IMG/VR virus record: IMGVR_UViG_3300032799_000093
Location: 1 to 40,610 of that record
Length of the DNA: 40,610 nt
Reading direction: 5' to 3' (one strand)
Source of the DNA: a virus
Under the pieces are notes generated by a model, which was given only the letters and a program-made list of their open reading frames with translations, did not search any database and was not told the DNA's origin. This document shows positions 1 to 40,610 of this stretch, piece by piece; position 1 is the stretch's first letter, and every line of letters starts with the position of its first letter. The translations under genes were made by a program, and so were the position numbers.

Positions 1-1
1 A

Positions 2-418
2 AGGGGCAAGCTCGCAGAGCGTGGCCTGGTGCAGCTCATCAAGGCTGAGGAGAATCTGCCGACATCCTTCGATGGCGAGGCCGTGGACAGCAAGGAAGAG
101 GCAAGGGCCGGAGTGGGCTTGTGGCAGATCGGCTACACCTTCGACTTCCATGTGCCCGTCTTTGGCGGGCGCAGCGTGCGCGGCGGCCAGGTGCTCGACT
201 TCCTGGTGCACACGACTCCGCTCTGGCGTCCGCTCTACGTTCAGAGCGCCTACTGGCACCATCCAACCAAGTCGCCCGACGACACGCTTGAGATCAGCAG
301 GGTCAGGACTAGGATGGCGCACTATTGGGGCCCGCCGGCTGAGATTTGGGACTACGAGCTCACGTCCATCGAGGTCGCGATCATGAATCTGTTGGAGCTA
401 TTCGGGAGGCCGGGATGA
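2..418 (+). CDS. Conserved phage protein, 5'-truncated here (start lies at 40377 on the circular molecule)
   Basis: The frame is open from the first bases, so the window edge cuts the gene. The same gene begins at 40377; joined across the ends (44 nt + 418 nt) it gives 153 residues without breaking frame. It has a compact GGR.RGGQVLDFLV segment followed by LYVQSAYWH, an Asp-rich stretch and a C-terminal helix. From memory, GG.V.DF...YWH patterns occur in phage proteins resembling small endonucleases of the Vsr/PD-(D/E)XK type. The Asp of LDFLV could be catalytic, but no complete active site is visible, so this is a weak suggestion. It follows the large tail gene and shares an ATGA with the next gene, so it belongs to the late operon. 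The N-terminal third differs between the two contig ends. Confidence 0.75.
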   Translation, partial: RGKLAERGLVQLIKAEENLPTSFDGEAVDSKEEARAGVGLWQIGYTFDFHVPVFGGRSVRGGQVLDFLVHTTPLWRPLYVQSAYWHHPTKSPDDTLEISRVRTRMAHYWGPPAEIWDYELTSIEVAIMNLLELFGRPG

Positions 419-780
419 TCCCAGGGCACTACGACATACCCATCAAGCAGGGTGACGATTGGGAAATGAATGTGTACGTCGAGGAGGACGATGGTTCCCC
501 TCGCAATCTCACCGGCTACGTTGCCTTCATGCACATCCGGGCTCGCGTCGAGGCCGGGCTGGAGAAGGAGCTGAGCACCAGCAGCGGCATCACGATCACC
601 GGGGCGACCGGGTTGCTGGCGATCAAGATGGCCTACAGCGAAACGGCGCTCCTGACTTTCCGGCGCGGGGTCTATGACCTGCATCTGCACAAGTCGGGTT
701 CACCTGACATCCATGCCTGCATCCTGGAGGGCGACGTGGTGATGAGTCAGCTTGTCACCCGAGGAGTGACCTGGCCGTGA
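415..780 (+). CDS. Small tail/baseplate-associated protein, beta-rich (BppU N-terminus-like)
   Basis: 121 residues starting at the ATG that overlaps the previous stop as ATGA; a longer frame from 346 would overlap the upstream gene by 73 nt. The order is QGDDW at the start, LTGY near residue 35, a Gly/Thr-rich middle (GITITGATG), then GVYDLHLH and a closing EGDVVMSQLVTRGV. This is the pattern of small phage beta-sandwich proteins (QGD... LTGY... YDL... L.G.V.....VTR) found beside tail fibres and related to N-terminal domains of baseplate upper proteins. Its stop overlaps the GTG of the next, fibre-like gene. The role as tail accessory or fibre adaptor is inferred from family resemblance and position. 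Confidence 0.7.
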   Translation: MIPGHYDIPIKQGDDWEMNVYVEEDDGSPRNLTGYVAFMHIRARVEAGLEKELSTSSGITITGATGLLAIKMAYSETALLTFRRGVYDLHLHKSGSPDIHACILEGDVVMSQLVTRGVTWP

Positions 781-1685
781 GACTCCGAATCGAGGAAGTA
801 ATCACGAACGTCACGCCGCAGGAGATCAAGTCCACCATCCTGACGATTGCGCCATTCGACCAGGCATCAACCGCCATCCCGAAGGCGATTGGCACGGCGA
901 AGGGCGACCTAGTGGGCTTCTCGGCTTCGGCAACGCCGGTGCGCGTGCCTGCTCCTAGCACGGATGGACAAGTGCTCATGGCGGACTCCGCTGAAACGGC
1001 TGGCATGAAGTGGGCCGGCGGTGTCGGAGGGAGCAAGCTGCTAACGTTCATGTTTGGCGATGGAATCAGCGCGATTGTGCCCGACACGATGGCAAGCCTG
1101 ACGTGGTTGTTGTCTGTCCTAACGCTAGAGGAGTGGGAAGTCATTGAGGTCAAGAACAACACCGGCTATATCGAGTTCTTGCTGTGCGTGGACAGCTATG
1201 CCAATGCGCCAGCTGGTCCAGCTGATGACATTGTGGGCGTCCATCTTGGCGGGACACGGCCTAAGCTAAATAGCGCCGTGAAAGCACAATCAACTGCGGT
1301 GGACTTTGACGATAAGACCGTGGCGCACGCGGAGCATCTGGTCGTGATCGCGTCGGGCTACCTCGGCGCGCTCACTTTCTCTGGCGCTGGCTTAGACGAT
1401 ATGGAGCATGGGCGAAACTCGCGCTTCACCCTCGGCGCGAATGTCAACTACAAGGTTGAGATCGACGGCGTAGGATCGCCCAACACTTTCAGGTGGTCTG
1501 ACGATGGTGGATCCACGTGGGACGCATCGACAGTCTCTATCACCGGCGCAGATCAGGCGCTCAACAACGGGGTCACGATCCGCTTCGCGGCTACTACTGG
1601 ACACACATCAACGAATAGCTGGAGCTGGACGGCCAGGGCAATCACCGCGAAGCAGGTGCACGTTACGTTGATGGGATCGGTCTAG
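777..1685 (+). CDS. Putative tail fibre / receptor-binding protein
   Basis: 302 residues, GTG start overlapping the previous TGA (GTGA). Around residues 42-80 it carries the fibre-type repeat phrase GDLVGFSASATPVRV...DGQVLMADSAE..G.KW, common in phage tail-fibre and collar proteins. The remainder is beta-rich and Gly/Thr/Ser-rich, with GSPNTFRWSDDGGSTWD near residue 240 resembling carbohydrate-binding or Ig-like folds. There is no catalytic motif and no intramolecular chaperone. The gene sits between a small baseplate-like protein and a glycosyltransferase-like gene, which fits host recognition. Being fairly short, it could be one of several decorating fibres rather than the main receptor binder. 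Confidence 0.65.
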   Translation: MRLRIEEVITNVTPQEIKSTILTIAPFDQASTAIPKAIGTAKGDLVGFSASATPVRVPAPSTDGQVLMADSAETAGMKWAGGVGGSKLLTFMFGDGISAIVPDTMASLTWLLSVLTLEEWEVIEVKNNTGYIEFLLCVDSYANAPAGPADDIVGVHLGGTRPKLNSAVKAQSTAVDFDDKTVAHAEHLVVIASGYLGALTFSGAGLDDMEHGRNSRFTLGANVNYKVEIDGVGSPNTFRWSDDGGSTWDASTVSITGADQALNNGVTIRFAATTGHTSTNSWSWTARAITAKQVHVTLMGSV

Positions 1686-2557
1686 TGGCAGACCGTCTGA
1701 GTATTCCCGGATTCCTGGTCGAGCCGGCTGTTGACGATCTCGATGGCGTGGTGGACGACATGACGCCATTGGCCGTACCGCTGCCGAAGGCTGATCGGAT
1801 ATGGGTGATCGGAAACGGGCCAGGACTGAGAGCTGAGGATCTGACGGCGCTGCATGAGCGCGGCGAGATCTGTGTTGGCATGAATCGGATCCACCTGGTT
1901 TATGATCGCACCCCCTGGCGACCGCACGCCTACTTCCTGGGCGACACCCGTGGCAACATGGCGTGGGCTCAGGATGTGCTGTTTCACGCGGCGCAAGGAT
2001 ACCGCTGCTTCATCAAGAATCTGATCCTCGGCGGCATGACGCCGTACTGCGACCACGCAACCGGCAGTTGGACGGATGAAGCGTGGGCGGAGAACGTAGT
2101 CCCGCTGGCGGAGTGTCGGCATGACTACCTGGATCTGCGACCGCCGCGACGTTGGCACGCGCCTTACCTGTGCTGCTTCGCGGGCTCGATGAACGTGGCT
2201 CTCCAGGCTGCGGTGCTTTCTAAGCGCAAGCATGTGATCCTGCTCGGTGTCGATCATTCGTGGCAAGTGCGCGACCGGGCTGGCACGGCAGATCCCAACC
2301 ACTTCGATCCGCGCTACGATGGAGGGCTGGAGCACGGTGAGCTCAACGGGCAATCCATCAGCCACAGTCAAGCCTTTGTGGTGGTAAGCGAGAGGGCTAT
2401 CGAGAAGAACGAGGCGGAAGCGGTGTACCTGCATCGCTTGGCGGCTCGGGAGGCAGCGGCGAGAGGCGTGCTCATCATCAATGCCTCCAGGGAGACGCGC
2501 CTATCAACCTACCCGAGAGCCGACTTCGAGGAGTTGGTTCATGACGACGCAGTATGA
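1685..2557 (+). CDS. DUF115 / CST-I-like glycosyltransferase-fold protein
   Basis: 290 residues; the GTG start shares one base with the preceding stop (TAGTG). A nucleotide-binding-like strand-loop is seen at residues 39-48 (IWVIGNGPGL), followed by ICVGMNRI, an Asp-containing YFLGDTRG, and later VILLGVDHSW with DPNHFDPRY. This order (GNGPS/GL near the start, G.NR, then LGVDH and a Tyr/Asp/His-rich segment) is that of DUF115 and CST-I/GT42-like enzymes, which move sugars or related groups from nucleotide donors. A glycosyltransferase next to a fibre gene could modify phage fibres or the host envelope; substrate and direction are inference. No signal peptide or membrane segment is visible. Confidence 0.6.
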   Translation: MADRLSIPGFLVEPAVDDLDGVVDDMTPLAVPLPKADRIWVIGNGPGLRAEDLTALHERGEICVGMNRIHLVYDRTPWRPHAYFLGDTRGNMAWAQDVLFHAAQGYRCFIKNLILGGMTPYCDHATGSWTDEAWAENVVPLAECRHDYLDLRPPRRWHAPYLCCFAGSMNVALQAAVLSKRKHVILLGVDHSWQVRDRAGTADPNHFDPRYDGGLEHGELNGQSISHSQAFVVVSERAIEKNEAEAVYLHRLAAREAAARGVLIINASRETRLSTYPRADFEELVHDDAV

Positions 2558-3200
2558 GTATCTAGGCACGGCCTCGGGGCAGGAGGATTGGGGGGGCAGC
2601 AAGCAGATCACGGTGGCTGCGGTGGAGTTTTCTGAGCTGTGGGTTGCCGTTGGGTATGGGATCTCCACCCCGTACTTGCAGATTGATGGTGCTGGAGTAA
2701 CCGACGAATACCGAGCCAGTACGGGGTGGGATGGCGTGGCGATGGGCTGGAAGATTGTCCCCTCGGGTTCTCACACGGTCCTGGTCTATAACGGCAGCGA
2801 CAGCTGTGGCGTGGCGGTGATGCGCTTCAAGAATCACAAGGGTACGCCCTACCTCGACACCGGAGCAGAGGGTATTGCCTACGGCACAGAGGCACCATTC
2901 CCCAATCAGGATCTCACGGCTAAGGCTGGTGGCCTGGCGACGGCTTGTAAGGTTACTGCCTCAACGGGTCGAGGCGCTTATCTCTCTACGGGCGGAACGA
3001 TCCTCGGATCATTCACGCATAGAACCCCGTGCGATATGTCAAATGGTGAGTTCCATTGGGGATACAAGATCCCGACCGTGGATTCAACGACCGAGGAGTG
3101 TTCCTGGACGCAGGACAGCTATACTACGAAGGGCCAAGTCGCGATTCACATGAGCTTCGCTCCTATGGATGCGCTAGCTCACCAGCCTCAAGTGATCTAG
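2541..3200 (+). CDS. Putative tail-associated structural protein, beta-rich
   Basis: 219 residues from the ATG at 2541, overlapping the previous gene by 17 nt; a longer frame from 2481 would run 77 nt into the glycosyltransferase gene. The sequence is rich in Gly, Thr, Ser and aromatic residues with no long helices (for example WVAVGYGI near residue 34 and GSHTVLVYNGSDS near 80), which suggests a jelly-roll or beta-sandwich. No enzymatic motif is visible. Its place between the fibre/glycosyltransferase genes and the lysin suggests a tail or fibre component. I do not recognise the family. Confidence 0.6.
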   Translation: MTTQYEYLGTASGQEDWGGSKQITVAAVEFSELWVAVGYGISTPYLQIDGAGVTDEYRASTGWDGVAMGWKIVPSGSHTVLVYNGSDSCGVAVMRFKNHKGTPYLDTGAEGIAYGTEAPFPNQDLTAKAGGLATACKVTASTGRGAYLSTGGTILGSFTHRTPCDMSNGEFHWGYKIPTVDSTTEECSWTQDSYTTKGQVAIHMSFAPMDALAHQPQVI

Positions 3201-3209
3201 GAGGAGCCG

Positions 3210-3917
3210 ATGGCAACGTTGCAGCCTGTGTGGAAGCCGAACCCGAAGGATCCTCGCCCTTTGTTCGTGGACATCAGCCGGCACCAGGGGCGGATCAACT
3301 TCGCCAAGCTGCGGGCCTACCTGGATCCCGCGGTGCAGGCTATCGCGATCCGGGCAGGGATCGGGATGGACTATCTCGACTCGAACCTGATCTACAACTA
3401 CGAGAGCGCTGCTCGGTTGGAGTGGCCGGTGCAGATCTACCATGTGTGGCATCCGGCCTACGGGGTGACTGAGCACCTGCGTCACCTGGAGCGCATCTAC
3501 AAGCTCATCCGTCCGATCAAGGAGCCGGAGGGCCCGCCCATCGGGGATGTCGAGCTCAAGGGCAACCTGACGAAGCAGAAGTATTCCAGTCGGATCGACA
3601 GCTACCGCAAGGGAGCGGTCGATGTGTGTGGTCGCCAGGCCGTGATCTACTCACGCGTGAAGTGGCTGCTCGACAACCTCCAGACGCAACCCTGGATGGC
3701 GACAGCTCAATGGATCCTGGCGCAATACACCTGGACTGGACGAGAACACCCTGGGCCCTACCTCATGCACCCAATGATCCCGCGATTCCAGATCGTCGCC
3801 ATGCAAACATCGCAGCGCGGGGATGGCCGGCTGATGGGAACCGAAAGCCGAGCTCTCGACTTCGACCGATGGATGCAGGGCGGCACGGCTTGGGGGGTCT
3901 ACTGGCATGGGGGTTGA
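3210..3917 (+). CDS. Endolysin, GH25-type (muramidase-like)
   Basis: 235 residues, start fixed by AGGAGG about 8 nt upstream. The layout follows glycoside hydrolase family 25: FVDISRHQG with Asp21 at the first strand end, AIAIRAGIG..MDYLD at residues 44-57, IYHVWHP at 76-82, and IGDVELKG containing the D-x-E pair (Asp113/Glu115) typical of the catalytic centre. The C-terminal part has WILAQYT and a terminal ALDFDRW, also usual in this family. It would cleave the glycan strand of peptidoglycan to release progeny. There is no separate cell-wall-binding domain and no signal peptide, so a holin is needed; two membrane proteins follow directly. Confidence 0.85.
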   Translation: MATLQPVWKPNPKDPRPLFVDISRHQGRINFAKLRAYLDPAVQAIAIRAGIGMDYLDSNLIYNYESAARLEWPVQIYHVWHPAYGVTEHLRHLERIYKLIRPIKEPEGPPIGDVELKGNLTKQKYSSRIDSYRKGAVDVCGRQAVIYSRVKWLLDNLQTQPWMATAQWILAQYTWTGREHPGPYLMHPMIPRFQIVAMQTSQRGDGRLMGTESRALDFDRWMQGGTAWGVYWHGG

Positions 3918-4194
3918 CCAAGACGTTGAGCGACATGAGCGAGTGATCTACGGCGGAAACGGCCAGGGCAGCGGGATCCTGGGGAGGTTGGACAAGGTGG
4001 AGACGTACATGGAAGATCTCAGGGAAGAGAGAAAGGAGGCGCGAGAGAGTAGGCACAAGATCATGACCGCGATTATCTCCGGCATCGTGATCCAGCTGGT
4101 CGTGCTGCTCGGCGTGTTGGCGGCGAGCGGCTTCGAGCATCGGCTGATCGAGCAGGCGGTAATCGCAATCGTCACGGCCACCCCTAGCCCGTAG
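3907..4194 (+). CDS. One-TM lysis accessory protein (XhlA-like)
   Basis: 95 residues, overlapping the end of the endolysin gene. Residues 1-50 are charged and helical (RLDKVETYMEDLREERKEAR), followed by one hydrophobic segment at about residues 53-75 (IMTAIISGIVIQLVVLLGVL) and a short tail. A soluble coiled coil followed by one membrane helix is the layout of XhlA-type haemolysin/holin accessory proteins found between endolysin and holin. The function is inferred from this architecture and position; the sequence is too general to exclude another membrane-anchored role. Confidence 0.65.
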   Translation: MGVDQDVERHERVIYGGNGQGSGILGRLDKVETYMEDLREERKEARESRHKIMTAIISGIVIQLVVLLGVLAASGFEHRLIEQAVIAIVTATPSP

Positions 4195-4222
4195 GCGTGG
4201 TATCCTAAGTTGGAGGTGCGAA

Positions 4223-4603
4223 GTGGAGTTCACAGCTGAACAGCTCATCTTGATCGGGATTGTTGCGGTGATTGTTGGTTTCATCGTGTCAGCGGTCGTG
4301 CAGGTGATCCTGTGGATCGCGATGAAGGCGGGAAAGCCCATCGACGCAGACAAGGCCAAGCAGACTGTTCTGTTTTGGGTGGCCTTCCTCGCGTCGCTGG
4401 TCCTGGCTTTCACTTGGGCCAAGCCTGTATTCCCACCGATCCCACCCTTCGGCGGCGATGCGTTCGGGTTCATCATGGCGCTCCTACAATGGACGGTCAC
4501 GTTCTTGGCCGTGGTTGGAGGCCTGATGTCCCAGGCTCACTTGATCTACAAAGCGGTCCTCAAGGAGATCGTCTACCCGAAGTTGCCAATCCTCCGCCTG
4601 TAG
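4223..4603 (+). CDS. Holin, three predicted membrane segments
   Basis: 126 residues, GTG start with TGGAGG about 7 nt upstream. Three hydrophobic stretches are visible at about residues 7-33 (LILIGIVAVIVGFIVSAVVQ...), 48-64 (VLFWVAFLASLVLAFTW) and 83-102 (IMALLQWTVTFLAVVGGL), with a charged loop between the first two. Small size, three helices and a location right after endolysin and XhlA-like genes support a holin that permeabilises the membrane for the lysin. It is the last gene of this plus-strand block and is followed by two strong hairpins. Confidence 0.7.
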   Translation: MEFTAEQLILIGIVAVIVGFIVSAVVQVILWIAMKAGKPIDADKAKQTVLFWVAFLASLVLAFTWAKPVFPPIPPFGGDAFGFIMALLQWTVTFLAVVGGLMSQAHLIYKAVLKEIVYPKLPILRL

Positions 4604-4641
4604 CCCCGCCAGCCTACAGGTGCTCTCTCCTCTTTCTCGAC

Positions 4642-4671
4642 GCCTCCCGCCGCCTCCCTCCGGCGGGAGGC
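4642..4671. terminator. Strong hairpin between convergent genes
   Basis: A perfect 11-bp stem (arms 4642-4652 and 4661-4671) with an 8-nt loop follows the holin stop by about 40 nt. The following bases, TCGATTCTC, are only mildly T-rich. The position at the end of the plus-strand late block suggests transcription termination. Confidence 0.5.
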
Positions 4672-4728
4672 TCGATTCTCATGGGCGACCGGGATCCAGC
4701 TCGCCGGCGGCAGCGAAATCCTAGAGCA

Positions 4729-4752
4729 AACAGGCCCCTTCCGGGGCCTGTT
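4729..4752. terminator. Second, perfectly symmetric hairpin, possibly bidirectional
   Basis: A perfect 10-bp stem (AACAGGCCCC / GGGGCCTGTT) closes a TTCC tetraloop. It lies between the end of the plus-strand holin gene and the end of the minus-strand ribbon-helix-helix gene, so it could stop transcription from both sides. Neither flank has a clear T-run. Confidence 0.5.
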
Positions 4753-4777
4753 GGTGTCATGGGGCCAGTCCTGCGCC

Positions 4778-4990
4778 CTAGCGCTTCCTGGGGCTTCCTG
4801 GGGGTTTCGGGGCTTTCAGCTTGGCGGGGTGGTTCAAGTCGGTGTACGCCTGGCGGATCAGGGCCCGCAGCATGTCGCTGGTCCGCAGGCTGTAGGCCCG
4901 GCACACTTCTTCGAGCATGGCACCCTCCGCCTCCGAACAGCGAAAGCCGATCTGCACGATCCGGTCGTAGGTGATCTCCGGCTCCTTCAT
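4778..4990 (-). CDS. Small ribbon-helix-helix-like regulator
   Basis: 70 residues on the minus strand, the only minus-strand gene in the window. I chose the ATG at 4990 because GGAGGG lies about 6 nt upstream; a GTG at 5002 is an alternative. The core RIVQIGFRCSEAE (strand), then two helices ending LRTSDMLRALIRQAY, matches ribbon-helix-helix layout: a short basic strand, a helix, a turn, and a second helix. The last 20 residues are Pro/Lys-rich. It is divergent from the early operon and has a good promoter plus overlapping inverted repeats directly upstream. An autoregulated repressor or switch protein is the natural inference. No integrase accompanies it. Confidence 0.65.
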   Translation of the reverse strand: MKEPEITYDRIVQIGFRCSEAEGAMLEEVCRAYSLRTSDMLRALIRQAYTDLNHPAKLKAPKPPGSPRKR

Positions 4991-5007
4991 GGCACCCTCC
5001 ACCCAGG

Positions 5008-5036
5008 ATCCTACTCCCCTGGATCCAGATTGTCAA
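5008..5036 (-). promoter_or_regulatory. Sigma70-like promoter for the minus-strand regulator
   Basis: Read on the minus strand: TTGACA (5036-5031), exactly 17 nt, then TAGGAT (5013-5008). The predicted transcript start is near 5001, giving a very short leader before the ribosome site and the ATG at 4990. The -35 box lies inside one arm of the TTGTCAA/TTGACAA dyad. Confidence 0.6.
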
Positions 5037-5057
5037 ACACAGGCTTGACAACCTGTG
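5030..5057. promoter_or_regulatory. Overlapping inverted repeats, candidate operator
   Basis: Two interlocking dyads are visible: TTGTCAA (5030-5036) with TTGACAA (5045-5051), spacer 8 nt, and CACAGG (5038-5043) with CCTGTG (5052-5057), also spacer 8 nt. They lie between the minus-strand promoter and an extended -10 on the plus strand, so one bound protein could affect both directions. The adjacent ribbon-helix-helix protein is the obvious candidate ligand (inference). Confidence 0.5.
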
Positions 5058-5064
5058 GTAAGAT
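5056..5064 (+). promoter_or_regulatory. Extended -10 element for the early plus-strand operon
   Basis: TGGTAAGAT fits the extended -10 form TGnTAnnnT. No good -35 lies 17 nt upstream. Its left end overlaps the CACAGG/CCTGTG dyad. Transcription would begin near 5071, upstream of the small Cys-rich gene and recT. Confidence 0.35.
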
Positions 5065-5093
5065 CTAGTCGTCCGAACATGGCAGGGAAGCCA

Positions 5094-5360
5094 ATGCGAA
5101 TGCGATCAGCACAGACAGGGTTTGAGCGTAAGGGCACCATGCGCTACAGGATGGAGCAGCATGAGCTCGCCGTGTGGCCTCCGCCAGCTCGCAACATTGA
5201 GGGCTACTGCAACGTCACCCCGCATATTGCCGACGAAGAGTCCTGCCAGGCGAGCGAGTGCGTCTGTGGTGAGCCTTTGATGGCTGTGGCGCTGAAGCGA
5301 AATGGATCCTATCGAGTGTGGGCGGTGTGCCTCAACTGTTGCCTGGCGGTAGAGCTGTGA
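5094..5360 (+). CDS. Small Cys-rich (zinc-ribbon-like) early protein
   Basis: 88 residues from the ATG at 5094; other possible starts in frame are 5079, 5100 and 5139. I prefer 5094 because AGGGAAG lies just upstream and 5079 would be almost leaderless from the predicted promoter. Near residues 49-56 there is C.ASECVCGE and near 82-83 a CLNCC pair, giving a possible four-Cys zinc site. The product may bind DNA or a host protein; no family is recognised. It is the first gene of the rightward early block. Confidence 0.55.
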   Translation: MRMRSAQTGFERKGTMRYRMEQHELAVWPPPARNIEGYCNVTPHIADEESCQASECVCGEPLMAVALKRNGSYRVWAVCLNCCLAVEL

Positions 5361-5365
5361 GCTCA

Positions 5366-5446
5366 TTCCCGCTGAGCGGGAACGACGATCCCGCCGGCGG
5401 GAACAACGTCTACGGATACACCTAGTCCTATTCCCGCTGGCGGGAA
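5366..5446. repeat. Three palindromes of the form TCCCGC-N2-GCGGGA in front of recT
   Basis: Copy 1 is TTCCCGC TGA GCGGGAA (5366-5382), copy 2 is TCCCGCC GGCGGGA (5389-5402), copy 3 is TTCCCGC TG GCGGGAA (5431-5446). They fill most of the 98-nt gap before recT, and copy 3 ends 12 nt before the recT start. Candidate operators, iterons or RNA hairpins; sequence alone does not decide. Confidence 0.7.
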
Positions 5447-5458
5447 CGAGAGGGAGAC

Positions 5459-6676
5459 ATGGAAGCAAACGAGAAGGCTCTGGCGCTCTTTCATGGTGAC
5501 GCTGGTGATGCTCACCCCCTGGCGCGATGGGGTGAGGCGCGTGTGGTGCGAGCTTTGGCGACGCGGGTGATGCTTACGGACGGGCGGAAGGTGCCGTTGA
5601 ACGAGGGCGAGGCGATCTTGGTGGCGCAGGCGGCGCTGGCTTATCGGTTGGATCCCTTCATGGGCGAGATCGTGGCCTGGGTGAAGGAGCAGCAGAGCGG
5701 TCGGCGGATCCTGACGGTGATGAAGGGCCGCGATGGGGTGCTCAAGATCGCGAAGGCCAACGCCGCAGTTGAGGGAACCTACCTCGAAAACCCCCGCTTC
5801 TACCGAGTGATCGAGGAGCAACGGAAGCTGGCGCTCGGCGCGGGCAAGGACGACATGGTGATTGAGTGTTGGGTGCCCGACAAGAAATCGACCGACAGCT
5901 ACTATGAGCGCATCGCGATCTGCAAGGAGGCCGGCTACTCGAAGGTGGAGATTGACGAGAAGGTGGGCGCTACCCCGCCGGCGGATTATGGCCTGGGGAT
6001 CGTGACCGCAGACGAGATCGAGAACCGGCACTACTACCACAACAACAAGGGCGAGCGCACCGGGACTATCGACGTGAAGTTCACGGACGTGGAGCTCTGT
6101 CAGAAGCGGGCGATGATGGCTGCGCTTCGCAAGCGATGGGCGGCGCAGGAGTTTCTTGAGCCGGTCGGCGGATCCACCGACACCGACGACTACATCGTGG
6201 ACGCCGAGTGGATGGTGGTCGAGCCCGAGAAGGCGACGGATCCTGTTGAGCGAGCAGAGCGGGCGCAGGCTGGTCGAGAAGCGCTGTTCGGCGGCGGGCC
6301 CGTGGAGCAAGTCTCTCGCCCTTACCCTCCAGTCGTGGTGAAGAACAAGGTAGGGCGCAAGGTCGAGGAGGGAGCGAAGAAGAAGATCCAGCTGACGCAG
6401 GGACAGCGAGGTATGGTGATCGGCGCGATGAACGAGGCTTTGGGCGACGACAAGAAGCGGCACACCGTCCTCAAGTTCCTATTCAATACCGACAGCGCGA
6501 AGAACCTGGCGGATGCTGAGTTCTATGGCCTGATGGAGTGGCTGACGATCTCGAAGGACAGCGGCGGGACGTATCTGCCAAGCCCCATCGCTTGCCAGGA
6601 GCTTGAGCGCATCGTAACCGAGGCCATGACTGAGGCCCACGAAGGGACGTTGTTCGATGGAACAGCTGCACTTTGA
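5459..6676 (+). CDS. recT: RecT-family single-strand annealing protein
   Basis: 405 residues, start supported by GAGGGAG 5 nt upstream. Residues about 47-72 carry the RecT signature (LNEGEAILVAQAALAY.LDPFMGEI), followed by strands RRILTVMKGRDGVLKIAKAN, a middle YYERIAICKEAGY region, and FTDVELCQKRAMMAALRKRW near residue 215. RecT proteins anneal complementary single strands in phage recombination and replication. The C-terminal 150 residues (after VEPEKATDP) are an extra, charged region that includes KKKIQLTQGQRGMVIGAMNEAL and may be a separate interaction domain. No RecE/lambda-Exo-type nuclease gene is visible beside it, which is unusual because the two commonly pair. Confidence 0.8.
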   Translation: MEANEKALALFHGDAGDAHPLARWGEARVVRALATRVMLTDGRKVPLNEGEAILVAQAALAYRLDPFMGEIVAWVKEQQSGRRILTVMKGRDGVLKIAKANAAVEGTYLENPRFYRVIEEQRKLALGAGKDDMVIECWVPDKKSTDSYYERIAICKEAGYSKVEIDEKVGATPPADYGLGIVTADEIENRHYYHNNKGERTGTIDVKFTDVELCQKRAMMAALRKRWAAQEFLEPVGGSTDTDDYIVDAEWMVVEPEKATDPVERAERAQAGREALFGGGPVEQVSRPYPPVVVKNKVGRKVEEGAKKKIQLTQGQRGMVIGAMNEALGDDKKRHTVLKFLFNTDSAKNLADAEFYGLMEWLTISKDSGGTYLPSPIACQELERIVTEAMTEAHEGTLFDGTAAL

Positions 6677-6935
6677 GCTCGTCCAGAAGAAGAGGGTGCT
6701 GGTCGGCTATCAATGGACATTCGCCGGCCATGTGCGCGATGCGATTGCCAGGGCGACGAAGCACTACCTGGAACGCGACGGCACACGCTTCATCGAGGTC
6801 CGCATGAATCCTTTGGACTTCGAGAAGGCTGAGGTGCAGGACGATGAAAGGCTGTGGCTGATCGCTGACAAGACGATCCTGCCTCAGCACATCTATCTCA
6901 TCATGGCAGATCGGCACGACCTACACGAAAGCTAG
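6657..6935 (+). CDS. Hypothetical protein overlapping the recT end
   Basis: 92 residues, ATG inside the last 20 nt of recT, so probably translated by coupling. Mixed alpha/beta composition: HFELVQKKRVLVGYQWTFAGHV at the start, EVRMNPLDFEKAEV in the middle, ending IYLIMADRHDLHES. No motif is recognised. Position suggests a recombination or replication accessory role only by association. Confidence 0.6.
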   Translation: MEQLHFELVQKKRVLVGYQWTFAGHVRDAIARATKHYLERDGTRFIEVRMNPLDFEKAEVQDDERLWLIADKTILPQHIYLIMADRHDLHES

Positions 6936-6944
6936 GAGGGAAAC

Positions 6945-7403
6945 GTGAGCAAGGTAACTGAGAAGCTGGTGGATCTGGCGAAGAACCGAGTGAAAGTGGT
7001 CGAGCTCAAGTCGGAGGAGAAAGACCTGTGGGCGAAGCTGGAGGAAAACGCCGCCTACGTCCTCTGGAAGAACGCCAACGACCGAAGGATGGCGATGGAG
7101 AAGGAAGGCACCGCGATCCGCTACGAGCTTGGATCGTTAGCGGTATGCGCTCACCGCGAGGGTGAGGCGATGCCGGATCAGATCCAGATTGTCATGCAGC
7201 GCAGGGTGGAGTTCTCGAACGGGATCCTGGAGTGGTCCAAGAAGAACGTGCCGGCGATGCTGGTGCTGGAGGAGAAGGCGCTGACCAAGATGGTTCTTGG
7301 CCTCAACGCTGACCAGCTCGCGGGAATGGGGATCCCCGCTCTTGTGATTGAGACGCCTGACATCCGGGTTGACTCGGATCTCAGCGCGGTGCTGATCGAC
7401 TGA
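6945..7403 (+). CDS. Siphovirus Gp157-like / helical early protein
   Basis: 152 residues, GTG start with a strong AGGAGGG about 5 nt upstream. Mostly helical and charged with a coiled-coil-like first half (LVDLAKNRVKVVELKSEEKD). Near residues 97-103 it has EWSKKNVPAML, then EEKALTKMVLGLN and a closing PALVIETPDIRVDSDLSAVL. This resembles the ending of Gp157-type phage proteins, which sit beside RecT or SSB genes. The assignment rests on that tail pattern and context. The first half could also fit a Gam-like nuclease inhibitor. Confidence 0.6.
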   Translation: MSKVTEKLVDLAKNRVKVVELKSEEKDLWAKLEENAAYVLWKNANDRRMAMEKEGTAIRYELGSLAVCAHREGEAMPDQIQIVMQRRVEFSNGILEWSKKNVPAMLVLEEKALTKMVLGLNADQLAGMGIPALVIETPDIRVDSDLSAVLID

Positions 7404-7508
7404 TCTTCCGAGGTCGGGCCACCAGGTAAGACGGCGGACTCTGAGCGAACAGGTGGCAAGCCGCCGCACCTCGGTTGCGAAAAAGATCGAGAGGGTGTAG
7501 GATGTCTG

Positions 7509-7610
7509 TGTGGCAGGGAACCACTAAATCGCTCTTGCTGGCCTGGCGGTCAGTCCTCGGTAACGAGGGCTTCCCTGCCACAGCTGATCGCCAGGCCAAT
7601 GAGAGCGATT
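7509..7610 (+). ncRNA. Interleaved inverted repeats: candidate structured RNA or DNA element
   Basis: This lies in a 287-nt stretch without a convincing gene (7404-7690). Arm A (7509-7520) is the perfect 12-nt complement of A' (7571-7582). Arm B (7527-7554) pairs with B' (7583-7610) over 28 positions with one mismatch (7538/7599) and a few G-U pairs. A 5-bp hairpin with a GTAA loop (7555-7568) sits between. The order A-B-hairpin-A'-B' is interleaved, as in a pseudoknot. Only 6 nt join A to B, so both full helices can hardly form together; alternative folds or a partial pseudoknot are more likely. The plus strand is assumed from neighbouring genes. Confidence 0.5.
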
Positions 7611-7615
7611 GCTTT

Positions 7616-7654
7616 TCTCTCCTCCCGAATGGGAGGGGGGGAGGGGGGGGTGGG
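7616..7654 (+). other. Hairpin followed by long G-runs (potential G-quadruplex)
   Basis: CCTCCC (7621-7626) pairs with GGGAGG (7631-7636) around a GAAT loop. It merges into four G-tracts at 7631-7633, 7635-7641, 7643-7650 and 7652-7654, separated by single bases. It lies 37 nt before the start of the next gene and just after the interleaved repeats. It could be a terminator-like or translation-control structure. Confidence 0.5.
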
Positions 7655-7690
7655 CGATCCCCCCAGGATGTTCTTCGGGAGGGAGAGTCA

Positions 7691-7909
7691 ATGTCTTTAC
7701 CTATGCCTATCGCTAAGTGCCACAAGTGCAACGCTGAGATCCTGTGGGCTGTGACGGATCCTGGCAATCGACCGATGCCGGTTGATGCCAAGCCCGAGAA
7801 GAGGCTGATCCTTCAAGGGAACAGGTGCAAGATTGTCACTACCTACACCCCGCATTGGGCGACTTGCCCGAACGCGGATGAGTTCAGAAAGGAGCGCAAG
7901 CATGACTGA
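7691..7909 (+). CDS. Small zinc-ribbon protein (CxxC...MPVDAKP type)
   Basis: 72 residues from the ATG at 7691, with GAGGGAGA about 4 nt upstream. The frame is open upstream to 7475, but that part lies in the repeat and G-run region and looks non-coding. Motif order is CHKCNAEILWA, then GNRPMPVDAKPEKR, then HWATCPNADEFRK. This is a familiar small phage and actinobacterial protein type with a treble-clef or ribbon-like zinc site and a conserved MPVDA segment; its biochemical role is unknown. Its end overlaps the next gene by 8 nt. Confidence 0.75.
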   Translation: MSLPMPIAKCHKCNAEILWAVTDPGNRPMPVDAKPEKRLILQGNRCKIVTTYTPHWATCPNADEFRKERKHD

Positions 7910-8171
7910 GAAGCTGATGGAGCGGAAGGCGCTGGAGAGGATCGTGGACTTCGCCATCGACCGACAATGCGGCGATAAGCCGCACGTTGGCTCTGGCGCT
8001 GAGGTTCTGGCTCAGCTCTACACGGCCAGGGCGGTCCTGCACTTGGCGGACGTGGTGGCAGAGCAAACGGAGAAGGTGGACAGCATCACGGCCTACCTGT
8101 TCACTCCGGTCAGTAGTCTTGTTGCTGTCATTCCGGGCCCGTCGCCGGAGGGTGGCGATGGAGCAGGATGA
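7902..8171 (+). CDS. Hypothetical early protein
   Basis: 89 residues from the ATG at 7902, which has AAGGAG about 7 nt upstream and overlaps the previous gene by 8 nt. The first two thirds are helical (KLMERKALERIVDFAIDRQ, then EVLAQLYTARAVLHLADVVAEQ) and the end is hydrophobic then Pro/Gly-rich. There is no catalytic motif. It belongs to a tightly packed early operon; function unknown. Confidence 0.6.
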   Translation: MTEKLMERKALERIVDFAIDRQCGDKPHVGSGAEVLAQLYTARAVLHLADVVAEQTEKVDSITAYLFTPVSSLVAVIPGPSPEGGDGAG

Positions 8172-8541
8172 GCATGTCCGCAACCTGGTCATGTCCTGCC
8201 TCCAGCTGCACAAGGGCAAGGCCAACGCCGTATCCATCGAGGACATCACCGAGTACGTCACGACCTACGCCACCTGGATCAAGGTGGATGAGCGCCGGGT
8301 GCGCCAGGCTATCGAGGATCTGCGGCGCACCTCGGATCGCGGCGCTCTGATCTGTTCGAGCTCTGGAGTCAAGGGGCGCTGGCTGGCGACCAGTCTCAAC
8401 GATGTGCTGGACAACTATCGGGAGGAGCGCCGTCGCGCCATCGAGCTCATGGTGACAATCCGGGAGCGACGCGAGCGAGCGGCGCGCATGTTCGGGGGGC
8501 AGCTAGGGTTGCAGCTAGGCTATGACTATGATCCGCGCTAG
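8158..8541 (+). CDS. Winged-helix-like DNA-binding phage protein
   Basis: 127 residues; ATG at 8158 with GGAGGG about 5 nt upstream, overlapping the previous gene by 14 nt. A helix-turn-helix-like first half is visible (SIEDITEYVTTYATWIKVDERRVRQAIEDLRRT), followed by a wing-like hairpin (ALICSSSGVKGRWLATSLNDV) and a long basic helix (YREERRRAIELMVTIRERRERAARM). The form 'RR.I..LR......I.S..G.WLA' is common in phage winged-helix proteins of replication or early-regulation modules. DNA binding is a fair inference; whether it starts replication or regulates transcription is open. Confidence 0.65.
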   Translation: MEQDEHVRNLVMSCLQLHKGKANAVSIEDITEYVTTYATWIKVDERRVRQAIEDLRRTSDRGALICSSSGVKGRWLATSLNDVLDNYREERRRAIELMVTIRERRERAARMFGGQLGLQLGYDYDPR

Positions 8542-8604
8542 CCTCGGCCTGGGGATCCTGCGCTGCACATGCGGTTGCGATCACTTGGGATGGAGAGAGC
8601 TCAG

Positions 8605-8625
8605 TCCACAAATGGCTGTTGTGGA
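8605..8625. promoter_or_regulatory. Inverted repeat TCCACAA-N7-TTGTGGA
   Basis: A 7-bp perfect dyad with a 7-nt spacer lies in the 188-nt gap between the winged-helix gene and the gene at 8730. It is operator-sized, and the neighbouring winged-helix protein is a possible ligand, but this is inference. Confidence 0.35.
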
Positions 8626-8650
8626 TCTCGATTGGGAAAGCTGTCATTGT

Positions 8651-8677
8651 CTCGGCCCTGTAGCTCACAGGGCCGAG
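8651..8677 (+). terminator. Perfect 11-bp hairpin
   Basis: CTCGGCCCTGT pairs with ACAGGGCCGAG around an AGCTC loop, followed by GTCGCTTTCGG. It divides the early block at the gap 8542-8729. A terminator or attenuator is likely from stability and location, though the T-run is weak. Confidence 0.5.
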
Positions 8678-8729
8678 GTCGCTTTCGGCGCAGGGTGGAT
8701 GCCGATAGGAACGCTGGTGGAGGGAGACG

Positions 8730-9002
8730 ATGTTGGAGACGTGGTTCCCGAGGGAGCGCCCGGTCGAACCGCCTGGCCGGAGCGAAATGGCGGATGCGAT
8801 CTACTGCCGCTTCAAGACGAGAGCGGGCTTCCAGCCGGATCCATCGCTGGACAAGATGTGGCGAGACGGGGCGCGGCGGTTAGCGGTGGTCAACCCTAGC
8901 ATGGAGTTTGTCGATTGGGCGATCATCCGCTTGCAGCAGCGCGGCCAGGCGATCACGGATCCATCGGTGCTCGCCCTGGTGCTGACCGAATGGAAAGCGT
9001 AG
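8730..9002 (+). CDS. Hypothetical early protein, helical
   Basis: 90 residues, ATG with AGGGAGA a few nt upstream. Pro/Arg-rich first 18 residues, then helices (AIYCRFKTRAGFQPDPSLDKMW, NPSMEFVDWAIIRLQQRGQAI) and a final LALVLTEWKA. The last part resembles small phage proteins with a conserved closing Trp, but I cannot name the family. It starts a new sub-block after the hairpin at 8651. Confidence 0.6.
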   Translation: MLETWFPRERPVEPPGRSEMADAIYCRFKTRAGFQPDPSLDKMWRDGARRLAVVNPSMEFVDWAIIRLQQRGQAITDPSVLALVLTEWKA

Positions 9003-9024
9003 ACTCTGGCAATAGGAGGACACA

Positions 9025-9345
9025 ATGGCAGAGATCGACCTATACGCGGTAGTCAAGCAGACGACAGATGTTCGGGACGACGCAGCCGGCAATCACGATA
9101 TGGGGAACGTGCATCCTGGAGAGCGCTTACACCTGGTCGAGAAATACAACAAGAACGGCCAGCTGTGGTTTCGCGCCGACAACCTGGAGCGCTTCGTCCA
9201 GCCAGGCTACAACGAGACGTGGGTGAACGGCAAGGACATCGGCTTCGAGGCCGAGCCCCCTCCGCTGCCGCCGGGTGACTATGCCCCGTCCGCTGAGGAT
9301 CTGTTCGCTGCTCGCCGGGTGATCGCCTTCCTGCTCGGCAAATGA
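9025..9345 (+). CDS. SH3b-like domain protein
   Basis: 106 residues, strong AGGAGG upstream of the ATG. Residues 6-60 read like a bacterial SH3 fold: YAVVKQTTDVRDDAAG, then HPGERLHLVEKYNKNGQLWFRAD. These are the strand-RT loop-strand steps seen in SH3b domains, here without a signal peptide or a lysin partner. The C-terminal third is Pro-rich and then helical. It could bind another phage or host protein. Its stop overlaps the next ATG (ATGA). Confidence 0.6.
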   Translation: MAEIDLYAVVKQTTDVRDDAAGNHDMGNVHPGERLHLVEKYNKNGQLWFRADNLERFVQPGYNETWVNGKDIGFEAEPPPLPPGDYAPSAEDLFAARRVIAFLLGK

Positions 9346-9596
9346 CAATGGTGGTGATCGAAGGCCAGGACTTTGTGCTCGGCCTTCGCCTGGAGGTGGG
9401 CGACGACTTCGATGTTGTCGCCACCTCCAGGTGCTCGATCTGCAACAAGGCTATCTACTATCATCCTGACTTGCGAGGCTCGGAGGATCCACGGATCTGC
9501 ACGATATGCGCGGCTGAGAAGATGGGGCTGGTGCCGCTTGAGGGAGTGGCGAAGATGCCGACCGAGAGACAGATGAAATTGTGGAGGGAGAAATGA
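9342..9596 (+). CDS. Small zinc-ribbon protein
   Basis: 84 residues, ATG overlapping the previous stop. A hydrophobic beta-rich start (VVIEGQDFVLGLRLEVG) precedes CSIC at about residues 31-34 and CTIC about 20 residues later, the two CxxC knuckles of a zinc ribbon. The rest is basic and ends TERQMKLWREK. Small ribbon proteins of this kind often bind nucleic acid or a host factor. No specific function can be assigned. Confidence 0.65.
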   Translation: MTMVVIEGQDFVLGLRLEVGDDFDVVATSRCSICNKAIYYHPDLRGSEDPRICTICAAEKMGLVPLEGVAKMPTERQMKLWREK

Positions 9597-9736
9597 GAGC
9601 TGGTAGAGTGCTTCCCCTGATGTTGGTGCTGCTCCTGGGATGTCTGATCGGAGCGGCGCTGAGCTACGTCCTGCTGGTCACGGCCCTGGCTGTCGGGACC
9701 GGCCCCGGCGGGATGATGCCGGGGGTGTGGCTATGA
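9593..9736 (+). CDS. Short membrane peptide, 47 residues
   Basis: ATG overlaps the preceding stop (ATGA) and GGAGGGAG sits just upstream, so translation is well supported despite the small size. After a basic MRAGR start, the peptide is hydrophobic from residue 6 to about 35 (VLPLMLVLLLGCLIGAAL...), then Gly/Pro-rich. One long or two short membrane segments are possible. The LLGC stretch weakly resembles a lipobox. It lies far from the lysis genes, so a host-takeover or superinfection role is as likely as lysis; both are guesses. Its stop overlaps the next ATG. Confidence 0.6.
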   Translation: MRAGRVLPLMLVLLLGCLIGAALSYVLLVTALAVGTGPGGMMPGVWL

Positions 9737-10110
9737 GCGACGACTCAATCGGTTGCATGGGAACCAGGCTTCCGCCAATCCCCCCGACCACACCAGGACC
9801 GGATAGCCTGCGGGAGATTGCGCATGCTCTCAGGCAGAAGGATGCGTACATCTTCCTGAACATGACTGCCGGAAAGGTGGACGCCCACGCCGACGCATGG
9901 GAGGCGGAGCGGGCGGAGAACTGGGCCGAGACGGAAAGGCTACTTGTGGAAGTCGCCGCCCTCCGCAAGCGGCTAGAGGAGGCGGAGAAGTACCTGCGCC
10001 TAATTGGACATGGCGAGGAATGGGCCGCCCTGGAGGAGAAGCCTCCGGGCGAGAAGTTGCTGACGGCCATCGTCAACGCTAGGCCAAAGGCCGCAGGGGA
10101 GGGGACATGA
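9733..10110 (+). CDS. Coiled-coil hypothetical protein
   Basis: 125 residues from the ATG at 9733 that overlaps the previous stop. The first 25 residues are Pro-rich, then there is a long charged helix (WEAERAENWAETERLLVEVA, then LRKRLEEAEKYLRLI) typical of a coiled coil. No catalytic residues are visible. The stop overlaps the ParB-like HTH gene, so the two are probably produced together. Confidence 0.6.
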   Translation: MSDDSIGCMGTRLPPIPPTTPGPDSLREIAHALRQKDAYIFLNMTAGKVDAHADAWEAERAENWAETERLLVEVAALRKRLEEAEKYLRLIGHGEEWAALEEKPPGEKLLTAIVNARPKAAGEGT

Positions 10111-10676
10111 GCGACATCCTCTCTCTCCCCGGACAATGGGCGGAGGTGACGATCACCGGCCTTCGGATCCACAACCGCAAGCCGACAAGACGCCAATGGG
10201 GTACGTCCTGGGAAATGGTGATCTCTGCCCGAGTGATGAGCGCCTGGTCGATGGGCGATCTCTACAACGCGGGCGAGGGCATGAGTGAGGAGGTTCACCA
10301 ATTCATCACCGCTGCCGGCGTCTCTCTCAAGACCGTCCGCAACCACGCCTCAGTCTGCAAGCTCTACCGCTATCGGGAGCGCATGTTCCCGCCTTCCTTC
10401 ACGCACCATGAGGTCGTCGCCAAGCTGCCGAAGGATCGGCGCGTCTACTGGCTCAAGCGATCCGTGGAGGAGGACATTGACAGCGAGGCCCTGTCCGAGC
10501 TCACCGCCGAGGAGCGCGGTGTCGAGCCGAAGGCGAAGGTGAGTGGATCCGCGAAGGTTCTGGCCGGCGTGAAGATGGCGCTTGAGGGCTGCTCCGAGTG
10601 GGGGATCGGGGCCGAGGAGCATGGCTTCGTTGAACCGCTGGAGTGGATCCGCCGAGATCTGGAGGCGCTGGAATGA
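10107..10676 (+). CDS. ParB/KorB-like helix-turn-helix protein
   Basis: 189 residues, ATGA overlap with the gene before. The core at residues about 47-125 has the order 'WSMGDLYNAGEGMSEEVHQFI...GVSLKTVRNHASVCKLY...SFTHHEVVAKL...YWLKRSVEE'. This is the HTH segment I associate with phage and plasmid proteins related to ParB/KorB DNA-binding domains (W..GD.L..GE... T..N.A.V... HH..VA.L). No ParB N-terminal GERR-type nuclease or CTP motif is present. A role in transcriptional control, replication or segregation is possible; no ParA partner is in the window. Confidence 0.6.
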   Translation: MSDILSLPGQWAEVTITGLRIHNRKPTRRQWGTSWEMVISARVMSAWSMGDLYNAGEGMSEEVHQFITAAGVSLKTVRNHASVCKLYRYRERMFPPSFTHHEVVAKLPKDRRVYWLKRSVEEDIDSEALSELTAEERGVEPKAKVSGSAKVLAGVKMALEGCSEWGIGAEEHGFVEPLEWIRRDLEALE

Positions 10677-10906
10677 ACGGGTGCTACGAGCTCGCCCTTG
10701 AGCATTACTTGGCCGTGCGAGAGGCGCGAACGAATATCCCATCGGAAGTCACATCAAGAAAGGCGCGAGATCCTTCCGCTGGAGAGCTGGAGTATGTGTG
10801 GCGGAGTCGAGACAACAACTCCTCGCACAGAGCGCGCCACAAACTCGGGCGCTGCTTGCCGGACTTGGACTATGGTGAGGCCTATGCGATCCGACATCTG
10901 CTTTGA
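10673..10906 (+). CDS. Hypothetical small early protein
   Basis: 77 residues, ATG overlapping the previous stop (ATGA). A helical start (ELALEHYLAVREARTNI) is followed by a basic, Ser/Arg-rich middle and LPDLDYGEAYAIRHLL at the end. No family is recognised. It overlaps the HNH-like gene by 23 nt. Confidence 0.5.
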   Translation: MNGCYELALEHYLAVREARTNIPSEVTSRKARDPSAGELEYVWRSRDNNSSHRARHKLGRCLPDLDYGEAYAIRHLL

Positions 10907-11237
10907 TGAGTGCTGGCTTGAGGGCTACGGCCACGCTTGCAGCTCCAACATCCAGGGCCACCACTTCGTCTCCAAGAGCAAGACGCAGAAGGCGCGGCAG
11001 GCCAGGCGCGAGGCTGAGCAGCTGGTCGTGCCTGTCTGTCGCATCGCCAATGCGGAGCTCAAGCTGGCGGATACCAAGTGGGCGCAGCGCGTGATCGCTG
11101 AGCGCCTGGTGGATGAGCTCGGGCGCGAAGAAGTCGAGCGCCGGCTGGCGCTGGCATGGAAAGTGTCGCATCCAGAGCTCACCCTGAACGGGATCCTGGC
11201 TGGCCCGCCCCCACCCATGCCGAGGCTGTTGCTTTAG
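10884..11237 (+). CDS. HNH-like protein, apparently degenerate
   Basis: 117 residues from the ATG at 10884; a start at 10872 is possible. CSSNIQGHHFVSKSKTQKAR at residues about 19-38 looks like the first half of an HNH zinc-nuclease motif (Cys, then HH near a strand turn). LVVPVCRIANAE near residue 50 looks like the second half (usually a C..HN-type closing). The expected last His is not obvious, so activity is doubtful. The remaining helical part ends in a Pro-rich tail. It is the last early gene before the second structural block. Confidence 0.5.
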   Translation: MRSDICFDECWLEGYGHACSSNIQGHHFVSKSKTQKARQARREAEQLVVPVCRIANAELKLADTKWAQRVIAERLVDELGREEVERRLALAWKVSHPELTLNGILAGPPPPMPRLLL

Positions 11238-11257
11238 GACGCCATCCCTGCTATGCT
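11229..11257 (+). promoter_or_regulatory. Weak sigma70-like promoter before the second structural block
   Basis: TTGCTT (11229-11234), 17 nt, TATGCT (11252-11257), then AAGGAGG and the ATG at 11293. The match is partial (3/6 and 4/6), but spacing and place at a functional boundary are right. Confidence 0.3.
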
Positions 11258-11292
11258 TCTTCCTGGAAGCTACCGCATAAGGAGGATGGACA

Positions 11293-11721
11293 ATGGCAAT
11301 CTACAGTTTGGCGAACAGAACATCAGGGGCAGGCTCGGGTGCTCCGAGTCTGGAAATCCGAGCAGCCGCGGCCAACCGCCCGAGGCTGCTGGAAATGGGA
11401 ATCTGGCTGAACGCGGCCACGCAGTCGCCCATCGGCATCGGTCGTCCGCAGGCCATTGGTGTCACGCCGACTTCGCCGGTCACAGTTCTGCAAGAGGATC
11501 CTGGTGACAGCGCCGGCCTGACGCAGACCGCGCTGGCCTGGGCCACCCCGCCGACCGTGCCGCTCAACTTCTTCCGCCGGCTCAACATCGCCGCGGCCAT
11601 TGGCGCGGGCGTGCTGCTGACCTTCCCCCGCGGCATTGTGATCGCGGCTGCTTTCTCGCTCATCAACTGGAACATCGCGGCTGTCTCGGTGTACGACTGT
11701 CATATCGTCGTTGATGAGTAG
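11293..11721 (+). CDS. Putative virion structural protein
   Basis: 142 residues, strong AAGGAGG upstream. Ala/Gly-rich with the order EIRAAAANRPRLLEMGIWL, then FRRLNIAAAIGAGVLLTFPRG and SLINWNIAAVSVYDCHIVVDE. The alternation and the RRL...GAGV...PRG... NW ... VVDE pattern recall small beta-sandwich proteins that decorate phage capsids or tails. The structural role is inferred; a predicted promoter directly upstream would let it start a late operon. Confidence 0.55.
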   Translation: MAIYSLANRTSGAGSGAPSLEIRAAAANRPRLLEMGIWLNAATQSPIGIGRPQAIGVTPTSPVTVLQEDPGDSAGLTQTALAWATPPTVPLNFFRRLNIAAAIGAGVLLTFPRGIVIAAAFSLINWNIAAVSVYDCHIVVDE

Positions 11722-11726
11722 CGGTC

Positions 11727-11888
11727 ATGGCTACCGACTACCAGGTGGTCAAGGCGAAGTCCATCGCCGTTCTTGAGGCGCGAGTCAACGTGCAGATTGC
11801 ACTTGGTTGGGAGCCCGTTGGCGGGGTATGTGATGCCGTCAACGAGGCCGACGGCGAGGCGTATCTGATGCAGGCGATGGTGAAGTAG
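11727..11888 (+). CDS. DUF1737-like small protein
   Basis: 53 residues. It reads DYQVVKAKSIAVLEARVNVQ, then LGWEPVGGV and finishes YLMQAMVK. That order (YQVV.......L...V......GW.P.GG......QAM) is the DUF1737 pattern, a small alpha/beta fold of unknown function found in bacteria and phages. It starts 5 nt after the previous stop. Confidence 0.6.
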   Translation: MATDYQVVKAKSIAVLEARVNVQIALGWEPVGGVCDAVNEADGEAYLMQAMVK

Positions 11889-11899
11889 CGGAGGCGCGG

Positions 11900-12151
11900 A
11901 TGGGGACGACCATCTTCATCAACAAGATGCCGACCTTGCACTCCGGCGGTCGGCAGACAGCGGGACCATCCGAGCGGGACATGGTGTGTTGTAGCTGCTA
12001 TCGCTTCTTCGTGGTGACGACGCGCACCTGGGAGGAAGCTGAGCGGCAACCATGTCCCTACTGTCACAGTAGGGAGACGACTGCCATGCTCGGGGAGTAC
12101 CACAACGCCGAGCCGGTGCTCGTCTCTGATGGGAAGGGAGGGTTTCGCTAA
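11900..12151 (+). CDS. Small zinc-ribbon protein
   Basis: 83 residues, ATG after a GGAGG-type site. Two Cys pairs are visible: MVCCSCYRFF near residues 28-35 and CPYCHSRE near 52-59, a CxxC...CxxC ribbon. Its stop overlaps the next ATG (TAATG). It lies in a structural-looking block, unlike the other ribbon proteins in the early region. A nucleic-acid or protein-binding role is possible. Confidence 0.6.
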   Translation: MGTTIFINKMPTLHSGGRQTAGPSERDMVCCSCYRFFVVTTRTWEEAERQPCPYCHSRETTAMLGEYHNAEPVLVSDGKGGFR

Positions 12152-12657
12152 TGCCTGGGAAGATCCTCGGTACGGGCGCGGTGGTCAGTCCAGACGGGGC
12201 TCGTCGCCCTGACCGCTGGCTCAACTTCCGGTACGCCTTCCCTCCTGAGAGGGACATCCGCGACAGGGAGGACTCTCCAGGCGGGCGCAATCCCTACAAC
12301 CTGTGGCCTCCGAGCGACCTGATCGGCGGCGAAGAAATCGGCATGACCGTAATGAAGCTGGTGTCCTACGACGACGATGTGCGGTTCGGGGGAAGAAAGG
12401 GGCCGCTGGTGATCGCCGGTCAGACGGTAGATAGCGCCGGCTCGCCCCTGCCAGGGATGCTCGTTGAGCTGTCTTTGGTGAAGCCTCTCGATGTTGGCGA
12501 TGCCTGGCAGAAGCAGCCACAGCTGGTCGCCTCGATCTACTCAGACGCCAATGGCATGTTCGCTTTCACCGTGCCGAACACGACCAATGAATACAAGGTC
12601 GAGGCCTACGATGGCAGCCGGAGTGGAGTGACCGTGAGGAACCTGACGGGTGCCTAA
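12151..12657 (+). CDS. Putative virion surface protein with Ig-like / carboxypeptidase-regulatory-like domain
   Basis: 168 residues, start overlapping the previous stop. The C-terminal half has the beta-sandwich phrase IAGQTVDSAGSPLPGMLVEL, then SIYSDANGMFAFTVP and YKVEAYDGSRSGVTV, as in carboxypeptidase regulatory-like domains that decorate surface proteins. The N-terminal half (RWLNFRYAFPPERD, then NPYNLWPPSDL) is not recognised. A capsid or tail decoration that contacts the cell surface is inferred. Confidence 0.55.
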   Translation: MPGKILGTGAVVSPDGARRPDRWLNFRYAFPPERDIRDREDSPGGRNPYNLWPPSDLIGGEEIGMTVMKLVSYDDDVRFGGRKGPLVIAGQTVDSAGSPLPGMLVELSLVKPLDVGDAWQKQPQLVASIYSDANGMFAFTVPNTTNEYKVEAYDGSRSGVTVRNLTGA

Positions 12658-13069
12658 GCTACAGAAGCTCACCTGCCTGGCCTATGACGGCACGCCTAAG
12701 AATGTCAGGATGGCGCTGAACCTCGCGCCTGAGTTCACGGGCGAGCTAGTGCGGCGCACCGTGTTCCTCATCAATGCGCCCAGGACCGTGCCCGCGCCGG
12801 CAGCTGTGCTCGAAGGAGTGCAGTACGGCAACAACGGGACCGAGTTCACGGGATCGCTGGCTGGTGCGACTGGCTATCCCATCGAGGATGATGTGCGCCT
12901 GGGGATCACCTACGGCCAGTTCGAGGGCCAGTACGAGGGCGACCTGGTGCTCCCTGCCGAGGCGGACGTGAAGCTCGGGGTGGACTACGGGGCCGACGCT
13001 ACCGAGTTCGAGGGCGAGCTGACGGGCGGCGGCGGTGGCGTGAGCCGAGGCAGGGTGGTGAACCCATGA
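12650..13069 (+). CDS. Repeat-containing putative structural protein
   Basis: 139 residues, GTG start overlapping the previous gene by 8 nt. It carries three similar units: VLEGVQYGNNGTEFTGSLAG, DVRLGITYGQFEGQYEGDLV and DVKLGVDYGADATEFEGELT (about residues 51-130), each with an L/G-x-x-YG...EF.G.L core. Repeats of this sort are typical of phage decoration or fibre proteins. A Gly-rich hinge follows and the end is Arg/Val-rich. The exact virion location is unknown. Confidence 0.55.
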   Translation: MPKLQKLTCLAYDGTPKNVRMALNLAPEFTGELVRRTVFLINAPRTVPAPAAVLEGVQYGNNGTEFTGSLAGATGYPIEDDVRLGITYGQFEGQYEGDLVLPAEADVKLGVDYGADATEFEGELTGGGGGVSRGRVVNP

Positions 13070-14070
13070 GACTCCTCAAGCAAGCGACGGCGGCGAGCGT
13101 GATGGTGCTGATGGTTGACAGCACCGATCATGTCACGGGCAAGACTGGCCTAACGCTGACGATCACCGCCTCGAAGAACGGCGCGGCCTTCGCCTCGATC
13201 TCGCCCACGGTCAACGAGCGGGGCTCGGGCTGGTATGAGCTCCAGCTGACTACGGCGCACACCGACACGCTTGGCGATCTGGCGCTGCATGTGACGGGGG
13301 CGGCGGCGGATCCGACCGACACGCTGAGCTACGTTGTGCCTCGCCACCTGGCGGACCTTGCCTTTCCCGCAACCTCGGGCCGGTCCCTGGCTGTCGAGGC
13401 GGACGGGATGGTGCATGGGGATCTCAAGGAGTGGTTGGGCGTGGCTCCTTTTGCGCTCGATGCTCAGCGGGTAGTGGTGGACGTGGACCACATCCGAGAC
13501 GACAAGATCAACAGCGACAGCTTCGATGCCAGCGCGATCACGGCTGCGGCCCTGGCGACTGACGCGGTGACTGAGATCCAGGCGGGCCTGGCGCTCGAGG
13601 CAACGGCTCAGTCCATCAAGGGCAAGACCGACAACCTTCCTTCGGATCCGGCGGATGAGAGCATCCTAGAGGCTGCTATCGCTGGCGTGCTGGCTGACAC
13701 CAACGACATTCAGAGCCGGCTACCCGCGGCCCTGGTATCGGGGAAGATGGACTCCACCATCGGGGCTGTGGCTGCGAGTGCGCTCACGGCTGCGGCCTTC
13801 GCTGCTGGAGCAATCAACGCGAATGCCCTGGCGAATGATGCGGTGGAGGAGATCGCGATGAAGGTGCTCACCTGGGCGAGCTCGAATTGGGAGAGCTCGG
13901 CTGGTGTCAAGAGCCTGGGTGCTGCCGTGATGAAGGCGGTCCACAGGATCCGAGACAACGCGGGCACGCTGGAGATCTTCCGGGCGGATGGCACTACCCT
14001 CCATGCTTCGCAGACCGTGACGACCGACGACACCTTGAAGCCGATTGATGAGTTGAGTGGAGCGGCATAG
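13066..14070 (+). CDS. Putative structural (decoration/fibre) protein
   Basis: 334 residues, ATGA overlap with the gene before. The N-terminal 100 residues form a beta-sandwich-like unit (GLTLTITASKNGAAFASISP, then GSGWYELQLTTAHTDTLGDL) that I know from phage head or tail decoration proteins. The middle is Ala-rich and helical (DAVTEIQAGLALEATAQSIK) and could form a trimeric stalk. The C-terminal domain has HRIRDNAGTLEIFRADGTTL. A fibre with a globular base, stalk and tip is a plausible reading. Confidence 0.6.
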   Translation: MRLLKQATAASVMVLMVDSTDHVTGKTGLTLTITASKNGAAFASISPTVNERGSGWYELQLTTAHTDTLGDLALHVTGAAADPTDTLSYVVPRHLADLAFPATSGRSLAVEADGMVHGDLKEWLGVAPFALDAQRVVVDVDHIRDDKINSDSFDASAITAAALATDAVTEIQAGLALEATAQSIKGKTDNLPSDPADESILEAAIAGVLADTNDIQSRLPAALVSGKMDSTIGAVAASALTAAAFAAGAINANALANDAVEEIAMKVLTWASSNWESSAGVKSLGAAVMKAVHRIRDNAGTLEIFRADGTTLHASQTVTTDDTLKPIDELSGAA

Positions 14071-14411
14071 TGGCCGAGCGTGGGCGTGGCATTTCGTCTC
14101 TCGGTCAAGCCTTCCTGGGCTTGTCGGGTGGCTACCAGCCTGCGGTAACAGCGACGGGAACGCGGGGACGCGGCCTTGAGAGCTTCGGCCAGGCTTTCCA
14201 GGGTGCCGGCGGAGAGTTCGGGGAAGCGCCTCCGACAGCTGAGGACAAGCGCTGGAGCAAGTGGTGGTATCTGCCCGAGGAAGATCTGCTCAGGAGCTTC
14301 GGCTACCAGGTGATGCGCTCGCTTTGGGATGGAGCTGATGCCTGGCAGCGTGTGACAGGCGAAGGCGTGGATGCAGAGGTGGCAAGTGCCGATCAAAACG
14401 CCTACGGGTAA
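14070..14411 (+). CDS. Small protein with two GRG..S.GQAF repeats
   Basis: 113 residues, GTG start sharing one base with the previous stop (TAGTG), with a GGAG-type site upstream. Two copies of a short unit, GRGISSLGQAFLGLSGGYQP and GRGLESFGQAFQGAGGEFGE, occupy residues 5-53. The C-terminal half has a helical WYLPEEDLLRSFGYQVMRSL. Composition resembles the disordered proteins at 18343 and 18869. A virion or packaging-linked role is suggested only by position just before the terminase genes. Confidence 0.5.
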   Translation: MAERGRGISSLGQAFLGLSGGYQPAVTATGTRGRGLESFGQAFQGAGGEFGEAPPTAEDKRWSKWWYLPEEDLLRSFGYQVMRSLWDGADAWQRVTGEGVDAEVASADQNAYG

Positions 14412-14547
14412 GAGCATGTCGTTCGGGAAGCTGGTGATCTCGCTGATGAAGGATCGCCACCTGACCAAGAAGCGAGCAAGCAAGCTCGCAGGATGGTTGG
14501 AATATCATGGCAAAGGCTGGAGCTCGCCGCGTCGGAAGGGCAGCTAA
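14371..14547 (+). CDS. Very small basic protein before the small terminase
   Basis: 58 residues, overlapping both neighbours; a start at the ATG at 14416 (43 residues) is also possible. KTPTGKSMSFGKLVISLMKD, then TKKRASKLAGWLEYHGKGW resembles short basic helical phage peptides encoded near packaging genes. The heavy overlaps (41 nt with each side from 14371) lower confidence. Confidence 0.4.
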   Translation: MQRWQVPIKTPTGKSMSFGKLVISLMKDRHLTKKRASKLAGWLEYHGKGWSSPRRKGS

Positions 14548-14998
14548 GCGCTCCTCTTCCCATACGTCGAAGGCCACAAAGAAGACTACAACACGGACAA
14601 AAACCAAGCCGGTAAGGGGCACGTCGAAGGCGGCAACGAAGCGAGGCGGAAGTTGGGAGCGAACCTTCCTGCGGACGATGGCGAAGAAGGGGACTGTGTG
14701 GCAGGCGTGCACGGCGGCGAAGGTCACGCGGTCGTTTGTGTACGAGTACCGGAAGGCTTCGCCCGGGTTCTTGCTGGCTTGGGAGGATGCGCTTGAGGAC
14801 TATCGGGATGGGCTCGAAGCGGTGGCAGACAAGCGAGCTCGGCGCACGTCTGACCGGATGCTCGAAGTCTTGCTCAAGGCCAACCGCCCCGAGAAGTATA
14901 AGGACCGGGTCGAGGTTCAGGAAAGGCATGGGATTCTGTGGGACGTTCCGATGCCCACACCTCCTACACGGAAACCTGGACACCCCTCTCCGAGCTAG
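14507..14998 (+). CDS. Putative terminase small subunit with a histone-H1-like basic tail
   Basis: 163 residues. Residues 1-50 are a Lys/Arg/Thr/Ser/Ala-rich tail (KATKKTTTRTKTKPVRGTSK) with no fold expected. Residues 50-150 hold an HTH-like unit, GTVWQACTAAKVTRSFVYEYRK, then WEDALEDYRDGLEAVADKRA and LLKANRPEKYKDRV. The latter part is the usual end of small-terminase and terminase-adaptor domains (A...R.....L.A..P..Y+.R). It sits directly upstream of the large terminase and overlaps it. It would bind the packaging site on DNA. Confidence 0.65.
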   Translation: MAKAGARRVGRAAKRSSSHTSKATKKTTTRTKTKPVRGTSKAATKRGGSWERTFLRTMAKKGTVWQACTAAKVTRSFVYEYRKASPGFLLAWEDALEDYRDGLEAVADKRARRTSDRMLEVLLKANRPEKYKDRVEVQERHGILWDVPMPTPPTRKPGHPSPS

Positions 14999-16317
14999 TG
15001 AAGTTCCTGCCGAAACAATGGCAGGCGTGGGAGGCGATGTGGGAAGTGGTGTTCGTGCTGTACGGCGGGGCTCGCGGGCCAGGCAAGAGCTACTGGCTGC
15101 GGTGGGCCCTGCTCGCCTTCCTGTTGCGCTGCTATGTGAAGCTCGGGCTGCGGAAGGTGCGGGTGGGCTTGTTCTGCGAGACGTACCCCGAGCTCAGGGA
15201 CAGGCAGATCTCCAAGATCGAGCTGGAGTTCCCAACCTGGCTAGGCGAGGTGAAGGATACCGAGGTCGATGGCCTGGCCTTCATCCTGCGCGACGAGTTC
15301 GGCGGGGGCCGGCTTCTGCTCCGCAACCTGGACGATCCGAAGAAGTATCAGTCGGCGGAGTTCGCGGCTATCGCGGTGGACGAGCTGACACAGACGACCT
15401 ACGAAACCTTCGCTGTGCTGCGTGGATCCTTGCGCTGGCCGGGCGTGGATCATCGCCCCTTCATCGCGGCGACCAACCCTGGCGGTATCGGACATGCCTG
15501 GGTCAAGCAGCTGTGGGTAGATCGGAAGCCACCCCGAGAGCTGGCGAAGCGGCGCGATCAATTCCGTTTCATCCAGGCGCTACCGAAGGACAACCCCTAC
15601 CTGGACGAGGCCTATTGGGAGGAGCTCAACAGCCTGCCCGAGAACCTGCGTGCGGCCTGGGTGGATGGGAATTGGGACATCTTCGAGGGCCAGGCTTTCA
15701 CCGCATGGAACCGGGATCGCCACGTCATTCCGCCGAGGCAGATCCCCGAGTATTGGGTGAAGTGGAGAGCTCTGGATTGGGGCTTCGCTGCGCCCTTCTG
15801 TTGCCTGTGGTTTGCGAAGAACCCGGACAACGGCAGGATCTACGTCTACCGCGAGCTGTACGAGACGGGGCTGATCGACCGGGAGCAGGCGAAGGCCATG
15901 CTCGACAACACCCCGGACACCGAGAAGATCAAGCTGACCTATGCGCCTCCCGAGTTGTGGGCGAAGAAGGGGCGAGAGGACAGCGTTACCAGCACGGTAG
16001 ACGAGTATCTGCGGGAGGGTCTGGTCGTCTCGCCGGCGGACAACGACAGGGTGGGGGGAAAGCGCAAGGTGGATCGGCTGCTGATGAACCTGCCGGATGG
16101 AGAGCCTGGCTTGGTTGTGTTCTCGACCTGTGCCAACCTGATCCGCACCTTGCCGGCGCTGCCCTACGACAAGATCAACGTCGAGGATGTGGACACGGAC
16201 GCCGAGGATCACGCCTACGACACGCTGCGCTATGGGCTGACCAAGCTCACGGCACCGAAGAAGGCCGAACCGGAGATACCAAAGCGCAGGGGTGGGATCC
16301 ATTCCCGGTCCCTGTAG
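14938..16317 (+). CDS. terL: Terminase large subunit
   Basis: 459 residues. Start at GTG 14938 after AGGAAAGG; a GTG at 14998, sharing TAGTG with the previous stop, would give 439 residues. Walker A is GGARGPGKS (residues 43-51), Walker B is AIAVDE (Asp148/Glu149), and the coupling motif is ATNPGG (178-183). The nuclease half begins with RALDWGF (Asp280) and later DHAYDTLRYGL (Asp424/Asp428), the acidic residues of an RNase H-like fold. It drives ATP-dependent DNA packaging and cuts the concatemer. All hallmark motifs are intact and the length is ordinary for the family. Confidence 0.92.
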   Translation: MGRSDAHTSYTETWTPLSELVKFLPKQWQAWEAMWEVVFVLYGGARGPGKSYWLRWALLAFLLRCYVKLGLRKVRVGLFCETYPELRDRQISKIELEFPTWLGEVKDTEVDGLAFILRDEFGGGRLLLRNLDDPKKYQSAEFAAIAVDELTQTTYETFAVLRGSLRWPGVDHRPFIAATNPGGIGHAWVKQLWVDRKPPRELAKRRDQFRFIQALPKDNPYLDEAYWEELNSLPENLRAAWVDGNWDIFEGQAFTAWNRDRHVIPPRQIPEYWVKWRALDWGFAAPFCCLWFAKNPDNGRIYVYRELYETGLIDREQAKAMLDNTPDTEKIKLTYAPPELWAKKGREDSVTSTVDEYLREGLVVSPADNDRVGGKRKVDRLLMNLPDGEPGLVVFSTCANLIRTLPALPYDKINVEDVDTDAEDHAYDTLRYGLTKLTAPKKAEPEIPKRRGGIHSRSL

Positions 16318-16326
16318 GAGAGAGTC

Positions 16327-18123
16327 ATGCCTAACGAGGACAAGGCGCACGAATACGATCCCGAGATCTGGCAGAACATCCAGCAGCGAGTGACGGATGT
16401 TGAGTCCACCTACTCGGCCTGGAAGGTTGAGGCCAAGAAGTATGAGGACATCCTGCTCATGGAGTGGGAGGACGACAAGCTCAAGGAGACGAGCGACGAG
16501 ACGAAGATCACCATTTCGCCGGACGGGGCCAACCGCCTGATCGGAGCTCATCGCCTGATCTCTGCCACCAAGCCACAGATCTCAGTCAGGTTCGAGGACG
16601 CCACCGCCGACGAGATGAAGAAGAGTGCGGAGGTAGAGCGGTTCCTGCGTGCGATCTGGAATGTGAGCGGTCAGGTATATGGAGCACCGCTGCACTTGGA
16701 CGTGACTCTATCCGCCCTGACCTATGCCGATGTGCATTTCGGCTGCCGCCTGGTGGCTGACATGCTCGAGGCGGCGCGGGAGCTGGACGACAGGCCGACG
16801 AGAGAGCGGCAGATCCGCCGGCTTGAGGCGATCCAGGAGCAGACGCCGCTGATTTACGACATCTACAATCCGCGGCAAGGGATGGCTGAGTATGACAGTC
16901 TCGGCCTGGTGTCTTACACGCGAGAGTGGAAAACGACGCCGGCGGCGCTGGTGAGCGAATGGCCGGAAGCTGCCAATGTGGTGAAGGCGGAGCGGCGCGG
17001 TGTGGCGATCACGGTGAAGGAGTATGTGGACGATTACTACCGCTGCTTGTGGGTGCAGGGCGCAGGCTCGAAGGCGGCGGATAGGGGCATGGTTCCCTTC
17101 TTCCTGAAAGAGCATGGGCTCGGGTTCATTCCGGTCGGGTGCTACATCATCGAGGGATCCAAGCTCTTCGACAAGCCCGAGCACCAGCGCCGTCCGTTTC
17201 TCTACACCCTGGTCAAGTCGGGATTGCAGAACCGGCAGAACCTTGTGCTCACGGTGCTCTACACGACCGTGTTTTCCATCGCTGCTCTTGCCTACTGGAA
17301 GCACCAGCGCGGATCTAGCGACAGCGATCTCCGCATTGAGAAGCGCGCCTCGACGCTAGGGATTGCAGAGCTAGGCCAGGGCGAGGATCTACAGCCCATG
17401 TTGTCGAAGGGTGCCATTGACCCGGCGCTGGTGGATGCCCTACAGATCGCGCAGAAGCTCACCGCAGAGAGCACGATCCAGGGGCAGACGCTTGGCGAAC
17501 CGCTTGGATCCAACGCTCCCTACTCGATGGTGGCTCTGCTGCACCAGGCGGGCCGGCTCCCGCTGGTTACGCCTCAAGAGATCTGTGGATGGGCGATTGC
17601 TGACATGCTCAAGCTCGGGATGCGGCTGCTCCAGCATGGGGGCCAGGCTCCGAGTGTGTTGAAGGATGGCAAGCCTATCACCGTCAACCTGACGGATCTC
17701 AACCCGAACCTGCCTCTCCGAGTTCTGCTTGAGATTGACTTGCCCCAGGACTGGCCGCAGATGGCTCGGGTTGCGCTGGATCTCATCAACGGCGAGCTCG
17801 CAAGCCGGCGCTACATCCGAGAGAACATCATGCACGCCGGCGACAGCGACCGGATGGACGAGGAGATCTGGAACGAAGGCGCGGCCAACACCATGTATAA
17901 GCTCATGCTCCAGGCCTCGGCACAGCAGATGATGGCTCCCCCCGCTGCTCCTCCGCCTGGTGGTGGAGGTGGCGGCCAGACGAATGAGCAAGCGCCCCCT
18001 GGCGGCATGGGATCTGAGGGCCCTGCGCCTGGCGGATCCCCCGTTGAGGGCGAGACGGTGGGTGGAGTTCGGCCAGGTCAGCCCATGACTGAGCCGGCGA
18101 CACCGCGAGGGATGCCAGGATGA
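16327..18123 (+). CDS. Portal protein
   Basis: 598 residues, GGAGAG upstream. Directly after terL, of normal portal length. It has a helical N-terminus (IWQNIQQRVTDVESTYSAWK), a central alpha/beta stem with YVDDYYRCLWV and PFFLKEHGLGFIPVGCYIIE, a long helix near QNRQNLVLTVLYTTVF, and a Pro/Gly-rich disordered C-terminus (after about 540). The dodecameric portal is the DNA gate at the capsid vertex. Assignment rests on size, position and the general portal pattern rather than on a short diagnostic motif. Confidence 0.75.
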   Translation: MPNEDKAHEYDPEIWQNIQQRVTDVESTYSAWKVEAKKYEDILLMEWEDDKLKETSDETKITISPDGANRLIGAHRLISATKPQISVRFEDATADEMKKSAEVERFLRAIWNVSGQVYGAPLHLDVTLSALTYADVHFGCRLVADMLEAARELDDRPTRERQIRRLEAIQEQTPLIYDIYNPRQGMAEYDSLGLVSYTREWKTTPAALVSEWPEAANVVKAERRGVAITVKEYVDDYYRCLWVQGAGSKAADRGMVPFFLKEHGLGFIPVGCYIIEGSKLFDKPEHQRRPFLYTLVKSGLQNRQNLVLTVLYTTVFSIAALAYWKHQRGSSDSDLRIEKRASTLGIAELGQGEDLQPMLSKGAIDPALVDALQIAQKLTAESTIQGQTLGEPLGSNAPYSMVALLHQAGRLPLVTPQEICGWAIADMLKLGMRLLQHGGQAPSVLKDGKPITVNLTDLNPNLPLRVLLEIDLPQDWPQMARVALDLINGELASRRYIRENIMHAGDSDRMDEEIWNEGAANTMYKLMLQASAQQMMAPPAAPPPGGGGGGQTNEQAPPGGMGSEGPAPGGSPVEGETVGGVRPGQPMTEPATPRGMPG

Positions 18124-18356
18124 GGAACATCCGAGACGCTGAGAGCTCGATCCTTTTCGGCCAGGCCAAAGCCAAGACCGCCCTGGCTAAGTTCGTCGTG
18201 AGCTGGTTCGAGCCTTATACTGATATGGCCCTGGTCCTGTGGTGGCGCAACCTGACACCGATGGAGCGGGTGGAGTTGAAGATGAAGGATCCCGAGGCCT
18301 ACGAGAAAGTGAAGAAGATGATCTCAGACTTGGAGGTGAAAGATGCCGCTATTTGA
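18120..18356 (+). CDS. Small head-associated protein
   Basis: 78 residues, ATGA overlap with the portal gene. Helical throughout; a hydrophobic/aromatic patch (FVVSWFEPYTDMALVLWW) is followed by a charged helix (RVELKMKDPEAYEKVKKMI). It could be a portal accessory or internal virion protein. The family is not recognised. Confidence 0.55.
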   Translation: MRNIRDAESSILFGQAKAKTALAKFVVSWFEPYTDMALVLWWRNLTPMERVELKMKDPEAYEKVKKMISDLEVKDAAI

Positions 18357-18867
18357 GGATCGGAATCCGGTTGCGCCGCGACGTGCAGCTGCTCCTGGCC
18401 CGCGCACCTTGCCGGATACCTTTGCCGGGCAGGTGATGAGGCAAGTGCAGCAGCAGCCACAGCTGCGGCAGATGCAGCGGACCATAAGCCGAAGCCCGCG
18501 CCAGTTCTCCGGGCGCGAGATCCCCGATACGTTCTACGGGAGCTTCGGTCGGGCGGCGCAGGGTAACTACCAGCCGCCGAGAGCGCCGGGCGGGATGGGA
18601 ATGGGAGGAGGCGGAGGTGGACGCAAGGGGCTGGCGAGTCCTGCACAGTTCGGCGGTGAGGACATCATGCAGGGGCTTGGCGCTATCGGTGATCTTGTGC
18701 GCCGTGGCGTGGCTACCTTCAACGAGTTCGTCCCGTTGGGACAGCCACAGCAGGGAGCAGGCTACAACGCGATGCAGCGAGGCGGGATGTTCCCGCAGCA
18801 ACCGGCACAACCTTTCTTCCGCAGACCCGCGTGGCTCAACGAATACTACTCGCGGGCAGGAGGCTGA
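18343..18867 (+). CDS. Disordered Gln/Gly/Pro-rich protein with PDTF motifs
   Basis: 174 residues, overlapping the previous gene by 14 nt. Low complexity: Pro/Arg/Gln-rich, then a Gly run, then Pro/Gln/Phe-rich. It carries LPDTFAG (residues 23-29) and IPDTFYG (60-66), each followed by a helix, a motif that recurs in the next gene. No enzyme domain. Sitting between portal and the giant gene, it could be an internal or ejected virion protein, or a tether for the giant protein (inference). Confidence 0.55.
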   Translation: MPLFEDRNPVAPRRAAAPGPRTLPDTFAGQVMRQVQQQPQLRQMQRTISRSPRQFSGREIPDTFYGSFGRAAQGNYQPPRAPGGMGMGGGGGGRKGLASPAQFGGEDIMQGLGAIGDLVRRGVATFNEFVPLGQPQQGAGYNAMQRGGMFPQQPAQPFFRRPAWLNEYYSRAGG

Positions 18868-18868
18868 C

Positions 18869-19924
18869 ATGCCTGATGTTGGAGCGGTACGAGCTGGCCT
18901 CGCAAAGAGGCAACCGAGCGGCGGGGGAAACATCTTCGGCATCGCCGGCGGAGGCGGAGATCGTGACCGTGACCGTGGTGGGCCCGGTGGTGGTGGACCC
19001 GGTGGTGGTGGACCTGGTGGTGGTGGGCCCGGTGGTGGTGGACCTGGTGGTGGCGGAGATCGTGACCGTGACCGTGACCGTGGACGCTGGCGCGGGACGA
19101 ACATGGCACCTGTCCAGGTGCAGGAAGAGACGAAGCGCCCGAACTGGTTGGAGTGGCTTGGCGCGAACCTTACTTCCACGACTGGCCGGGGAATAGGAAC
19201 CGCGCCGAGGCCGCAGATCGCCGGCGAGTTGCAGCCGTACTCGGGTATAGCGGGTGGTCTATCGCCGCAGATCTCCGCTGCGCTTGCTCCGCAAGTCAGC
19301 ACCTTCGACCTACCGCCGGGTCCGGGGATGGGGCGCGGTCGTCCCTTCCCTCAACCTGTCGAGCTCGGTATGGCACCGCAGATCGCGGATGCAATCAGGG
19401 CGGGACGACCGCGCCCTGATTGGCTAGGTGGGATGATGGTGCAGCCGGAAGAGGAAGCTGGTATCCAGCCGGAGCCATTGTGGAAAGACATGCGCGCCGC
19501 GGCTTCGAGTCTTGCTCAGGGCTTCTACGACTGGACGAACCCCGAGACAGGCGAGACGATTCAGGTGCCGCTGCCCGAAGATGTGACCGCGGATCTTGAG
19601 AGCCAGGGGGCGGAGCCTGCGCCCATCGGTGGCGAGGGCGCAGGCAACCTGCTCCCCGACACTTGGAAGCAGCAACGAGCTCGCTGGATGCAGACGATGA
19701 ACGCGATCATGGGGATCCAGAACGAACGGCAGATGCCCGATACCTACTTCGGCGGCCTGGATCGAGTGCTCGAAAACTACTACGGGAGCAGGCCCTACGA
19801 GACGGCGCAGGCTGGTGGTAGCTGGTACGGTCCCGGTGGCTACTACCCCTACTACGGCGGGGGCGGAGGCAACGATTACGAGCCGGGCTTCTGGTTGGAT
19901 CGCGTGAAGTGGAACATCGTCTAG
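18869..19924 (+). CDS. Gly/Pro-repeat protein with PDTW/PDTY motifs
   Basis: 351 residues from the ATG at 18869, which begins 1 nt after the previous stop; a longer frame runs upstream to 18617 through the previous gene. Residues 31-71 are a GGPGGGG repeat framed by RDRDR on both sides. PDTW (263-266) and PDTYFGG (290-296) echo the PDTF motifs of the preceding protein. The remainder is Gly/Pro/Gln-rich with short helices and a Tyr/Gly-rich end (GPGGYYPYYGGGGG). Probably disordered and virion-associated; no enzymatic motif is seen. Confidence 0.6.
   Translation: MPDVGAVRAGLAKRQPSGGGNIFGIAGGGGDRDRDRGGPGGGGPGGGGPGGGGPGGGGPGGGGDRDRDRDRGRWRGTNMAPVQVQEETKRPNWLEWLGANLTSTTGRGIGTAPRPQIAGELQPYSGIAGGLSPQISAALAPQVSTFDLPPGPGMGRGRPFPQPVELGMAPQIADAIRAGRPRPDWLGGMMVQPEEEAGIQPEPLWKDMRAAASSLAQGFYDWTNPETGETIQVPLPEDVTADLESQGAEPAPIGGEGAGNLLPDTWKQQRARWMQTMNAIMGIQNERQMPDTYFGGLDRVLENYYGSRPYETAQAGGSWYGPGGYYPYYGGGGGNDYEPGFWLDRVKWNIV
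18960..19085 (+). repeat. Gly/Pro-codon tandem repeat flanked by GACCGT repeats
   Basis: Units of about 15 nt (GGTGGTGGTGGACC-type) repeat between two GATCGTGACCGTGACCGTG blocks. It encodes the GGPGGGG segment with RDRDR flanks inside the gene at 18869. Such a tract is prone to copy-number change. Confidence 0.7.
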
Positions 19925-19927
19925 GCC

Positions 19928-22900
19928 ATGTCTCTCTTCCGCAAAGAGGATCTGCTTGACGTAGCGCAGCCACCGCGGGAGCAAGCGCCACCTGTTCAGC
20001 CGGCGGGCGCTCCATCCGGGATGAGGGGTCAGCAACCCATCGGGCCGCTGAACCCCGTCCCCTGGCGCGTGCGGATGGCGGCAGCGATCCGCAGCGTACA
20101 ACCCAAGATCGACTTCAACGACGATGGATCCTGGTCGACTCAATGGCCGGTCGAGATCCCCAAGCGTCAGCTCGGATACGTCCCGACCTTTTGGGAGGAT
20201 CCGCGCCGTGTCGCCCAATGGCATGAGAAGCTGCGAGGTCTACCAGCTGGCGAGCCGGTGCCCGATTGGATCGACCGCGATCAGCTGAACATCGCCTATG
20301 ACTATCTGCGCCTGGCACACAAGGGCGCACCTGCTTCTGCCTGGCGCTTCCCCAACGCGCAGGATCCAATCCGGGGCTTCCTCCAGAACATGCCGACGCC
20401 TCCCGAGGAGCTGATGCGTCCAGGCGAGGCGAAGTATGTCCCGCCAGCGGGAACGGACATGCTGACGCTCGGCGGGGAGAACCGACCTGAGGGCCAGCCG
20501 CCGCTTCCGAGGGTGGGTACGCCTGAGTATGCCAAGCTGCCGCTGTTCATGAAGCTGGAGCTGCCGCTGTTCCGCCTGGGCGAGGTGACGGAAACCTTGC
20601 CGGAACAATGGGTGAAGGCGCTGGCTGACGAGCTCGGCATGACGGAGGAGGAGGCGACGAACATCGTCACTTCCGCTGCGTCAGGCGCTACGATGGGCGC
20701 AACCTTCGGGGGAATGGCCGGCACGCTGGCTGCTCCTGGACCTGGCACGCTGTCGGGCGGACTCGTGGGTGGGTTGTTCGGTCTTGGTCTTGGTGGAGGC
20801 ACGGCCACCGCGCAGGGTTTGCTCGCTCGGTGGGCGAGGGCGCAGCCTGGCATCGTCGGCCCTGGCGGGGGCATGGAGGGTTTCTACAACTTCCTGATGG
20901 GCGCGACAAACGCGCTTGGCATGACACTTGCTTGGCCGGCGCAGATCATCGAGAACACCATCGGGGCCGCGGCGCAGGCGGTCTACTCGGCGGTGGATCC
21001 AGAGAAGTACGGCCCTCTCTCGGACCTCGGCATTGATCCAATGGCAACGTGGAGCGCCGGCGGTGCGTTCTACGAAGGTGTCCCGACGACTGGCCTCACG
21101 CCAGGCGGAGCTGAGCCAGGTAAGTCGATCTGGCAAGCTGGCCTACCGGATCCAGTAGATCTACCGCCCGAGCTCCAGACCTCGACCGGGTGGGAAGCTC
21201 TCGGGATCGGGATGCGCGACGCTCGGCAGATGCTCATGGAAAACAAGGACATGACGACCTGGGATGTGGCAGCCTGGGCCGCTGACCGCTTCGGCTTCTC
21301 GTCCATGATGCAGGATCTCATCTTCCAGGGCATCCTCGATCCCCTCAACGCGGTGGGCGATCAAGGCGTGCGGGGTGTCAAGCTGTGGGGCGAGGCGACG
21401 AACAACCCGCACCTCGTCCGGGCCGCTGATATTGGCGTGCGGTTGAAGAAGCCTGGCCTGGTGCGAACTTTCCAGATCTATCAGACGCTTCTCCGCACGA
21501 CAGTCCCGCCTGAGCAGATCTCGCACATGGGTCGCTTCGCTCGCTACCTGGGTGGCGTCACGGCAGAGGGCAAGCTGGTCGATGTTGAAGCGCCGCGTAC
21601 CAAGCTCGGCAAGATCTTCGGGCTCACGCCGCGCGCTCGGGCTGTCCAGATCCTCGCTGTTGGCAGCGATGGACTCAAGGTGCTCATGGGTGGCCGCGAT
21701 GAGGCTGTCACCTTCCCGATGGCTGCTGAGAGGCTGCACCAGCTCGGCCAGGTGGACGGCAAGTGGGCGGAGGATGTGTCGCTCAAGGTCTACGACAGTC
21801 CTGATGGGATGCTGCTGGTAATCATGGCCCGGGACTTCGATTTCACCTGGCTCAAGGAGCAGACGGAAGCCTACGCCACGACGACGCCGCACCGCACGAT
21901 GCTCAAGCTGGTGTCGGGCTTGCTCGGGATGGATGAGGCGAGCTTCCTGGCTGAGGCTGAGAAGGTGGGCGCTCCTGAAATGTGGGGCCGGGCCAAGAAG
22001 GTGATCCAGGACGGGAGCTCGCCCCTCGGACTTGAGGCACGCAAGCTGCTGGAGACGTGGAAGCTGTCAGAAAAGACAGTCATGGATCTGCTCGATGTGT
22101 TCACCGGCAAGGACGCAATCCCCTGGTCGGAGGGTGAGTGGAAGGCCAAGCTCTACGACGCCTGGCTGGAGCATGAGGCGCGCTGGCTTGTCGAGCACCT
22201 GGGAGTGGAGGTAGAGGGCACGGTTGGCCGCATGGCTGACGTGATGAAGTCGATCTACTCCCTGGCCTTGCTGGATCTGTCAGCGAAGTATGCCATCGCC
22301 AACGGCCTCAACAATATCTCAACGATGGTGGTGGACAGGAACATCGACCCGTCGATCATGGGACGCGAGCTCAAGTGGTTGGAGAGGTTCAGCGTTGCTC
22401 CCTTCCGCCTGGCGCAGAGCTTCGGCGGGGCTGGTGGATTGCTGGAGGGTGTCGATCTCGGAGCCTTGCACGCGGGCAAGAAAGAGGCGCTGGTCGCTGC
22501 CGGCCATGCAGCTGATGTGCACGCGATGGAGGCACTCACCCAGGCGGCAAAGGGCGGGGGTGGCCTGGCTACTGCGGATCGGTGGATCCACAACATCCGG
22601 CGCAAGGTGGGCCTGGCGAGCAGGCTGGCCGGCAAGATGGAGCGGGCTTCGGGGATCCACGCCACGACCGCCGGCATCAAACAATGGTGGAGCGGGACAT
22701 GGAGGCGCGGCGCTGGCTATCGGATCATGCCGCCGGAGCTGGAGCGTCTGCTTGGGCCTGATGTTGCGAGCACGGTCTATGGCCTGGTGGACGGGGCCAT
22801 GAACCAGGACGAGCTCGCCGCCTCGCTGATGAAGCGATCCAGCCGTCGCCCGCCCGAGGCTTTCCTCGATGATGTCGCCGCCGATCTTGGTATGAGCCCC

Positions 22901-25900
22901 CAGGCTGTGCGCGAGGCGGTGGCAAAGACTGGTTTCCTGGACTACCTCAACGAGCGCCTGGGGAGCGTCAACACACGCGAGGATCTGGCGCGCATCTTCA
23001 CCGATTGGGAAGCCGAGAGGCATGACTACATCCAGAGCTTGCTGCCCTCCGACCTGGACACGATTGCTGGTGAGGCCGCGGCCCAGGCGCAGGCTGGCGA
23101 CTGGATGGGAGTGCTCGATCTCTACTACGGTATCAACCGCAAGGTGGCGGATTGGTGGACGCAGCACGTCCTGAACATGAGCGACATGATGGCGAAGGCC
23201 GACGAGATCACGGATCCCGCTGTCCGCAACGCCATGATCTCATCGCAGATGCAGAGCGCACAGGCTGAGTGGGGCAGGATGCGAAGCCTGGAGCTCGCTG
23301 CCTATGACGGGATCGAGAAGGGTCTACGGGGAAGCGCCAACGATGTCGAGGTCCGCGGTCCTCTCTACGATGCTGACATGCAGATCCGTCAGAGGATGCA
23401 GCCTGGCGAGGCTTTTCATGGTGAGCGAGTAACGCCAGAAGTGCGAGCGCAGGCCGAAAGGTTGGCCGGCACGCTGGAGACTGGCGACAAGCTGGTAGAC
23501 GTTCGGGGTAACGAGAGCCGGGTTGAGGTACAGAAGAACGGGACCATTTGGGTCTACCCGCTGAGCGAAACGGGAGAGGCGCAAGGTGCTACTCTCATCC
23601 GGCACGTTGACGAGTGGGACACGGGCGGGCTTAGCAGTTTGGCGAGGTCGAGGATCATCAAGCCGGCGCGGGGTGGCGTGGAGCCTCCGGCCAGGTGGCG
23701 AGAGTTGACGATTGCGCGCAACGACATCCGGGAGCGCTTCTTCATCGAGCGCAATCGGTTGTGGCACGACTTCCACCGGACCAACTTCGACAGCTCCAAA
23801 GCCAGGTTCAATCGCTTCGTCGGGATCCTGGACGAGCTCGATCAGAAGTATCGCAACCTGACGCTGGAGGATGTGCAGGCACAGCAAGCGCTGGATGAGG
23901 CGGTCGTTGCCACGATCTCGCGCAACAACCCGGACGCCGGCGACGTGGCTGGTGTGATCCTGGCTGAAATGCGGGATGGGCTGCTCAAGCTGTACGAGCG
24001 TGAGGCCAGGGTTCGGAAGGTGCCGCTGGAGCTCTACACCGGGGAGCGCCCAACGGGGAAGAACGTCGCCGCCAAGCTGCGGACGTTGTTCGCTGACGAT
24101 CTGGAGCTCCTGATGCGAATGGAACCGCTGCTCCAGTCCTTCGAGCTGGTGCGCGGCGAGCTCATGGTGCGCCAGGTGGCGCGCAGGATCTACGATCTCT
24201 ACGTCAAGACGATCAAGCTGCCGGCAATCGCTGACTACTACACCCTGCGAAACGAGGCGGTAGCAGATTCCTTCGGGCCACAGATCCCGAGAGCTGAGAG
24301 GATCGTCGCTCCTGAGGTGGGATCCCGGGCAGACGTGACGCCCAGGCCGGAGACTGTGGCGCGGGATGTGGTCGAGGGCGAGAAGCCTGTTGAGGCTACG
24401 TCCGAGCCAATCCGCACGGTCGTCAGCGATGAGCTCCAGGGGCTACTGATTCTTGCCAACAAGCGCGGTCGGATCACGATTGCCACGCCGGACGGTCGCC
24501 CTATCAACGCTCACCTTGTCAACTGGATCAACTCGGACGAGGGCTTGGGGCTGCGCCGGCAAGGAGCGCCCATCCGCAAGCTGGAGCAGCTGGCACCGGA
24601 GCAGGCACAGGCCGCAACCCTGCGGTTGGAAGAGCGGGGCCAATACTTCGATGGGCTGGATGCAATCAGCAAGGATCGCAACATCACCGTCGAGACGCTG
24701 CGTGCCCTGGATCATTGGGACGATCCTCGCCTGGGTGCTGGCACGGTCAAGGCGCGCCGCCTGGCTGTGGCAAACGGGATGGACGAGGGCACCGCCAAGA
24801 TGCTGCCTCGCGAGCAGATCAAGGACTGGCTGCTGGCGAAGAGGGATGGCCGGCCATACGAGGGCGCGCTGCCGATGTCGGTCGAGCGCTACCGGCAGGA
24901 GATCGCCCAGGTTGTCGGCAAGGACAAGGAAGCCGCCTGGTGGGAGATCCAGCGCCGGCTTGCTGCTTCGAGAGGCATGACGCCTGAGGAGTATGTGGCG
25001 CACTACTCCGCCAACAGCGGCGACAACGTGCACGCGCTCCACCAGGCGCAGAACATGGAGCATCCGGCCACTATCGAGGCCATTGAATACTTCGGGGTGA
25101 CTGACAACCCGCACGAGGCCGGCTATCTGCTACCGGATGGCCGGTTCTTGGATTTCAGCGGTAGGCATTGGGAGACGCCGGCATCAGATCTTGGCTGGAC
25201 CGAGAAGCAAAAGGCAGAGTACGCAGAAATGCCAACCTACATCCGCCAGGGAGATCGGTGGGTGCCGAACAAGAACGCCGGAGCGAGAGCTGAGCGAAAC
25301 TACGCCAACACGCGCAACGTCGATCACTCTGAGCCGGAGGGTGCTCTAAAGTTCCTTTACGATGGACACCTACAGAAGTATGACTGGATGGCGCAGGCTG
25401 GTGTGGTGCGATGGAGTTGGGTGGGCCAGTCGCTTGTTATCGAGATCGGTCAGAAGCCAACCAGGGCGCAGATGAGACAGATCGAGTACCACGCTGCACT
25501 CGCTTCCAAGTCCGGCACCGATGTCGTTGTGGAGACGTGGCGCGGGGACTGGCGCAACCCCGAGGCGCGGGTTGAGTACGACAAGTTTGCAGCTGACTAT
25601 TCCTGGGACGAGCTGGTGCAGACGATCCGCAACGTCTACCCGGACACGCTCTATCAGCGGCCCGAGGTGGTGATGCGGGATCCGGCTTTCGCTGCCGCCT
25701 TCGAGGGTAGCCAGGCGGTTGATGCTGAGGGTAGGCCGCAGGTTCTCTACCACGGCTCCGATATGTTGGGTGCGTCCACCCGCTTCGATCCCTCCAGCAT
25801 GACGGACGATGGGCGGATGGGGATGGGCTTCGAGTTCACCGACGACCCCGCGCTCGCCGGCGGAGAGGTCAGGCCGATCACGCGTGAGCTCGCCTTCGCT

Positions 25901-28900
25901 ACCGAGGCTGAGGCCAGGGCAGCGAACAAGATCGGATACCCATACTACGACGCGGTGACGGGCAAGTGGCGCGCCAGGGTGCTCGACTATGAGCTCTCCA
26001 AGCTCGGCACCGCACAGCGCCCGGTCCCGAAGCAGATCCCGATGCGCGAGAGAGGGCGCTACATCCGGGCCCTGAAAGACACGCCGGCCTACGCTGGCCT
26101 GGTGGCGACTGACAAGGCGAGGGCTGACAAGATCCTGCGCGGCTTCCTCATGCGTGGATCCTGGACGGCGCTCACCGGGCTCGAGGACATGGGGATCCAG
26201 GTGCGGCGGGTGCTGGTGTCTCAGAAGCTCGCTCCTGCCGGCGGCATCATCCCGGCCTACCTGTTGGCGAAGAAGGTTGCCTACTTCGACCGGCCTGTGT
26301 CGGCGGAGGATGGAGCTCGGATCCTGGATGCGGCGAGGAAGCTCTATCGGATCCCCCAGGACGTGACGCTTGAGGGCCGACCGTTGCGCGAGGGCATCGC
26401 TGACCTGGAGCGGGTGGCGATCTACGATGGGGCAGCCGGGCCTCGCCCCTTCGATAGCCGCGACGTTGGCCCGCTTCTCCAGACCGCCGGCTTTGACAGC
26501 GCCAGCGACGCGTACACCAGGCCGGACGGAAGAACGGGCCGACGCTGGACCGTCTACGATGCTGACAGAGTGCGGTCGATCTACAACCCCACCACCGCGA
26601 CGAACATGGCAGACCGCACGCTATTCCAGCTGCCTGAGTCGGCTAACATGCTCAACCGGGGTTTCTACTTGCTCAGTCAACGGCTGATTGAAACGAAAAT
26701 GACCCAGGCCATGCCGGTCGATCAGTTCCGGCGCTGGCTCAAGGGCAAGGGTGTCAAGCAGGAGGAGCTCTATTGGACCGGACTGGATGAGTGGCTGACC
26801 AAACGAAGCAAGAAGCAGGGAGCGGTGACGCCTGAGGAGCTGCGCCGCTACTACGAGCGCAACCAGTTCACCATCGAGGAGGTTCACTACCCTGGCCTGC
26901 GCGTCACGTCGCGGCGCGCTGGCTATTCTCTTGGCCCGTGGAATGAAACCTCTGACGTGCTCGGTAGACAATGGAGCGCGACGCCATTGGATGAGAGCCT
27001 TCCCTTGATGAGGATTGAGGAGCATCCGCCTGGCGATGGTGGCTGGAGAGAGGGAGAGGTAGAACAGCTCCTCCGCCGACCGCCTTCGGAGACTTGGGAC
27101 GGACAGGCGCTCTATGCTATCCGGGAGCTCAGGCCGGGCTTCGGATGGCAGACTTACGCGTACGCCGAGAGCTTGGAGAAGGCGAAGCTGATGGCTAGCG
27201 GCCAGCTGGAGATCGAGCCTCGCTCCCCGAATTGGGAGTCGGTGCAGATGGGGCCTGGCGGGGCTGACTACCATGAGATCGTGCTGACTTGGCCGCGTCA
27301 GGTGCGCGAAATCGGAGACTTCTTCACCTGGCTAGGCGACAAGGATGCGGGTTGGCGGTTGGGGGAAGATAGCTGGTTGTGGCGCAGCGCTTCGGAAGAG
27401 GTGCGCGGTAGGTTGCGGGAAGAATACGATGCAGCGGTTGCGCGTGGCGAGGCCATGACTGAGGTGGGGCCTTTCGTCGCCGGCGAAGAGCAGCACAAGT
27501 GGGGAGAAAACAACGTGATCGCCTGGATCCGCGGCTCGGAGTATACAGATCTCCAGGGCCGGCGGGTGTTTGTGATTGACGAGGTGCAATCGGACTGGCA
27601 TGAGAAGGGCCGCGACCGCGGGTATGCCAGCGAGGAATCTCGCGCCAGGCTGCGAGAGCTCAACAAAGAGGTGAACAGGGCCGAAGCTGCTCTCAAGGAG
27701 GCGCAGCAAGACGCGCTGAACTGGAGCAAAGACCTCGACGCCGAGCGCTATGTTGCTTTGTGGACGTTCATCAAGGACAAGACCGGGCTGGAGCTTGGGG
27801 TAGCCAGCGCCTACGAGGCGCGCAACTATGCCGATTCGTGGATCACGGAATGGACGAGACACGCTCGCCAGGTGGCTAATGACCCGTTCTACCTAGAGCA
27901 GCTCTCGCCGGATGCGCGTGCCGGCCTCGACTTGCTCATGGATCCTGCCGTACAGGAGATCGCTCTCCGCACGACCGAGGCAAAAGAAAGACACCAGCAG
28001 GCACAAGACTCCTACAGGGTCCAGGGCGACGAGATCAAGATGCAGGTGCCGGCGGGCCCGTGGTCGGACGACTATGGCGAGCTCGCCTTCAAGCGCGCCG
28101 CGATGTGGGCTGTGCAGAAGGGCTACGATGTGCTGGCCTGGACGACCGGAGAGCGCCAGGGCGAGCGCTGGATGAAGCATGGCTACGCCAGGCACATCGG
28201 TTGGGTGATCGACGCTGAGACGGAAACCATCACGATCTATATGTCCCGAGAGGGCAAGCCGCCGGCCAGGATCTACACACACGACGAGAAGGAGCTGAGC
28301 ACCATTGTCGGGAAGGACTTGGCCCGGCGGATCCTGGCACGCGAAGGCGAGTCGCCTACGCGGATTCGCTTCGAGACGGGGCCGGCGGTGGATGAGTTCG
28401 GGACTCCATTCACGGGCTACCGCGTGATTGACGAAGCAACGGGACAGCAGATCGGACCTGACTTCACGAATGGCGAAATGGCTAACGCCTACGCTATTGA
28501 GCAAGTCGGATACATCGCCGGCCTCCAGGGGTGGAGCCCGGAGGAGAACGTAGCTGCGCGGGGGGCAAGGGCAGGAGTGATCCGGCCAGGGCCAGGCGAG
28601 ACGAAGGGTGTGGAGTGGGGCAGCCGGGGCTTCCATGTGTTCTACGACGACAAGTTTGGAGGCTATGCCAAGCGCTTCGCCAATACCTTCGGCGGCAAGG
28701 TGGGCGATCAGGTAGTGGTCGTCTCTCCCAAGCTGGAGTACCCGATGGTCACAGAGAAGGCCGGGCCCTACTCTGACAAGTGGCGTGTGATCTACAAGGA
28801 CGCGCGCACGGACTTCCAGATGGGCTTGCGTGAGGTGCATTTCAGCACCGAGGAAGCGGCGAGAGACTACGCCGATAGGGTGCGCGCCGGGTATCAGGAG

Positions 28901-31900
28901 TTCAGCGCGATGGTGCACGCCGTCGAGCTCAACGAGAAGGCCAGGAGCAGCGTGCTCCAGAACGGAATGACGCTCTTCCAGCTGGACGCCGATCACCCGC
29001 TGCGCTTCCGCCTGGACCGAGCTCGGGCTGAGATCGTGCAGTTCCTCGCTCGCCACAACGTCGATGCTGACCGGGCCACCGAGATCATGCGGCGGGCTGT
29101 CGCCGGCGAAGGGCTGAGGCATGAGGACTATGCCTTGTTCCTGATGGACTCGGGCGAATGGCAGGCGCTCGCTGAGCAGCTGAGGATGGCAGAGCTCGAT
29201 GTGCGCCTGGGGGATCGCCTGGGCCACGCTCCAAACCTGGACGAGTTCCGGCGCTACATGGCTGAGCAGTACGGCTCCGATGTGCTCTATCAGCTCGAAG
29301 GGCCGAAGCCTTTGCTGACCGGCGGCGGGGATGATGGGATCTGGAGAGTAACGCTGGATGGGCGCGAGGTGCTGCCGTTCAAGGACGAGGCCACCGCCAG
29401 GCGGGTTGTCGATGGGCTGAACGCAGATGGCGTGACTGACATGCAGCGGATCAAGCCGAAGGGCGCGGCCACCCCCTTGCAGGATGGCATGTGGCTGGTG
29501 CGCTACTTCGACGGGGCGGATGTCTCGACAGTCGTGCACGAAAACCTCCACGTCTTTAGCTCGCTGCTCAAGCCGGACGAGGTGGAGATCATCAAGGCTT
29601 GGCAGAAGGAAGCTCACGGTTCGGATGTGGATTACGTCGATGGCCGGTTCGTTGGGGATGATGCCGAGGTGGGCCGGGCCTACGAGGATCTGGCGCGTGG
29701 CTTCGAGCGCTACATGGCTGAGGGTGTGGCTCCTGTGCCGGCCCTGGCAGCGATCTTCGAGCGGTTCAAGGAATGGCTGCTCGGGGTATATCGGTCGATC
29801 ACCGGCAGCTCTATCGACGTGAAGATCACGCCTGAGGTGCGCCGGATGTTCGACGCCTGGCTCACTCTGCCGGACGAGATCGAGCGAGCACAGCAGGAAG
29901 CTCTACCGCTGACTGATAGGCCGGCGGATGTCATGCCGACCAGGACTAACCGCGGCGTGCAGCTGGACGAGCTCGCGACAGAGATTGACCAGGCGAAGGC
30001 GCTAGAGGAATCGCACTCCAGGCCGACGCCGGATCGAGCTCGGGTAGGGGGTATGACGCCGGACGGCCGGCTGCTCACGCAATCGGGACGTGAGATCCCG
30101 CTGCCTGACAAGCGCGGCAAGGTCGAGACGCAGGTGAAGAAGATGCACGCCTGGCTGGTGGAGCAGGCGAAGGCGGAAATGGCGGCGCGCAAGTGGCCGG
30201 CGGACGAGTTGCTCAAGAGCTTCGTTGAGAGCATGAACCCCAAGAGGCTCAGCCAGTCGGACGTTGACACGCTCAACGATGTGCTCTTCGGGGTCGAGGA
30301 GGTGCGTCTAGTGTGGGAGGATCCCACGATGGACGCGCAGCAGAAGGCGAAGGCGTCTCCGGCCAGGATGCAGGAGCTCACCGATAAGGGTGCATCGAAG
30401 GCCGACGCTGCCAAGCAAGCCAGCGCAGAGGCAAAGACTCCTCGGAAGCCGGGGCCCAAGCGGATCCCGCGCAACCTGCGGGCTGCTCTCGGCCTGGCGC
30501 TCCAGGAGTTTGAGGACGCAGCGGGAGCTCACGATCAGGAGCGGATGGCCCTGGCTGAGGCCGAAGTGAACCGACTGGAGGATCTGGCCGGCGTGAAGCT
30601 GACCGGCGACCAGGAGGATGCGCTGCTCCGAGAGCTCGACAAGGCGCGTGAGGCGCAGGGTATCGCGGCTTCGGGGATCCCGGACAACTGGAAGGCGATC
30701 CTGGGGTGGATTGACGAGGCCAAGAGCAAGCTCGATGAGCTGCCTCAAGAGGCAGACGACACCACCAGGGCCGCGCTCGAAGGCGAGATCGACCAGCGCT
30801 TGCAGGCGCTCAAGGCGCAGCCGGATCTGACCTACCACGAATGGAGTGCTAGGCGAGACGCCGCGCTCTACTTCCTCAACGGTACGGTCAAGGATCCACA
30901 CCTGTTGCTGCAAGAGGTGGAGAGGACGCTAGGCGAATGGAACCGCGCTGCTCCGAAGGGAATGGTGACTACCCTTCTGCTCAGTAGCGTGGCCGACCGA
31001 ATCAACGCGGGAGCACAGGCTCTCATCCGAGGCGGTCAGCGGATGGCTGGTGTCGAGGGCGCACAGACCACAGCCCACGGCCCGGATCCAAACATCGTCT
31101 ACCAGTTCCGCTACCAGGCGGTCGAGCTCGCGGACTTGATCGTGAGCCATGATCCGAGAAGCCTGGAGCCGAACCCCGCCTACCCATCAGAGCTGCAACC
31201 TCGCCAGCGTGACCGAGAGGCAGCGAAACAATGGGTGGATGGGAAGGTGCAGACGTGGAGGCCGCAGACGCTCCTGGAGCTCACCGCCAGGCTGGATGAT
31301 GGATCTCCGATCATCGGGCCCGACATGCTGGTTGAGAGCGGCAACGGGCGCTTGATTGTGATGAGCCGGCTGACGCAGGACGAGCCGACGATGGTGGCGC
31401 AATACAAGGACGAGCTGGTAGCCAATGCCGGCACCTACGGCCTGGATCCGTCCACGGTCGGCGGCATGACCAACCCAATGCTTGTGCGCGTGCGCCTGAC
31501 CGAGCTCACGCCGACCGAGAGGATTGACTTCACGCACATCGCCAACGCCCCAACCACCGCGCAGATGAGCGCGGCGGAGAAGGCCAGGGCGGACGCCATG
31601 AGCTTCAACCCTGACTTGCTGGTGAACCTAGAGATCGGAGACACACAGACCTTCGAGGAGGCAATCGCCGCGCCTCGCAATCGGAAGTTCGTGCAGATGT
31701 TCCTGGCAGGCATAACGGAGGAGGAGCGAGCCACCTTCTTCGACGCGGGCGGGGAGCTCAACATCCAGGGCAAGCGCCGGATCCTGGCGGCGGTCCTGGC
31801 GCAGACCTTCGACGGAGACAAGGGTGCGCGCCTGGCCGAGATCCTGACCGAGAGCGCAGATGTCAACGTGAAGAACCTGGGATCCGGCATCATCGGCGGC

Positions 31901-34342
31901 CTGGGTGAGCTTGCCAGGGCTGAGTCGCTGATCCGGTCGGGGCGCAGGCCGGCGGAGCTCACCATCGTTGAGGATCTGGCCGCTGTCACCACGAAGCTGA
32001 GCCACCTGCGGCAGATCGGGATGTCGGTAGACGACTATGTGGCGCAGACGCAGATGTTTGAGCGCGAGCTGACACCCTTCCAGGAACAGATGCTAGGCGA
32101 CATGGGTGAGTGGAAGTCGGCGCGCCAGGCGCGAGAGACGATCAAGGCATACGGCAAGCTGGTCGCCTTCCAGCCTGACGTGACGCAGGGCGCGCTGTTC
32201 GGGGATATGCAGTACCCGACGAAGGCCGAGCTGTGGGATCGGGCTCTAGGATCTCCGCAAGAGACGCTGTTCCAACTGCCCGATGGCGTGGACATGGGTG
32301 CCCCCGACTCAATCCCGCCGGAGATCCTGCCTGGTGAGCTCTCGCGTGAGGGTGTGCAGAACGTGGCTCCGGTGATCCAGGGCCTCCGAGATCGGATGCT
32401 TGGGGACAAGGGCTACCTGCAAGAGCAGGTGATGAACCTCGACGGGCTACCCCAGGATGGACAGCGGATGCTGACCGACTGGATCACGGGTGTCAAGGCG
32501 GACATGGCGCAAACGAAGATGGGCGCGATCCGTTGGGGCGAGACGATGCGGGATATGTCTCTGCTCAACTACAACAACCGGCGCGGATTCTCTGGCGCGG
32601 CCACCCTTGCCATGCCCTACTACTTCTGGCCGACTGAGACGGTGCTGCGATGGGCGCTGCGCCTGATGGACAGGCCGGCCATGCTCGCCAACTTCTACCG
32701 ACTGAGGCAGAAGCAGAAGATGATGAAAGAGATCCCGGGATGGCCGACGCGGTTGGAGCACAAGATCGAGGTGCCGGTCCCCTTCATGCCTGACTGGATG
32801 GGTGGCGGAGTGTTCGTTGACCCGCTTGGCGCGATCTTCCCACCGATCATGTTTCAGCAGGGCATGGAGCGCTTCACCAGCGGGCGACAAAAGGATGCGA
32901 TGTCGGCGCTGCGCGTGCTCGGGGAGTGGGTGGAGAAGGGGCAGGTGCCGGAGCAGGAGGCGAAGATCGCGGCGACCCAGGGCGGGCCGATATGGGATCG
33001 AGCGGTGGCGCAGGCGCAGGCCGAGAGCGACAGCGGAAACATGGATCCCTTCGACTTCATTTCGACCTTCACCGGCTTTGCTCCTCCGGTTGAGTGGGCG
33101 CGCCAATACTACCGAGGCACGCCGGAGAACATCAGTCCGTTGCCGATCACCAGGCTCATCAAGACTTCCACCGCTGCGCTTGGCTTGGGTGGACCAGGCG
33201 GGGTGAACATCGAGGCTCCAATCCGCAGATCTCTCAACCTGCCGACCTATGATCGCTTCGAGTCCTACCGAGTCGACCGGATGCTAGCAACCCTGGCGGC
33301 AGAGGGCAAGATCTCGGCGGACGAGGCGCTGATGGCGGGGATGGAGAGATCGGGGCCGGCCTATGACGAGGCGCTGCGCCGCATCGAGCAGGTGCGTATG
33401 GCAGGTGGCTTCGCCAACCCGCTATTCTGGATCGGTTTCCCTGGCGACATCTTCCCGAAGGGCGAAGAGCACCAGCGCGCTCTCGGCTTGGAGTGGGGCA
33501 AGGCATACGACGCCTATGCCAACGGAGACACGGAAGCGCTGGATACCTTCCTGGACAAGTACCCGGAATACCGGGTGCGCCTGGCCTCCTTCGATGATCC
33601 GCAGGAACGCCTCAAGTCCTACCTGGTGGACGAGGTGTGGCTGCGCTACCGTGCTCTGGATCCAACCAACAAGCAGCTCGCGACACAGCAGCTCGGGACC
33701 ACCTTCCAGCTGACGTTTCTCGACAAGGAGACGCGCAACTACGCCGACCTCGACATCCAAACCCTAGCGCTGTGGGCCAAAGCGCTCGGCGGGATCGTAC
33801 CCAACACGAAGGAGACAGACTTCGATCTGCCAATGGGGATGAAACCCCCCGAGGTTCGGGTACTCCCGCCGGCGCTGGCGAAAGAGGTCAACGACTACAA
33901 GGAGTGGCGGAACAAGGAGCACCCGTATTGGTTCGCTCTCCAGAGCCGGTACTACGATCTTCCCGCTGGACCACGACGCCGGCAATTCCTGGCGCAGTTC
34001 CCCATGCTCAAGAAGTATTGGGACGAGAACCGCGCTTACCTGGCTTCGCACCCTGACGTGAAGCTCTACCAGCAGAGCTTTGAGGTGACGAACCCCGAAG
34101 GCGAGGAGGTGGGGCGACTGTCGATGCCCGAGATCCTGAGTAATCCGATGTTGATGCGCCAGCTATACGGTGCCACCTTCGCCGGCCAGCCGCTATCGAG
34201 CGGCGCGCTGACGGAGCTGGAGCGGATCTGGCAAACGAGCGGCCAGGAGCAGCCTTTCGGATCCTGGTTGCAGAGCGTCATGACGCCACTCGCCCAACCG
34301 GGCCAGGGCGAATTGACACCCCCACAGATGGGGCTATACTAA
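19928..34342 (+). CDS. Giant polyvalent protein (4804 residues), probably ejected with the DNA
   Basis: One uninterrupted frame, about 36% of the genome, predicted mass near 530 kDa. In order: Pro-rich N-terminus (to about 240); Gly/Ala-rich hydrophobic segment (about 251-298); helical regions with YAIANGLNNISTMVV (about 785); a unit with YFGVTDNPHEAGYLLPDGRF (about 1720); an ADP-ribosyltransferase-like domain (1915-2225); a conserved unit with IDEVQSDW (2550-2557) and AWTTGER; a zincin-like metallopeptidase with HENLH (3204-3208); helical linkers; a ddrB/ParB-like domain with SGNGR (3804-3808); and a helical C-terminal part with LAMPYYFWPTET. This mosaic is the hallmark of polyvalent proteins of phages and conjugative elements. 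It lies between portal and capsid genes, supporting virion packaging. Five [TV]L[FY]Q[LR] motifs sit near segment boundaries. Confidence 0.85.
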   Translation: MSLFRKEDLLDVAQPPREQAPPVQPAGAPSGMRGQQPIGPLNPVPWRVRMAAAIRSVQPKIDFNDDGSWSTQWPVEIPKRQLGYVPTFWEDPRRVAQWHEKLRGLPAGEPVPDWIDRDQLNIAYDYLRLAHKGAPASAWRFPNAQDPIRGFLQNMPTPPEELMRPGEAKYVPPAGTDMLTLGGENRPEGQPPLPRVGTPEYAKLPLFMKLELPLFRLGEVTETLPEQWVKALADELGMTEEEATNIVTSAASGATMGATFGGMAGTLAAPGPGTLSGGLVGGLFGLGLGGGTATAQGLLARWARAQPGIVGPGGGMEGFYNFLMGATNALGMTLAWPAQIIENTIGAAAQAVYSAVDPEKYGPLSDLGIDPMATWSAGGAFYEGVPTTGLTPGGAEPGKSIWQAGLPDPVDLPPELQTSTGWEALGIGMRDARQMLMENKDMTTWDVAAWAADRFGFSSMMQDLIFQGILDPLNAVGDQGVRGVKLWGEATNNPHLVRAADIGVRLKKPGLVRTFQIYQTLLRTTVPPEQISHMGRFARYLGGVTAEGKLVDVEAPRTKLGKIFGLTPRARAVQILAVGSDGLKVLMGGRDEAVTFPMAAERLHQLGQVDGKWAEDVSLKVYDSPDGMLLVIMARDFDFTWLKEQTEAYATTTPHRTMLKLVSGLLGMDEASFLAEAEKVGAPEMWGRAKKVIQDGSSPLGLEARKLLETWKLSEKTVMDLLDVFTGKDAIPWSEGEWKAKLYDAWLEHEARWLVEHLGVEVEGTVGRMADVMKSIYSLALLDLSAKYAIANGLNNISTMVVDRNIDPSIMGRELKWLERFSVAPFRLAQSFGGAGGLLEGVDLGALHAGKKEALVAAGHAADVHAMEALTQAAKGGGGLATADRWIHNIRRKVGLASRLAGKMERASGIHATTAGIKQWWSGTWRRGAGYRIMPPELERLLGPDVASTVYGLVDGAMNQDELAASLMKRSSRRPPEAFLDDVAADLGMSPQAVREAVAKTGFLDYLNERLGSVNTREDLARIFTDWEAERHDYIQSLLPSDLDTIAGEAAAQAQAGDWMGVLDLYYGINRKVADWWTQHVLNMSDMMAKADEITDPAVRNAMISSQMQSAQAEWGRMRSLELAAYDGIEKGLRGSANDVEVRGPLYDADMQIRQRMQPGEAFHGERVTPEVRAQAERLAGTLETGDKLVDVRGNESRVEVQKNGTIWVYPLSETGEAQGATLIRHVDEWDTGGLSSLARSRIIKPARGGVEPPARWRELTIARNDIRERFFIERNRLWHDFHRTNFDSSKARFNRFVGILDELDQKYRNLTLEDVQAQQALDEAVVATISRNNPDAGDVAGVILAEMRDGLLKLYEREARVRKVPLELYTGERPTGKNVAAKLRTLFADDLELLMRMEPLLQSFELVRGELMVRQVARRIYDLYVKTIKLPAIADYYTLRNEAVADSFGPQIPRAERIVAPEVGSRADVTPRPETVARDVVEGEKPVEATSEPIRTVVSDELQGLLILANKRGRITIATPDGRPINAHLVNWINSDEGLGLRRQGAPIRKLEQLAPEQAQAATLRLEERGQYFDGLDAISKDRNITVETLRALDHWDDPRLGAGTVKARRLAVANGMDEGTAKMLPREQIKDWLLAKRDGRPYEGALPMSVERYRQEIAQVVGKDKEAAWWEIQRRLAASRGMTPEEYVAHYSANSGDNVHALHQAQNMEHPATIEAIEYFGVTDNPHEAGYLLPDGRFLDFSGRHWETPASDLGWTEKQKAEYAEMPTYIRQGDRWVPNKNAGARAERNYANTRNVDHSEPEGALKFLYDGHLQKYDWMAQAGVVRWSWVGQSLVIEIGQKPTRAQMRQIEYHAALASKSGTDVVVETWRGDWRNPEARVEYDKFAADYSWDELVQTIRNVYPDTLYQRPEVVMRDPAFAAAFEGSQAVDAEGRPQVLYHGSDMLGASTRFDPSSMTDDGRMGMGFEFTDDPALAGGEVRPITRELAFATEAEARAANKIGYPYYDAVTGKWRARVLDYELSKLGTAQRPVPKQIPMRERGRYIRALKDTPAYAGLVATDKARADKILRGFLMRGSWTALTGLEDMGIQVRRVLVSQKLAPAGGIIPAYLLAKKVAYFDRPVSAEDGARILDAARKLYRIPQDVTLEGRPLREGIADLERVAIYDGAAGPRPFDSRDVGPLLQTAGFDSASDAYTRPDGRTGRRWTVYDADRVRSIYNPTTATNMADRTLFQLPESANMLNRGFYLLSQRLIETKMTQAMPVDQFRRWLKGKGVKQEELYWTGLDEWLTKRSKKQGAVTPEELRRYYERNQFTIEEVHYPGLRVTSRRAGYSLGPWNETSDVLGRQWSATPLDESLPLMRIEEHPPGDGGWREGEVEQLLRRPPSETWDGQALYAIRELRPGFGWQTYAYAESLEKAKLMASGQLEIEPRSPNWESVQMGPGGADYHEIVLTWPRQVREIGDFFTWLGDKDAGWRLGEDSWLWRSASEEVRGRLREEYDAAVARGEAMTEVGPFVAGEEQHKWGENNVIAWIRGSEYTDLQGRRVFVIDEVQSDWHEKGRDRGYASEESRARLRELNKEVNRAEAALKEAQQDALNWSKDLDAERYVALWTFIKDKTGLELGVASAYEARNYADSWITEWTRHARQVANDPFYLEQLSPDARAGLDLLMDPAVQEIALRTTEAKERHQQAQDSYRVQGDEIKMQVPAGPWSDDYGELAFKRAAMWAVQKGYDVLAWTTGERQGERWMKHGYARHIGWVIDAETETITIYMSREGKPPARIYTHDEKELSTIVGKDLARRILAREGESPTRIRFETGPAVDEFGTPFTGYRVIDEATGQQIGPDFTNGEMANAYAIEQVGYIAGLQGWSPEENVAARGARAGVIRPGPGETKGVEWGSRGFHVFYDDKFGGYAKRFANTFGGKVGDQVVVVSPKLEYPMVTEKAGPYSDKWRVIYKDARTDFQMGLREVHFSTEEAARDYADRVRAGYQEFSAMVHAVELNEKARSSVLQNGMTLFQLDADHPLRFRLDRARAEIVQFLARHNVDADRATEIMRRAVAGEGLRHEDYALFLMDSGEWQALAEQLRMAELDVRLGDRLGHAPNLDEFRRYMAEQYGSDVLYQLEGPKPLLTGGGDDGIWRVTLDGREVLPFKDEATARRVVDGLNADGVTDMQRIKPKGAATPLQDGMWLVRYFDGADVSTVVHENLHVFSSLLKPDEVEIIKAWQKEAHGSDVDYVDGRFVGDDAEVGRAYEDLARGFERYMAEGVAPVPALAAIFERFKEWLLGVYRSITGSSIDVKITPEVRRMFDAWLTLPDEIERAQQEALPLTDRPADVMPTRTNRGVQLDELATEIDQAKALEESHSRPTPDRARVGGMTPDGRLLTQSGREIPLPDKRGKVETQVKKMHAWLVEQAKAEMAARKWPADELLKSFVESMNPKRLSQSDVDTLNDVLFGVEEVRLVWEDPTMDAQQKAKASPARMQELTDKGASKADAAKQASAEAKTPRKPGPKRIPRNLRAALGLALQEFEDAAGAHDQERMALAEAEVNRLEDLAGVKLTGDQEDALLRELDKAREAQGIAASGIPDNWKAILGWIDEAKSKLDELPQEADDTTRAALEGEIDQRLQALKAQPDLTYHEWSARRDAALYFLNGTVKDPHLLLQEVERTLGEWNRAAPKGMVTTLLLSSVADRINAGAQALIRGGQRMAGVEGAQTTAHGPDPNIVYQFRYQAVELADLIVSHDPRSLEPNPAYPSELQPRQRDREAAKQWVDGKVQTWRPQTLLELTARLDDGSPIIGPDMLVESGNGRLIVMSRLTQDEPTMVAQYKDELVANAGTYGLDPSTVGGMTNPMLVRVRLTELTPTERIDFTHIANAPTTAQMSAAEKARADAMSFNPDLLVNLEIGDTQTFEEAIAAPRNRKFVQMFLAGITEEERATFFDAGGELNIQGKRRILAAVLAQTFDGDKGARLAEILTESADVNVKNLGSGIIGGLGELARAESLIRSGRRPAELTIVEDLAAVTTKLSHLRQIGMSVDDYVAQTQMFERELTPFQEQMLGDMGEWKSARQARETIKAYGKLVAFQPDVTQGALFGDMQYPTKAELWDRALGSPQETLFQLPDGVDMGAPDSIPPEILPGELSREGVQNVAPVIQGLRDRMLGDKGYLQEQVMNLDGLPQDGQRMLTDWITGVKADMAQTKMGAIRWGETMRDMSLLNYNNRRGFSGAATLAMPYYFWPTETVLRWALRLMDRPAMLANFYRLRQKQKMMKEIPGWPTRLEHKIEVPVPFMPDWMGGGVFVDPLGAIFPPIMFQQGMERFTSGRQKDAMSALRVLGEWVEKGQVPEQEAKIAATQGGPIWDRAVAQAQAESDSGNMDPFDFISTFTGFAPPVEWARQYYRGTPENISPLPITRLIKTSTAALGLGGPGGVNIEAPIRRSLNLPTYDRFESYRVDRMLATLAAEGKISADEALMAGMERSGPAYDEALRRIEQVRMAGGFANPLFWIGFPGDIFPKGEEHQRALGLEWGKAYDAYANGDTEALDTFLDKYPEYRVRLASFDDPQERLKSYLVDEVWLRYRALDPTNKQLATQQLGTTFQLTFLDKETRNYADLDIQTLALWAKALGGIVPNTKETDFDLPMGMKPPEVRVLPPALAKEVNDYKEWRNKEHPYWFALQSRYYDLPAGPRRRQFLAQFPMLKKYWDENRAYLASHPDVKLYQQSFEVTNPEGEEVGRLSMPEILSNPMLMRQLYGATFAGQPLSSGALTELERIWQTSGQEQPFGSWLQSVMTPLAQPGQGELTPPQMGLY
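25670..26602 (+). other. ADP-ribosyltransferase-like domain of the giant protein
   Basis: Residues 1915-2225. It starts PAFAAAFEGSQAVDAEGRPQ followed by VLYHGS (1939-1944), then GMGFEFTDDPALAG, and closes with WTVYDADRVRSIYNP. This follows ART domains of polyvalent proteins: SKVVD..G.P...YHGT, G.YFT.DP..A, and a closing DP.QIKS-like strand. The NAD-binding His (H1942) is present; the catalytic Glu could not be placed with confidence. It would modify a host target after ejection (inference). Confidence 0.65.
27260..28726 (+). other. Conserved domain with IDEVQSDW and AWTTGER motifs
   Basis: Residues 2445-2933. Key steps: GADYHEIVLTWP, then NNVIAWIRGSEYTD, IDEVQSDWHEKGRDRGY (from 2550), YGELAFKRAAMWAVQKGYD, AWTTGERQGERW (from about 2737) and GGKVGDQ at the end. 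I recall the same order in other large phage proteins; its activity is unknown to me. The conserved Glu, Gln, Asp and Trp residues look like an active site (inference). Confidence 0.55.
29468..29890 (+). other. Zincin-like metallopeptidase domain of the giant protein
   Basis: Residues 3181-3321. HENLH (3204-3208) fits HExxH, with Glu3205 as catalytic base. About 45 residues later, YEDLARGFERYMAEG gives a possible third zinc ligand (Glu3253), as in gluzincin-like polyvalent peptidases. The following IFERFKEWLLGVYRSI and EVRRMFDAWL match the usual end of this domain family. It could cleave host proteins or process the giant protein itself. Confidence 0.7.
31103..31960 (+). other. ddrB/ParB-like domain of the giant protein
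   Basis: Residues 3726-4011. It reads YQAVELADLIVSHDPRSLEP, then PSELQPRQRDREA, IIGPDMLVESGNGRLIVMSR (SGNGR at 3804-3808), LVRVRLTELTPTERIDF and IANAPTTAQMSAAEKA. This is the order of the ddrB-ParB domain named in phage polyvalent proteins after the P1 defence-associated protein DdrB. In P1 the dar/ddr gene group is linked to antirestriction, so a protective function for incoming DNA is plausible. Confidence 0.75.
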
Positions 34343-34357
34343 CCACGGAGGTCACAG

Positions 34358-35128
34358 ATGGGCGACGAGCTTGAGACTCAGGAAGCATCCCCCCTGGCCG
34401 AACAGCCAGGCCAGCCTTCACCCCGACCGCGACAACCGGCGCGGGTGGACGTGGCGGATGCGGACGAGGATCGACCTGTCACGCTGAGGGAATTGCGGGC
34501 CGCGCAAGCCGACCTGGATACTCGGTATCGCAGGACGCAGGGCGCGGTTGACCGCAGCGAGCAGCGACTCTTTGATCGGTTGCGGCAGGATCTTGCAGGT
34601 GTGGATGGGCTTGGCGAAGAGCTCCGCGGCATCGGTGTCGATCTGACGCCACAGCAGCAGGAAGCTCTCCGCCAGCGCCGGCTCATGCGGACCTTTCAAG
34701 AACCGCCTGAAACGCCGCAAGCTCCTCGGGGGCGTGCGCCTAACCGCGAACAGCCCGCGACAGAGCAGGAAACCGAGTTCAACCCGGTCGCTGCAACTGC
34801 GGATGCTGCCTGGGCGATCATGACGCAGGAGTACGGTGTGGTTGTGGAGGAGCAGGATCCCGAGTTCAAGATGATCGACCTCGCCACTACCAAGCCGTCT
34901 CGCCTCCTGGCAACTGTACGGGAGGCTGCGGAAGCGAAAGCCCGGAGACTAGGCCGGCTCCAGGACGAGGAAGGGGAGACGGGCGGACCACCTCCGGCTG
35001 CCCCTCGCCCTGACTCAAGAGCACGCGCTGGAGCTGGTGGCCGCAGACCGGCGGCACCTTCGTCCTTCGAGGGCAGGAAAGCTATGGACCTGTTCAAAGA
35101 GGGCTACCAGAAAACCACACCTTCATAG
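34358..35128 (+). CDS. Putative capsid scaffolding protein
   Basis: 256 residues, GGAGG about 7 nt upstream of the ATG, directly before the major capsid gene. Acidic and Pro-rich N-terminus, then a charged helical segment (LRELRAAQADLDTRYRRTQG), then disordered Pro/Arg-rich parts, and a short basic, helical end (SFEGRKAMDLFKEGYQK). This composition, with a C-terminal helix likely to touch the coat protein, is the usual form of phage scaffolds. Confidence rests mainly on position and composition. Confidence 0.65.
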   Translation: MGDELETQEASPLAEQPGQPSPRPRQPARVDVADADEDRPVTLRELRAAQADLDTRYRRTQGAVDRSEQRLFDRLRQDLAGVDGLGEELRGIGVDLTPQQQEALRQRRLMRTFQEPPETPQAPRGRAPNREQPATEQETEFNPVAATADAAWAIMTQEYGVVVEEQDPEFKMIDLATTKPSRLLATVREAAEAKARRLGRLQDEEGETGGPPPAAPRPDSRARAGAGGRRPAAPSSFEGRKAMDLFKEGYQKTTPS

Positions 35129-35138
35129 GAGGTAAGAA

Positions 35139-36107
35139 ATGGGCTACACGCTTGCCGACTATGCGCGCGTGATGAAAGACCCGCTCAAGGCTGGCGTGGT
35201 GGATGTGTTCCGTCGCGAGAGCTTCATCATGGAGTATCTCGAATGGATGGGGACGGACACCATCGTTAGCCAGCAGCTTCGCACCAAGACTCTCCCGACT
35301 CCCGAGTGGCGCAAGATCAACGAGACGTGGGTAGGCAGCTCTGCCACCTTCGAGCCCGTTGAGGATCGCGTGTTCTCGCTCGGTGGCCTGGTGGACGTTG
35401 ACAAGCTGCTGCTCAAGAGCAAGTCGATCATCGACCAGCGCGCAAGCCAGTCGGACGCGTATGTGACGGCGCTCTCATACGCCTTCAACGACACCTTCAT
35501 CAATGGGGACACCCTGGTTGATGAGGACCAGTTCATCGGGATCTGGCGACGGCTGGTGAGCTACCTGCCATCCGGTCAGACGATCCTGGGCGGCGGGTTG
35601 GACATCTCGCCCGACAGCGGTTCGCTCTCGGCTTCCGAGGACACCTACCTGGATCGGCTCCAAGAGCTGATCCATTCCGTCGAAGGGCACCAGCCGAAGA
35701 TCCTTGCCATGAACGACACGCTCTTCCTGCGGACGATCTCGGCAATCCGCAAGAAGGGCCTGTTTGCTCAGACCGAGGACAGCTATGGCCGCAAGGTCAC
35801 GACCTTCGGGCCCGGTGGCCCGACGATCATCGACCTCGGCTACAAGGCCGATCAGACCAACCGCATCATCGGCAACGTCGAGCTCGCGGATGGGAGCGCC
35901 CTGACTGGCGCGGGCAGCACCTCCGTCTACGCGATGCGGATGGGTGAGCAGTACCTTCACGGCCTCCAGCTCTACGATATGGACGTGAAGGACAAGGGTG
36001 AGCTCGAAGATGGTGTGACCTACCGGACGGTGATCGACTGGCCGGTGGGAATCTCGCTGGTCAACCCCCGCAGCATCGCGCGGTTGGTTGGCATCATCGC
36101 AGCCTAG
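35139..36107 (+). CDS. Major capsid protein (HK97-fold type)
   Basis: 322 residues, AGGAGG about 6 nt upstream. It begins YTLADYARVMKDPLKAGVVD, then ALSYAFNDTFINGDTLVDED with FIGIWRRL (about residues 109-135), the E-loop/spine step seen in many HK97-fold coat proteins (F...FINGD...EF.GL). Later come ILAMNDTLFLRTISAIRK and a C-terminal beta domain with YAMRMGEQYLHGLQLYDMDV. Length is normal for an unprocessed coat protein with a separate scaffold. The cement protein follows. Confidence 0.8.
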   Translation: MGYTLADYARVMKDPLKAGVVDVFRRESFIMEYLEWMGTDTIVSQQLRTKTLPTPEWRKINETWVGSSATFEPVEDRVFSLGGLVDVDKLLLKSKSIIDQRASQSDAYVTALSYAFNDTFINGDTLVDEDQFIGIWRRLVSYLPSGQTILGGGLDISPDSGSLSASEDTYLDRLQELIHSVEGHQPKILAMNDTLFLRTISAIRKKGLFAQTEDSYGRKVTTFGPGGPTIIDLGYKADQTNRIIGNVELADGSALTGAGSTSVYAMRMGEQYLHGLQLYDMDVKDKGELEDGVTYRTVIDWPVGISLVNPRSIARLVGIIAA

Positions 36108-36121
36108 TGGAGGATGCAGAC

Positions 36122-36508
36122 ATGCTTGACGTAGATCTCATGCTCCGCCCTGCGAGTGCCGGTGCTTTGTCGGCAAGCGAGCAAGCCCGAGCTGCGGTGG
36201 ACTTCGGTGCGGCTGATTCACGACCGATCACCTACATCATGAAAGTCCCCTCCGTCTCGGGCACGACTCCCACGCTTGTCGCAAAGATCCAGGAGAGCGA
36301 CGATGGAACGAACTGGGCGGACCTTGCGAATTTCGAGAACAACGCAGTCACCCCGTCCAACACCATCAACGCTGTGGGCGTGTTCCATGTGAGCGCCCGG
36401 TCCTCGAAGCGCTATCGGCGCGTCCACTTGACTCTCGGTGGGACCACGCCGAACTTCGGGACCACCACGGTCGGCGCAGATGTGGCCGGAGACTACAACC
36501 GCTTCTAG
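36122..36508 (+). CDS. Capsid cement/decoration protein (Bbp16-like)
   Basis: 128 residues from the ATG at 36122, chosen because GGAGG lies 8 nt before it; a GTG at 36107 is an alternative. It follows the pattern DFGAADSRPITYIMKVPSVSG, then LVAKIQESDDGTNWADLANF and a closing YRRVHLTLGGTTPNFG, typical of beta-rich Bbp16-like cement proteins that sit on the capsid. Directly after the coat gene, as expected. Confidence 0.7.
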   Translation: MLDVDLMLRPASAGALSASEQARAAVDFGAADSRPITYIMKVPSVSGTTPTLVAKIQESDDGTNWADLANFENNAVTPSNTINAVGVFHVSARSSKRYRRVHLTLGGTTPNFGTTTVGADVAGDYNRF

Positions 36509-36530
36509 GAGCGGGACAACCTGAATGAGT

Positions 36531-36557
36531 GAGGGGCGGGGATACCCCCCGCCCCTC
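36531..36557 (+). terminator. Strong GC hairpin after the capsid genes
   Basis: GAGGGGCGGGG pairs with CCCCGCCCCTC over 11 bp with a 5-nt loop (ATACC), 22 nt after the cement gene stop. No T-run follows. It could reduce read-through from the highly expressed coat genes into the connector genes. Confidence 0.55.
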
Positions 36558-36577
36558 CAGCAATAGCGGAGGGAAGA

Positions 36578-36967
36578 ATGGCGAAGCGAGCAGCTGCACC
36601 CGCGCCTGAACCAGAGCCCGAGCCCGTTGCGCTTAGCGCCGCCGAAGTCGATATTGCCATGAGCAGGCGGAGGCTGGACTCGGAGGTCGATCTGGCGAAT
36701 CGGCGCGCAAAGGTCGGTGGGAAAGAGTCCACGCTGAATCAGCCGGCCTTTCGTTACGGCCCGACCGAGCCCCCTGGCGGGGTGGATCCCAACCACGGAA
36801 AGGTGCCGCCCGAGATCGAGGCGGCGCTGGAGCGAGCGCTGGACCTGGGGATCCTCAATGCTCCGCTCGGCCTGGTGTTCACCACGGCTGAGAGGAACGT
36901 GCTTTACTACCTCGATCAGGTACACGGCGGAGAGTTCGTGCTTCGTCCCTACTGGAAGAAAGTATGA
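36578..36967 (+). CDS. Hypothetical head/connector-region protein
   Basis: 129 residues, GGAGGGAAG before the ATG. The first 20 residues are Ala/Pro/Glu-rich (APAPEPEPEP), then a charged helix (EVDIAMSRRRLDSEVDLANR). The C-terminal half has PPEIEAALERALDLGILNAP and YYLDQVHGGEFVLRPYW. Not recognised. The stop overlaps the next start (ATGA), linking it to the head-tail connector. Confidence 0.55.
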   Translation: MAKRAAAPAPEPEPEPVALSAAEVDIAMSRRRLDSEVDLANRRAKVGGKESTLNQPAFRYGPTEPPGGVDPNHGKVPPEIEAALERALDLGILNAPLGLVFTTAERNVLYYLDQVHGGEFVLRPYWKKV

Positions 36968-37722
36968 CGACGCTGGCTGAGGCGATCCTGGCGGTTGCTC
37001 CGCACTTGGGATCCGTCTATCGCAGCACCGCGCAGACTGGCTCATCCGCGACGCAGATTGTGGATGCCGCCCTGCTCGCGCCTGCCGGCCTCCTGACCAA
37101 CGGCACCGTCTGGATCCTCTCGGGAACCTACGCCGGCAAGAGCGGGCCCGTCATGGGGCACAGCGGCGACACCATCACCTTCCCGACATTCGGCGGAGCA
37201 ATCGTGGCGGGCGTGGCCTACGCAGTTACGGCGAGCGCCAGGCGCGTGCTGGTGCAGGGAGTCAACGACGCGGCGCAGGAGTTGGGCGAGCTCACTTACA
37301 TCGACAATTCGCTAGACACTACCGCCGGCGAGGATGAGTACGAGCTTCCCGATGGCGTGAGGAATGTGGTAGCGGTCAAGCTGGCCGACGCGCATTGGAT
37401 CACGCGCTTCGATGTCTTGCAGACTGGATACCTACGCTTCGAGGATACGCCGGCAGCGGCCTACGAAATCAACCTCTACTACAACAAGATGCACCCACAG
37501 CTGGTCCTGGACGCTGACGAGCTGGTGCCGGGTGTCAACCTGGAGAGGTTCGGATGGGAGGCCGCGGAGTGCGCCTACCGAGTGTGGCTGCGCGAGAAGG
37601 GGATGCCCGCGGACGATGATCCTGGCGTGACCCTCATGAACGAGGCGAAGGACAAGGCGGCGAAGGCGGGACGGCACTACACCTTCCGATTGCCGGCACC
37701 GCTGGCGCTGCGGGGATGGTAG
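36964..37722 (+). CDS. Head-tail connector (gp6-like adaptor)
   Basis: 252 residues, ATGA overlap. An N-terminal helical part (TLAEAILAVAPHLGSVYRST), a Gly/Thr-rich beta insertion (SGTYAGKSGPVMGHSGDTIT), then VNDAAQELGELTYIDNS, DEYELPDGVRNVVAVKL, and a C-terminal helical domain (FGWEAAECAYRVWLREKGM). The order 'ND...EL...Y...LP..V..V..V' is common in phage neck/adaptor proteins that ring the portal. The job is inferred from this and from its place between capsid and tail genes. Confidence 0.65.
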   Translation: MTTLAEAILAVAPHLGSVYRSTAQTGSSATQIVDAALLAPAGLLTNGTVWILSGTYAGKSGPVMGHSGDTITFPTFGGAIVAGVAYAVTASARRVLVQGVNDAAQELGELTYIDNSLDTTAGEDEYELPDGVRNVVAVKLADAHWITRFDVLQTGYLRFEDTPAAAYEINLYYNKMHPQLVLDADELVPGVNLERFGWEAAECAYRVWLREKGMPADDDPGVTLMNEAKDKAAKAGRHYTFRLPAPLALRGW

Positions 37723-37723
37723 G

Positions 37724-40387
37724 ATGCCCGTCCATGTCGCTCCGAAGTTCCCCAAGAGCAGCCACCACCTCGCCCTGATCGACTCGCAGGGGCGCAAGCT
37801 CGGCCTCATCACTTGCAACGCTCGGGGAAAACCCTCCAAGTTCGGCCTCAACCGCTCCCGGTTGCAATCCACCTCGCTCAAGATCTCCGAGGGCAACCCG
37901 AAATACTCTGACTTCGAGCTCCCGTTCACGCCGATTGTGCAGGAGACATGGGAAGGCGGGCGCGGCCAGGAGCAGTTTGAGCGCGATGTCAGCAAGTTCC
38001 TCGACAGCTATCGTGCCAACACGGTATTCCCCACCAAGATCACCGCCGGCCCGCTGGAGTCGATCTGCACCGGCTACCGCAAACAGGACTTCATGCTGCC
38101 TGGATCCGTGCGATGGGTGAAACTGGTGCCTGGCACCAGGGCCTACATCGCCAAGCAGTTCATCGCCGCAGCCGCGTACACGGCGGCCTACGTCGAGGTG
38201 ATCTTGAAGCGGCGCGGATCTCCGGGCACGTTCACGGTCACGGTATGCCAGGACAGCTCCGACAATCCCGGGACCGCCATCGAAGCGGAGACTCTGATCG
38301 CCACGGCGCGGCCTGACATCATAGGCCAGACCGAGCGCTGGTCGCTGGCATCGACAACCTACACTCTTGGAACGAAGTATTGGATCAAGGTAACGGCAGC
38401 GGCCACGGACACCGAGGACAACTGCTGGCTTGTGGCGGTCAAGGACGCCTCGGGCTCCTCGAAGGAGAGCGCTAACGGGAGCAGCTGGAGCTCATCGGGC
38501 GTGGATCTCTACTACCGCACCTACGAGGGTTCGCCCTATGCCTGGCGACCGCTCTTCTACGAATACAAAGGGGCAGAGTATTTCATCACCAGACGGGACG
38601 ATCTAGGCGCGCCGCAGATCTTCATGAACGGCGACCGGGGCGCTGCCGACAGCAACTCCGCCGACCTAACCAAGCTCAACGACGGAACGAAAGCCTGGGC
38701 GACTGACCAATACAAGGGATGCGTCGTCTGGATCACCGAGGGGCCAGGCGCGCTTGAGGATCCTCCATTCCGCGCGATCACCGGCAACGCCGCCAACGCT
38801 CTGACGTGCTCGCCGGCTTGGGTGGTAACGCACACCACGTCCACCGAGTATGTGATCCTGGGGGCTGATAGCTTCGTGGAGCTCACCGGCCACGGCATGA
38901 CCGTCGCTCCGACTGACGTGCTGGTAATCAACAACATCGTCTACTATGCCCTCGGCAACGCCACCAATATCAAGCGGCACAGGGAATACAACAACGCCGG
39001 CACCTGGACGGCAACCGATTGGGCCGACGAGGGAACCAGCAAGGCGGATCTGTTGGCGAAGGTGCAGGACAAGACCGCCGGCTTGATTATCTGGCGCGCT
39101 CTCAATGACACCGTGCAGATCTCGAAGGCAACAGCGACGAGCACCTGGGGCACAGCTCTGAGCTTCGGGACCGGGATCCAGGTGGGAGACACCGAGGAGA
39201 AGATCGCTGACATCCGTGAGTATATTGACCCGGACAGCGGCGAGAAGATTCTTTGGGCCTTCAAGACTGGATCCGTGTACGCGATCAAGACAGACAAGCC
39301 TGACAAGATCCCGCTGGACGAAATGCGCGCGGTGATGAGCTTCAACAACAGCCGCGCCACGCTGACCCACAACGTCTACGTCTACTTCACGCTGCTCCAG
39401 TCGCTTGAGCGCTACTTCAATGGCGTGCTGGATGATGTCGGGCCAACCTCGGGCCGTGGCCTACCGGCCAATCGCAAGGGGCCTATCGTGGACCTGGCCG
39501 GCTATCCTGGCCGCTACTACGCCGCGGTCGACGCGGGGCTGCTAGGGTACTCCTCGATCCTGTGCAACAACGGAACCGGGTGGCATGAGATCTATCGCTC
39601 GGTCACTCTCGGGGCCAGGATCCGCTCGATCAAGTTCCAGGTGGTGCATGGCACGCTGCCCGACCGTCTCTACTTCAACGAGGCGCAGCAGATCAAGTAC
39701 CTGCCCTTCCCTTCGGAGACAACGGATCCCACGCAGGACAGCGCCTACCCGTTCACCTGGGAATCGACCGTCGAGAGCTCGCGGCTGTATGCCGGGATGC
39801 AGGATGTCAACAAGCTCTTCGACTCAATCAAGGTGTCCGCTGATAACCTGGTGGAGGACGTGACCTGGATCGAGCTCGACTACAAGGTTGACGACGAAAA
39901 CAACGCCTGGACGACGCTGCCCTACCCCTTCATCCTGAGCCCGAGCCAGGAAGAACCGCTAAGCGAGGCGGTGTCGCTGACTGGCCGATGGCTGATGTAC
40001 CGGGTGCGGATACTCACCAGCAACGCCTACAAGACGCCGCAGATCCGGGCCATGATGGTCAACTGCCTATCGCGTGTGGCAATCCGCTACGGGTGGGCTC
40101 CGACAGTCAGGCTCAAGGACAACGATGTGGACCTGAACGGGGTGCCCGACGATCTGGTGACGGCGGAGGAGAAGATCGCTCTGCTTGACGAGTGGAGCGA
40201 GAGCCTGGAAGCTCTGACGCTGGAGTCTGTGTTCGGGCCCTTCCACAACCAGCGCGTCTTTCTGGAGGGGCCGAACCTGGGGCCCTACGTTGACACCGAC
40301 GAGGGGGAGAAGCCGACCGAGGGTTTCATCGCCACGATCCCCATGACTCAGGTGCTCACCGCGGCCATGAAGAAAAATGTCACATGA
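37724..40387 (+). CDS. Large tail protein, beta-rich (tail hub or tube of a short-tailed phage)
   Basis: 887 residues; ATG 1 nt after the preceding stop. Beta-rich with an Ig-like insertion around residues 145-240 (YVEVILKRRGSPGTFTVTVC, then YTLGTKYWIKVTAAATD). Propeller-like repeated strands follow (for example TAGLIIWRALNDTVQI and EKILWAFKTGSVYAIK). Its C-terminal part is VSLTGRWLMYRVRILTSNAY with PQIRAMMVNCLSR. Large propeller-like proteins next to the adaptor are found in tails of podovirus-like phages. No tape-measure gene is present. The stop overlaps the gene beginning at 40377. Confidence 0.65.
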   Translation: MPVHVAPKFPKSSHHLALIDSQGRKLGLITCNARGKPSKFGLNRSRLQSTSLKISEGNPKYSDFELPFTPIVQETWEGGRGQEQFERDVSKFLDSYRANTVFPTKITAGPLESICTGYRKQDFMLPGSVRWVKLVPGTRAYIAKQFIAAAAYTAAYVEVILKRRGSPGTFTVTVCQDSSDNPGTAIEAETLIATARPDIIGQTERWSLASTTYTLGTKYWIKVTAAATDTEDNCWLVAVKDASGSSKESANGSSWSSSGVDLYYRTYEGSPYAWRPLFYEYKGAEYFITRRDDLGAPQIFMNGDRGAADSNSADLTKLNDGTKAWATDQYKGCVVWITEGPGALEDPPFRAITGNAANALTCSPAWVVTHTTSTEYVILGADSFVELTGHGMTVAPTDVLVINNIVYYALGNATNIKRHREYNNAGTWTATDWADEGTSKADLLAKVQDKTAGLIIWRALNDTVQISKATATSTWGTALSFGTGIQVGDTEEKIADIREYIDPDSGEKILWAFKTGSVYAIKTDKPDKIPLDEMRAVMSFNNSRATLTHNVYVYFTLLQSLERYFNGVLDDVGPTSGRGLPANRKGPIVDLAGYPGRYYAAVDAGLLGYSSILCNNGTGWHEIYRSVTLGARIRSIKFQVVHGTLPDRLYFNEAQQIKYLPFPSETTDPTQDSAYPFTWESTVESSRLYAGMQDVNKLFDSIKVSADNLVEDVTWIELDYKVDDENNAWTTLPYPFILSPSQEEPLSEAVSLTGRWLMYRVRILTSNAYKTPQIRAMMVNCLSRVAIRYGWAPTVRLKDNDVDLNGVPDDLVTAEEKIALLDEWSESLEALTLESVFGPFHNQRVFLEGPNLGPYVDTDEGEKPTEGFIATIPMTQVLTAAMKKNVT

Positions 40388-40610
40388 GACTGGCGACTAT
40401 CGGCTACCCGTCCGAAAGAGAAGGCCCAAGCTCGCAGAGCGTGGCCTGCTCGCTATCGTCAAGGCTGAGGAGAATCTGCCAACGTCCTTCGACGGCGAGA
40501 CTGTGGACAGCAAGGAAGAGGCAAGGGCCGGAGTGGGCTTGTGGCAGATCGGCTACACCTTCGACTTCCATGTGCCCGTCTTTGGCGGGCGCAGCGTGCG
40601 CGGCGGCCAG
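40377..40610 (+). CDS. Start of the conserved phage protein continued at position 2 (3'-truncated here)
   Basis: The ATG at 40377 overlaps the end of the tail gene by 11 nt and the frame runs to the window edge. Residues 17 onward match the left-end gene: RPKLAERGLLAIVKAEENLP here against RGKLAERGLVQLIKAEENLP there. The two halves form one gene on a circular molecule. See the entry at 2-418 for function. Confidence 0.8.
   Translation, partial: MSHETGDYRLPVRKRRPKLAERGLLAIVKAEENLPTSFDGETVDSKEEARAGVGLWQIGYTFDFHVPVFGGRSVRGGQ
40421..40610 (+). repeat. Terminal repeat of positions 1-190
   Basis: 176 of 190 bases match. The last 108 (window 83-190) are identical; the 14 mismatches all fall in the first 82, with a cluster at 29-38. 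It indicates circular or terminally redundant DNA with strain variation at the join, or two diverged copies. Confidence 0.9.

Follow-up and report, generated by a model that had tools for sequence, protein, structure and literature searches.

A strongly conserved intergenic element with interleaved helices, possibly an RNA folding switch, in a tailed phage

Between two rightward genes of a virus record of 40,610 bases (analysed whole and referred to here as the window), two long complementarities interleave, which raises the question of what kind of element, working as RNA or as DNA, such an arrangement could be. An earlier note made from the sequence had described the order A-B-GTAA hairpin-A'-B', with 12 perfect base pairs in one helix and 28 positions with one mismatch and some G-U pairs in the other. 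Both the order and the pairing were confirmed (Table 1). The extent given in that note needed revision, since its core holds but the conserved unit is larger, beginning at 7404 and including a second interleaved motif at 7408-7474. Our preferred reading, to which we assign a probability of about 45%, is that 7404-7626 is a structured plus-strand RNA of the rightward early transcript, the 3' half of which is a folding switch that controls the downstream genes.

Table 1. Features of the conserved intergenic element and of the sites related to it (window coordinates)
Feature	Position	Strand	Remark
Whole conserved intergenic element, 223 nt	7404..7626	+	222/223 identical in L018; rank 1 of 22,163 windows
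5' domain, candidate H-type pseudoknot	7408..7474	+	only site of such form in the window
A strand	7509..7520	+	12 bp, -22.2 kcal/mol with 7571-7582
A-B link, 6 nt	7521..7526	+	read from the sequence
B strand	7527..7554	+	outer 7527-7537, mismatch C7538, inner 7539-7554
Hairpin, 5 bp, GTAA (GNRA-type) loop	7555..7568	+	mean pair probability 0.86
A' strand	7571..7582	+	in the apical loop of the B:B' fold
B' strand	7583..7610	+	inner 7583-7598, mismatch A7599, outer 7600-7610
Pyrimidine tract	7613..7626	+	pairs with G tract 7631-7643; complementary to the gene 7691 ribosome-binding site
Likely ribosome-binding site of gene 7691-7909	7677..7687	+	from the sequence; unchanged in L002
Possible target in trans, around the start codon of the first rightward gene	5079..5092	+	13 nt complementary; cofolding unsupportive

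Genome setting and geometry of the element

The window encodes a terminase, a major head protein and a giant protein of 4804 aa that carries a ddrB-ParB domain, and was therefore assigned to a tailed phage. The open frame of the giant protein (19928-34342) occupies over one third of the genome, with the ddrB-ParB domain near its end. The two ends of the window (1-190 and 40421-40610) are direct repeats with 93% identity, and a contig of a sister phage, L018, runs from window position 34225 through the end and then from 2 to 7641; these two observations make a circularly permuted or terminally redundant, almost complete genome probable. The genes flanking the element lie on the plus strand, and the nearest assigned minus-strand gene is located at 4778-5002. 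This short gene weakly resembles a repressor family (E 0.017) and stands opposite the rightward genes, with TTGTCAA/TTGACAA repeats between them, and the region 4778-5078 may be an early control region. The rightward transcript would be an early one, judging from which genes are present and from a divergent region at 5003-5078 that resembles a promoter. Upstream, the element follows by 0.7 kb a gene weakly similar to Bet-type annealing proteins (E 0.06). The genes starting at 6657 and 6945 had no PHROGs match at E 0.001, gene 6945-7403 reaching a family of unknown function at E 0.017, while the downstream gene 7691-7909 encodes 72 aa and belongs to phrog_5984.

Within the core, A and A' form 12 Watson-Crick pairs without a mismatch. 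The outer part of B:B' has 11 pairs and the inner part 16, each including 2 G-U pairs, so that the 28 positions comprise 23 Watson-Crick pairs, 4 G-U pairs and the single C.A mismatch (C7538.A7599). The hairpin between B and A' has its stem at 7555-7559/7564-7568 and its GTAA loop at 7560-7563. The interleaved two-helix order of an H-type pseudoknot is present here in A/B and also, in the 5' half, in two helices termed S1 and S2. Because the A-B link measures only 6 nt and the A'-B' link 0 nt (when the T.G pair 7554/7583 is counted), the full A and full B helices would be unlikely to coexist as a simple pseudoknot.

A scan of the whole window for interleaved helices, each required to have 9 or more Watson-Crick pairs, yielded two matches, both of which belong to this element (A with outer B, and A with inner B). 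Their number is ordinary (2, against a shuffle mean of 1.7). When the whole window was shuffled 60 times with a second-order Markov model, no interleaved pair had more than 10 Watson-Crick pairs in its weaker helix; here the weaker helix, A:A', has 12, and inner B has 14. Furthermore, none of 1000 local dinucleotide shuffles of 7500-7626 gave an interleaved pair with at least 9 pairs each. The statement of the earlier note that random DNA would not give such a structure is therefore well founded, an interleaved pair this strong having appeared in neither set of shuffles (0/60 and 0/1000). Its argument that the G-U pairs favour selection as RNA proved weak, because 4 of the 5 non-Watson-Crick positions are G.U and the probability of at least 4 of 5 under equal odds is 0.19.

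Conservation in a sister phage

The only relative found was one sister phage, represented by two contigs of one metagenome, namely L018 and L002, the latter consisting of pieces that span 7662 to 22384 of the window. Over 24,366 aligned bases the sister is 88.4% identical to the window, and 677 of 2599 fourfold sites differ (26%). The element itself has 1 difference in 223 positions, against a mean of 25.7 per 223-nt window, and the next-best non-overlapping windows have 3, 5, 5, 6, and 6 differences. No difference was found in the 102 positions originally noted (7509-7610), so conservation in a related phage, a point raised by the earlier note, is strong. The conserved stretch starts directly after the stop codon of gene 6945-7403, 20% of whose bases differ in the sister. 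The single change inside the element is at 7483, and the next changes (7627-7629) fall in the loop of the hairpin formed by the pyrimidine and G tracts. All four differences in 7404-7641 are at predicted unpaired positions, which make up 66 of the 238 positions; this placement is modest evidence for the fold, since three of the four are adjacent (approximately 0.08 if they are taken as two events). No stem position differs between the two genomes compared, and hence there is no covariation.

A recent exchange between the two phages could have made the stretch identical in the absence of any special function. Other near-identical tracts exist, including a run of 125 nt in the annealing-protein-like gene and the windows with 3 to 6 differences mentioned above, as such an exchange would suggest. 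Nevertheless, the edges of the conserved stretch coincide with a stop codon and a hairpin loop, and the interleaving and folding signals are independent of conservation, so we regard this explanation as very unlikely. Two further conserved tracts were observed. The 112-nt run at 4568-4679 is identical in the sister, is partly untranslated and contains a strong GCCTCCCGCC/GGCGGGAGGC hairpin, which is perhaps the end of the late transcript. In addition, 98 untranslated bases at 5361-5458 have 3 sister differences and carry three TTCCCGC..GCGGGAA-type palindromes before the annealing-protein-like gene, which are possible operators.

Conservation could also reflect a small protein translated across the element from ATG 7502 in the frame of gene 7691, as this frame is open over 7475-7909 and a purine-rich GAGAGGG stretch precedes this ATG. 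We give this scarcely any credence: none of its 25 fourfold sites changed, against 6.5 expected (P about 5e-4), only 3% of genic windows have a lower codon score, and conservation is just as high in the 98 bases that precede the ATG. The element is apparently untranslated.

The 5' half of the conserved unit contains a helix, P1 (7408-7414/7468-7474, 7 bp), that encloses S1 (7418-7423/7452-7457) and S2 (7432-7437/7461-7466), which are interleaved and have 6 bp each. With links of 8, 14, and 3 nt, S1/S2 would be a sterically easier pseudoknot than A/B. The P1-enclosed motif occurred in 0 of 1000 local shuffles. Shuffled genomes contained on average 1.87 sites of the P1-S1-S2 type (100 shuffles, 80 of them with at least one), so that a genome with one such site is nothing unusual and its position alone is notable, the chance of such a motif falling inside the most conserved 223 nt being approximately 0.01. 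The nested fold of the 5' half is no better than that of shuffles (z +0.57), and given its conservation, this half would need the S1/S2 pseudoknot, a protein or a DNA role.

Order of folding and the region downstream

The plus strand of 7500-7625 has a nested fold of -65.0 kcal/mol (z -6.25). The minus strand of the same region folds almost as well (z -5.00), so the strand is not fixed by stability. In stepwise folds starting from 7500, the minimum-energy structure contained 8 of the 12 A:A' pairs for a transcript ending at 7578 and all 12 for ends from 7582 to 7594, and inner B replaced A:A' from end 7598; with folds starting from 7404, A:A' won only for the transcript ending at 7594. Enforcing A:A' costs approximately 12 kcal/mol (-52.7 against -65.0 for the free fold), so the predicted end point is B:B', with A' left in the loop, rather than an even balance of two states or a full pseudoknot. 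The ensemble of 7404-7700 agrees in giving probabilities of 0.98 to inner B, 0.95 to outer B, and 0.00 to A:A'. Any role of A:A' would thus be kinetic, assisted by a factor or protein, or exerted between molecules. Among the earlier proposals, a two-state fold is thus supported by the formation of A:A' before B:B' in stepwise folds.

Under the switch reading, A:A' would form first, while the RNA is still emerging from the polymerase. Synthesis of B' would then allow the 27-pair B:B' helix to displace A:A', which would free A and show A' in the apical loop beside the GNRA-type hairpin. The exchange might control genes from 7691 onward by determining the pairing partners of the pyrimidine tract and of the ribosome-binding site, or by influencing how polymerase or nuclease passes. 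In the ensemble of 7404-7700, the hairpin of the pyrimidine and G tracts has a probability of 0.95 and pairing of the pyrimidine tract with the ribosome-binding site 0.00. Both arms of the latter pairing are kept in the sister, in which the intervening stretch differs or is unassembled; near the tract, the sister differs only in the hairpin loop. The adjacent stretch at 7630-7662 is a long G-rich tract in which both sister contigs end, and its sequence would be able to form a G-quadruplex or to pair with CCCCCC.

A site acting at the DNA level is a rather unlikely alternative to the switch. The inverted repeats would then be a protein-binding or foldable single-strand site for replication, recombination or packaging, without any RNA function. 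Perfect conservation suits protein binding as well as it suits RNA, both strands fold, the core TGGCAGGGAA is found again at 5080, next to the early promoter region, and the site lies shortly past the gene weakly resembling an annealing protein. Against this, there is no AT-rich stretch, no iterated set of direct repeats and no turn of GC skew near 7.5 kb, and a PHROGs scan of 32 distinct ORFs (of 204) detected no integrase, transposase or reverse transcriptase. A replication origin was rejected on account of the GC skew. A phage attachment site, a retron and a diversity-generating element were likewise discarded because no such enzyme was among the ORFs scanned.

Alternatively, B:B' alone could matter, either as an RNase III-type processing site or as a terminator followed by TTTTCTCT, with A:A' being incidental. 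Helices of 27 pairs with one mismatch are typical sites for double-strand cutters, and a T-rich tract begins 2 nt past the B:B' stem. The 12 perfect pairs of A:A', in an order that excludes B:B' and is beyond chance, speak against a processing or attenuation hairpin, and we consider it unlikely. As for the terminator version, a scan for intrinsic terminators found none in 7380-7720, although its loop limit of 8 nt put B:B' out of reach. A promoter and terminator scan around the element gave no match.

An action in trans was also considered. Positions 7568-7580 are the exact complement of 5080-5092 (13 nt), which overlaps the start codon ATG 5079, and the complementarity is kept in the sister. 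For 7567-7583 this is the best site in the window, at -29.1 kcal/mol against -25.9 kcal/mol for the next region. An antisense RNA might accordingly exist in which the A' loop of B:B' pairs with the 5079 start region as feedback on the early operon, with A serving as a decoy within the RNA that covers A' before B:B' forms. Across the window, however, there are 44 distal complementary matches of at least 13 nt, 6 of which touch one of 43 start regions, so approximately 0.5 would be expected to involve the element by chance, which could explain the complement. Among 42 starts, cofolding, which is unable to score loop pairing inside B:B', put the 5079 site in 8th place, and as good a result came from 25 of 198 random windows. 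We therefore view the antisense explanation as distinctly unlikely. More remote still is a new class of phage RNA with tandem domains in pseudoknot order, in which B:B' would close one molecule and A' would pair with the A of the next; such a domain swap would give multimers or a nuclease-resistant fold and would not regulate a single gene.

Relatives, known systems, and meaning

Rfam 15 gave no matches at gathering score in the window or in 4 related loci, and sub-threshold hits in 7380-7700 were chance-like only, the best being an animal microRNA model far below its cut-off. A covariance model built on 7500-7643 gave matches above noise in just the window and the sister among 18 sources (weak others at E 0.1 and 0.36); over whole records, the sister was the one match in 17, and no third member appeared. 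In blastn searches, the element had no plasmid match; matches to phage records, with E allowed up to 10, numbered 16 and were all short. Its DNA pattern was absent from genome_contigs. Besides the sister, one DNA pattern matched L019, by chance, and a second matched L023 and L024; the element is absent from all three.

Searches with the neighbouring genes gave a similar picture. The upstream gene 6945-7403 had no relatives, the annealing-protein-like gene retrieved one contig (L009) and nothing from genome_contigs or phages, and gene 10107-10676 retrieved the sister only. The terminase found 7 loci, among which just L002 (93%) was close, and this contig begins right after the element. The idea that every relative of the 72-aa gene carries such a leader was rejected: in all contig relatives (7 of 7), an open frame comes within 30 nt of the match, so the element is a property of this phage group, not of the gene. 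The gene upstream of the 72-aa relative in Geobacillus phage PK5.2 ends 11 nt before it, and D6E has an unannotated gap there but no match to the covariance model. No description of the element, which has no name and is hard to search for, was found in the literature, nor was any regulatory RNA for the phage group.

Several known RNAs offer partial likenesses. E. coli SRP RNA and hok mRNA are metastable switching RNAs in which an early hairpin is displaced by a later, longer one, and the element resembles them in fold order only. In T7 early mRNA, RNase III sites are long hairpins between genes of the early operon; the element shares the long intergenic hairpin but adds the 12-bp A:A' helix in exclusive order. 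The put RNA of HK022 (PMC9378689) is structured, lies inside early phage transcripts and acts in cis on the elongating polymerase; the element is not known to match it in sequence. The element would share a structured RNA in an early phage transcript and an inferred action in cis, whereas the action on polymerase is a property of put and the interleaved fold one of the element. GOLLD, ROOL, and OLE are large structured bacterial RNAs (PMC12286853); like them the element would be a structured RNA, and intermolecular loop-loop pairing is one conceivable use of A:A'. They are large compared with the approximately 220 nt here, and the Rfam scan gave no match to them.

Taken together, the switch reading is supported by interleaving beyond chance, conservation from the stop codon on, the z of -6.25, the formation of A:A' before B:B' in stepwise folds, the location of element and genes on the plus strand, and the sister-conserved complementarity of tract and ribosome-binding site. 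It is weakened by the comparison of two genomes with no stem change, the ensemble probabilities of 0.00 for A:A' and for tract with ribosome-binding site, the absence of a promoter or terminator match, the z of +0.57 for the 5' half, and the almost equal folding of the minus strand. The element is real and strongly conserved, has a computed two-state fold and is most likely a cis-acting RNA control element, and we infer that it is transcribed, that its helices exchange in the cell, and that it controls genes from 7691 onward. If the switch reading is true, the phage would possess a compact natural RNA in which the helix order obliges one fold to give way to another during transcription. Furthermore, conservation across the aligned genome is highest in a stretch that is no gene, and this points to a step of control or replication yet to be studied.

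Follow-up and report, generated by a model that had tools for sequence, protein, structure and literature searches.

A 4804-residue cysteine-free phage protein with conserved end modules and a variable enzyme cargo, likely to be an ejected polyvalent carrier protein

A single open reading frame at positions 19928-34342 (plus strand) of the stretch of DNA analysed here (the window, 40610 bp, which is the entire IMG/VR virus record IMGVR_UViG_3300032799_000093) starts with ATG and contains 4804 codons without an internal stop. The locus raises the question of what kind of protein is encoded by so large a frame in so small a phage genome, and whether this protein enters the host. We consider it likely (probability approximately 0.78) that the giant protein is a virion-packaged, ejected polyvalent carrier protein of a short-tailed phage, with packaging and ejection being inferred in the absence of virion proteomics.

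A preliminary description of the locus had reported an intact 14.4-kb frame of 4804 residues that fills about a third of a 40-kb phage (approximately 36% of its coding capacity). These statements held, the former on the basis of both the open frame and dN/dS values. The gene (14,415 bp; GC3 of its frame, 0.79) accounts for 36% of the genome. The last 190 bases of the window are a copy of the first 190, in which the inner approximately 100 bases are identical and the outer approximately 90 have diverged, and the gene leaving the 3' end of the window resumes at its start. The genome is therefore closed, with a size of about 40.4 kb. The outer 90 bases of the overlap (positions 1-190 and 40421-40610) differ at scattered sites, and these differences may reflect the presence of two strains in the assembly. 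Two partial relatives match aa 1-820 and aa 3619-4804 of the giant with 93% protein identity (87% DNA identity for the first). Because the dN/dS values of these two end portions against the close relatives are 0.059 and 0.060, the giant is a real gene under strong purifying selection (dN/dS of about 0.06). No independent contig bridges the middle of the gene (aa 821-3618).

The C-terminal part of the giant was first matched in UOF79210 (2156 aa, annotated as 'hypothetical protein') of Podoviridae ctptF532 (MW202608), which occupies the same gene position. A profile search with this module retrieved 12 IMG/VR loci and, from a rumen Chloroflexi assembly, one prophage. Together with the GenBank phage MW202608, these loci encode proteins of one kind, the gene being as a rule located between the portal and scaffold/capsid genes. 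BLAST comparison of the window protein with these relatives revealed a common plan, in which an N-terminal module and a C-terminal module (the latter sharing 27-39% identity with the relatives, plus one relative with 93%) are separated by a centre of widely differing length (Table 1). In the 'core-only' members (G008, G010, G012, G013, and MW202608; 1844-2195 aa), the two modules are joined by only about 420-530 aa, whereas the 'loaded' members (2981-7021 aa) carry differing enzymes between them. The centre ranges from about 1180 to 5100 aa in G003, G004, G005, G006, G009, and the window protein (the lengths in the relatives were derived by subtraction), and G007, G011, and the Chloroflexi prophage protein are likewise cargo-bearing. 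The cargo recognised by Pfam consists of GGDEF and ART domains in G004; ART in G005; PBECR5 and ddrB-ParB in G006; GGDEF, ddrB-ParB, and weak SNF2/helicase matches in G009; and ART and GNAT in G011. An HExxH peptidase is present in all nine loaded members and in none of the five core-only members, a split that is descriptive only, as the relatives are not mutually independent.

Table 1. Features of the giant protein and its flanking genes in the window
Feature	Position	Strand	Basis
Terminase large subunit (TerL)	14938-16317	+	PHROG_2, E = 5e-32
Portal protein, inferred	16327-18123	+	Position and conserved synteny; homologues beside TerL in relatives, E to 5e-84
Small P/G-rich cysteine-free protein, 174 aa	18343-18867	+	Upstream of the giant, same block
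P/G-rich cysteine-free protein, 351 aa	18869-19924	+	Stops 3 bases before the ATG of the giant
Glycine-zipper-like segment (aa 249-300)	20672-20827	+	Sequence
Conserved N-terminal module (aa 250-1134)	20675-23329	+	BLASTP to relatives, 21-25% identity, best E = 8e-63; alignment A3
Variable cargo region (aa 1135-4163), about 3030 aa	23330-32416	+	Spacing between N and C matches in relatives
ART-like domain (aa 1924-2195)	25697-26512	+	YHGS and GMGFEFT motifs, end VYDADRVRSIYNP
EVQSDW-type domain (aa 2480-2780; motif at aa 2552)	27365-28267	+	Motif scan; function unknown
HExxH...E zincin-like metallopeptidase (aa 3149-3316)	29372-29875	+	Invariant catalytic residues
ddrB-like ParB domain and extension (aa 3708-4116), VESGNGR motif	31049-32275	+	PF18763; PHROG 5143, E = 1e-48; alignment A4
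Conserved C-terminal module (aa 4164-4787)	32417-34288	+	12 IMG/VR loci, MW202608, Chloroflexi prophage
Scaffold-like protein, inferred	34358-35128	+	Position, composition, synteny
Major capsid protein (MCP)	35139-36107	+	PHROG_212, E = 1e-49; PF20911 (GP7), E = 4e-15
Head-tail adaptor, SU10-like (short-tailed phage type)	36964-37722	+	PF24175, E = 7e-5, just under cut-off

The largest member found, G009 (L042/L043; IMGVR_UViG_3300031949_000016, native positions 28668-49730), is encoded by a single cysteine-free frame of 7021 aa in an 86.7-kb record. The size of the window protein, which had been described as remarkable, is thus not unique, and a protein of 4675 aa is also found in the cultured phage Y7. 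The Chloroflexi prophage (L045), which is of the same type and approximately 40 kb in size, lies at about 63-104 kb of CADATZ010000005.1 and contains an integrase-like gene, with host genes to either side and tRNAs close to one of its edges. This prophage, found in a metagenome assembly, provides the first host hint for the carrier family. A further candidate relative in Pelobacter (L046) was dropped, as the match spans 25 residues only.

No Pfam, PHROG, or NCBIfam model matches the N- or C-terminal module. Both were predicted by AlphaFold to be all-helical with low confidence (pLDDT of 56 and 58), and comparison of these models with viral structure models yielded nothing under an E-value of 0.001 and no recognised fold. 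The glycine-zipper-like segment near the start of the N-terminal module may possibly insert in a membrane, a role that is only a guess; hydrophobic, glycine-rich segments are found at a similar place in G003, G004, G006, G009, and G011. When the window protein was compared with phages, neither a distant blastn search with the first half nor a tblastn search with the first 2400 aa gave a match, and PDB sequence searches (the whole protein and the N-module, C-module, and peptidase profiles) gave nothing significant.

Within the cargo region, the preliminary description had listed ART-like, EVQSDW-type, metallopeptidase, and ddrB/ParB-like units, a list that proved to be partly right. The ddrB-ParB unit held: PF18763 matches aa 3725-3856 (E = 2e-21) with 76.8 bits, well above the curated cut-off of 27.6 bits, and the identity of this domain is firm. 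In the profile search of slices that had been proposed as a check, LPD38, a candidate for the C-terminal module, was not found by hmmscan; the LPD38 model (PF18857) searched against the record also gave nothing at E-values up to 10, and the controls were equally silent. The metallopeptidase also held. In an alignment of the window protein with eight other giants (24-40% identity to the window protein), H3204, E3205, H3208, E3253, and E3260 are invariant in all nine sequences and constitute five of only nine invariant columns, which meets the definition of a zincin metallopeptidase as an HExxH motif with a downstream Glu ligand, conserved in the family. The MPTase-PolyVal model (PF18818) found no match in the record at E-values up to 10, and the assignment rests on the invariant HExxH...E residues without Pfam support, i.e. 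it is inferred from sequence alone. Support for the ART-like unit is weak. The match to PF18760 (ART-PolyVal) is sub-threshold (E = 0.0085; 17.3 bits versus a cut-off of 31.2) and covers only positions 1-41 of the 140 profile positions; local support comes from a profile built from the ARTs of the relatives, which finds aa 1924-1973, and the end motif VYDADRVRSIYNP is similar to that of the relatives' ARTs. The unit is referred to here as 'ART-like' and is not assigned to PF18760. The EVQSDW motif is present as claimed, and the region belongs to no Pfam, PHROG, or NCBIfam family; a search for related loci with this region gave no pattern match, and its only noted similarity is a distant match (E = 6e-4) to a 2387-aa protein of the cyanophage Dfl-JY45 of Dolichospermum. 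No polymerase family was detected in Pfam, PHROG, NCBIfam, or PDB sequence scans of the giant.

The giant is situated between TerL/portal and the scaffold-like gene/MCP, so that its reported location between portal and capsid genes also held, TerL and MCP being identified by library matches and the portal by inference. Neither the portal candidate nor the scaffold-like gene has a library match, and the order portal-giant-scaffold-MCP is kept among the relatives, in which homologues of the portal and scaffold genes occur in the same order. No genes for long tails (tail tube, sheath, or baseplate) were recognised in the window by library searches, and a short tail is inferred from the gene content. 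Of the two P/G-rich proteins encoded upstream, the 351-aa protein might be an ejection partner of the giant and the 174-aa protein a minor virion protein, both of which are inferences. A recurring PDT[FYW] motif is found in both proteins (18343-19924).

The giant contains no cysteine in 4804 aa. About 36 cysteines would be expected from the 28 other genes of the window (0.74% Cys; P of about 3e-16), and with the virion genes as the background (0.62%) the P-value is 1e-13. The Trp, His, and Met contents are near normal, i.e. other rare residues have been kept. Base composition was rejected as a cause, TGC/TGT triplets accounting for 4.5 and 2.7% in the other two frames, as was a genome-wide lack of cysteine, given the content of the other window genes. 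Across the carrier family, only 4 cysteines are present in 42,815 residues, all in G011, and cysteine contents are normal in the relatives' remaining long ORFs. The giant of the Chloroflexi prophage, which is not included in this total, contains 4 cysteines in 3311 residues. G011 (L044/L015), with its 4 cysteines, is the sole IMG/VR family member to contain any. The capsid proteins of this locus and of the Chloroflexi prophage resemble each other, and two of the four cysteines are similarly placed in the giants of the two (965/996 and 973/1004). Among 32 ORFs around related ddrB-ParB or C-module loci, the 31 from phage contigs (many of which are related to one another) contain 0-3 cysteines and the Chloroflexi prophage member contains 4. 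Cysteine is also absent from the 4675-aa giant of Y7 and the 3421-aa giant of Y3, both of which are phages in culture.

In control phages, cysteine is absent from proteins whose ejection is established, namely N4 vRNAP (3500 aa), gp51, and gp52; T7 gp15 and gp16; and P22 gp7, gp16, and gp20. It is also absent from the tape measure protein gpH of lambda. It is rare in gp47, gp49, and gp50 of crAss001 (1, 1, and 3 residues, respectively, in 1349-2412 aa). Terminases, portals, tail fibres, and tailspikes contain about 0.26-1.5% cysteine, and most other virion or packaging proteins tested contain 0.2-1.5%. The P22 scaffold and N4 MCP, which are internal and not known to be ejected, are also cysteine-free. 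T7 gp14 and gp13 contain 1 and 3 cysteines, respectively; P1 DarB (annotated as defence-against-restriction), DarA, and DdrB contain 9 (0.40%), 1, and 2; and the EVQSDW protein of Dfl-JY45 contains 6 in 2387 aa. The absence of cysteine is not a universal rule, because P1 DarB, the Dfl-JY45 protein, T7 gp13 and gp14, G011, and the Chloroflexi prophage giant carry cysteines. The inference that it marks ejection draws on about a dozen known proteins, with P1 DarB and T7 gp13/gp14 being partial exceptions. No earlier report of cysteine exclusion or of such a rule for ejected proteins was found in the open-access literature; remarks in subscription papers on N4, T7, or P22 are possible.

In our main reading, the giant is a carrier in which fixed N- and C-terminal helical modules flank a long in-frame enzyme cargo (the ART-like, EVQSDW-type, HExxH metallopeptidase, and ddrB-ParB units). 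It would be stored in the head near the portal, leave in unfolded form by way of the portal and tail, either before the DNA or together with it, and refold inside the host. N4 vRNAP, which is expelled into the host, is thought to unfold in this way through the narrow tail (PMC12633501). The end modules would help to build the DNA conduit. The cargo, perhaps released by its own metallopeptidase, would act on host proteins and nucleic acids and thereby secure early infection; such self-cleavage and these targets are inferred, and cutting of the chain by a metallopeptidase before or after delivery has been proposed for polyvalent proteins generally (PMC5512222). The reason for the cysteine purge is likewise inferred: a chain held in a particle outside the cell, whose passage requires it to unfold and fold again, may be unable to afford a stray thiol, cargo included. 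This reading is supported by the conservation of the end modules around a variable centre, with cargo differing among the relatives, and by the ParB protein of Piluca, which is annotated as epsilon15 gp16-like and adjoins a pilot protein. The earlier proposal of a polyvalent, host-delivered protein is supported by the Pfam-recognised polyvalent cargo of homologues at the same position (ART-PolyVal, PBECR5, GGDEF, and ddrB-ParB), the invariant peptidase, and the lack of cysteine, with packaging remaining untested; the suggested role in disarming host defences is one of several possible cargo functions and is also untested. Against the main reading stand the absence of proteomics or infection data, the lack of a recognised fold in the end modules, and the existence of cysteine-free internal proteins not known to be ejected, together with the exceptions described above. 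A bolder version, for and against which we find the case evenly balanced, holds that the constant end modules package and eject whatever enzyme is inserted in frame and that every inserted domain is purged of cysteine, so that a near-zero cysteine content in a large phage protein would be a sign, readable from sequence only, of entry into the host through a short tail.

Several other explanations were considered. The giant might be a late-made assembly factor or internal core scaffold at the portal that is never delivered, its enzyme-like domains being relics. The location of the gene between the portal and scaffold/MCP genes, the long helical modules, and the absence of cysteine from some scaffold and capsid proteins are in line with this view, but neither invariant catalytic residues of the peptidase nor enzymes swapped between relatives are needed for scaffolding, and the core-only members indicate that the structure works without cargo; we regard this explanation as unlikely. 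Still less probable is a tape measure protein of a long tail carrying extra enzymes. Tape measures are large and helical and can be cysteine-free, as is lambda gpH, and the poor model of the N-terminal module retrieves tape measures, although not significantly. However, tail tube, sheath, and baseplate genes were not recognised, the giant precedes the scaffold and MCP genes and is not located among tail genes, the SU10-like adaptor points to a short tail, the relative MW202608 was deposited as Podoviridae, and a range of 1844 to 7021 aa would imply very different tails.

A closer competitor, which is a variant of the main reading with an overlapping probability, is a polyprotein that is cut by the HExxH peptidase during assembly into several virion proteins and never ejected whole. 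The confinement of HExxH to loaded members and the processing of P1 DdrB before packaging (PMC5512222) favour this possibility, but N4 vRNAP is packaged unprocessed despite its metallopeptidase domain (PMC5512222) and the cysteine purge extends over the whole chain, and we lean against it. Finally, the single long frame or the 40-kb genome might be a product of misassembly, given that the outer approximately 90 bases of the end copies disagree and that no independent contig spans the middle of the giant. This explanation is practically ruled out by the consistent composition of the 14.4-kb open frame, the dN/dS of 0.06 at both gene ends, and the presence of comparably long frames in relatives from other samples, three of which come from records that have 127-bp repeats at their ends.

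Phage proteins that enter the host are known for a handful of models and are otherwise hard to identify. If a near-zero cysteine content is a mark of ejection, a simple count could sort thousands of phage giants that lack annotation, and available virion proteomes offer a check of this idea; the absence of cysteine would thus be a general and cheaply testable sequence signature. The carrier family, in which the same end modules bear from almost nothing to about 5000 exchangeable residues, suggests a natural delivery scaffold, and the activities that repay delivery can be read from the exchange of cargo among related phages.

Iyer et al. 2017 (PMC5512222) described polyvalent proteins, such as DarB and DdrB of P1, from phages and conjugative elements. 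The giant contains at least two unrelated activities in one chain (ddrB-ParB and the HExxH peptidase, with the ART-like unit as weaker evidence) and is encoded in a phage beside late virion genes (TerL/portal and scaffold/MCP), and it thus shows two of the three features used to define such proteins; the third, packaging in the virion and delivery alongside the DNA, is inferred. It shares with them disparate enzymes, a zincin metallopeptidase, ddrB-ParB, ART, and a location among virion genes. By domain mixture and gene context, it fits a phage polyvalent protein, with delivery being inferred and indirectly supported by the absence of cysteine. Unlike the proteins described by Iyer et al., the giant has conserved N- and C-terminal carrier modules that match no library model, reaches 4804 aa and 36% of a 40-kb genome, and is cysteine-free, a feature not mentioned in that study (P1 DarB has 9 cysteines).

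The closest working parallel in size, lack of cysteine, and presumed route is, by analogy, N4 vRNAP (gp50; Schitoviridae), which is also a giant (3500 aa) without cysteine and contains a metallopeptidase domain (PMC5512222). Two smaller ejection proteins, cysteine-free as well, enter the host alongside it when it is expelled (PMC12633501). In contrast to N4 gp50, no RNA polymerase domain was detected in the giant, the two share no sequence match, and their flanking modules differ. Pseudoalteromonas phage vB_PalP_Y7 (OR791114) encodes a giant 'DarB-like' protein of 4675 aa, and vB_Pun_Y3, also a Pseudoalteromonas phage, encodes a ParB protein of 3421 aa. Both proteins resemble the giant in size class, ddrB-ParB, and absence of cysteine, but only the ParB region was aligned in the phage search and the genomes of the two phages are larger (57.7 and 48.9 kb, respectively). 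In Y3 (L134; 11973-25347), the 3421-aa protein with ddrB-ParB is adjacent to a cysteine-free protein of 1027 aa annotated as an ADP-ribosyltransferase, and the cargo is thus divided over two genes. UOF79210 of MW202608 is similar to the giant in gene position, N- and C-terminal modules (25 and 34% identity, respectively), and absence of cysteine, but is core-only, no ART, EVQSDW, HExxH, or ParB cargo having been found in it. Polyvalent proteins are known as a kind; the giant is a variant distinguished by the constant end modules, which are absent from the libraries, and the chain-wide absence of cysteine.
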